31,416 nucleotides of DNA from a virus, in IMG/VR virus record IMGVR_UViG_3300013131_000157, positions 1-31,416 of that record; one strand, 5' to 3'. How positions within the stretch are numbered: the first letter of the stretch is position 1; each line of letters opens with the position of its first letter. Positions 1 through 31,416 of the stretch are shown one piece after another. The position numbers and the translations under genes are program-made. The notes beneath the pieces are model-generated. The model ran no database searches and was not told where the DNA came from. It worked only from the letters and a program-made list of their open reading frames with translations.

Positions 1-3000
1 CGCAAGCGTCCCCGCAATGCACGCAAACCCGCCAAACGACCACAAGGCGAAGCACGCAACGATGTAACCAAACCCGTCGGCGGACCCAATGAAACCGAAG
101 ACTACGCAGGCTACGTCAACCGCAAATACAATGAGTACGCGGAAAACGTGCGCAAGATTCGTGAGCGTGGCGGTCGCGCAGGATTCCTAACCCGTCGCGA
201 ATGGTACGACATTAACAAGCGCAATCTTGATGATGCTTGGCGCAAGAAGGGCAAGGGTGAAGCACCTGACGATTTCATGCCTCCGACTCCCGCTAAGAAG
301 CGTCGCCGTCAATCCGGTGTCCGCAAGAAGCCTCCCGTTCAGGAGAAGGAACCGTCAGCCGATAAGCCTGATGTTGATAAGCCTGTAAAACCGAAAAAGC
401 CCAAGAAGAAGAAGCGGATGTGGACGATTGACTACGGCAGAAGGAGACCACGCAACCGCATGATTGGTGGTGCAGGTAGGGGTGAAAACAGAAACATCGC
501 AGGCAACAAAGAACTTGCTTTACTCACCGACGACGAACTCATTACCGAGTTGGAAAGAATTAACAATGACGAATTCATGAAAGATTGGGATATCCGCCCT
601 GCTGAACGTGAGGCAATCAAAAAGAACATTGAAGCAGAACTCAAATACCGCGTGGACAAACTCCCTGGCGCAGACGCTATCGACAATATTTTGCCGAAAA
701 AGCCGACAGATGTGGAGGAAAGAAACATCGCCGACGCAGAATTTGATGCTCAACATGTGGAGAGCATTTTGGATGTGGCTGGAATAGAAGCCAATGACGA
801 ACTAATGGATGCACTTGGCATGAGCCGCGGACGGCGGGGCGCAGAACCAGAGATAAAAGCAGCGAATGATTTAATTAATGAATACATTGCGAGACGAGCA
901 GAAAAGGAATCTGTTCTTAAGCGTGAGGCGAGACTGATGAGAGTATCAGGGGAAACGGCGAACTCGCCAAAGTGGAATAGGATGAGAGACCGAGTCAGGG
1001 CTTTTGCAGAAGGATTAGAACAACAGGGTTTGAGGGAAATAGAACAAATCAAGAAAAAGCAGGATACTGCACTCAAAATTGCACAAAACAAAGTCTTGCC
1101 ATTGCGAGCAAGATACGAAGCCGCTAAGGAAATGGCGCGAAACGTAGGAGATTTAGATGCTGCAAGAATAAGAGTGCGCCAAGCAAGGGAAGCACTTGCG
1201 AACGTCAACGCAGCGGAAGGCAACTCCCCAACAAACCCACAAATTTTTGATTCAGATTCCCCGATTCAAAAAATTCTTGATGATGTACAACCGCTACTCA
1301 AGCCACACAACCGGGAACTGGAACGAAGAGCACTAAATATTGCGGTGATAGAGGGGCGTAAAGATTTTGAAGATAAAGACAAAAACAGACTCATACAAGA
1401 AGTGCGCCTCCGTGGTGGCGACGAATTGGTGCGAGAACTAATTGCAAGAAACGAAGATAACATCAAAGCGAATCTCCGAGTGTTCCGTAACAAAATGAAA
1501 AAACTTAAGGAAATGGATGATACTAGGGACCGGATGGATTTAATTTCCGACATGGAAGGCAATATACGAATGGCTGCGAGGTTGGAGGCAGAAAATGCCG
1601 CACTTGCAGACATCCTGTCAAATTCAACGCCGCCCAAAACGGAATCAACTCCGCCCCAAGCGGTTAATGCTGGTCGCGAAATTGATGCCGACCGAGCAGT
1701 AAATGACATCGGAAAAGAATACGAGAGGCTGATTGGTAGCGAACTTGACTCTAATCAAAAAGCGCAGATGCGCAGGAAATACAGTGAAGCAATCGCAAAC
1801 GAAAATGTCGTGAAAGCAGTGCAGAAGGATAAAGAACGTTTTGACGAAGCAGCAGAGCGACTTGAAAATGAACAAAACCAAAGCGACGCAGTTGCAGAGA
1901 TGCGAAAACTGGCAGACGAAAGTTTGGACTTTATGAAGGAAGAGATTAAGTCTCGCATAAGAAAGCGAGACAAGTATCTTGATGAGTTGGAAAACGCTAA
2001 TGAGGCAAGAAGAGCCGAACTGTTGCAACGGTTGGCAATTAACGAAGCAATGATGGACATCAATGCACGAAGAGTAAATACGTTACAAAAAAGGATAGAT
2101 GAATATGTAGAAAAATTCTTGCAGGAAAGACAGGATGAAAGAGACGCAGGGGTAAAGCCTGTCGGCTTGGAAGCCGAAACGGTCATAAAAATAGGTAACC
2201 CGTTTAAAGCAAAAGTTGTTCCTGAATTTGATTTGGGAATTGATTTCGGTCAAGGAAAAGGAATGGGCAAATATAAAGAAATCAAGAACCCCAAAATAAA
2301 AAATGCCCTTGACGCCATTAATTTCGTGAAGGATGGCGGCGACCTCCGCGAAGTTCCGCACGAGTATTGGCGGGCTGCCATTGAAGGAAACTCAAGTCGC
2401 AAAGAGACAGATAAGACCAAGCGGTTCCGACAACTATCTAAAAACGGCGGGATTATCGGCGATACTCGTCTTTTTGTATTGAGAGACGCTGCTGGCAAAC
2501 CAACAAATCGCGGAATCGTTTTTAAGGCATCAAAAGCCGAAGACAATCTTGGCGAGTTGGTTGGGTGGAATCTGGCTCATCAAGTTGGAATCATCAAGGG
2601 TGGTGCGGTCGCTGACGGAGAAAATGAGAAAGGTAAGAAATTTATAATGATTCCGTTTGCGTTTAACGACGTGCCAGACGGCAACAATATAATGTCGGAA
2701 AACAACTTAGGCGGTAATTATCACATAGAGAACGTCAAGAGAAAAGTTCCGAAACAACTAAAGCCGAACATGTATGCGGCGCGCCTAAATCAAGAACTCT
2801 TGAATTATATCTTAGCCGTATCTGACCGTCATGACGGAAATGGCATGGCTAAAGGTGTTGAGTTACCGAATGGTGATGTTGCGGCTCATGTCATCCCACT
2901 TGACCTAGGTTGGGCGGGAAAGGTTTATAAAATGGAAGGAATAGGTGACCCACTCAGAAATGGAAATGGCGTCGACAGAAGATTCTGGAACGACTTAGAC

Positions 3001-3255
3001 GATGACCTTAGAAACGCGTCCCCTGAGTTGAAAACAAGAATTCAGGATGCCGTAATCAATGCGTACGACAACGCAATAAAGACCGTTGGTGACGCCATCG
3101 CTGGCGGAGAAGCCGAGTTCATTAAAGAGGCACAAAAAAATTTCAAGAATGCCACAGCAAGAGCAAAAGCAAAGTTCCTTTACAAAGTTATCAAGGAACG
3201 ACATGAACGACTTGTCCTGAAGAGAGATACTTTCCTTAAGAAAATAGGACGATGA
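1..3255 (+). CDS. Giant capsid-region protein with C-terminal HipA/PI3-4-kinase-like domain (5' end outside window)
   Basis: The frame is open to base 1, so the start lies to the left; 1084 residues are visible. The first ~140 residues are rich in Lys, Arg and Pro and look disordered. A long charged alpha-helical, coiled-coil-like stretch follows to about residue 700. The last ~300 residues look like a protein-kinase-like fold of the HipA or PI3/4-kinase type. They show a candidate ATP-binding Lys (VFKA, K842), a helix-C Glu (E852), the catalytic motif DRHDGN (D942) and a DLG metal-binding motif (D968). Position a few genes before the capsid gene suggests a virion or morphogenesis protein, possibly ejected with the DNA. 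Kinase activity is inferred from motifs only, and the substrate is unknown. It resembles the larger gene at 3637-7599 in architecture. Confidence 0.8.
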   Translation, partial: RKRPRNARKPAKRPQGEARNDVTKPVGGPNETEDYAGYVNRKYNEYAENVRKIRERGGRAGFLTRREWYDINKRNLDDAWRKKGKGEAPDDFMPPTPAKKRRRQSGVRKKPPVQEKEPSADKPDVDKPVKPKKPKKKKRMWTIDYGRRRPRNRMIGGAGRGENRNIAGNKELALLTDDELITELERINNDEFMKDWDIRPAEREAIKKNIEAELKYRVDKLPGADAIDNILPKKPTDVEERNIADAEFDAQHVESILDVAGIEANDELMDALGMSRGRRGAEPEIKAANDLINEYIARRAEKESVLKREARLMRVSGETANSPKWNRMRDRVRAFAEGLEQQGLREIEQIKKKQDTALKIAQNKVLPLRARYEAAKEMARNVGDLDAARIRVRQAREALANVNAAEGNSPTNPQIFDSDSPIQKILDDVQPLLKPHNRELERRALNIAVIEGRKDFEDKDKNRLIQEVRLRGGDELVRELIARNEDNIKANLRVFRNKMKKLKEMDDTRDRMDLISDMEGNIRMAARLEAENAALADILSNSTPPKTESTPPQAVNAGREIDADRAVNDIGKEYERLIGSELDSNQKAQMRRKYSEAIANENVVKAVQKDKERFDEAAERLENEQNQSDAVAEMRKLADESLDFMKEEIKSRIRKRDKYLDELENANEARRAELLQRLAINEAMMDINARRVNTLQKRIDEYVEKFLQERQDERDAGVKPVGLEAETVIKIGNPFKAKVVPEFDLGIDFGQGKGMGKYKEIKNPKIKNALDAINFVKDGGDLREVPHEYWRAAIEGNSSRKETDKTKRFRQLSKNGGIIGDTRLFVLRDAAGKPTNRGIVFKASKAEDNLGELVGWNLAHQVGIIKGGAVADGENEKGKKFIMIPFAFNDVPDGNNIMSENNLGGNYHIENVKRKVPKQLKPNMYAARLNQELLNYILAVSDRHDGNGMAKGVELPNGDVAAHVIPLDLGWAGKVYKMEGIGDPLRNGNGVDRRFWNDLDDDLRNASPELKTRIQDAVINAYDNAIKTVGDAIAGGEAEFIKEAQKNFKNATARAKAKFLYKVIKERHERLVLKRDTFLKKIGR

Positions 3256-3299
3256 TGAATCGGAGTCACAAACACGAATGAACAAAGAGGCATAATCCC

Positions 3300-3650
3300 A
3301 TGGAGTACGGACATTTAACTTTTGGTGATTACTTCTATCCGAACGCGGAAGGAGAAGTCATCTATAAGAACAACGCAGGAGATATTGTCCTGCACGGAAC
3401 GTCACCGAAACATATTGAGATAGTTCTCACCTATCTGATTGATTCATCCGCTGAAACAAAATCATATATTGTTGACCCCAAATTTGGTGTTGAGTATGTT
3501 ATGTGGAGAGTGTTCACCCTTGATGGAGAATACAGTTCCACCAATGAGTTCACAGAAAAAGATTTTGAAGAAAAACAAAAACTATTAAAAGCATCCAAAA
3601 CAATAAAAATAATTGCTGACCGAAACACACAATTAAATGCTGACGAATAA
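3300..3650 (+). CDS. Hypothetical protein, 116 aa
   Basis: Not recognised. It is a 116-residue acidic soluble protein with a beta-rich first half (the MEYGHLTFGDYFYP region) and a helical, Lys/Glu-rich C-terminus. There is no signal peptide or membrane segment. AGAGG lies 9 bases before the ATG and is a plausible ribosome binding site. The gene sits between the two kinase-fold giants and its last 14 bases overlap the start of the second one, so the two are probably translationally coupled. A role with those proteins, such as chaperone or partner, is conceivable but rests only on position. Confidence 0.7.
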   Translation: MEYGHLTFGDYFYPNAEGEVIYKNNAGDIVLHGTSPKHIEIVLTYLIDSSAETKSYIVDPKFGVEYVMWRVFTLDGEYSSTNEFTEKDFEEKQKLLKASKTIKIIADRNTQLNADE

Positions 3651-6600
3651 CGAAATCCAGTACAAGGCGTACCGTTTCAAATCGGAAGTTGATAAAACGA
3701 CCTTCGCTTACGGTGTAAAAGGTGTTCGTGCTATGTGGGACCCGAGCCTTTCCATTCCCGGGATTGGCAGGCGCGGTGGGTGGCGTTGTCCAGTCGGAAC
3801 ACGGTACGGTGGGCAAATAACTGACCGTTTTGGTCGTAACTGTGGTTGGGGTGTAGCAAGACGTATCGCCAATGCAATCACGAACATTGGTGAGCGTTTG
3901 GAGAATGTTGATGACCGACGCAGGGGGCGTCGTGTGTCTAAGCGCAACCGCAGAATGTTGGGTCGCTTGCAAAGAAATGTTGAAGCGGGTCGCGCTGAGA
4001 GAGGTTTGCGTGGTATCGCTGAGCGTCTTGAGGGAGGCGCTGAAGCCGGTACGGAAACACCAACTGTTCCACGGAAGCGTCGTGTACGCAATGAGCGTAA
4101 ACCACGCGGTCAACTTGGTCGCGGTTGGCGTGGGGTTCTTGACCCTAATGGGCGTCGCTACTGGGAGCGCGATAACCGTGGTTGGTTTGACGGTAGTGAC
4201 GGCGAGGAAGGCGATGTACCCGAAGCGGATGTAACCCCTGATACGACATCGACCAGACCTGGTGCCGGTCGCGTAGGCGATACTTCAGATGATGGCACTC
4301 CTGCACCAAAACGGCGAAGGCGTAGAGCAGATGCGGATGCTGATGCTCGTGACGAAGGTTTAAGAGAATCAGAACGCAGGCGTGTAAGACGCGAACTTGA
4401 AGAACCTGGTGCGCCGCGCACTGATGAAGATGTGAAACCCGAAGAGGTGAAGCCTCGTCGTCCGCGTAAGCGTCGCGTTCGGGCTTCTGAGCAAAGAGCA
4501 CAGGAAAGTGCTACCCGTAAACCGGGTGGTGAATCCGTATCAGCAGGTACGCAAAAGAAGCCGACAGAGAGAATTGACCTCACCGATGATATGGTTGAAC
4601 TTGAACTTGCACCAGGTGAGAGTGCGCCAGATGAGCGTTCATTCCGCAATGTAGACAATCGTTTCCCGGCAGGCGGTCTACCCGATACTGCTTATTGGCG
4701 CGATAAAGATTTTCCCGAAGGCGAAGTGAAAGCAGAACTTGAGCGCCGATTTGGACGCTATTACGGTGCTGACAACAATATCAATAATCGTGGCAAGTTC
4801 GTCAATCGAGAATTGGAGCGTAGACGCTTCAAAGGGAAAGAAAAATCACCCAAAGACATAGACCTAGACGGAGACATGGTTGAACTTGCTCCTGGCGAAA
4901 GCAAGCCTGATGAGCGTTCATTCCGTAATGTAAATAATCGTTTCCCGAAGAACGGTCTACCGAAGAGCGCGTATTGGCGAGACGACAAATATGACGGTAA
5001 TGACAAGTTTGAACTAGAACGCAGATTCGGTCGCTACTACGATGGCGACAACAACATCAATAATCGCGGCAAAGTTGTGAACCAAGAGTTGGAGCGTCGT
5101 CGCGATGCAGGTGAAATCAAACCTCCTCGGAACCGAAAAAAACCAGAAAAGCCACAAGCAGGCAAACCAGAATTTGATTTGCCCAATGAGCCGCCGTTGC
5201 CACCATTCATGCCGGGAACACAGTTGGATGGAGAGGTTCGCAAAGTTCAAAAGGCTCTTGATGACATAAAAAAAATTGCAGAAGATATTGACCGAGAAGA
5301 AAAAGATTTCCCAAATTTGTTTGAACGCCCTTGGTGGAGAGACACACAAGGCAACGGCTTAGGTGATGAGGACAGGGCAAAGATTGAGGCTGCGTTGGGT
5401 CAGTTTTATGACGGCTCAGGGAAACTTAATGCCCGAGGAAGACAGATTTATAATCAGATTGCCGACTTGAAGAAAAATGAAGCGCCGAAGGCTCCCGAGC
5501 CCGAGGAGTCGTTGATGAACAGGGCGAACTCTGCTGATGAACTTATCAATGCGATTGGTATAGGATGGCGTCAATTGGATGACGGTGAACGCAACATTAT
5601 TAAAAAAGAATTTGCTAATGCTGATGTCGTTGCGGAAAGACTCAAACCCATGGACGCCCAACAAATCGCTGCATTGAGAAGCAATGAAAATGTAGATAGG
5701 TTCGTTGAAGGGTTAAGAAAAATCATCCTTGACCATCAGCGAGATGTTGAAAAACTTATGAAAGGTATGCGACAGGGACGCACAACTCGTGGCGGAGAAC
5801 TAGGGGCGAGACGGAAGAACGAGAATTTGGCAGCGGTTGCTCGGCTGCAACACGATATTGCTCGCAGACGCAACCTGATTGCTCGTGCCGAAAGAAAAAA
5901 GCAGGACGGGTTTTTGGTGGAGGCACCAGAGTTGCCGGTCATGGAAGCACCGAGTCCGAGCGAGGCGGTCGGCAAACTTGATGGTGGGGAAGTTGCTGGA
6001 GAGGGAATCATCCCTCGTGGCGGAGCCCTAGACGGGATAACCCGAGAGGCTTTGAGGGCAGATGTTCAGAAAAAGGCTCAAGACCTGGAGCGCGACTACG
6101 CACAACACGGCGACAACTTTATTCAAAACAACGAAGCGAATGCGATTAGACAGGAACGTAATCGCATGGATAATGCTGTTGAGCAGTGGACAGAAGGCTA
6201 TCGTGCGGCAAAGGCGATTCTTGACGAAAAATTGAAGCGTCATGAAGGGAAAAAATTGGATGGTTTGCCCGAAGAAGAGCAGAAAGAAATCAAACGGCTT
6301 ATAAATAATCTCAACGACCATGCAATACAGATTCGTGCGTTGCAGAAACTTGTTGAGCGCTACGACAAGCACCTAGATGATGCTCCACTTGCTCCAGAGT
6401 CTCAACCCTATGACGGTGTTGGTCCCCTGATTCCGAACGAGCCTTCTCCGATTCGCAGACCACTGAGCCCTCAAATCACCAAATATGACGACGGTGTTAA
6501 GGCTGTTCATCAAGGAAACCAAGGTGTCGCCCTTGATGCTGTCGCAGACGAAATCATTGTTGATGTGATGCTTGATGAGAATTTGGTTGCTGTTGGTGAT

Positions 6601-7599
6601 AAGCATTATGACAACGATGCGAAGATAACAAAAGAGGATTTACAAACAAAAGGGTTCAGCCATTTTATGGTAAAAGGTGGCGAGGTGGAGAATGCTCGTT
6701 TTTCGTTCAAACTCATCAAAGAAGACGGTAGGGGTAACGGAGTTTGGGATGTTGTCAAAGTTAGGGATAAGAGAACTGGAGAAACTTGGTTTTTGAAGGC
6801 GACTGTATACGGTCACAACGGTGGAATGCTGGAAGCAATCGGCATGAGAGCCGCCGAAGCATTGCAACTTGGAAACGATAAAGCGCATTTGAGAGTCGGT
6901 GCCGAAGTCACAGACATGGCTACAGGAAAACGGCATAGATGGATGATGATGCGCGGCATCATGGATTGGGATAATCCTGCCGCTGTGGTACCACAGCAGG
7001 AATGGGCAGATGTGGCAAAGATGGGTTTTGATGCCAAAGCCAGAGCGTCAGACATTTCCCCCGAAGATGCGGCACGAATCGCCGTTTTGGATTTTGTTTT
7101 CAAAAACAATGACCGACATCACGGAAACTTTATGTACAACATTGACCAAAATGGGCAGGTTCGTTTAGGTTTGATTGACCACGGCTTGATTGGTTACGGA
7201 CGGGGGCTAAGGGGTGAGGTGGAAGAGCGAGACAGGCTGGCGCCAACACCTGAACAGTGGAGGGAGGAAGTTGAGAACCATAGACGCAGGCTCAAGCGTG
7301 ATGGCATTGCCGGTTATCAGATGGAACCAAACGACGGTATTTCTGGTTTGAGAAATCTTGGATTCCGTCATCAGTCACAAGAGCAGCGAGAGCGATTCGC
7401 ACGGATTGTTGAACGTTCTGTCAGAGTTCTAGAAAAACAACTTCAGACAATACTGAATCAAGAGGATTTGCAGAAAGCGGGAATGAAACTTACTCCCGCC
7501 GAAACAGCACACCTTGATGCCCTTCGCACAATAGTGGCAGAACGGTTGGAATATCTGAGAACGCATCAAACAGACTTGGTGCGGAAGTTCAATCCGTAA
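3637..7599 (+). CDS. Giant capsid-region protein, 1320 aa, internal repeats and C-terminal HipA/PI3-4-kinase-like domain
   Basis: Residues ~40-75 carry a compact Cys/Gly/Arg segment (CPVGTRYGG, then NCGWGVARR). An Arg-rich, then Arg/Glu/Asp-rich disordered region extends to about residue 310. Three repeats follow at residues 314-397, 409-489 and 557-612 (ERSFRNV, RFP, YWRD, ELERRFGRYY, NNINNRG); the third is degenerate. A coiled-coil-like middle leads to a kinase-fold C-terminus with Lys 1054 (FLKA), Glu 1066, DRHHGN (D1159, N1164) and LIDHG (D1181). All key positions of a HipA/PI3-4-kinase-like active site therefore appear present. The start ATG overlaps the preceding gene by 14 bp. It is likely a structural, internal or ejected virion protein; the enzymatic role is inferred. 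Confidence 0.82.
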   Translation: MLTNNEIQYKAYRFKSEVDKTTFAYGVKGVRAMWDPSLSIPGIGRRGGWRCPVGTRYGGQITDRFGRNCGWGVARRIANAITNIGERLENVDDRRRGRRVSKRNRRMLGRLQRNVEAGRAERGLRGIAERLEGGAEAGTETPTVPRKRRVRNERKPRGQLGRGWRGVLDPNGRRYWERDNRGWFDGSDGEEGDVPEADVTPDTTSTRPGAGRVGDTSDDGTPAPKRRRRRADADADARDEGLRESERRRVRRELEEPGAPRTDEDVKPEEVKPRRPRKRRVRASEQRAQESATRKPGGESVSAGTQKKPTERIDLTDDMVELELAPGESAPDERSFRNVDNRFPAGGLPDTAYWRDKDFPEGEVKAELERRFGRYYGADNNINNRGKFVNRELERRRFKGKEKSPKDIDLDGDMVELAPGESKPDERSFRNVNNRFPKNGLPKSAYWRDDKYDGNDKFELERRFGRYYDGDNNINNRGKVVNQELERRRDAGEIKPPRNRKKPEKPQAGKPEFDLPNEPPLPPFMPGTQLDGEVRKVQKALDDIKKIAEDIDREEKDFPNLFERPWWRDTQGNGLGDEDRAKIEAALGQFYDGSGKLNARGRQIYNQIADLKKNEAPKAPEPEESLMNRANSADELINAIGIGWRQLDDGERNIIKKEFANADVVAERLKPMDAQQIAALRSNENVDRFVEGLRKIILDHQRDVEKLMKGMRQGRTTRGGELGARRKNENLAAVARLQHDIARRRNLIARAERKKQDGFLVEAPELPVMEAPSPSEAVGKLDGGEVAGEGIIPRGGALDGITREALRADVQKKAQDLERDYAQHGDNFIQNNEANAIRQERNRMDNAVEQWTEGYRAAKAILDEKLKRHEGKKLDGLPEEEQKEIKRLINNLNDHAIQIRALQKLVERYDKHLDDAPLAPESQPYDGVGPLIPNEPSPIRRPLSPQITKYDDGVKAVHQGNQGVALDAVADEIIVDVMLDENLVAVGDKHYDNDAKITKEDLQTKGFSHFMVKGGEVENARFSFKLIKEDGRGNGVWDVVKVRDKRTGETWFLKATVYGHNGGMLEAIGMRAAEALQLGNDKAHLRVGAEVTDMATGKRHRWMMMRGIMDWDNPAAVVPQQEWADVAKMGFDAKARASDISPEDAARIAVLDFVFKNNDRHHGNFMYNIDQNGQVRLGLIDHGLIGYGRGLRGEVEERDRLAPTPEQWREEVENHRRRLKRDGIAGYQMEPNDGISGLRNLGFRHQSQEQRERFARIVERSVRVLEKQLQTILNQEDLQKAGMKLTPAETAHLDALRTIVAERLEYLRTHQTDLVRKFNP
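4576..4827 (+). repeat. Coding repeat unit 1 (84 codons)
   Basis: First copy of an in-frame repeat within the 1320-residue protein, residues 314-397. It starts at DLTDDMVEL and ends at ELERRR. The core elements PDERSFRNV, NRFP, YWRD, ERRFGRYY and NNINNRGK are shared almost exactly with unit 2. Confidence 0.85.
4861..5103 (+). repeat. Coding repeat unit 2 (81 codons)
   Basis: Second copy, residues 409-489, separated from unit 1 by an 11-residue Lys-rich linker. DNA identity is visibly high at the ERSFRN and NNINNRG segments, which points to a fairly recent duplication. A third, strongly diverged copy covers about 5305-5472 (RPWWRD, LGQFYDGSGKLNARG). Confidence 0.85.
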
Positions 7600-7613
7600 G
7601 ATAGGATTTGGTT

Positions 7614-7907
7614 ATGGCTTTCCCTTACCTTATACAAGTGGTTTCCGATGGCGATAAGCCAAGACTTTTGGAGGTTGTGGTTGTAACGGGAAAGACTGAG
7701 TGGAGACGCTATTTCGCTAGTGGTTCCCAAGAAAAAAGTTTTGACAAAGCCAAAGAATATAGGGACATGTTCTCCACGCGTCAAAAGGCTATGGATATGT
7801 TGAAGACGGGAATGTCGCCGACAGAGATTAACTTCAAAGAAGGGGCATCAAAAGAAGATATTGATAATGCCCTAAAAAAACTCAAAGAAGACAACCAAAA
7901 AAAATAG
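7614..7907 (+). CDS. Hypothetical protein, 97 aa
   Basis: Not recognised. The product has a beta-strand-like N-terminal third (FPYLIQVV, LLEVVVVTG), then a helical, highly charged C-terminus ending in a Lys-rich tail. The ATG at 7614 is chosen because AGGA at 7603-7606 lies 7 bases upstream; an in-frame TTG at 7608 is less likely. It follows the giant kinase-fold gene by 14 bases and is probably in the same transcript. An 81-base gap without a gene follows before the next small gene. A scaffold or head-assembly helper is possible from position alone. Confidence 0.65.
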   Translation: MAFPYLIQVVSDGDKPRLLEVVVVTGKTEWRRYFASGSQEKSFDKAKEYRDMFSTRQKAMDMLKTGMSPTEINFKEGASKEDIDNALKKLKEDNQKK

Positions 7908-7988
7908 TTACAATCTGTCCACTTTTGGTTAGTGGTATTATTTAAACACTGTCCGCACAGCGTTTGACAGACCATTGGAAAGACCTAA

Positions 7989-8282
7989 ATGAAAACTTCA
8001 TTCATCGTCAGAAACCGCGAAGACAAGCCGTATTTCGTCGCCACAACATCGGATGTTGGAACAACCTTTCGCGCAATCACCGAAGATGCTAAAGGGCTGG
8101 TTGACGCTTTCAAAGATGAATACAAAAATTCAAAAATAACAAAACAGGAACTAAGCGTCGCCCTTGACCGCGGGATGACCGTAGAAGGTCCGATGCCTGA
8201 AACGCTTGTTGCACAGGCTCTCCGACGCGAACCCAAACCAAAAGAAAAATCAGAAGACCAAGTTTCTGCGAAAGACAAATAA
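7989..8282 (+). CDS. Hypothetical protein, 97 aa
   Basis: Not recognised. The start is supported by GGAAAG just upstream of the ATG. The first 30 residues look like beta strands (TSFIVRNRED, YFVATTSD); the remainder is helical, and the last 15 residues are a Lys/Glu tail. Its stop codon overlaps the start of the next gene by one base (TAATG), so translation is likely coupled to the Cys-repeat protein. No catalytic motif, signal peptide or membrane segment is seen. Its place between the giant proteins and the capsid gene suggests a virion-assembly role, but that is inference. Confidence 0.65.
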   Translation: MKTSFIVRNREDKPYFVATTSDVGTTFRAITEDAKGLVDAFKDEYKNSKITKQELSVALDRGMTVEGPMPETLVAQALRREPKPKEKSEDQVSAKDK

Positions 8283-9409
8283 TGGACGAAAAAGGCGATA
8301 CGCCGAAGGTAAGCCGTGAACAAGCGCTCATGGTTGCTCGTCAACTCGGTTGCCGCGGTGCGCATGAGCATGACGGTTCATGGATGCCATGTGCCTCTCA
8401 CGATGAGTTTCTTTCGGTTCGCAAGGGCTCCAATGAGATGCGTAAAGCATCAGCAAAAAGTGTTCGCGTTCACAGAACAGAGTTAGAGCATCGCGCTGCC
8501 CTAACAGAATCAAAATCTGGTGAAATGTACGAGACTCGTGCAATGGCAGAGGAAGCATCCCGCAAGCGTGGGTGCAAGGGTGTGCGGACAATTATTTTTG
8601 GTGGACACAAGTACTATGCGCCGTGTGTGGCAACTGAGCGGTTTGACCCCCTACGGGAACGAGGTGTTGCAGGTATTGAAACCTTGCCCGATGGTGGTCT
8701 TGTTTCTGCCAAGTCCGAGAACTGTTGTCCTGATTCAAATATGGAGGGTAAGAGTTTCGTTAATCGTGTGAGTAGGTCAACCGACCCCGATGTGTTTCAA
8801 AATCCTGATTCTGCTCGTGTGCGGGCAAGAAACTTGGGGTGTATCGGAATCAGGCGATATACGGCTAGTGACGGCAAAACCGTTTGGTTGCCATGCTCTA
8901 ACGGTTCTGACTACAACAGGGTTATGGGTCTGCGGACAGATAGGTCGCCAAAGAAGAATCCTCGTGTGCGAACCGGCAAGAAATCTTTTGATGGTTTGCG
9001 TGATATGCAACAGAAAATGATTACCCGACCCAAAAAACGTTTGCCGAATGTGGGCAGTGAAACTATCAATGATTTAGCGATTCTTGTGCGTAAACATAAT
9101 GCGTCCGTCAAGAAGCAGGCTTACAAAACTAATTTGCGTGATGTTAAGCAGGTATATTTGCGCGGGTTGATTGCTGGTTCTGAGGCGGATGCCAAGAAGC
9201 GTGTATTAACTTTTCTCAAGGCGATGAGTTCGGATGAGCCGATGCCTCGCGGTTCACGAATGGACTTTGATTTGGTTCCCGACAACCATCCATCCAAGGA
9301 AGTGAAATCAGTCAAGAAAGACGGCTATTTCACCGATGGAACAAACGGTGTAAAGATTATTGATGGTTGTTGTCCGCAAAATGTTGTCAGGCGACACAAA
9401 CTCTCTTAG
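8282..9409 (+). CDS. Cys-repeat protein (three GC...PC units), 375 aa
   Basis: The N-terminal 215 residues contain three copies of a ~30-residue unit: a helix with Ala/Arg, then (L/R)GC-x-G, then 10-15 residues, then an aromatic-x-PC. The Cys pairs are C24/C37, C98/C115 and C187/C205. Two Cys-Cys dipeptides also occur (NCCPDS near 148, GCCPQN near 363). Such pairs could bind metal or form disulfides; neither can be decided from sequence. The C-terminal half is basic and helical. The gene lies directly before the capsid gene, where a protease, scaffold or decoration protein is common, but no protease motif is visible. The start overlaps the upstream stop by one base. Confidence 0.72.
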   Translation: MDEKGDTPKVSREQALMVARQLGCRGAHEHDGSWMPCASHDEFLSVRKGSNEMRKASAKSVRVHRTELEHRAALTESKSGEMYETRAMAEEASRKRGCKGVRTIIFGGHKYYAPCVATERFDPLRERGVAGIETLPDGGLVSAKSENCCPDSNMEGKSFVNRVSRSTDPDVFQNPDSARVRARNLGCIGIRRYTASDGKTVWLPCSNGSDYNRVMGLRTDRSPKKNPRVRTGKKSFDGLRDMQQKMITRPKKRLPNVGSETINDLAILVRKHNASVKKQAYKTNLRDVKQVYLRGLIAGSEADAKKRVLTFLKAMSSDEPMPRGSRMDFDLVPDNHPSKEVKSVKKDGYFTDGTNGVKIIDGCCPQNVVRRHKLS

Positions 9410-9538
9410 TTGCAAGCCATAACAACAAAACATGTTATTCTCGTATTGTCAGTAGATGAATAGTTTACTGTGACTGGGTGCTTACCTAAGTCGTATAACG
9501 ATTACAACCACCCAACACATTCCCCAGGAGGGATTCAA
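9410..9538 (+). promoter_or_regulatory. Capsid gene leader with candidate promoter and inverted repeat
   Basis: This is a 129-base gap without a gene. TTGCAA (9410-9415) and TGTTAT (9433-9438) are 17 bases apart and could be a promoter. The second hexamer is also the right arm of an inverted repeat, ATAACA (9419-9424) with TGTTAT. If this promoter is used, the capsid mRNA has a leader of roughly 95 bases. It ends in AGGAGGG (9526-9532), 7 bases before the ATG at 9539, one of the strongest ribosome binding sites in the window. Confidence 0.45.
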
Positions 9539-10858
9539 ATGTCTGATGACATTCGCCTTCGCGAACTGCAAACCGCACTTCGCGAAAAGATGACAGACAA
9601 CAAGACCATCGCCGACTCTTTCAAAGTTGAAGACGGCACGGTTGTTGTTTCTGCCGAACAAAAGAGCGCGTTCGACCGCAACATGTCGGACATCCGCGAA
9701 ATCAAGAGCCTGATTGAAGGCATGGAGAGCATGCGCGATGCAGAGAAGTGGGCTTCACAGCCCGCCTCTGAGTCGGTCGCAAGCGCCGCCGCTCAGCCAG
9801 TTCAGCAACTGACCTCGCGTGAAATCAAGAGCATCGGTGATGCGTTCCTCGCTTCAGAGGAGTTCAAGTCCCTGAAGTCAGGTCGCAATGGCGCGAACAT
9901 GCCTGCCCCGTTTGAGTACAACGTGAAGGATGTCTTCACGAGTATGCCAACTGGTCCGGCGTCGCCACTTTCGTCGGTTGAGCAGTTCGGTACGTTCCAG
10001 CGCGACCCGATGGTCGTTGCCCCGACTCGTACCCGTCGCGTCCGCGACCTCTTCCCGAAGCGCACCACCAACGCTGCCGTGATTGAGTACTTCCGTCAAA
10101 TCGGCTACACCTCCCCGTCTGGCATGACGCCTCCGACCAACAACGCGGCAACTGTTGCTGAGCGCTCGGGTTCGCCCGCAGTGTTCGCCACCAAGCCGCA
10201 GTCGGGTCTGAAGTTCACTGGACATCAGGCACCGGTTCGTACGATGGCTCACTGGGAAGCCGCTCACCGCAATGTCCTTGCCGATGAGCCGCAACTCCGT
10301 AGCATCATCGACAACGAACTGATGTACGGTCTGCGCCTCCTTGAGGACACCCAAATCCTCAACGGTGACGGAACGGGCGAGAACCTTGAAGGTGTTCTCA
10401 ACACCACCGGCATCCAGACCTACTCGTGGTCTGCAGGTGGCGTGGGCGACCTCAAGGCGGATGCAATCCGTCGTGCGGCAACGCTCTCGTTCCTCGCGTA
10501 CTACGAGCCGACGGGCGTCGTGATGCACCCGAACGACTGGGAGGACATTGAACTGTCCAAGGATGACAACGGTCAGTACCTCGTTGCTGTGTCGGTCGCC
10601 CTTGGTGGTCAGCCTCGCCTGTGGCGCATCCCTGTTGTGGACACACCCGCAATCGCAGAAGGCACCGCACTTGTCGGCGCATTCGGCACCGCGGCGCAAA
10701 TCTACGACCGCGAGACGGCGAACATCCGCATCAGCGAGCAGCACGCAGACTTCTTCGTGCGTAACGCAATCGTGATTCTTGCCGAGCAGCGCCTTGCGCT
10801 TGCTGTCAAGCGTCCGGAAGCGTTCGTCGAAGTCACGTTTGACGGTGCACCTGCCTGA
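9539..10858 (+). CDS. Major capsid protein, HK97 fold, 439 aa
   Basis: Forms the icosahedral shell. The first ~110 residues are a charged helical segment resembling the HK97 delta/scaffold domain, usually removed by the head protease. The body follows the Phage_capsid family pattern: an N-arm, then VRDLFPKRTT, a glycine/threonine-rich E-loop region, FTGHQAPVRTMAHWEAAHRN, LLEDTQILNGDGTGENLEGVLN, a VVMHPNDWEDI A-domain helix and a C-terminal beta segment. Start ATG 9539 is fixed by AGGAGGG; an upstream in-frame GTG at 9470 would bypass that site. GC content and C-ending codons are clearly higher than in neighbours, as expected for the most expressed gene. A strong terminator follows. Family assignment is confident. 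Confidence 0.93.
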   Translation: MSDDIRLRELQTALREKMTDNKTIADSFKVEDGTVVVSAEQKSAFDRNMSDIREIKSLIEGMESMRDAEKWASQPASESVASAAAQPVQQLTSREIKSIGDAFLASEEFKSLKSGRNGANMPAPFEYNVKDVFTSMPTGPASPLSSVEQFGTFQRDPMVVAPTRTRRVRDLFPKRTTNAAVIEYFRQIGYTSPSGMTPPTNNAATVAERSGSPAVFATKPQSGLKFTGHQAPVRTMAHWEAAHRNVLADEPQLRSIIDNELMYGLRLLEDTQILNGDGTGENLEGVLNTTGIQTYSWSAGGVGDLKADAIRRAATLSFLAYYEPTGVVMHPNDWEDIELSKDDNGQYLVAVSVALGGQPRLWRIPVVDTPAIAEGTALVGAFGTAAQIYDRETANIRISEQHADFFVRNAIVILAEQRLALAVKRPEAFVEVTFDGAPA

Positions 10859-10884
10859 TAACGGCTGACGCCGTTCAAAGCGTC

Positions 10885-10935
10885 GCCCCCGCCAAGACCC
10901 AGAAACATTGGGTTGAGGCGGGGGCTTCGCTTTTT
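10885..10935 (+). terminator. Rho-independent terminator after the capsid gene
   Basis: A 9-bp perfect outer stem, GCCCCCGCC (10885-10893) with GGCGGGGGC (10917-10925), encloses a 5-bp inner stem ACCCA/TGGGT (10897-10901, 10909-10913). A T-rich tract TTCGCTTTTTAT follows. It sits 26 bases after the capsid stop and should end or attenuate the capsid transcript. Confidence 0.9.
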
Positions 10936-10939
10936 ATGG

Positions 10940-10945
10940 GATAAT
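10940..10945 (+). promoter_or_regulatory. Candidate -10 box for the HDxFGH gene
   Basis: GATAAT lies 7 bases before the ATG at 10953. No clear -35 box is present. The spacing would give a leaderless mRNA, matching the pattern at several other starts in this window. There is no Shine-Dalgarno sequence for this start. Confidence 0.4.
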
Positions 10946-10952
10946 TACTGTG

Positions 10953-12512
10953 ATGTCTGACGAAATTCGCATAAAAATTCTTGGACTAAACATCGGCAAT
11001 ATACGACGTGTTGCGCTTGGCGGAAAACCCAAATTTCCCAAGGATGGAGATGGTGACGGAATGTTCACCATGCCGGGTAGTGACGAGGACAAAACACCCC
11101 TTGTTACCGCACTTCGTTATGCCATCAACAGTCTTCGTAGTTTTCGTATAAAAAAATTTGAATTAAGACAAGATAGTCCACAAAAATCGGAAGTTGTTCG
11201 CAAATGGCTAATTGAGGCAAAGTCTGGTGGTTTCACTGCAGACAGAAATCTCAAAATGGATGTTAAGCAAGGCATATCGGTGGGCAGGAATAAGCACGGT
11301 ATGTCGGTGGATATGGATAAGGTTTTTGATGAAAATGGCGAGGTTCGCGAGGATGCGATTGACCGCGTGATTGCATGGATGGAATATCACGGGGAAAGAA
11401 TTTTTGACGAACCGCTAGAGGGTGCGAGGCAAGTTGGGATTGGGGCTTGGGTTGAGAAAGGGATGTTTTATATTGATGTTGTTGACATCTATGAGAACAA
11501 TGAACAAAACAGGGAACGGGCTTACGAGTTGGGTAAAGCGCAGAATCAAAAGTCAATTGCTTTTCTTGAGAGGTTGTGGAGGGCTAAAGAAACAAACGAA
11601 AAAGAGGACTGGGACAACGCTTTTTTGACAACCGATGGCGATGGGGCAGATACGATTCCTTGGTATACCTTTGACCCGATAGTAGAAATGATGCGGTCAA
11701 AGAGAAAACCATCTGCCGCTAATGCCAAACCCGCCATTGTGGAACCCAAGAATATGGATAGAACTGGTCCTGAGAATGTGACCATGCAATTGGCTGAGCC
11801 CATTCCAATGTTTGCCAAACATTTGAATGGTGATTTCAGTGATGTTGTAGCAGTTGCGCCCGAGAAAAGACAACGAATTGCCGACCATTACGACTTACAG
11901 CCAGAGGTTGATGAAAAAGCAAAGAAAGCGTATGACGAACTCAAAGAAGAAGTTGAGCGTCAATTTGAAATGCTGAGAGAAATGGGTATAACCGTAGAGT
12001 TTGTGGACTACGACCCCTATGACGGATTCCATTCAATGCGAAAAGATGTTGTTGAGAACAAGCGTCTGAAGGTTATGAAAACATCGGTGACTGGTTCTCA
12101 TCCATATTGGGATGACGACACAAACGACAAATTTAGGGCTGTTCACGATGTATTTGGACATCTTGCCACAGGGCGTGGGTTTGACCGACATGGGGAGGAG
12201 GCGGCGTATCAGGCTCACAAGTCAATGATGCCCGAATCGGTTCATGGTGCTCTGGCAATGGAGACAAGGGGGCAAAACGCCTTTGTTTTGGCGAGGGGTG
12301 ATTTTCCCAAACAGAAGGCAGGAATATTGCCTGACGAACTTGCCAAGCGTCTCCGTGGTTCGTCGCGCTCACAAATAGAGGGAATGATTACAGCAGATGA
12401 TGACAATTTGTATGAAATGGGCGGCTCTCACCATATTTCTGGCGGTCGTTATTTCAAGAACAACAGGACAGGTTCTAAACAACTTTCTTTTCGTATAATA
12501 GTGGTTGGGTGA
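10953..12512 (+). CDS. Two-module phage protein with DGDGDG loop and HDxFGH motif, 519 aa
   Basis: Residues 31-46 carry DGDGDG followed by a Pro/Asp-rich stretch, resembling a partial calcium-binding loop: Asp at 31, 33 and 35, but Gly rather than Glu at loop position 12. Residues ~90-225 resemble a module of unknown function recurrent in phage morphogenesis proteins (SVDMDKVF, GIGAWVEKGMFYIDVVDIY, KAQNQKSIAFLERL). Residues ~350-480 hold FRAVHDVFGH, GFDRHGEEAAYQAH and METRGQNAF. H398 and H403, with a downstream Glu, could ligate a metal, recalling the HDxxGH motif of aromatic amino acid hydroxylases; this is analogy, not proof. ATG 10953 is preferred to the in-frame GTG at 10950 because of the -10 box. 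Confidence 0.78.
   Translation: MSDEIRIKILGLNIGNIRRVALGGKPKFPKDGDGDGMFTMPGSDEDKTPLVTALRYAINSLRSFRIKKFELRQDSPQKSEVVRKWLIEAKSGGFTADRNLKMDVKQGISVGRNKHGMSVDMDKVFDENGEVREDAIDRVIAWMEYHGERIFDEPLEGARQVGIGAWVEKGMFYIDVVDIYENNEQNRERAYELGKAQNQKSIAFLERLWRAKETNEKEDWDNAFLTTDGDGADTIPWYTFDPIVEMMRSKRKPSAANAKPAIVEPKNMDRTGPENVTMQLAEPIPMFAKHLNGDFSDVVAVAPEKRQRIADHYDLQPEVDEKAKKAYDELKEEVERQFEMLREMGITVEFVDYDPYDGFHSMRKDVVENKRLKVMKTSVTGSHPYWDDDTNDKFRAVHDVFGHLATGRGFDRHGEEAAYQAHKSMMPESVHGALAMETRGQNAFVLARGDFPKQKAGILPDELAKRLRGSSRSQIEGMITADDDNLYEMGGSHHISGGRYFKNNRTGSKQLSFRIIVVG
12494..12499 (+). promoter_or_regulatory. Perfect TATAAT -10 box
   Basis: A consensus TATAAT inside the last codons of the preceding gene. Transcription would start near 12506, ten bases before the small ORF at 12516. 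No convincing -35 box is seen at 17-18 bases. Confidence 0.4.
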
Positions 12513-12515
12513 TGT

Positions 12516-12677
12516 ATGGCTGACAGTAAGAACCGTTTCGTCTTCCGAAATAGCAACATTCCAAAAAACTATTGGACGATGACCACCGAGCAAAAACGGG
12601 AATGGGTCAAACAGTTTCTGCAAACTTTCAGCGGAAATGAAGAAGTCAAAAAACGCTCCAATGGCAATAGCGAGTGA
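12516..12677 (+). CDS. Small basic protein, 53 aa
   Basis: A short ORF beginning MADSKNRFVF and ending at TGA 12675-12677. It contains an IPKNYW turn, then a charged amphipathic helix (TEQKREWVKQFLQTF). It begins 3 bases after the preceding stop and lies behind a consensus TATAAT. No strong ribosome binding site is visible. The composition looks coding: balanced, soluble and Lys/Glu-rich. Function is unknown. Confidence 0.55.
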   Translation: MADSKNRFVFRNSNIPKNYWTMTTEQKREWVKQFLQTFSGNEEVKKRSNGNSE

Positions 12678-12694
12678 AGAACTTTATTTTGTGA

Positions 12695-12700
12695 GATAAT
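12695..12700 (+). promoter_or_regulatory. Candidate -10 box upstream of mini-ORF and thermonuclease
   Basis: GATAAT sits 6 bases before the ATG at 12707, the same arrangement as GATAAT before 10953. It predicts a leaderless transcript covering the mini-ORF and the thermonuclease. Confidence 0.38.
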
Positions 12701-12706
12701 TGACGA

Positions 12707-12835
12707 ATGTTTATTCGTCTATGGTTTTACATAATTTCGTTGTGGTACAGAATGAATATCCACATCAGCGATATCCGTATCAGACGAATAGATGCATCAA
12801 TCATGAAACAGGACCTAGGTGATAAAGATGAGTGA
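12707..12835 (+). CDS. Putative mini-protein, 42 aa, coupled to the thermonuclease
   Basis: A short ORF with a hydrophobic, aromatic N-terminus (MFIRLWFYIISLWYRM) that could be a membrane helix, then a charged tail. It is supported by a -10-like box 6 bases upstream and by its stop overlapping the thermonuclease start by 8 bases. It could be a leader peptide or a chance ORF. No function can be assigned. Confidence 0.35.
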   Translation: MFIRLWFYIISLWYRMNIHISDIRIRRIDASIMKQDLGDKDE

Positions 12836-13232
12836 ACGATTTTGGTACGGTGCCAAACCGCTAAAAGTTATTGATGGCGACACTATTGATTTGATAATTG
12901 ACCTTGGATTCAATATCCACCACAAGATTCGTGTCCGTCTTTATGGTGTGAATGCACCCGAGTCACGAACGAAAGATGCGGCGGAAAAACAACTCGGTTT
13001 GAAAGCGAAATCATTCACTTCTGATTGGCTTACAAACCATCAGTGGGTTTATGTGAACACAATTCCCGACAAAAACGACAAGTATGGTCGCATTCTTGCC
13101 CGCATCTTCTCGTCAGACAAAGTGAATGACCCCAAAACGGCTTGCCTGAACACGGACATTATCCAAGCGGGCTATGCGCGAGAGTATTTTGGTGTTGGTG
13201 ATAAGACTTGGGAAGAGTTTAAAACTAAGTAA
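12828..13232 (+). CDS. Thermonuclease (staphylococcal nuclease-like), 134 aa
   Basis: A calcium-dependent nuclease of the SNase family that cleaves DNA and RNA. It shows the VIDGDTID metal site (D16, D18, T19), RLYGVNAPE with the catalytic Arg/Glu pair R37 and E45, and DKYGRILA with the second catalytic Arg R88. The Asp usually found in the VDTPE motif is Asn here, a common natural variant. There is no signal peptide, so it likely acts in the cell, perhaps degrading host DNA for nucleotide salvage. ATG 12828 is preceded by AGGTG. The stop is 1 base from the stop of the convergent minus-strand gene. Confidence 0.88.
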   Translation: MSERFWYGAKPLKVIDGDTIDLIIDLGFNIHHKIRVRLYGVNAPESRTKDAAEKQLGLKAKSFTSDWLTNHQWVYVNTIPDKNDKYGRILARIFSSDKVNDPKTACLNTDIIQAGYAREYFGVGDKTWEEFKTK

Positions 13233-13233
13233 A

Positions 13234-13488
13234 TCAGTTTTCGCGTTTAGCCCAACCCCTGTTGGTTGCACGCCATGATGACGGTGAGTGATTTGACTCT
13301 ACCGCTACACGATTATCGGGGTCTTCGTACAAGCGAATGATGTGGGTGCAGGGTTCGTCTTCTGACTCTTCTTCTCCTGCGGACATTGGGACACCGTCAT
13401 GGATTGCGCATACTGGTGGACCACACCAACCCTGCTCATAGCCGTACATCATCCATTCTTCCATGTCATTGAAGTCAGGTGCGCTCAT
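13234..13488 (-). CDS. Conserved actinophage-type hypothetical protein, 84 aa
   Basis: A small acidic protein with the segment GWCGPPVCAIHDGVP near residues 20-35, then an acidic linker and PCTHIIRLYEDPD. This combination of WCGPPVC-x2-HDG and a C-terminal Cys/His strand is familiar from many small actinobacteriophage proteins of unknown function. The two Cys and the His could bind a metal. The start overlaps the upstream stop by 4 bases (ATGA), indicating coupled translation within a four-gene minus-strand unit. Confidence 0.72.
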   Translation of the reverse strand: MSAPDFNDMEEWMMYGYEQGWCGPPVCAIHDGVPMSAGEEESEDEPCTHIIRLYEDPDNRVAVESNHSPSSWRATNRGWAKREN

Positions 13489-13754
13489 TTTTTGTATCCC
13501 TTGTTATTGCGCGTGATGTTGCGAATCGGTTCAGAGATTTCCGAAATCTTTTTCTGAAGGTCACCTACCGTACCCCGAAGACCGCTCCACTCAACATGTG
13601 TTTTTTGGTCAACGCGACGGACACCCGTCTGCACCTCTCGCATCAGTTTTCCGATGTCGTTCAGTTTTGTTTCCACGACATCAAGACGAGCGTTAAGTGT
13701 CGCGATTGTGTCTTCAAACTCTTGTTTGAATTTTTCAAATTCTTTCTCGGTCAT
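13485..13754 (-). CDS. Coiled-coil protein, 89 aa
   Basis: Almost entirely predicted helix with heptad-like spacing of hydrophobics across residues 5-70 (FEKFKQEFEDTIATL, LDVVETKLNDIGKLM), then a basic C-terminus ending GYKK. Not recognised as a known family. GAGGG lies upstream of the ATG as a probable ribosome binding site. It is the third of four genes read right to left from the 14.6-kb control region. It may be a small oligomeric adaptor; function is unknown. Confidence 0.65.
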   Translation of the reverse strand: MTEKEFEKFKQEFEDTIATLNARLDVVETKLNDIGKLMREVQTGVRRVDQKTHVEWSGLRGTVGDLQKKISEISEPIRNITRNNKGYKK

Positions 13755-13795
13755 TGGTCTTTTTCCCTCGGTTATATAAATCTACAGTATCGTGC

Positions 13796-14062
13796 CTATT
13801 CGGAAACATAACGAGTTTTATCAATTTGTTTGTTCGCCTTTGAAGCAATTGTTTCCCAAACATCGGGTCTGTTTTTCTTTACCCACCGAGCCGCGAGTTG
13901 TGCCCGTTTTGCCTGAAGTACAGCGTAATACCGTGCCGACCCCGAACCGTGTTCGGTTTGTCGGTACTTTTTCATGTATTCGCTAGCCGCCTTACGGCAC
14001 AGCGCACACCTGCACTTGCCATTCGTATAGGCGTTATATGTGCCGTGATTTGTTGCAACCAT
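13796..14062 (-). CDS. Small Cys/His-motif protein, 88 aa
   Basis: The N-terminus carries HGTYNAY followed by GKCRCALCRKA (H6, C17, C19, C22), a putative zinc-binding pattern seen in many small actinophage and actinobacterial proteins. A basic helical region rich in Arg, Lys and Ala follows. The probable role is DNA or RNA binding, but this is unproven. It starts 4 bases after the stop of the phosphatase gene and is likely co-transcribed with it. Confidence 0.68.
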   Translation of the reverse strand: MVATNHGTYNAYTNGKCRCALCRKAASEYMKKYRQTEHGSGSARYYAVLQAKRAQLAARWVKKNRPDVWETIASKANKQIDKTRYVSE

Positions 14063-14066
14063 GGGA

Positions 14067-14609
14067 TTATTCCCCTAGGAAGAAAGCGTTCAGAATTTTA
14101 AGTAAACGACCCGACTTGAACCCGAACAATCGTTCAAGGTGCTCAACGATGAGTTCGTTTGGTGAGAATGAACGCTTATATACATCGCTCAAAGTCTTGT
14201 CTTGTTCGTTCCCCCACCAATTGCGACGCGAAACAATGGGGTGATTATGCTTCAGCAAGTGGAAAGCCTCGTGTTCATTGAATCCGTTGGAGATTGCGAT
14301 TCCCCACGCCGTAGCGGTAGAGCGACTTATGCCAGCATGACAGTGGACAAGTAGATTTTCTCTACCGTGACCCCACCCAATCATCTCTCGGACATGCTCA
14401 AAAGTTGGAGCATCACCCCAATCGGGTGTCACGACATCATCAAATGTCACGATTTTGTGGTCAGGATGGTTAAAATCCTTGACCTCTGATTTGCTTGGAC
14501 CTGCGGTAAGAACGGAAGAGAACTCGTGACAAATCGCCCGAGACTCTTCTAGGTTCCTAACCGTAGGAAGAAGTAGTTGTCGTTGTGTTGTGTTGGTGCT
14601 ATTACTCAT
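14067..14609 (-). CDS. Dual-specificity/tyrosine-type protein phosphatase-like protein, 180 aa
   Basis: Contains the signature LLVHCHAGISRS: the nucleophile Cys 90 and phosphate-binding Arg 96 of the CX5R superfamily. An upstream Asp-rich loop (TPDWGDAP, D63 or D66) could supply the general acid. Length and layout fit a minimal dual-specificity phosphatase; the substrate could be phosphoprotein, nucleotide or lipid. ATG 14609 is chosen because TTGACA-17-TACACT places the transcript start almost exactly on it. ATG 14615 is too close to the -10 box, and a TTG at 14645 lies in the -35 box. It is the first gene of the minus-strand unit. Confidence 0.8.
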   Translation of the reverse strand: MSNSTNTTQRQLLLPTVRNLEESRAICHEFSSVLTAGPSKSEVKDFNHPDHKIVTFDDVVTPDWGDAPTFEHVREMIGWGHGRENLLVHCHAGISRSTATAWGIAISNGFNEHEAFHLLKHNHPIVSRRNWWGNEQDKTLSDVYKRSFSPNELIVEHLERLFGFKSGRLLKILNAFFLGE

Positions 14610-14616
14610 ATCCATA

Positions 14617-14645
14617 AGTGTACGGTCTTGAAATGCGTTTGTCAA
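14617..14645 (-). promoter_or_regulatory. Promoter of the phosphatase unit, predicted leaderless
   Basis: On the minus strand a consensus TTGACA (14645-14640), a 17-base spacer and TACACT (14622-14617) form a good sigma-70-type promoter. The expected +1 is near 14610, next to ATG 14609. Confidence 0.7.
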
Positions 14646-14660
14646 CCCCCCAAAAGACCA

Positions 14661-14678
14661 AATTACAAGCCTGTAATT
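14661..14678. repeat. Perfect inverted repeat, candidate operator 1
   Basis: Arms AATTACA (14661-14667) and TGTAATT (14672-14678) around a 4-base centre. It lies just upstream of the minus-strand promoter in the divergent intergenic region. Confidence 0.6.
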
Positions 14679-14687
14679 GTGTGACGG

Positions 14688-14711
14688 TTGACATTTATGG
14701 GTATCCCATAA
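14688..14711 (+). promoter_or_regulatory. TTGACA box abutting a 17-bp palindrome, candidate operator 2
   Basis: TTGACA (14688-14693) is followed after one base by the palindrome TTATGGG-TAT-CCCATAA (14695-14711). No good -10 hexamer sits 17 bases on, so the true promoter for the rightward genes is uncertain. TTGCAA-17-TAAGGT at 14716-14744 and TATAAA at 14767 are alternatives. GGTATC recurs at 14700, 14730 and 14783. Confidence 0.5.
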
Positions 14712-14795
14712 GGGGTTGCAAAATATCTAGGTATCAGTTAAGGTGTCTACCAACATCGGATATTCCTATAAACAGCAAATGAGGTATCAAACAAT

Positions 14796-15044
14796 ATGGA
14801 AACTACATACACAAAACTGCGTGAGCAGGTCGGTTCCCGTAGGGGGCGTAAGCCACTTCCCGACGCTGAGCGAAAGCAACGCATAGAGGCTCGCAAGGCT
14901 GAAAACCGTCAGCGCATGGAGGCTAAGCGTCGTGCTTGGTTTGTCCTTGAAAACAAATACAACAAGGAATTCAAGCGCATCTTTGAGGAAGAATTCCAAA
15001 TCCTGAAGAAGCAGAAGTACTCAGTAAACAACAAAAAGCGATAA
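14796..15044 (+). CDS. Small highly basic helical protein, 82 aa
   Basis: Very rich in Arg, Lys and Glu. The N-terminus has RRGRKPLPD, resembling an AT-hook-like DNA-binding tail. One long charged helix follows, containing ENKYNKEFKRIFEEEFQ. Not recognised as a named family. GAGG lies 11 bases before the ATG, a little far. It is the first gene to the right of the divergent control region, where phages often place small early regulators or host-takeover proteins; that role is inference. Confidence 0.62.
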   Translation: METTYTKLREQVGSRRGRKPLPDAERKQRIEARKAENRQRMEAKRRAWFVLENKYNKEFKRIFEEEFQILKKQKYSVNNKKR

Positions 15045-15048
15045 CCCC

Positions 15049-15534
15049 GTGACGAGGGCTTTACTTCTCAGGACCGACGGAACGCACCGAAGGGTTGACC
15101 TACCCGAAAAGAATGCGCATGTCACCGTGTCTCAACTCGTTGCTGATGGGGACGCATTTGATTGCGTACATGACCCAGAAAAGCGCATAAGAGGCTATCT
15201 CCATGACAGGGGTCTTCTTTTGGGACTTTCGGTCAACCCTGTGGCAAGCCTTTTGTTTAACATGAATCTCGTGGGAGATGTGCTTGTAACAAATCCCCAT
15301 AATCATAAAGGAGAAGCAGACGGGTACGACTACGACCTTGACGATAGGTGGTTTGACGGTAGAACTTTACTTACTTTCAAACAAATTAGCGCTGACGAAT
15401 CCATACGCGAGGCTCTTGAGGAAGATATCCGCAACATGGATTTTTCACATCATATGTTTTCTCTGACCGAAGAACAAATGAAAGAATATTTAGTTTCAGG
15501 TGAAATACCACCCGATGCAAGGCGTGTATCCTAA
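15049..15534 (+). CDS. DUF3846-like phage protein, 161 aa
   Basis: Starts with GTG four bases after the upstream stop; no internal ATG gives a better start. The central part (GYLHDRGLLLGLSVNPVASLLF, then LVGDVLVTNP) follows the pattern of the DUF3846 family: a strand pair around a Gly-Leu-x-Val-Asn turn, then a GDVLV strand. The C-terminal 50 residues are acidic and helical. DUF3846 members are common in phages and plasmids and have no established function. The assignment is from memory of the family pattern and is moderate. Confidence 0.62.
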   Translation: MTRALLLRTDGTHRRVDLPEKNAHVTVSQLVADGDAFDCVHDPEKRIRGYLHDRGLLLGLSVNPVASLLFNMNLVGDVLVTNPHNHKGEADGYDYDLDDRWFDGRTLLTFKQISADESIREALEEDIRNMDFSHHMFSLTEEQMKEYLVSGEIPPDARRVS

Positions 15535-15549
15535 ACCACTTATTTCAAC

Positions 15550-15555
15550 TATTAT
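15550..15555 (+). promoter_or_regulatory. Candidate -10 box, leaderless arrangement
   Basis: TATTAT ends 6 bases before ATG 15562. There is no clear -35 box and no Shine-Dalgarno for this start. Confidence 0.38.
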
Positions 15556-15561
15556 TGCTGT

Positions 15562-15861
15562 ATGAGTGATGAATACTTGTACGGTGACTACCGTATTATT
15601 AGGGCTGACCGCATGCCGTGCCCTGTTTGTGGTCACCCGACAGGTGACTGCAAGCCCCATCAACAAGAATCACCCATCCAAAACCCGATAGGAACGGGAT
15701 TGTTTCCGTCTTTGGACAAACAAACAAAGATTATGTTAGAAGAAGACATACTTGAAGAACGAATCATGTACGGAAATGTAAAGATAAAAGTGATTAAGTT
15801 TCACAAAGGGCAAATGATAACTGTTGCACAAGCACGAGAACACGGATTGTTGAACGAATAA
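15562..15861 (+). CDS. Small zinc-ribbon-like protein, 99 aa
   Basis: Residues 20-33 contain CPVCGHPTGDC-x2-H (C20, C23, C30, H33), a likely zinc knuckle typical of small actinophage proteins. The rest is an acidic helix (EEDILEERIMYGN) and a strand-helix ending resembling FHKGQMITVAQAREHGL, a motif seen where small proteins bind nucleic acid or protein partners. Function is unknown. It precedes the ribonucleotide reductase by 81 bases, which include the reductase promoter. Confidence 0.66.
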   Translation: MSDEYLYGDYRIIRADRMPCPVCGHPTGDCKPHQQESPIQNPIGTGLFPSLDKQTKIMLEEDILEERIMYGNVKIKVIKFHKGQMITVAQAREHGLLNE

Positions 15862-15874
15862 CACTCAAATCGGC

Positions 15875-15903
15875 TTTACTGAAACACTTCGGTGGGGTAC
15901 AAT
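15875..15903 (+). promoter_or_regulatory. Promoter of the ribonucleotide reductase gene
   Basis: TTTACT (15875-15880), a 17-base spacer and TACAAT (15898-15903). The expected start near 15910 gives a ~33-base leader before ATG 15943, with GAAAG 9 bases before the ATG. Confidence 0.6.
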
Positions 15904-15942
15904 GTTTCTTTCCCCGAACAACCCAAATCCGAAAGTTGCGTT

Positions 15943-17874
15943 ATGAAAGACGTTTCCCTGACTCCCGAATTTCTTGAGAAGTACCGACACATTACACCGC
16001 CGTGGGGTTTCAGTGGACTTGGGGAAATCGTCTACCTGCGAACATACTCTCGCCCGATTGAAGGCGTAGACCGCAACGAAACATGGATTGAAACAGTTTC
16101 GCGATGCGTCAACGGTGCCCTAGACATCAATGTTCCATGGACGCAGAAAGAAACAGAAGCCATCTTTGACCATGTCTACAACCTTCGCTGTTCATTCTCG
16201 GGTCGCGCACTATGGCAACTCGGCACACCGCTCATCAAGAAATTCAACGCATCATCGCTGAACAACTGCTATTTCACGAACATTGAAAAAGTTGAAGACT
16301 TTGAACTCCTGTTTGACTACCTGATGCTCGGAGGCGGAGTCGGTTTCTCTGTGGAACGCTCCAAGATTCACGACCTCCCCAAGGTCAAAGCGGGCGTAAA
16401 AATCACGCATGAGCGCACCAACGATGCCGACATCATCGTCCCCGACTCACGACAGGGGTGGCGCCGCCTCCTGCACAGCGTGCTTAAATCATTCTTTGAC
16501 ACAGGTAAGTCGTTCTCGTATTCAACGATTCTTATCCGAGAGTTCGGTGCACCGCTCAAGACATTCGGTGGCACAGCAAGCGGACCCGGTGCCCTAGTGG
16601 AAGGAATCAAGGACATCAGCGAAGTGTTCCAAGCACGAGAAGGGAAGAAACTCCGCTCCATTGATGTGTTGGACATCTGCAACATCATCGGTCGTATCGT
16701 CGTCTCTGGCTCGTCTCGCCGCTCGGCACAAATCGCAATCGGAGACCCCGACGATGTTTTGTTCCTACGAGCCAAGAATTGGGCATCGGGCGAGATTCCT
16801 GCTTGGCGAGCCAACAGCAACAACAGCATTTACGCGGACTATTACGACCACATCATGCCCGAACTATGGAAGGGCTACACGGGCAACGGAGAGCCATACG
16901 GTCTCGTAAACCGTCGCCTTGCACGCAAGTACGGTCGCACAGGAGAAGCAAAAGTAGACACGACAGTGGAAGGTTTCAACCCGTGCGCAGAAATCGGTCT
17001 CAGTGACGGAGAGTCATGCAACCTAGCCACGATTTTCTTGCCGAATGTCCGCAGCGAAAAAGAATTTCACGAAATTTCGCGTCTTCTCTACATGCTTCAA
17101 AAGCAGATTACCCGCCTTGAATATCCGTACCAAAAGACCACCGATATTGTCCGCAAGAATGCGCGACTTGGGCAGAGCATCACCGGCATCTTGCAGTGCA
17201 CCGAAGAACAAATAGGCTGGCTGTCTTGCGCCTATGAGGTGCTCGCTGATTTTGACGAAAAGTATTCACAGAGCAAGAACTTGCCGAAATCGGTGCGTTT
17301 GACCACTGTCCAACCATCGGGGACGCTTTCGCTGCTTCCGGGTGTCACACCTGGCATTCACCCTGCTTTCGCGCCGTTCTACATCCGTCGCGTACGATTC
17401 GGAGCCGCCGATGGGCTCGTGGACTCGCTCCGCAAGCGTGGACACAAGGTTGTTTGGGACATTGGTTTGGATGGACGGGAAGACCACACGAAGTATGTGG
17501 TGGAGTTCCCATGCAAGTCGCCTGAGGGTGCGGTTCTCGCGAAGAACATGACCGCAATAGAGCAATTGGAATGGGTAGCCAAAATGCAGAAAGTTTGGGC
17601 AGACAACGCTGTTTCGGTAACCGTTTATTACCGTAAGGAAGAACTTGACTCCATCAAAGAATGGCTGTCAAAGAACTACGACGAGAACATCAAATCGGTA
17701 TCGTTCTTGCTTCACAGCGACCACAACTTCCCGTTGCCACCGTACGAAGAAATCAGTGAAGAGGAATACGGCGCCATGTTTAAGAAGATTGACATGTCTG
17801 TTGCCTTGACGCCGATTTCGGGTGACGACTTGGACATTGATGCTTGCGCATCAGGGGCTTGCCCAATTCGGTGA
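15943..17874 (+). CDS. nrdJ: Adenosylcobalamin-dependent (class II) ribonucleotide reductase, monomeric type, 643 aa
   Basis: Reduces ribonucleotides to deoxyribonucleotides using vitamin B12 as radical source, supplying precursors for phage replication. It has the full cysteine set of the monomeric Lactobacillus-type enzyme. C109 (NNCYF) and C359 (ESCNLA) form the active-site pair. N346-P-C348-A-E350 carries the thiyl-radical Cys and its Asn/Glu partners. C635 and C640 (CASGAC) form the C-terminal shuttle. The 11-residue gap between C348 and C359 matches the known enzyme. It is about 100 residues shorter than the bacterial enzyme. ATG 15943 has a Shine-Dalgarno; an in-frame GTG at 15892 lies upstream of the predicted transcript start. 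No inserted intein is seen. Confidence 0.93.
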   Translation: MKDVSLTPEFLEKYRHITPPWGFSGLGEIVYLRTYSRPIEGVDRNETWIETVSRCVNGALDINVPWTQKETEAIFDHVYNLRCSFSGRALWQLGTPLIKKFNASSLNNCYFTNIEKVEDFELLFDYLMLGGGVGFSVERSKIHDLPKVKAGVKITHERTNDADIIVPDSRQGWRRLLHSVLKSFFDTGKSFSYSTILIREFGAPLKTFGGTASGPGALVEGIKDISEVFQAREGKKLRSIDVLDICNIIGRIVVSGSSRRSAQIAIGDPDDVLFLRAKNWASGEIPAWRANSNNSIYADYYDHIMPELWKGYTGNGEPYGLVNRRLARKYGRTGEAKVDTTVEGFNPCAEIGLSDGESCNLATIFLPNVRSEKEFHEISRLLYMLQKQITRLEYPYQKTTDIVRKNARLGQSITGILQCTEEQIGWLSCAYEVLADFDEKYSQSKNLPKSVRLTTVQPSGTLSLLPGVTPGIHPAFAPFYIRRVRFGAADGLVDSLRKRGHKVVWDIGLDGREDHTKYVVEFPCKSPEGAVLAKNMTAIEQLEWVAKMQKVWADNAVSVTVYYRKEELDSIKEWLSKNYDENIKSVSFLLHSDHNFPLPPYEEISEEEYGAMFKKIDMSVALTPISGDDLDIDACASGACPIR

Positions 17875-18263
17875 CAACTATTTCAGTGCTCAAAGACGCA
17901 CGGGTACACGAGATTTACTATAGGGCTGCTGAAGCAATCTCGCGACGCGGTCTGTCCAATAGTCTCGTCTACGACCCGTACACCCACAAAATTGACATCA
18001 TGGGCGGGATTCTTCTTGCGTGCGGAGCGTCAGAACGCAAACTAGCAGAAGGTTTATTGGAGGTAGAAGAATGCGGTGTCCCACCAGTTAACCAAGGGAA
18101 AGTACATGTTGCGTACGAGTATGTTGAATCTGCTTTGGCTAAAGACCCGAGTGAATGGTGCGAGAACCATGCGACGCACGAGGCTGTCGCATTGCTTCAA
18201 AGGCTTGCAGAAAGAATAGAGATATCTATTCGGATACCTGAATCACTCACTCAAAAAGGCTAA
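17871..18263 (+). CDS. DUF6197-like protein, 130 aa
   Basis: Begins with GTG overlapping the reductase stop by 4 bases (GTGA), so it is probably translated with it. The pattern of a leading helix (YYRAAEAISRRG), a middle with DIMGGILLACGAS, and a C-terminal helix with HEAVALLQRLAERI resembles DUF6197, a family common in actinobacteria and their phages with no known function. Residue WCENHATHE may form a polar pocket. The 3' end overlaps the convergent methyltransferase gene by 17 bases. Assignment is moderate. Confidence 0.65.
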   Translation: MTTISVLKDARVHEIYYRAAEAISRRGLSNSLVYDPYTHKIDIMGGILLACGASERKLAEGLLEVEECGVPPVNQGKVHVAYEYVESALAKDPSEWCENHATHEAVALLQRLAERIEISIRIPESLTQKG

Positions 18264-19554
18264 GTTGTTCCGTTTCTTTTTCTTTTCTGATTTCTTCTTC
18301 TTCGTCCGCTAAACGCTTTGTCGCTATTTTCGCATATTCTGAATTAAGTTCACAGCCGAGATAGTCGCGCCCAAGACGCAACGCAACAACACCAGTTGTT
18401 CCCGAACCGAAGAATGTGTCAAGAACCGTGCACGGCACCGTTTCGTCAGTTTCGCATTTGCATGTTTTAGCCCATCCGACAGTCTGTGTTTCAGTGATAA
18501 CTGCTTCTTCAACAAGTTCATCCTGATTGACGGGTTTCTTTTCCAATACTCTTTCCCGAGGCGCACCACACAACGAACAGCATCCCTGTTCACTTGTGCC
18601 TGCTTTGATGCACGGTTCCACTAGGTCTGTTGGGAATACTGCGAAATGTGCTTCCTTATAGGGTTTTGTGTTTATTGTCCACACCGACCGCTTGTTTTTG
18701 AACGCACCCGTCATCCCGTGCATCGCATTGGAGATTCCTGCTTCTTTGCGGCTGTCAGCCCTAGCGCCCCTGTTGTCGTGCGGATATTTTGCGGGCTCCT
18801 TGATTGCTTCGGAATCAAAGAAGTATTGACTCTTTTTTGTTAGAAGGAAGATGTACTCGTGTGCCTTGGTGCATCTGTCTGTTACCGATTCGGGCATCGG
18901 ATTCGGTTTATGCCAAATGATGTCCTGTCGCAGAAACCATCCGTCCTGCTGTAACGCTAAAGCGACACGCCACGGGATGCCGACCAAATCTTTCGGTTTT
19001 AGATAGCCGTCATCGCGCCCGATGCGGGCACGAAAGTCCTCATTCTCGCCACCAGCATTGGAAGCGTTTGTGGAGGCAATCGTTTGTTTCCATCCGTTAC
19101 CGTTGCTTCCCGCATACGAGTCACCCAAATTGAGCCACAGAGTGCCATCATCGCGAAGGATGCGTCGCACTTCGCGGAACACACCAACCATGTCTTCTAC
19201 ATATGAATCAAATGTTGGTTCTAATCCAAGTTGGTTATCAATCCTGATTGCTCCACACCTGCGGCAATAGGATTTGTAAATACCGTCCCCGATTGCGCCT
19301 TCTAAATTTCTTTGACCAGTGGATGTTTTGTCGCTTTGTTTACTATCGCGTTTGTGCGAACAATTAGGGTCCCCGCCCTCCCATTTGCCTGTGCCATAGT
19401 CACGCAAACCCCAATAAGGAGGAGATGTGACTACGCAATGAATTGACCCATCGGGGATACTTTTCAAAGATTCTCGGACATCACCCAAAAGAATTTTTGG
19501 GTTGAAAACAAAAGGCTGTTCTTGAGCAGCGTCGTCCTGCTGATGGTCGGTCAT
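18247..19554 (-). CDS. DNA methyltransferase, beta class (N4-cytosine or N6-adenine), 435 aa
   Basis: Transfers methyl from S-adenosylmethionine to an exocyclic amine in DNA. The catalytic motif IV is TSPPYWGLRDYG (residues 43-54). The S-adenosylmethionine-binding motif I, DTFFGSGTTG, is near the C-terminus, giving the beta-class order. Between them are GIPWRVALAL, LRQDIIWHKPNPMP and RSVWTINT, usual in phage and bacterial relatives. Cys pairs (CRRCG, CCSLCG, CKC) suggest inserted zinc ribbons. The base modified cannot be decided: SPPY occurs in both classes. ATG 19554 is preferred to ATG 19572, which lies in a GC palindrome. No cognate endonuclease is adjacent, so it may be an orphan anti-restriction enzyme. 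Confidence 0.88.
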   Translation of the reverse strand: MTDHQQDDAAQEQPFVFNPKILLGDVRESLKSIPDGSIHCVVTSPPYWGLRDYGTGKWEGGDPNCSHKRDSKQSDKTSTGQRNLEGAIGDGIYKSYCRRCGAIRIDNQLGLEPTFDSYVEDMVGVFREVRRILRDDGTLWLNLGDSYAGSNGNGWKQTIASTNASNAGGENEDFRARIGRDDGYLKPKDLVGIPWRVALALQQDGWFLRQDIIWHKPNPMPESVTDRCTKAHEYIFLLTKKSQYFFDSEAIKEPAKYPHDNRGARADSRKEAGISNAMHGMTGAFKNKRSVWTINTKPYKEAHFAVFPTDLVEPCIKAGTSEQGCCSLCGAPRERVLEKKPVNQDELVEEAVITETQTVGWAKTCKCETDETVPCTVLDTFFGSGTTGVVALRLGRDYLGCELNSEYAKIATKRLADEEEEIRKEKETEQLSLFE

Positions 19555-19583
19555 TGTGGTTTCATCCCCCATGGGGGGAAAGC

Positions 19584-19862
19584 CTACTTAGAGTTTTTGA
19601 ACCACGCAAGTACACGCTTACGAAGCGACTTGGACTTCAGGTCGTTCGCGTAAACAATGACAGGATTCAGAACATCCTGAACATACTTTTCCGCTGCACT
19701 GATGTCTTCAGTCACTGCCGCCGCCACGGATTGAGTGGCGTCCTTTACCGCTTCTGCGGTATTGGATTTGACAACAGCCTTGGAAGGGTTCTTTTTAGGA
19801 GTAGCCTTCTTTTTTGCTGGTGACTTCTTCTTCTGTGGGGTTGATTTCTTCTTTTGTGCCAT
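19584..19862 (-). CDS. Lysine-rich histone-H1-like protein, 92 aa
   Basis: The first ~33 residues are a Lys/Pro/Ala/Ser tail with repeated KKK clusters, like histone H1 tails and bacterial histone-like tails. The remaining ~55 residues form Ala/Val-rich helices and end in a basic helix (SLRKRVLAWFKNSK). It likely binds and compacts DNA, or tethers a partner to it. It is the first gene of a two-gene minus-strand unit with the methyltransferase, 29 bases ahead of it. Function is inferred from composition only. Confidence 0.7.
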   Translation of the reverse strand: MAQKKKSTPQKKKSPAKKKATPKKNPSKAVVKSNTAEAVKDATQSVAAAVTEDISAAEKYVQDVLNPVIVYANDLKSKSLRKRVLAWFKNSK

Positions 19863-19934
19863 GACAGCAAACTACTACATTCGGGCTACCTAAAATGAAA
19901 CACCCTAGTTCTTTTATGACCAATAAATATAGGG

Positions 19935-19940
19935 TATTTT
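19935..19940 (+). promoter_or_regulatory. Candidate -10 box, leaderless arrangement
   Basis: TATTTT lies 7 bases before ATG 19948 in the 85-base divergent gap. No clear -35 box or Shine-Dalgarno is visible. Confidence 0.33.
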
Positions 19941-19947
19941 GGACTAG

Positions 19948-20577
19948 ATGGAAACCGGCTCCTACGAAACAGACTTGGACAAACTAGCCCTTGCTGTTGA
20001 AGCGACGAAAATAGCCAAGCAACAAACCGTTGACGAGGAAGGAATCGGTCAAGATATAAACATAAATTTGTTTAGTTGGAAACAGGACAAACTCGTATCA
20101 ATAATGCAACTCATGAAGACACATCAGATAAGCAGAAATGAGCGTTTGGAAAAATTGACGCGAGCAGCATGCATAAAACGACAAGGTTGGGGTGTCGATT
20201 CGTTTACATTTGTTGCCGAAGGATATTGTTCTTTGAAGCCATCTGAAACAAAAGACCAAGATTTGGCAAGCCTTTTTGCAAAACCGAATTCGCCTGTTTC
20301 GGAATGTATATCTTTCACGCATTTTGGTGAAGAACCCGTATTTGTATCAGTTCCCTACTCAATCAAAGTCGGTCGTGTGGTTGAGTTCGGAAAGGCTTTA
20401 CGGTACTCTGCTCTTAATGTATTGAGAGACCTAGCATATGCAGCGACACTAAACGCTGCATTAAAATTGGATGTCGACTCAAATCAACCCGATGAATACA
20501 AAGAATCATTTTACGCAACCCTTGCGGACGGAATCATAGATTTGGGTTTTGAAATATTCTACAGAGATGATTTATGA
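19948..20577 (+). CDS. Hypothetical protein, 209 aa
   Basis: Not recognised. The N-terminal ~60 residues are helical and acidic. A middle region has beta character (WGVDSFTFVAEGYC, CISFTHFGEEPVFVSVPYSIKVGRVV), and a helical end (ALNVLRDLAYAATLNAAL) finishes with an acidic, aromatic tail. There is no membrane segment. The stop overlaps the MazG-like gene by 4 bases (ATGA), so it is likely co-expressed with nucleotide metabolism genes. Because nothing catalytic is visible, no function is proposed. Confidence 0.72.
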   Translation: METGSYETDLDKLALAVEATKIAKQQTVDEEGIGQDININLFSWKQDKLVSIMQLMKTHQISRNERLEKLTRAACIKRQGWGVDSFTFVAEGYCSLKPSETKDQDLASLFAKPNSPVSECISFTHFGEEPVFVSVPYSIKVGRVVEFGKALRYSALNVLRDLAYAATLNAALKLDVDSNQPDEYKESFYATLADGIIDLGFEIFYRDDL

Positions 20578-20915
20578 AGGTGCACGAAATGGATTTTGCG
20601 AACTATCAATGGAGAACAAGTCAAACTGCTATTTACCCAAAAGAAAAAATGTTGGAGTATCTCTCGCTTGGTCTTGTGTCGGAAGCAGGTGAAGTGGCAG
20701 GCAAAGTGAAGAAAATTATTCGTGACCACGATTCAAAATTAACAGTTGAAATGAAACAGGCTTTAGCGGCGGAGATAGGCGATGTTCTGTGGTATGTTGC
20801 CCAACTGTGTTCTGCAGTTGATATGAATATGGGTCTAGTCGCCCGAGACAACATTGAAAAACTTCTAAAGCGTAAACAGTCAAATACTTTAAGTGGAGAT
20901 GGAGACAATAGGTAA
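20574..20915 (+). CDS. MazG-like nucleotide pyrophosphohydrolase, 113 aa
   Basis: Probably hydrolyses nucleoside triphosphates, or modified or alarmone nucleotides, to monophosphates. The magnesium-binding pattern of the all-alpha NTP pyrophosphatase fold is present: E37-x2-E40 in GLVSEAGEVAGKVKK and E67-x2-D70 in EIGDVLWYVAQL. Length is typical of a single MazG domain. Phage MazG proteins are thought to adjust host nucleotide or (p)ppGpp pools. The start ATG overlaps the upstream stop by 4 bases; an internal ATG at 20589 is possible. The stop overlaps the next start by one base. Confidence 0.86.
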   Translation: MKVHEMDFANYQWRTSQTAIYPKEKMLEYLSLGLVSEAGEVAGKVKKIIRDHDSKLTVEMKQALAAEIGDVLWYVAQLCSAVDMNMGLVARDNIEKLLKRKQSNTLSGDGDNR

Positions 20916-21121
20916 TGGGAAAGAAAAATAAGAAAGTTTCTCGTGGGGCACAACAACGAACACGCTTCAATTACTTAACAAAAGAGTATGAGACAGTGCC
21001 GGGAACCAAGGCAGGAAAACGGAGAACCCGCTTGCCGTACGGTCATCCACTCAGAACTCACGACCTTGCGCCGAAACGAAAACGCAGAGAAGGCAAACGG
21101 GATGGCGATTCAACCGAATGA
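20915..21121 (+). CDS. Small basic protein, 68 aa
   Basis: Very rich in Lys and Arg at both ends (GKKNKKVSRG; KRKRREGKRDG), with a short middle containing YLTKEYETVPG. Probably binds nucleic acid, or is a ribosome- or capsid-associated peptide; not recognised. It starts one base inside the MazG-like stop codon and ends 20 bases inside the oxygenase gene, so translation of the three is probably coupled. Confidence 0.62.
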   Translation: MGKKNKKVSRGAQQRTRFNYLTKEYETVPGTKAGKRRTRLPYGHPLRTHDLAPKRKRREGKRDGDSTE

Positions 21122-21992
21122 ACCCCTAACGCTAATCAAAGGCGTTGAGATAGGTCAGATTCCTGCGACTCCGCTAGTACCACCGATGAGCGATGACATC
21201 GTAAAACAGGCATCCGATTTGTTGTTGAAGTTCGGCGCTCATTATGGTTTCCCTGTCGCCTACAAACAGGAGCAGAACGGTCGCCTGATTCAACACATAC
21301 TTCCCAATCCCAAAACGGAATTCGCACAAATTTCTTCATCTTCCAAAGCATTGCTGAAAATGCACACAGAAACAGCATTTCATCCGCACAAGCCAGATGT
21401 TCTTATTTTAATGTGTTTACGCGGAGATAAGAGTGCTCCAACCACATACGTGAATTTTGGGGACATCTTAAGAAATATAGATGTCGGATTGATGTACGAG
21501 TTGATGCGCCCCCAATTTTATATCCAACCTGATTTGTCTTTCAAGGAAGACAAAGAACAATACGACGAATGGTTGGTGCCGGTCATTAATTTCAGACACA
21601 AAAAGTTTAAGTTCGTTTTTGACGAAGACCTGATGAGGGGAAAAACCGAAGTTGCAAGTTCCGCTTTGGAATGTTTCAAGAAATTGGTTGACGAGAATAT
21701 AAAAGAAATTGTTCTTGAAGATGGTGATGTTCTTATTATTGACAATCATCAGGTTGCCCACGGCAGGAAACCTTTTCAGCCTCGCTATGACGGAACAGAT
21801 AGATGGTTGATGAGATTGATGGTAAAAGAACAACTTCCTGACAAGGGGGAGTGTGTGGTTTCAACCCACCCCGTCATTGTGACTGAGTTTTGTTCTTCTC
21901 TTCATCGTCTTCCCCACCTTCGGTCAACGCAGGGAAATCGCCCAACAACTTATTCACCGTCGTCTCCTCAATCACGCCAGAATCACGCATAA
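21102..21992 (+). CDS. Clavaminate-synthase-like Fe(II)/2-oxoglutarate oxygenase, 296 aa
   Basis: Predicted non-haem iron enzyme coupling 2-oxoglutarate decarboxylation to hydroxylation of a small substrate. The HTE motif (H88, E90) replaces the usual HxD and is typical of the clavaminate synthase, asparagine and arginine hydroxylase branch. The context HTETAFHPHKPDVLIL fits that branch. H220 (QVAHGRKPF) completes the iron triad, and R234 or R238 in DRWLMRLM should bind 2-oxoglutarate. ATG 21102 has AGAAGG upstream; earlier in-frame codons are antiparallel to the basic protein gene. The last ~37 residues, from VTEF on, are encoded opposite the 3' end of the HTH gene and look non-native, suggesting a lost stop codon. 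Confidence 0.82.
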   Translation: MAIQPNEPLTLIKGVEIGQIPATPLVPPMSDDIVKQASDLLLKFGAHYGFPVAYKQEQNGRLIQHILPNPKTEFAQISSSSKALLKMHTETAFHPHKPDVLILMCLRGDKSAPTTYVNFGDILRNIDVGLMYELMRPQFYIQPDLSFKEDKEQYDEWLVPVINFRHKKFKFVFDEDLMRGKTEVASSALECFKKLVDENIKEIVLEDGDVLIIDNHQVAHGRKPFQPRYDGTDRWLMRLMVKEQLPDKGECVVSTHPVIVTEFCSSLHRLPHLRSTQGNRPTTYSPSSPQSRQNHA

Positions 21993-22494
21993 TCGCAAGC
22001 AATTTCTTTGCTTCAGCCTCAGCGTCAAACTTCTCAGAAACTTGCGCACCGGGAGCACCAGCCAAAACAGCCCGCAACTGATTTTGCGTGGAGTCGTGAA
22101 CATCCATACGAACATTCAAATTGTTCTGCTCCATTCCCAGCAAACGAGCACGCCTGTCAATAATTGACAAAATAGTTGACACCGCTTTGATGTCGGGCTC
22201 AACAGACACCTCGGTGCCATCATCCAACTTGACCTTTCTGTGTTGCGTTAGCGGCCACACTGCGCTCTGAAGGGCGTCCAGACGCTCCAGTTCCATCTGT
22301 AAGACCTCCGGATATGCCAAAAGCGCTTCTTGGCTCAACCTGCCCAATTGTCGCCGTATAGACGAACTGACAGCGTTGTTGGTCATGCCAAACCTTCTTG
22401 AGATTTCCGCGGTGGTGATACCCGCTTGACGCATTTTGAATATGCGTACATCCCTTTCGGCTAGGAACTCACGAGTCAAACCTTTTTCTGTCAT
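21874..22494 (-). CDS. HTH protein, small-terminase-like or regulator, 206 aa
   Basis: Residues ~17-50 form a helix-turn-helix (KMRQAGITTAEISRRFGMT, then NAVSSSIRRQL). A helical region follows with PEVLQMELERLDALQSAVWPL and AVSTILSIIDRRARLLGM. That order, HTH then a Leu-rich helix pair, resembles phage small terminase subunits and related DNA-recognition proteins. The C-terminal 30 residues are acidic and disordered. The start overlaps the primase-helicase stop by 4 bases. The large terminase is not nearby, so a regulator or replication accessory remains possible. The last ~119 bases overlap the convergent oxygenase gene. Confidence 0.72.
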   Translation of the reverse strand: MTEKGLTREFLAERDVRIFKMRQAGITTAEISRRFGMTNNAVSSSIRRQLGRLSQEALLAYPEVLQMELERLDALQSAVWPLTQHRKVKLDDGTEVSVEPDIKAVSTILSIIDRRARLLGMEQNNLNVRMDVHDSTQNQLRAVLAGAPGAQVSEKFDAEAEAKKLLAIMRDSGVIEETTVNKLLGDFPALTEGGEDDEEKNKTQSQ

Positions 22495-24245
22495 ATTTGG
22501 TCTCTCACATCAACTAATTCAAACGGAAATACTTTACCCCTTCTAAGTTTAGTCGGGAATGGTCGTTCATCTCGCGCACCACGGAAATGTCGCACATCGT
22601 AAACATATTCCCCAACAATTGTTGGGTCAGGATGTAGCGAAAGACCGAATTCCGGCCACCGCGACCAAACAGCAGACCCGAACGGACGCAAATCCCTCGT
22701 GCTCATTGACGAGCCCAAGGGCGCATGGTGCTCCAACCACAATGCACACTCGTGGTAGTCGCGAATCATGTCAAAGAACTTTGCTACCTGAACGGCAACA
22801 GCCTCTGATGTTCGCCCGCCCGGGTCTACGAATGATTTATACAAAGGTCCAACAAAAAGAAGGTCTGGTTTGATTCTCTCCACAGCCTCCTCAATGATTG
22901 CCCTGTCTTCAGCCCTCAGTAAATCCACGCCAGCAGGCTTGATAAGTATGTGTGCGTCAACATGTTTTACATGCCCGTAACGCAGTGCCGCGTTCATGAT
23001 ATTCGTAGATGTTCGTCGGATAATACGCTCTGGATTTTCAAGGTCAATAGTCAGGGTGCGAATAGGTTTGATACGAGAAAAATTAAACGGATGAAGACCC
23101 GCGGAAGCACAAATCGCTACCTGTCGCGCAAGCATGGTTTTGCCGACTCCCTCGGCTGCCACCACCATTATGCGTTCGCCTCGTTCAATCAGATTGTCAA
23201 TAACCCAATCAAATTCCTCGTTTGCTGACTCACCAAGAAAATCCTGCCAATTAATGAGTCGCCCTCGGTCGTAGTCATTCTCACCTTTGATTTGATTGAG
23301 CAACATCGTCGCACGAGAAATTCGCGTATCTTCAGAAAGGTCTTGGCGCAATAAAACTTTGGTGATTTGCGAGGCTATGGACTCAAGTGAAGATGTTGCA
23401 TCCGATAAAGCCTGTTCATCTGACTCTTCATTCTCTTCATCTTTTCGTTCTTCCGAACTAAGAGGCTCTGCATCTTTGAAATCAATTAGTTCTTCAAGAT
23501 TCCCCCCGTTTGCCAATAGTTCGGAAACATCTTTAAATTGTTTGGGTGGCACAAATGTGCTAACCGTGCATCCAACTTTTTGTAATCGGCGTTGTATGTC
23601 TTTCGCATGCTCCCAACCCGGTGCATCATTATCGGCGATGATGAATACTCCGCACCCACGAAGAATTTCGGTAAACGAATCTTGCCATTTGCCAGCGCCG
23701 TTTGGCGGAGTCGTTGCGCACCAGCCAAGTTTGACCAAATTGTCTGCATCTTTTTCGCCTTCAACGAGCCATATGACTTCGTTATTTTCACGAGCCTGAA
23801 TAATTTCGGGGAGACGATATAGCGTTTTGTCTATATTCTCCAACGAGTAAATCCATTTTTTGGGATTGCTTGGGTCGGGTCTGCGTTGCTTAAATGTTTT
23901 CTTTCCCCATTGGTCTACGAATCGTTGTTTTTGATAGATAACTTCGCCTTTTTCATTTCGGTAGTCATATGTCGCAACAAGAGAAAGTTTCCGCTCCTCC
24001 TTGCGTGGGGGATAAAGGTCGGTGACTTTCATGCTGAGGGATGTGCAAATTTGCACCACATCGCAACCGTTACCACGGTGGCATGTGACGAGGACGCGAC
24101 CGTCGTTTCCTTGCGCGACAGAAAGAGATGGGTTTTCGTCATCATTGCGGCACGGGCAACGCGCCTGCCAACCGGCGCCAGTTTTCTTTACACCGCTGAG
24201 TTTGTTTAAGAACGACTCAACTGTCGGAGAGGCGAGTTGCGTCAT
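22491..24245 (-). CDS. Primase-helicase (CHC2-like zinc finger, TOPRIM, RecA-like ATPase), 584 aa
   Basis: Likely makes replication primers and unwinds DNA at the fork. N-terminal zinc-binding residues C30, C32, C55/H56 and C61 resemble a CHC2 finger. The TOPRIM domain has VEGEKDAD (E162) and ADND (D205, D207). After an acidic linker (residues ~260-285), a RecA/RepA-like ATPase carries Walker A EGVGKT (365-370) and a hydrophobic Walker-B-like LLFVGP near 462. WLEHHAP near residue 500 is usual in RepA-like helicases. The combination parallels T7 gp4-type enzymes, though the ATPase is of the RepA type. It is translationally coupled at both ends by 4-bp overlaps. Confidence 0.88.
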   Translation of the reverse strand: MTQLASPTVESFLNKLSGVKKTGAGWQARCPCRNDDENPSLSVAQGNDGRVLVTCHRGNGCDVVQICTSLSMKVTDLYPPRKEERKLSLVATYDYRNEKGEVIYQKQRFVDQWGKKTFKQRRPDPSNPKKWIYSLENIDKTLYRLPEIIQARENNEVIWLVEGEKDADNLVKLGWCATTPPNGAGKWQDSFTEILRGCGVFIIADNDAPGWEHAKDIQRRLQKVGCTVSTFVPPKQFKDVSELLANGGNLEELIDFKDAEPLSSEERKDEENEESDEQALSDATSSLESIASQITKVLLRQDLSEDTRISRATMLLNQIKGENDYDRGRLINWQDFLGESANEEFDWVIDNLIERGERIMVVAAEGVGKTMLARQVAICASAGLHPFNFSRIKPIRTLTIDLENPERIIRRTSTNIMNAALRYGHVKHVDAHILIKPAGVDLLRAEDRAIIEEAVERIKPDLLFVGPLYKSFVDPGGRTSEAVAVQVAKFFDMIRDYHECALWLEHHAPLGSSMSTRDLRPFGSAVWSRWPEFGLSLHPDPTIVGEYVYDVRHFRGARDERPFPTKLRRGKVFPFELVDVRDQI

Positions 24246-24721
24246 TCTGATTTAATCGTTTCATCCCTGATTATCACATCGGATTTCACATTGGAACGCC
24301 TCTTTTTTCGGTTGGGGTTTTGTTTGTCTCGTTGTTTTGCTTTGCGTTCACGTTCTTGTCGTTTTCGTTCAGCATCCCGCCAACGACGACGGGCACGAAT
24401 CGCATTTGTGGATTCCACCTCGGTACCGTTTCCCGTTTCCCACGGTTTGTAAACAATACCTAATTCCAATCTACGATACTGTCGCTCGGTTTCCGATAAT
24501 CCACCCCAAATTCCGTGCGACTCATTCTCTAAGGCATATTTGAGACATGGCTCTCTAACTTCGCATGTAGAGCAAATCTTTTTTGCTTCCTGAATTAACG
24601 CACGCATCTTGATTGACATTGTCGGTTTTTCCACGATTGGATAAAACACAAGAACGCCGTGTTCGCGGCAGGCGCCTTTGGATGAATCGAATGGGAGATT
24701 TGCGCGGAGGCTTTTGCTCAT
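24242..24721 (-). CDS. whiB: WhiB-family iron-sulfur transcription factor, 159 aa
   Basis: Predicted to bind a 4Fe-4S cluster and contact the host sigma factor to redirect transcription. Cluster ligands are C18, C50, C53 and C59 (C-x2-C-x5-C after ACREHG), followed by the family GIWGG turn (70-74) and a helix ERQYRRLELG. WhiB proteins are confined to actinobacteria and their phages, which fixes the host group. The C-terminal ~60 residues are unusually long and basic (RARRRWRDAERKRQ; NRKKRRS) and likely bind DNA. ATG 24721 is chosen over an upstream TTG because a promoter places +1 next to it. The stop overlaps the primase-helicase start by 4 bases. Confidence 0.92.
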   Translation of the reverse strand: MSKSLRANLPFDSSKGACREHGVLVFYPIVEKPTMSIKMRALIQEAKKICSTCEVREPCLKYALENESHGIWGGLSETERQYRRLELGIVYKPWETGNGTEVESTNAIRARRRWRDAERKRQERERKAKQRDKQNPNRKKRRSNVKSDVIIRDETIKSE

Positions 24722-24729
24722 GGGCTCCA

Positions 24730-24759
24730 AGCATAACCATGAACCAATTCAGATGTCAA
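24730..24759 (-). promoter_or_regulatory. Promoter of the whiB-like gene, predicted leaderless
   Basis: Minus-strand TTGACA (24759-24754), an 18-base spacer and TATGCT (24735-24730), ending 8 bases before ATG 24721. It overlaps the 3' end of the preceding gene and may uncouple whiB and the replication genes from the upstream part of the operon. Confidence 0.55.
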
Positions 24760-25195
24760 CGATGTTCTGCGATTTTTTGATTATTGTCAGCGCCTGCCCG
24801 TAGTCAAGGAATACAGTCATGTAGTTCACCGTCAAGTCCCCATTTTCGTCAACAGATGACACAATTTCTATGCTCTCCTGCGAGCATCCGAGAGCGTGTG
24901 CCAATGCTGACCGTGTTTGCGCAAGCCTTATCTCATCAACGGCAACATCATCATAGAAGTCCCACGGTTCTTCGGTAATCGGAGAAGGTACAACTGTCAG
25001 GGTGCGGAGTTCTCGCTGTTTTTCTGTGGCGATAACGCACCATGCGCACGCTATTTTGTCCGTTTTTGACGGACGTTTACGGACCTCAACATGCCCACAT
25101 TCAAGGATATGCTGATACTCAACACGCCCCCACTGCCCCACCCTAACTATTTCTACTACCTGTTTTTGTGGAGCAGATTTTTTATTGACATCCAT
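24749..25195 (-). CDS. Cys/His-motif hypothetical protein, 148 aa
   Basis: The N-terminal half has YQHILECGHVEVRKRP and IACAWC: C33-x-H35 and C50-x2-C53, a likely zinc ribbon common in small actinophage proteins. The C-terminal half has DENGDLTVNYMTVFLDYGQALTII, looking like a strand-helix domain. Function is unknown; nucleic-acid binding is plausible. The start overlaps the preceding stop by one base (TAATG), so it is coupled to the DUF5872 protein. Confidence 0.7.
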   Translation of the reverse strand: MDVNKKSAPQKQVVEIVRVGQWGRVEYQHILECGHVEVRKRPSKTDKIACAWCVIATEKQRELRTLTVVPSPITEEPWDFYDDVAVDEIRLAQTRSALAHALGCSQESIEIVSSVDENGDLTVNYMTVFLDYGQALTIIKKSQNIVDI

Positions 25196-26682
25196 TACGG
25201 CATCGTATCATCATTTGAATAATTGTTGGCTTTTCGTCTTTCCCGACGTCTTTCGGCTCTCCGCTTTTTCGCGTTTTCAAGTTTATCTAGGCGTCTCCGA
25301 ACCTCTTCTTGTCGTGTTTCTCCAACGAACGGAAAACTTTGTTGTCTGCGGACGTATCTTTCAGAATCAAGGACACGCTTCCCTCTTTCAAAACCTTCCA
25401 AACCACCGGCATCTCTAATTATTTTATCTACTTCATCTTCCGTCAGTCTTAGTTGCATTGATATTTCTACACCCGTAAATCCGTCCAGCGCGTGATTGAT
25501 GACAGCCTGTTCAACAGAAGGTCTATCCTTCAAGGTGCCGCGTTTCTCTAGTTGTCTTATGGACTCCTGAATGACACCCGGCTGAAGACCAAGACGTCTG
25601 CCTATTTCCGCGTGGGTAAATCCCATGGACCAAAAATTATTGATTGACACTAAATCTTTTTCTTTTTTCTCCACAGGGACGTTCTGCCCACCCCACTTGA
25701 CGACCCGCTTGGGGCGTTTATTGACGATTTCCCTGCGCTTGCCCAATCCCGCTTTGGTCACACGAAATTTGGAAACTTGGTTCACGGTCATCCCAAGCGA
25801 CCTAGCCAAATCACTTAGCAACATTCCGTCATTCTCTTTGATGAACTTTGTTCGCTCAGCATCCAATTTTTCCGTGAATAATTTCTGTCTATCAAAATAT
25901 TCAGGTGAAGTTCCGTCAACGAGTTTCCTGACTTGTTCTTTGCCAAGGTTGAAAGCCTTAGCCAACTTCATCACAGAGTCAGTCTGTTGACCATTTTCGT
26001 CAATTTTTCGGATATGGGCAATCAAGGCATCACCGCGTTCTCGCACCGAAAGACCCTTAACGGCATCAGACGCTATTTTTAGAGGGGTCGGAACATTATC
26101 TATTCCATTAGGACCAGTGACAAAGCCGTCACCGTCGCCGTCATACGATGACAATTTGCCAATGTTCCCAATTGTGCCCATAGTTCTGCCGACTGTTTCA
26201 CCCAACGACTTGGAACTCTGTCGGTATTTTTTCGCTTTGTCCTTGGCGGTGTCGGTATTCGCAACGAATTGCTGTCCGCGGTTATCGCCTTGAATCTTTT
26301 TGCGATTCGTAGCGGCACGCTGAGCAGGCGACAACCTTCCCCACACCTTATCGGGCAGATACCTGCGCATCTTCCCACCACGCAAAGCAGGCTTACCATC
26401 AGAAGTGCGCCACTTCTCGCGAGTCCACTTTTTCAACGACCGCTGCTTCTTGTTTGGGCGTTTGCCTTTCTTGTATCCGCCACCAGCCTTCCGATATCTC
26501 GCGGCAACAAGTTGCGCTTTACGGGCAGACCACTGACCGGGTCTCCCACCTTCCGAGCCAGCCATCACGCGAGCCTTGATGCGTTCACGCAACGCGTTGT
26601 TTGTATACGGCGATTCGCTTTTTTCTTGTGCGTTGGACATGACGAGATAGAAGTCGTGTACAGCCTGATTAGCGTCAAACAT
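25195..26682 (-). CDS. DUF5872 protein with DGDGDG loop and four HTH-like units, 495 aa
   Basis: Residues ~42-143 match the DUF5872 pattern: GGRPGQWSARKAQLVA, KRSLKKWTREKW, RYLPDKVWGRLSP, ATNRKKIQG, QFVANT. That very basic domain is found in phages and giant viruses without known function. Residues 181-192 are a DGDGDG loop with a Pro/Asp-rich end, resembling the loop in the gene at 10953. Four HTH-like units follow, near residues 237-256, 288-308, 357-377 and 404-424 (SDLARSLGMT, HAEIGRRLGLQ, GVEISMQLRL). The C-terminus is Arg-rich. Sequence-specific DNA binding is likely; role is unknown. GAGGA 8-12 bases before ATG 26682 supports the start. Confidence 0.8.
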   Translation of the reverse strand: MFDANQAVHDFYLVMSNAQEKSESPYTNNALRERIKARVMAGSEGGRPGQWSARKAQLVAARYRKAGGGYKKGKRPNKKQRSLKKWTREKWRTSDGKPALRGGKMRRYLPDKVWGRLSPAQRAATNRKKIQGDNRGQQFVANTDTAKDKAKKYRQSSKSLGETVGRTMGTIGNIGKLSSYDGDGDGFVTGPNGIDNVPTPLKIASDAVKGLSVRERGDALIAHIRKIDENGQQTDSVMKLAKAFNLGKEQVRKLVDGTSPEYFDRQKLFTEKLDAERTKFIKENDGMLLSDLARSLGMTVNQVSKFRVTKAGLGKRREIVNKRPKRVVKWGGQNVPVEKKEKDLVSINNFWSMGFTHAEIGRRLGLQPGVIQESIRQLEKRGTLKDRPSVEQAVINHALDGFTGVEISMQLRLTEDEVDKIIRDAGGLEGFERGKRVLDSERYVRRQQSFPFVGETRQEEVRRRLDKLENAKKRRAERRRERRKANNYSNDDTMP

Positions 26683-26738
26683 AGATTTTTCCTCACACCA
26701 ATTTTACAGAGCCTGACACCCCACAAAATAAACAGGCA

Positions 26739-26990
26739 TCAACCCCGCTGAATACGAATAGCACCCTCAACAATCAAATCATTTAAAGACATTACTTTCA
26801 GGAGACCGAGCAACAACTCCGCATCCACATCACCAGCCTCCGCTGCATCCGACAAAAAATCCACCACATCCTGCTCCGTCTTGGGGTCACGCACCACATA
26901 CGGCTTAAACCCCTTCGGCACAATATGCGAACCCGCCAACCGCAACCCCTCGGGCTGAGGCTTCTTACGATGCTCAGGACGCTTTCGCAT
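26739..26990 (-). CDS. Small hypothetical protein, 83 aa
   Basis: Begins MRKRPEHRKKP, then a strand-rich middle (LAGSHIVPKGFKPYVVRDPK), then acidic helices with Leu zipper-like spacing (VVDFLSDAAEAGDVDAELLLGLLKV). ATG 26990 is chosen because reading further upstream gives a Cys/Arg-rich sequence that is only the shadow of the neighbouring gene. It overlaps that gene by 17 bases. Not recognised; the acidic helical end could bind a basic partner such as the DUF5872 domain encoded next, but this is speculative. Confidence 0.62.
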   Translation of the reverse strand: MRKRPEHRKKPQPEGLRLAGSHIVPKGFKPYVVRDPKTEQDVVDFLSDAAEAGDVDAELLLGLLKVMSLNDLIVEGAIRIQRG

Positions 26991-27546
26991 TAGCCAACGG
27001 CAACAAAAACTCGTCCGCCTCCCACATACAACCAATCGCCGAATAGCCGACCACATCCATGAAATTATCAAACAGCGACTCGTTCTTTGGGTCAACACCC
27101 TTCGCAACAATGTTCTCCAAACGAGCAACCTTGTCATGCATCCGCACCAACAAACCACGCGAACCGAACCGCGCAATATTGTCATGACCGTAATCCGTCT
27201 GCTTACGCACGAGCGTCTCATGCACAAACATCTGCCTCAGCGGACGCTCACAAAACTTTCGTGAAACAACAACACCCAACGCCCCCAAATCACGCCAAAA
27301 AGCAAAACGATGCAAAGCAGGAAAAATGGGCTCATCAAAAAATGAGCCGATACCGTCATCAATCGTGTTACGCAAATCAGGCAAATGCGGGTCATACTCC
27401 GCATCCCGCATCTCGTCCACAACATCGTAAATATGCGCCAACGCGCAAGCAGAAGCATCCTGCCAAACACCCCCCATAACGGGGGGATTTTTGTCCCAAA
27501 ACTTGAACTCCGACGAAATGATTTGGGTAGCAGGAAGGTGTGCCAT
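26974..27546 (-). CDS. Nucleotide-modification-associated (Nmad1/DUF1599-like) protein, 190 aa
   Basis: The C-terminal part has the order KQTDYGHDN (from residue 115), GLLVRMHDKVARLENI and ESLFDNFMDVVGYSAI. That matches my memory of the DUF1599, nucleotide modification associated domain 1 pattern: a DYG turn, then R-x2-DK-x2-RL, then a D-x3-D-x2-GY helix. The family is linked by genome context to modified bases; no activity is established. The N-terminal ~110 residues are not recognised. ATG 27546 is chosen; longer forms to ATG 27567 exist. It is the first gene of the long minus-strand unit, divergent from 27566. Confidence 0.72.
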   Translation of the reverse strand: MAHLPATQIISSEFKFWDKNPPVMGGVWQDASACALAHIYDVVDEMRDAEYDPHLPDLRNTIDDGIGSFFDEPIFPALHRFAFWRDLGALGVVVSRKFCERPLRQMFVHETLVRKQTDYGHDNIARFGSRGLLVRMHDKVARLENIVAKGVDPKNESLFDNFMDVVGYSAIGCMWEADEFLLPLANAKAS

Positions 27547-27552
27547 GACCGT

Positions 27553-27558
27553 AGAATC
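27553..27558 (+). promoter_or_regulatory. Candidate -10 box, leaderless arrangement
   Basis: TAGAAT (5 of 6 matches to consensus) ends 7 bases before ATG 27566. On the other strand TAGATT at 27560-27555 lies 8 bases before ATG 27546, so the two divergent genes may share overlapping -10 boxes. Confidence 0.42.
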
Positions 27559-27565
27559 TAGCATC

Positions 27566-28009
27566 ATGAGCAGTCGCAAAATAAACACCCAAAATTTAGA
27601 TAGGCAAGCCAACACGGTCGCGGGCATGGCGAAGGGGGGACGACGCGGCTCCTACATGGTATTGTGCTACGCACGCATGCGCACACGAATGAAAGAAGGT
27701 GCGTGGTTCACGAGAACCGAGTACTTTGACTTTCAGGTACAAGCAATTGACCGAAACAAAATAAAACACTATACGAACACTCTCACAAAGTCGGGTTTCC
27801 TTGAACGCCATTCCAACGGTATTCAATGGCGGATTACTCAGGACGGATTTGAAATGATAAAAGAGTTGGATAAGCGTTTCACCATCATGAATCCCCACGG
27901 AAACAGTCAAAGCGCTTCGGCAATCCATGCCCGCAATAAAGTATTGAAACAGGAAGAGGAGAGCATCTTGAACGGTAACGACAACACAGTCCCATTCGTT
28001 ACAAAATAA
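27566..28009 (+). CDS. Putative winged-helix protein, 147 aa
   Basis: The N-terminus is basic with QANTVAGMAKGGRRGSYMV. Residues ~45-110 look like a winged helix-turn-helix: a helix with WFTRTEYFDFQV, a second with NKIKHYTNTLTKSGFLERH, and a wing NGIQWRITQDGFEMI. The C-terminus is polar. A DNA-binding regulator for the cassette that follows is likely. ATG 27566 is chosen from the -10 box spacing; an in-frame ATG at 27545 would overlap the divergent gene. Ten bases separate it from the methyltransferase. Confidence 0.62.
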   Translation: MSSRKINTQNLDRQANTVAGMAKGGRRGSYMVLCYARMRTRMKEGAWFTRTEYFDFQVQAIDRNKIKHYTNTLTKSGFLERHSNGIQWRITQDGFEMIKELDKRFTIMNPHGNSQSASAIHARNKVLKQEEESILNGNDNTVPFVTK

Positions 28010-28019
28010 ACAGGACGAA

Positions 28020-28757
28020 ATGTCGTCTCCCAATATTGAGACCAACATAATCAGGTGCGCGGAAGCGCTCGGTGAACTGCGAAAACTTCCAGACGAATCC
28101 GTCAACACGGTCGTCACATCACCCCCCTACAACAAAAAAGGCATACAGGAAGGCAGAACACAAAACAGCAATCAGATTTGGCAGAAACACAACATTGACT
28201 ACAACTCGTACCACGACAATATGCAGGAGGAAGAATATCAAGAATGGATGATTGCGGTAATCAACCAACTTCTTCGCGTCATAAAAAGCGACGGCTCAAT
28301 TTTTTTTAACCACAAACCGCGACGATACAACAACCAAGCACGACTGCCAACCGAGTTCATACATAAAACAAACGCAATCATCTACCAACTCATAATTTGG
28401 AATAGACACAACAGTCCAAATATTCGCAAAGACCATCTACTGCCGAACACCGAACATGTGTATTGGTTGACGAAAAACAAACCCCGCACCCACAGAGAAA
28501 ATGTAAATCCCGATTACATAACCGAGGTGTGGAACATTGCACCACCAAAACAAACGACTCACCCTGCGCCCTTTCCACAACAACTTGTAGAAAACTGCAT
28601 TCTTCTCACGACCATCAGTGGCGATGTCGTGCTTGACCCGTTCAACGGAAGCGGAACAACAACCGCCACAGCGAAACGACTCGGACGCAGATACATTGGC
28701 TACGACATAGACCCCCGATATGTTGAAGATGCCCGACTGAACATGGAACAACAATGA
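28020..28757 (+). CDS. DNA methyltransferase, beta class, cassette type, 245 aa
   Basis: Short S-adenosylmethionine-dependent DNA methyltransferase. Motif IV is TSPPYN (near residue 33) and motif I is LDPFNGSGTT (near 207-216), so the order is of the beta class. SIFFNHKPR, HVYWLTKN, VWNIAPPK and HPAPFPQQLVENCI are usual connecting motifs. The methylated base (N4-C or N6-A) is undetermined. AGGA precedes ATG 28020. The stop overlaps the next gene by 4 bases, and two nuclease-like genes follow directly, suggesting a restriction-modification arrangement. Plus-strand composition here is notably A/C-rich. Confidence 0.88.
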   Translation: MSSPNIETNIIRCAEALGELRKLPDESVNTVVTSPPYNKKGIQEGRTQNSNQIWQKHNIDYNSYHDNMQEEEYQEWMIAVINQLLRVIKSDGSIFFNHKPRRYNNQARLPTEFIHKTNAIIYQLIIWNRHNSPNIRKDHLLPNTEHVYWLTKNKPRTHRENVNPDYITEVWNIAPPKQTTHPAPFPQQLVENCILLTTISGDVVLDPFNGSGTTTATAKRLGRRYIGYDIDPRYVEDARLNMEQQ

Positions 28758-29176
28758 GAGAATACGACATACCACCAAACTTCCTGAAAGACCTCCAACA
28801 CGGAGAACACGGGGAACAAATCATTCGCGATTTCCTAAATGACGCCAACAGTGGCTCAATAGAAATAAAAACAGACCGCTATCGCAATGGCAGAATCGCC
28901 ATAGAAACCGACCAAAATCCACGCAACGAAGGTTGGAAAAAATCGGGCATCAACATCACCACCGCAAAATGGTGGGTCTACCAATACCACCTAGACGGCG
29001 CATTTATAATGATAAAAACAGACCGTCTTAAACGATACATGCGAGCACACCCCAAACGATTCTGCGAAAAAACCAAACAAAACTTCGCCCCCAAAAGCGA
29101 CAACCCAGCCAAAGGTTTCATCCTTGAACAACACGAAGTGTTGGACATGATGCTCAACCCCGAATACGATAAATAG
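28754..29176 (+). CDS. PD-(D/E)XK nuclease-like protein 1, 140 aa
   Basis: An N-terminal helix with GEHGEQIIRDFL (E21) precedes the strand IEIKTDR with E37-x-K39, then a basic-acidic turn and IAIETDQ. This is the core of the PD-(D/E)XK superfamily as found in phage endonucleases and resolvase-like proteins. The ensuing KKSGINITTAKWWVYQY and FIMIKTDRLKRYMR resemble small virus/phage nucleases of this superfamily. The expected Asp of the PD half is not obvious, although D41 follows the Lys. It starts in the methyltransferase stop (ATGA overlap). Confidence 0.68.
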   Translation: MREYDIPPNFLKDLQHGEHGEQIIRDFLNDANSGSIEIKTDRYRNGRIAIETDQNPRNEGWKKSGINITTAKWWVYQYHLDGAFIMIKTDRLKRYMRAHPKRFCEKTKQNFAPKSDNPAKGFILEQHEVLDMMLNPEYDK

Positions 29177-29178
29177 CC

Positions 29179-29700
29179 GTGACATACCCCATAATGCGCC
29201 TCACCGCAAAAGAAGTCATATACCTACGCAAATGGGTAAACGACTGCTACGAAAACAAACGCCAACACAAAGTCACCGACCGCAAATACACCGCCACCAT
29301 GACACCCAAAGGCATCATCATGATGGGCAAAGCAGGAGAAGTCATCACCGCCCGCCACTACGGAACCACCGTAGATTGGGACATCTACATCGGAGCAGAC
29401 CTCGGACACGACACCACCATCAACGGCAAAACAACAGAAATCAAAACCTCAACCCGCAAAACGCTCATCATCAACGACCCAAAACACTGCAACTATGGGC
29501 TGTGGAAACCCGAAACCGAACAATGCCTCGTCGTATGGTGCGACCAGCCGTCCACACAACTAGAAAACATCGGCACCAACACAAAATTCCAAATACTTGG
29601 CGGAACGACACGCGAACATTTCTTCGCAAACGCACAGTCAGCCGACTACGGACACGGACCGCGCCTCGTCCTAAAAGAACACGAACTACAACAAATCTAA
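29179..29700 (+). CDS. PD-(D/E)XK nuclease-like protein 2, 173 aa
   Basis: Starts with GTG two bases after the previous stop; ATG 29194 is an alternative. GKAGEVITARHYG supplies a helical Glu (E54). The catalytic-looking segment is D78-TTINGKTT-E87-I-K89-TS, a recognisable D-x(n)-E-x-K signature. LVVWCD and FQILGG could be the following core strands. The pattern fits a restriction-type or Mrr-like nuclease. Being directly downstream of a methyltransferase and another nuclease-like gene, it may be the restriction component; alternatively both nucleases attack host DNA. The codons end mainly in A or C. Confidence 0.7.
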   Translation: MTYPIMRLTAKEVIYLRKWVNDCYENKRQHKVTDRKYTATMTPKGIIMMGKAGEVITARHYGTTVDWDIYIGADLGHDTTINGKTTEIKTSTRKTLIINDPKHCNYGLWKPETEQCLVVWCDQPSTQLENIGTNTKFQILGGTTREHFFANAQSADYGHGPRLVLKEHELQQI

Positions 29701-29707
29701 AACGTCG

Positions 29708-30346
29708 TCACTCAACGACATCAACCCCATAATCATATTTATCATCGTCAGAAGTCAACCACTTATTCCCATCCTCAACACCCCAAATATCATCACTCAC
29801 TAAACGCTCAATCAACACCTGACCCTTCTTCGTGGTATGCGAAGGGTCCCACAAACGAATCCGATTATTCGGCTGAATAGCAATATTCCCATCATCACGC
29901 TCAATCACATGACCACACTTATGATTAGCCGAATTCTGAGAATAATTCGTATCAGGAATATTGTTATCGGGATGATGCCAATCAAGCGTAAACATATACT
30001 TGCCATTCACCTCCCGCCTATGGCGGTCAACATAAGTCATAGACCTACCACGCATATGCTCAAAAATCGTCACCGAAACATACGGCGAAAAACAATTCCA
30101 CATCACCAAATCATGAATATCCACAACAGGACTCTCATAACTAAAACAAAACGCGCTAACAGGCGCCCTCCACCACACACCACCATCCTCCATCAAAAAA
30201 TGGAAAACAGGTGCACGGTCAGTAATAGAAGCCACCCCAAAAATCACCACAGGAAACTTCTCATCATGACTATCTAACTGATTTCTGAGAAAGTTGCCTC
30301 GCACAAGACAGTGAACAGGAGGCGTGTTCGCATTCAACTCAGGCAT
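29708..30346 (-). CDS. Conserved phage hypothetical protein, 212 aa
   Basis: A compact aromatic-rich protein with NTPPVHCLVRGNFLRN, VVIFGVASITDRAPVFHFLMEDGGVWWR, ISFEHMRGR-like segments, YMFTLDWHHPDNNIPDT, HKCGHVIERDDGNIAIQPNNRIRLWDPS, and an acidic C-terminus. I recognise the combination as one found in phages of aquatic bacteria, but no function is known to me. The His/Cys cluster (HHPDNN, CGH) could bind a metal. ATG 30346 is chosen; it lacks a Shine-Dalgarno. The gene is downstream of the virion-like protein terminator and convergent, 7 bases from the nuclease gene. Confidence 0.74.
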   Translation of the reverse strand: MPELNANTPPVHCLVRGNFLRNQLDSHDEKFPVVIFGVASITDRAPVFHFLMEDGGVWWRAPVSAFCFSYESPVVDIHDLVMWNCFSPYVSVTIFEHMRGRSMTYVDRHRREVNGKYMFTLDWHHPDNNIPDTNYSQNSANHKCGHVIERDDGNIAIQPNNRIRLWDPSHTTKKGQVLIERLVSDDIWGVEDGNKWLTSDDDKYDYGVDVVE

Positions 30347-30364
30347 ACACAAAACTTAACACAA

Positions 30365-30419
30365 AACGCAAAACACCTCGCTCAACCCCCAACAAAGGAA
30401 TAGGGGGAAGAGCAAGGTG
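30365..30419 (-). terminator. Rho-independent terminator after the virion-like protein
   Basis: On the minus strand a 10-bp outer stem pairs 30419-30410 with 30383-30374 (one G-U wobble). A second five C/G stem lies inside, and a T-rich tract (TTTTGCGTTTT) follows. Its build, a long outer stem with CCCCC/GGGGG, resembles the capsid terminator. Confidence 0.85.
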
Positions 30420-30455
30420 AAAAGCGCAACCGTACCGAAATCAGTACGGAAAAAC

Positions 30456-30830
30456 TTACGCGTTCTTCTTACCGTCGTAAGCGATAGCGACAGTGAAACC
30501 AGTACCAGCGGTACCCGAACCAACCTGGTCCACATCCACCGTGATGACATCACCAGCAGCGAAAGTCTTCACCGAGTTCGTACCAGCAGTCGCCGAAACG
30601 CCAGCCGCGGCAATCGTCGGACGATTCGCCTGCGTACCGAAAATCGTCGTACCGTTCTTGTTCACATCAAGAATCGCCGACGAACCAGCAGGAGCCGACA
30701 ACACCGACGCCGTCACACTGATAATCGAACCAGCGAAAGGCATACGAATGCGAGCCTTGCCAGTACCAGTAGAGAGAACCTCTTCACTTGACAAAGTGAC
30801 GATTCCACGAGTTTGTTTGTAACCAAGCAT
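30456..30830 (-). CDS. Beta-rich virion-like (decoration/tail) protein, 124 aa
   Basis: A Gly/Thr/Ala/Val-rich beta-sandwich-like protein. STGTGKARIRMPFAGSIISVTASV, ILDVNKNGTTIFGTQANRPTI and FAAGDVITVDVDQVGSG follow the pattern of a widespread domain at the ends of phage tail and capsid-surface proteins. Strong AGGAGG before ATG 30830 and its own terminator point to high expression, as for a structural protein. GC content is higher than neighbours, like the capsid gene. It is likely a decoration, tail-tip or fibre domain; it is far from the other virion genes in this window. Confidence 0.72.
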   Translation of the reverse strand: MLGYKQTRGIVTLSSEEVLSTGTGKARIRMPFAGSIISVTASVLSAPAGSSAILDVNKNGTTIFGTQANRPTIAAAGVSATAGTNSVKTFAAGDVITVDVDQVGSGTAGTGFTVAIAYDGKKNA

Positions 30831-30842
30831 TACATTGCCTCC

Positions 30843-30862
30843 TTACGCACCTCGGTGCGTAA
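30843..30862. repeat. Perfect 20-base hairpin abutting the ribosome binding site
   Basis: TTACGCACC (30843-30851) and GGTGCGTAA (30854-30862) form 9-bp arms around 2 bases. In the minus-strand mRNA the hairpin ends right before AGGAGG of the virion-like protein. It could stabilise the mRNA or act as an operator. No T-tract follows, so it is not an intrinsic terminator. Confidence 0.72.
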
Positions 30863-30897
30863 CTAGATGGGAATAACACACCAAGAATACCACAACC

Positions 30898-31416
30898 CTA
30901 AAAACCTGAAACGAAACGCCGCCCCAACCCAACAGCAACCCCCTCCACGTCACCAACCCCAAACACATCCCACACAACATCCCCCACCCGAGAACCAGAC
31001 CTCACACACAAATCCACAACATCACCAGACAACCCAACCCCACCGCCACCCGAAAACCACACCGACCGCCGATTACGCAAACCATCCTGACGCGTCAAAT
31101 TAGAAGAAACCCCTTTCCCGTGCACCACCCTCTGCGTCCCATTACGCCTACCATCATCAACAATCACATTCCCCGCCGTAGCCCCCGCCGCCTTACGCTC
31201 CAACCAAGTAGCCCCAGGTTTCGTTTTCGCACGCTCAGAAATCGCCAAACCATCAAAAAAATAGCCGCGCCCCTTAGACAACAAAAACAAATACCGATGC
31301 AACCGAACTACCTCACCATCAACAACCCCCTCCGACACCAACACCACATCCTGACGCAACCACCAACCCCACTTCTGCAAACCGAAACCAACCCGCCACG
31401 GCAAACCCAAAACCCC
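30898..31416 (-). CDS. Diverged DNA methyltransferase, 5' part outside window
   Basis: The frame is open to the right edge; 172 residues are visible and align in order with the C-terminal part of the methyltransferase at 18247-19554: GLPWRVGFGLQ, WLRQDVV, RYLFLLSKGRGYFFD, RNRRSVW, DVVDLCVRSGSRVGDVV and DVFGVGDVEGVAVGLGRRFV. The WHKPNPMP segment is replaced (VSEGVVDGE) and motif I is altered: DxFxGSGTT becomes DVFGVGDVE with one residue missing. The catalytic SPPY motif would be outside the window. It may be inactive or altered in specificity. The codons are extremely G/T-rich (VG, GG runs), following the local strand bias. Confidence 0.68.
   Translation of the reverse strand, partial: GVLGLPWRVGFGLQKWGWWLRQDVVLVSEGVVDGEVVRLHRYLFLLSKGRGYFFDGLAISERAKTKPGATWLERKAAGATAGNVIVDDGRRNGTQRVVHGKGVSSNLTRQDGLRNRRSVWFSGGGGVGLSGDVVDLCVRSGSRVGDVVWDVFGVGDVEGVAVGLGRRFVSGF

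What the first reader, a model, noticed from the sequence alone, without database searches (positions are those of the whole stretch)
1..7599. Two giant proteins upstream of the capsid gene both end in complete kinase-fold active sites
The ORFs at 1-3255 and 3637-7599 share one design: a Lys/Arg/Pro-rich disordered start, a long coiled-coil-like middle, and a C-terminus with an ATP-site Lys (VFKA; FLKA), a helix-C Glu, DRHxGN and a D-L/H-G metal motif. The active-site set resembles HipA and PI3/4-kinases. Both sit in the virion-protein block, so they may be packaged and injected to phosphorylate a host target. Known: HipA and PI3/4K-fold kinases use these residues. Inferred: activity, packaging and target.
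Basis: partly seen in the sequence, partly recalled or inferred. Interest (0 to 1): 0.82.

Follow-up and report, generated by a model that had tools for sequence, protein, structure and literature searches.

The report
Phage head-gene proteins with swappable kinases
Two giant proteins from a phage's head-gene block each end in an apparently intact kinase, and in related phages the same protein front carries different kinases, which suggests a changeable set of enzymes that the phage may deliver into its bacterial host.

Summary
Both ORFs end in a domain of the HipA/CotH/PI4K kinase superfamily: AlphaFold models (pTM 0.87, 0.81) match PI4KII, CotH, CtkA and HipA (Z 9.9-13.3), and Lys, D-R-H-x-x-N and the metal Asp are invariant in 30 aligned domains at 25% mean identity. 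Corrections: ORF 1 is cut by the window edge (full gene 1407 aa), and a third paralogue is a 97-aa stub here but complete in sister phages.

The larger finding is a modular family. A nearly invariant N-terminal module joins a charged spacer and an exchangeable C-terminus. Of 54 complete, non-redundant module proteins, 37 match the kinase profiles (35 keep DRHxxN and Asp), 13 carry another domain, 4 neither. Identical modules carry kinases only 25-31% alike. In one complete block the array lies between prohead protease and capsid; in Micromonospora phage pMLP1 a related domain is fused to a minor capsid protein.

Best reading: virion-carried, injected phospho-effectors evolving by domain swapping. 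Fold, motifs and swapping rest on computation; activity, packaging, injection and target are inferred. A HipA-like kinase between portal and capsid genes is already published; the module and its swapping appear new.

The parts
1..3255 (+). P1: giant protein, 5'-truncated by the window edge (window part 1084 aa; full gene 1407 aa in overlapping contig L001:1159-5382)
2278..3252 (+). P1 C-terminal kinase-fold domain (residues ~760-1084); K842, E852, D942-RHDG-N947, D968
2824..2841 (+). P1 catalytic-loop motif DRHDGN (residues 942-947)
3300..3650 (+). Small ORF (116 aa) between P1 and P2, overlapping the P2 start by 14 bases; small ORFs also lie between the giant genes in G006; function not found
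3637..7599 (+). P2: giant protein, 1320 aa
3655..3963 (+). P2 conserved N-module (WDPSLSIPG..RRGGWRCPVGTRYGGQITDRFGRNCGWG...RRGRR), shared with P1, P3 and the arrays of relatives; two Cys invariant in the 9 aligned
6484..7596 (+). P2 C-terminal kinase-fold domain (residues 950-1320); K1054, E1066, D1159-RHHG-N1164, D1181; PF00454 26.1 bits
7111..7128 (+). P2 catalytic-loop motif DRHHGN (residues 1159-1164)
7608..7907 (+). Small ORF (99 aa) after P2
7989..8282 (+). P3 remnant: 97 aa, only the first domain of the third paralogue (~900 aa with kinase in L002-L004); the same sequence is in contig L001
8282..9409 (+). DUF3721-repeat protein between the array and the capsid gene
9470..10858 (+). HK97-type major capsid protein (PF05065, E 3.6e-43; phrog_10)

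Best explanation
P1 and P2 (and the P3 remnant) belong to a family of modular proteins of the phage head block. A conserved N-terminal module, probably the part that docks the protein into the assembling head, is joined by a long charged, Ser/Thr-poor spacer to an exchangeable C-terminal enzyme. In P1 and P2 that enzyme is a catalytically complete atypical kinase of the HipA/CotH/PI4K superfamily. The proteins are made late, built into the procapsid, leave the head with the DNA, and phosphorylate host components early in infection, as T4 Alt ADP-ribosylates RNA polymerase. Different phages swap the kinase, or replace it with another domain, behind the same module, as expected of effectors under pressure from host targets or defences. 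SHOWN computationally: fold, intact active-site motifs, family, gene position, N-module, swapping. INFERRED: activity, docking role of the module, late expression, packaging, injection, host substrate.
For: Fold: P1 model against PI4KII-beta Z 13.3 (rmsd 4.2, 243 aligned), CotH 13.2, CtkA 11.5, HipA 11.0; P2 model against CotH 12.2, CtkA 10.9, PI4KII 10.7, HipA 9.9. Sequence: family profile against PDB finds PI4K-beta E 1.7e-5 and Fam20-type 4kqa 1.2e-3; the five printed alignments, all PI4K-beta, place DRHxGN and the metal Asp together. Active-site motifs kept. Context: of 19 records chosen because they hold the kinase domain, 16 also show an HK97 capsid gene; in G006 the array sits between prohead protease and capsid, and the N-module profile matches in its 144,873-bp record only at 82.4-89.9 kb, the capsid being at 75.7 kb. 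Swapping: G006 and G008 share 98% of 220 N-terminal residues but 26% of the C-terminus, G006 and G007 87% and 99%; 82 pairs among 97 non-redundant proteins share at least 85% of the N-module but differ in C-terminal class, the 40 printed having C-termini 23-33% alike. Exchange: window against L003, capsid 98.9% aa (pS 0.057), but P2 kinase 66.9% (pS 0.82). Virion link: pMLP1 fusion to Phage_min_cap2; Pumpernickel gp82, 2235 aa, just downstream of portal gp80, ends in the domain. Precedent for packaged modifying enzymes: PMC5512222, PMC9958956 (passages).
Against: No data here show any of these proteins in a virion. P1 and P2 themselves miss the Pfam and NCBIfam cut-offs. Foldseek alone is weak: P1 best E 1.6e-3; P2's top rows are eukaryotic protein kinases at TM about 0.25. 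pMLP1's loop has Asn in place of the His, and Pumpernickel gp82 scores 23.2 bits, under the PF00454 cut-off. Late genes could act on virion proteins or on superinfecting phages instead, as Benler et al. argued for a HipA-like kinase between portal and MCP (PMC8008677, passages). P2 kinase in L002/L003 has pN 0.103 against pS 0.131, close to relaxed constraint, while P1 (0.104/0.260) and P3 (0.083/0.165) look constrained. The window phage has lost P3, so at least one copy seems dispensable. No substrate is known.
Confidence: 0.5

Rival explanations
1. Assembly kinase: the enzymes act inside the procapsid on head proteins or on each other, as CotH phosphorylates a spore coat protein, to order assembly or loosen protein-DNA contacts. 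They are maturation enzymes, not injected effectors.
For: CotH is among the closest structural matches; CotH polyphosphorylates the serine-rich part of coat protein CotB (abstract of PMC7821199 in the listing); the genes lie in the head block.
Against: Kinase type changes behind identical modules and one copy is lost in the window phage, odd for an assembly step; the window proteins' spacers hold only 4-7% Ser+Thr, unlike CotH's serine-rich substrate; another domain takes the kinase's place in 13 of 54 proteins.
Confidence: 0.18
2. Late intracellular effector that is not packaged: made with the late genes and acting in the infected cell, for example to exclude superinfecting phages, as proposed for the Gratiaviridae HipA-like kinase.
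For: Benler et al. 2021 (PMC8008677, passages) report a HipA-family kinase between portal and MCP genes in five phages and suggest immunity to other phages.
Against: Would not by itself explain the nearly invariant N-module on the array proteins, nor the fusion to Phage_min_cap2 in pMLP1.
Confidence: 0.2
3. Lipid or small-molecule kinase: the domain phosphorylates an inositol lipid of the host membrane (that actinobacterial membranes contain phosphatidylinositol is recalled) or another small molecule.
For: P1's best structural match is PI4KII (Z 13.3, tied with CotH 13.2); the family profile's best PDB hits are PI4K-beta; a WhiB gene suggests an actinobacterial host.
Against: HipA, CotH, CtkA and Fam20 kinases share the fold and motifs, and ties within Z 1 cannot separate them.
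Confidence: 0.07
4. Kinase-shaped structural domain: it binds ATP or nothing and serves as a scaffold.
For: No activity is known; pMLP1's domain lacks the loop His.
Against: K, DRHxxN and D invariant in the 30 aligned domains; 35 of 37 module-found kinases keep DRHxxN and Asp.
Confidence: 0.05

Closest known systems
HipA-family kinase of 'Gratiaviridae' gut phages (PMC8008677, passages seen)
   Same: HipA-like kinase encoded between portal and major capsid genes
   Different: Reported in five phages beside an ATPase and a glycosyltransferase and read as superinfection immunity. Here: tandem copies, a shared N-module, changing C-termini, presumably actinobacterial hosts
CotH-family kinase domains fused to hypervariable C-type lectin domains in phages (mentioned in PMC8008677, passage seen)
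   Same: A kinase of this superfamily in phage genomes, in a fusion protein, unstudied
   Different: Fused to a lectin domain, not to a head-block module; I compared no sequence
Polyvalent proteins of phages and conjugative elements (PMC5512222, passages seen)
   Same: Large multidomain proteins, a part of them predicted to be packaged and injected, some with kinase domains
   Different: Their kinases are described as a Ser/Thr/Tyr-type group that lost the C-terminal subdomain; ours match HipA/PI4K/CotH structures along most of the domain and stand behind a different N-module
MuF polymorphic toxins (PMC5576092, passages seen)
   Same: Head-associated N-terminal domain plus variable C-terminal effector; pMLP1 joins PF06152 (MuF2 in that paper) to a kinase-like domain
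   Different: P1 (from residue 324) and P2 show no MuF domain; the word 'kinase' occurs 0 times in that paper's main text
T4 Alt and internal proteins (PMC9958956, passages seen)
   Same: Head-packaged enzyme or protein, injected, with an N-terminal peptide removed by the prohead protease; a ~10-aa targeting sequence in IPII and IPIII
   Different: Alt is an ADP-ribosyltransferase, not a kinase; different and much shorter targeting sequence
CotH / PI4KII / HipA / CtkA kinases
   Same: Fold and catalytic residues
   Different: About 7-16% identity in the structural alignments; these are cellular enzymes
HSTV-2 gp16 and relatives (haloarchaeal tailed viruses)
   Same: PF00454-like domain (25.5 bits, under cut-off) in a gene three places after the capsid gene; named 'phosphatidylinositol kinase' in 4 of 8 matching records
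   Different: Different N-terminal region; archaeal viruses

Membership tests
Pfam PF00454 PI3/PI4 kinase | Score at or above the gathering cut-off (27.1 bits) | tested here: not met
   Window P2 domain 26.1 bits, P1 domain 12.4. Relatives over the cut-off: L002 P2 29.4, G006 617-aa protein 29.3, pMLP1 29.7
HipA/CotH/PI4K kinase superfamily | Two-lobe kinase fold | tested here: met
   AlphaFold pTM 0.87 and 0.81; Z 9.9-13.3 to PI4KII, CotH, CtkA, HipA; predicted models, not solved structures
HipA/CotH/PI4K kinase superfamily | Catalytic Lys, helix-C Glu, DRHxxN loop, metal-binding Asp | tested here: met
   Present in P1 and P2; invariant in 30 aligned domains, Glu at least 90%; 35 of 37 module-found kinases
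HipA/CotH/PI4K kinase superfamily | Phosphotransferase activity | not testable with these tools
   -
HipA toxin family | Score over a curated Pfam HipA model | tested here: not met
   No HipA model listed for P1 or P2; HipA_2 listed under its cut-off (E 0.024-0.15) for three of ten domains, all P3-type
SCO1664 family (TIGR03843) | Score at or above 172.4 bits | tested here: not met
   10.9 bits for P2; not listed for P1
MuF polymorphic toxins | MuF domain (PF04233 or PF06152) | tested here: not met
   None listed for the window proteins (P1 tested only from its residue 324); met by pMLP1's protein
Polyvalent or injected virion proteins | Gene in the packaging/head module | tested here: met
Polyvalent or injected virion proteins | Protein present in the virion and delivered to the host | not testable with these tools
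   No proteomics at hand

The most novel reading that the evidence does not exclude
Each particle of these phages carries a set of two or more different kinases (P1, P2, P3 types, plus a second enzyme-like domain in some) loaded through one shared capsid-docking module and injected together. The set is re-dealt between phages by domain swapping, making a phage counterpart of polymorphic effector systems that rewires host phosphorylation in the first minutes of infection. The RCPxGTRYGGQITDRFGRxCGWG module would be a new cargo tag for loading proteins into actinobacteriophage heads.
Probability: 0.4. Interest if true: 0.85.

Novelty: new variant of a known kind. Interest (0 to 1): 0.72.

Why it matters
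Few phage kinases have been characterised: PMC8008677 (passage) counts two, those of T7-like phages and of 933W. This family would add a large, exchangeable class tied to the head block. Two named phages of cultured hosts (Pumpernickel, pMLP1) offer a way to test virion location and phosphorylation at entry. If the N-module is a docking tag, it is also a handle for studying how proteins are loaded into phage heads.

Tried and rejected
Rejected: chance motif. Rejected: P3 stub as a lone assembly error (L001 carries the same sequence; the two contigs may come from related samples, so this is support, not proof). Considered and not shown: that the small ORFs equal the N-terminal domain of P1/P3; the profile found nothing below E 0.05 in 66 small ORFs. 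Considered and not shown: that the second C-terminal domain (A9) is a GNAT-type acetyltransferase; by eye only. Pfam gave at best Eco57I E 0.0016, under cut-off, for one of three, and PDB found 0 matches. My eye-reading of HSTV-2 gp16's N-terminus as HK97-gp10-like was not supported by Pfam. That BFVD entry L7TJZ0 is HSTV-2 gp16 I infer from the equal length of 490 aa.

Searches with little or nothing: no tblastn match in 50,697 phage records for P1, P2 and two P3-type proteins (E limit 0.01) or one further kinase (E limit 1); one more query gave only Pumpernickel, two records, at E 0.8, which the family profile then supported. Genome contigs gave 4 loci, cellular by the look of them. The profile of the four P2 domains found no PDB chain. 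A search of 396 genomes of one phylum (that of Serinicoccus) with the pMLP1 kinase gave 1 match, in a protein that does not look like a head gene. A fold family not listed by Foldseek/VIA is not excluded. A first capsid comparison used a wrong frame and is replaced.

Literature: seven searches bear on novelty (three of them listed no paper); others were on other points. I saw listings, and passages of five papers. The library holds open-licence papers only, so absence is weak. The paper that I recall as holding HSTV-2 virion data was not held.

Limits of the counts. The 19 records were chosen because they hold the kinase, so '19 of 19' is by construction. Class labels are rough: 'A6' there also takes in the distinct G008/G016 lineage of the tree, 28 of its 97 rows are 'none', and only 40 of its 82 pairs were printed. 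The module scan kept the best 80 of 87 confirmed stretches, 70 loci. The count 37/13/4 of 54 uses 3'-complete, non-redundant ORFs; 34 further ORFs open at the 3' end (13 kinase, 2 A9, 19 none) were left out; two of the 37 are weak hits without DRH. Many records are near-identical phages, so counts are not independent events.
Full report
What is in the window. The window is a 31,416-bp virus record. It holds an HK97-type capsid gene and a ribonucleotide reductase gene and a WhiB gene (PF02467 E 9e-16), the last pointing to an actinobacterial host (recalled: WhiB is typical of actinobacteria and their phages). P1 (1-3255) and P2 (3637-7599) lie upstream of the capsid gene. P1 is cut by the window edge. 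An overlapping contig (L001, 99.96% identical over 15,596 nt) gives the full 1407-aa gene, with one residue different in the shared part.

The kinase domains. Pfam lists PF00454 for the ten domains scanned, over its cut-off only for L002's P2 copy in that set. PHROGs links the P3-type domains and P2 to phrog_3162, of unknown function (best E 4e-9). A profile of 30 diverse domains finds PI4K-beta in the PDB at E 1.7e-5, then 4kqa (a Golgi casein kinase, Fam20 type), PI4KA and PIKK kinases; the five printed alignments, all PI4K-beta, match the DRHxGN loop and the metal Asp. AlphaFold gives models of pLDDT 84.8, pTM 0.87 (P1) and 77.0, 0.81 (P2). By DSSP the Lys lies in a strand, the Glu in the next long helix, DRH just after a helix and before two strands, and the second Asp just after the second strand, as in kinases. 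VIA-align ranks PI4KII, CotH, CtkA, HipA/HipT, Vps34 and Fam20 for P1 (Z 13.3 down to 9.4 at row 50), and CotH (12.2), CtkA, PI4KII, HipA and PI3K for P2. Foldseek alone was weaker. Among viral predicted structures the P1 model matches an uncultured-phage protein named PI 3-/4-kinase (E 2e-9), HSTV-2 (E 2e-4) and, more weakly, Gordonia phages GodonK and Sixama (E 2.4e-3, 3.4e-3) and a protein named HK97 portal (E 7e-3).

Are the motifs real? Lys, Asp-Arg-His, Asn and the second Asp are invariant in the 30 aligned domains. One of the scans behind that set used a DRH pattern, so I tested a set found through the N-terminal module alone: 35 of 37 kinase-profile hits keep DRHxxN and a downstream Asp, and the two exceptions are the two weakest hits. 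I therefore count 35 clear kinases among the 54 complete module proteins.

A family of tandem paralogues. Sister contigs L002-L004 have a third gene, P3 (~900 aa), after P2. In the window P3 is a 97-aa stub. The 19 records compared were chosen for the kinase domain and hold one to four profile matches each, some of them split hits; 16 of the 19 also show the capsid gene. In G006, whose whole block I read, the order is terminase (by eye, opposite strand), portal with a MuF end, prohead protease, two smaller genes, a kinase protein, small ORF, a protein with a variant of the module and no kinase, kinase protein, small ORF, kinase protein, small ORF, module protein with the A9 end, small ORF, two genes with DUF3721-like Cys motifs (by eye), capsid (portal, MuF and protease by Pfam). 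A tree of 30 domains separates P1-like, P3-like and P2-like groups; several long branches make deeper joins unsure.

One module, many endings. A ~105-aa module (WDPxLSIPG..RRGGWRCPxGTRYGGQITDRFGRxCGWG..ARRIAN) is matched in 17 of 20 records, the window included. In the 144,873-bp record G006 it is matched only at 82.4-89.9 kb, close to the capsid gene at 75.7 kb. A scan of viral contigs brought 70 module loci with 88 non-redundant module proteins. Of the 54 complete at the 3' end, 37 match the kinase profiles, 13 the A9 domain and 4 neither. Modules that are 100% identical carry kinases 25-31% alike (L091 against L093 and L094; L129 against L144). At one gene position G006 and G008 share 98% of 220 N-terminal residues but 26% of the C-terminus, while G006 and G007 share 87% and 99%. 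In G009 the protein at that position carries the A9 domain (30-45% identical to the others). The window and L003 differ by pS 0.006-0.131 in three genes from the DUF3721 gene onward, but by pS 0.82 in the P2 kinase, which points to exchange of P2 between close relatives.

Virion link. In Micromonospora phage pMLP1 (record without annotation, from a cultured strain) the gene after the portal (phrog_533 E 1.5e-96) encodes Phage_min_cap2 (E 1.7e-75) followed by PF00454 (29.7 bits, over cut-off). Its loop reads DRNPGN, so the His is not kept there. [quoted passage not shown] In Microbacterium phage Pumpernickel the 2235-aa gp82, two genes after portal gp80, ends in the domain with the motifs intact (profile 36.7 bits; PF00454 23.2 bits, under cut-off; gene order). 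In haloarchaeal HSTV-2 a similar protein is encoded three genes after the capsid gene. These placements in unlike phages favour a virion role, without proving it.

How it probably works. By analogy with T4 Alt and internal proteins (PMC9958956, passages) and polyvalent proteins (PMC5512222, passages), I infer that the N-module places the protein in the procapsid, that it leaves with the DNA, and that the kinase modifies host proteins at entry. Exchange of the enzyme behind a fixed module fits conflict with host targets or defences better than a fixed assembly step. Against this, Benler et al. interpreted a HipA-like kinase in the same gene position as a late superinfection-immunity factor (PMC8008677, passages), and CotH shows that such kinases can act on structural proteins (abstract of PMC7821199). 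The window proteins' spacers are poor in Ser and Thr (4-7%), which argues against their being the main substrate.

Novelty. Head-block kinases of HipA type, packaged polyvalent proteins and MuF toxins are known. In seven searches of an open-licence library (listings, and passages of some papers) I found no paper that describes this module, the tandem kinase arrays, their swapping, or a kinase-like domain fused to a minor capsid protein. I therefore file it as a new variant of a known kind.

Noticed in passing
window 14067-14645 (-): Dual-specificity-phosphatase-like gene (HCHAGISRS; PF00782 26.4 bits, under cut-off) downstream of the head block; matches in 11 of 20 records, none over cut-off. 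HSTV-2 also has an annotated one. Possible counterpart to the kinases.
   Followed up: partly
L064:5964-6833 (-), L070:4574-5563 (-) and others (alignment A9): A second C-terminal domain of module proteins with conserved YNQH and DDGxYVW..GF motifs, without a match over a Pfam cut-off or in PDB; by eye GNAT-like.
   Followed up: partly
window 10950-12512: 520-aa protein after the capsid gene (phrog_3170, unknown function) with DGDGDG and HDVFGH motifs; 99.8% identical to L003's.
   Followed up: no
window 8282-9409: Three DUF3721 stretches in a protein next to the capsid gene.
   Followed up: no
L065:2982-5183 (-): Portal protein fused to a Phage_Mu_F domain in the relative G006 (PF04860 E 1e-49, PF04233 E 7e-8).
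   Followed up: no
L157:1-3480 (-): Bacterial giant protein joining a kinase-like stretch with FHA-like repeats (by eye); the metal Asp seems lost.
   Followed up: no
L028 and L072 (G010): Kinase giant of a more distant phage group that begins with a DADGDGLVQEGT stretch and has no RCPxGTRYGG module match.
   Followed up: no
window 15892-17874: Ribonucleotide reductase (PF17975, PF02867, with the B12-dependent insertion-domain model PF21995) in the phage fragment.
   Followed up: no
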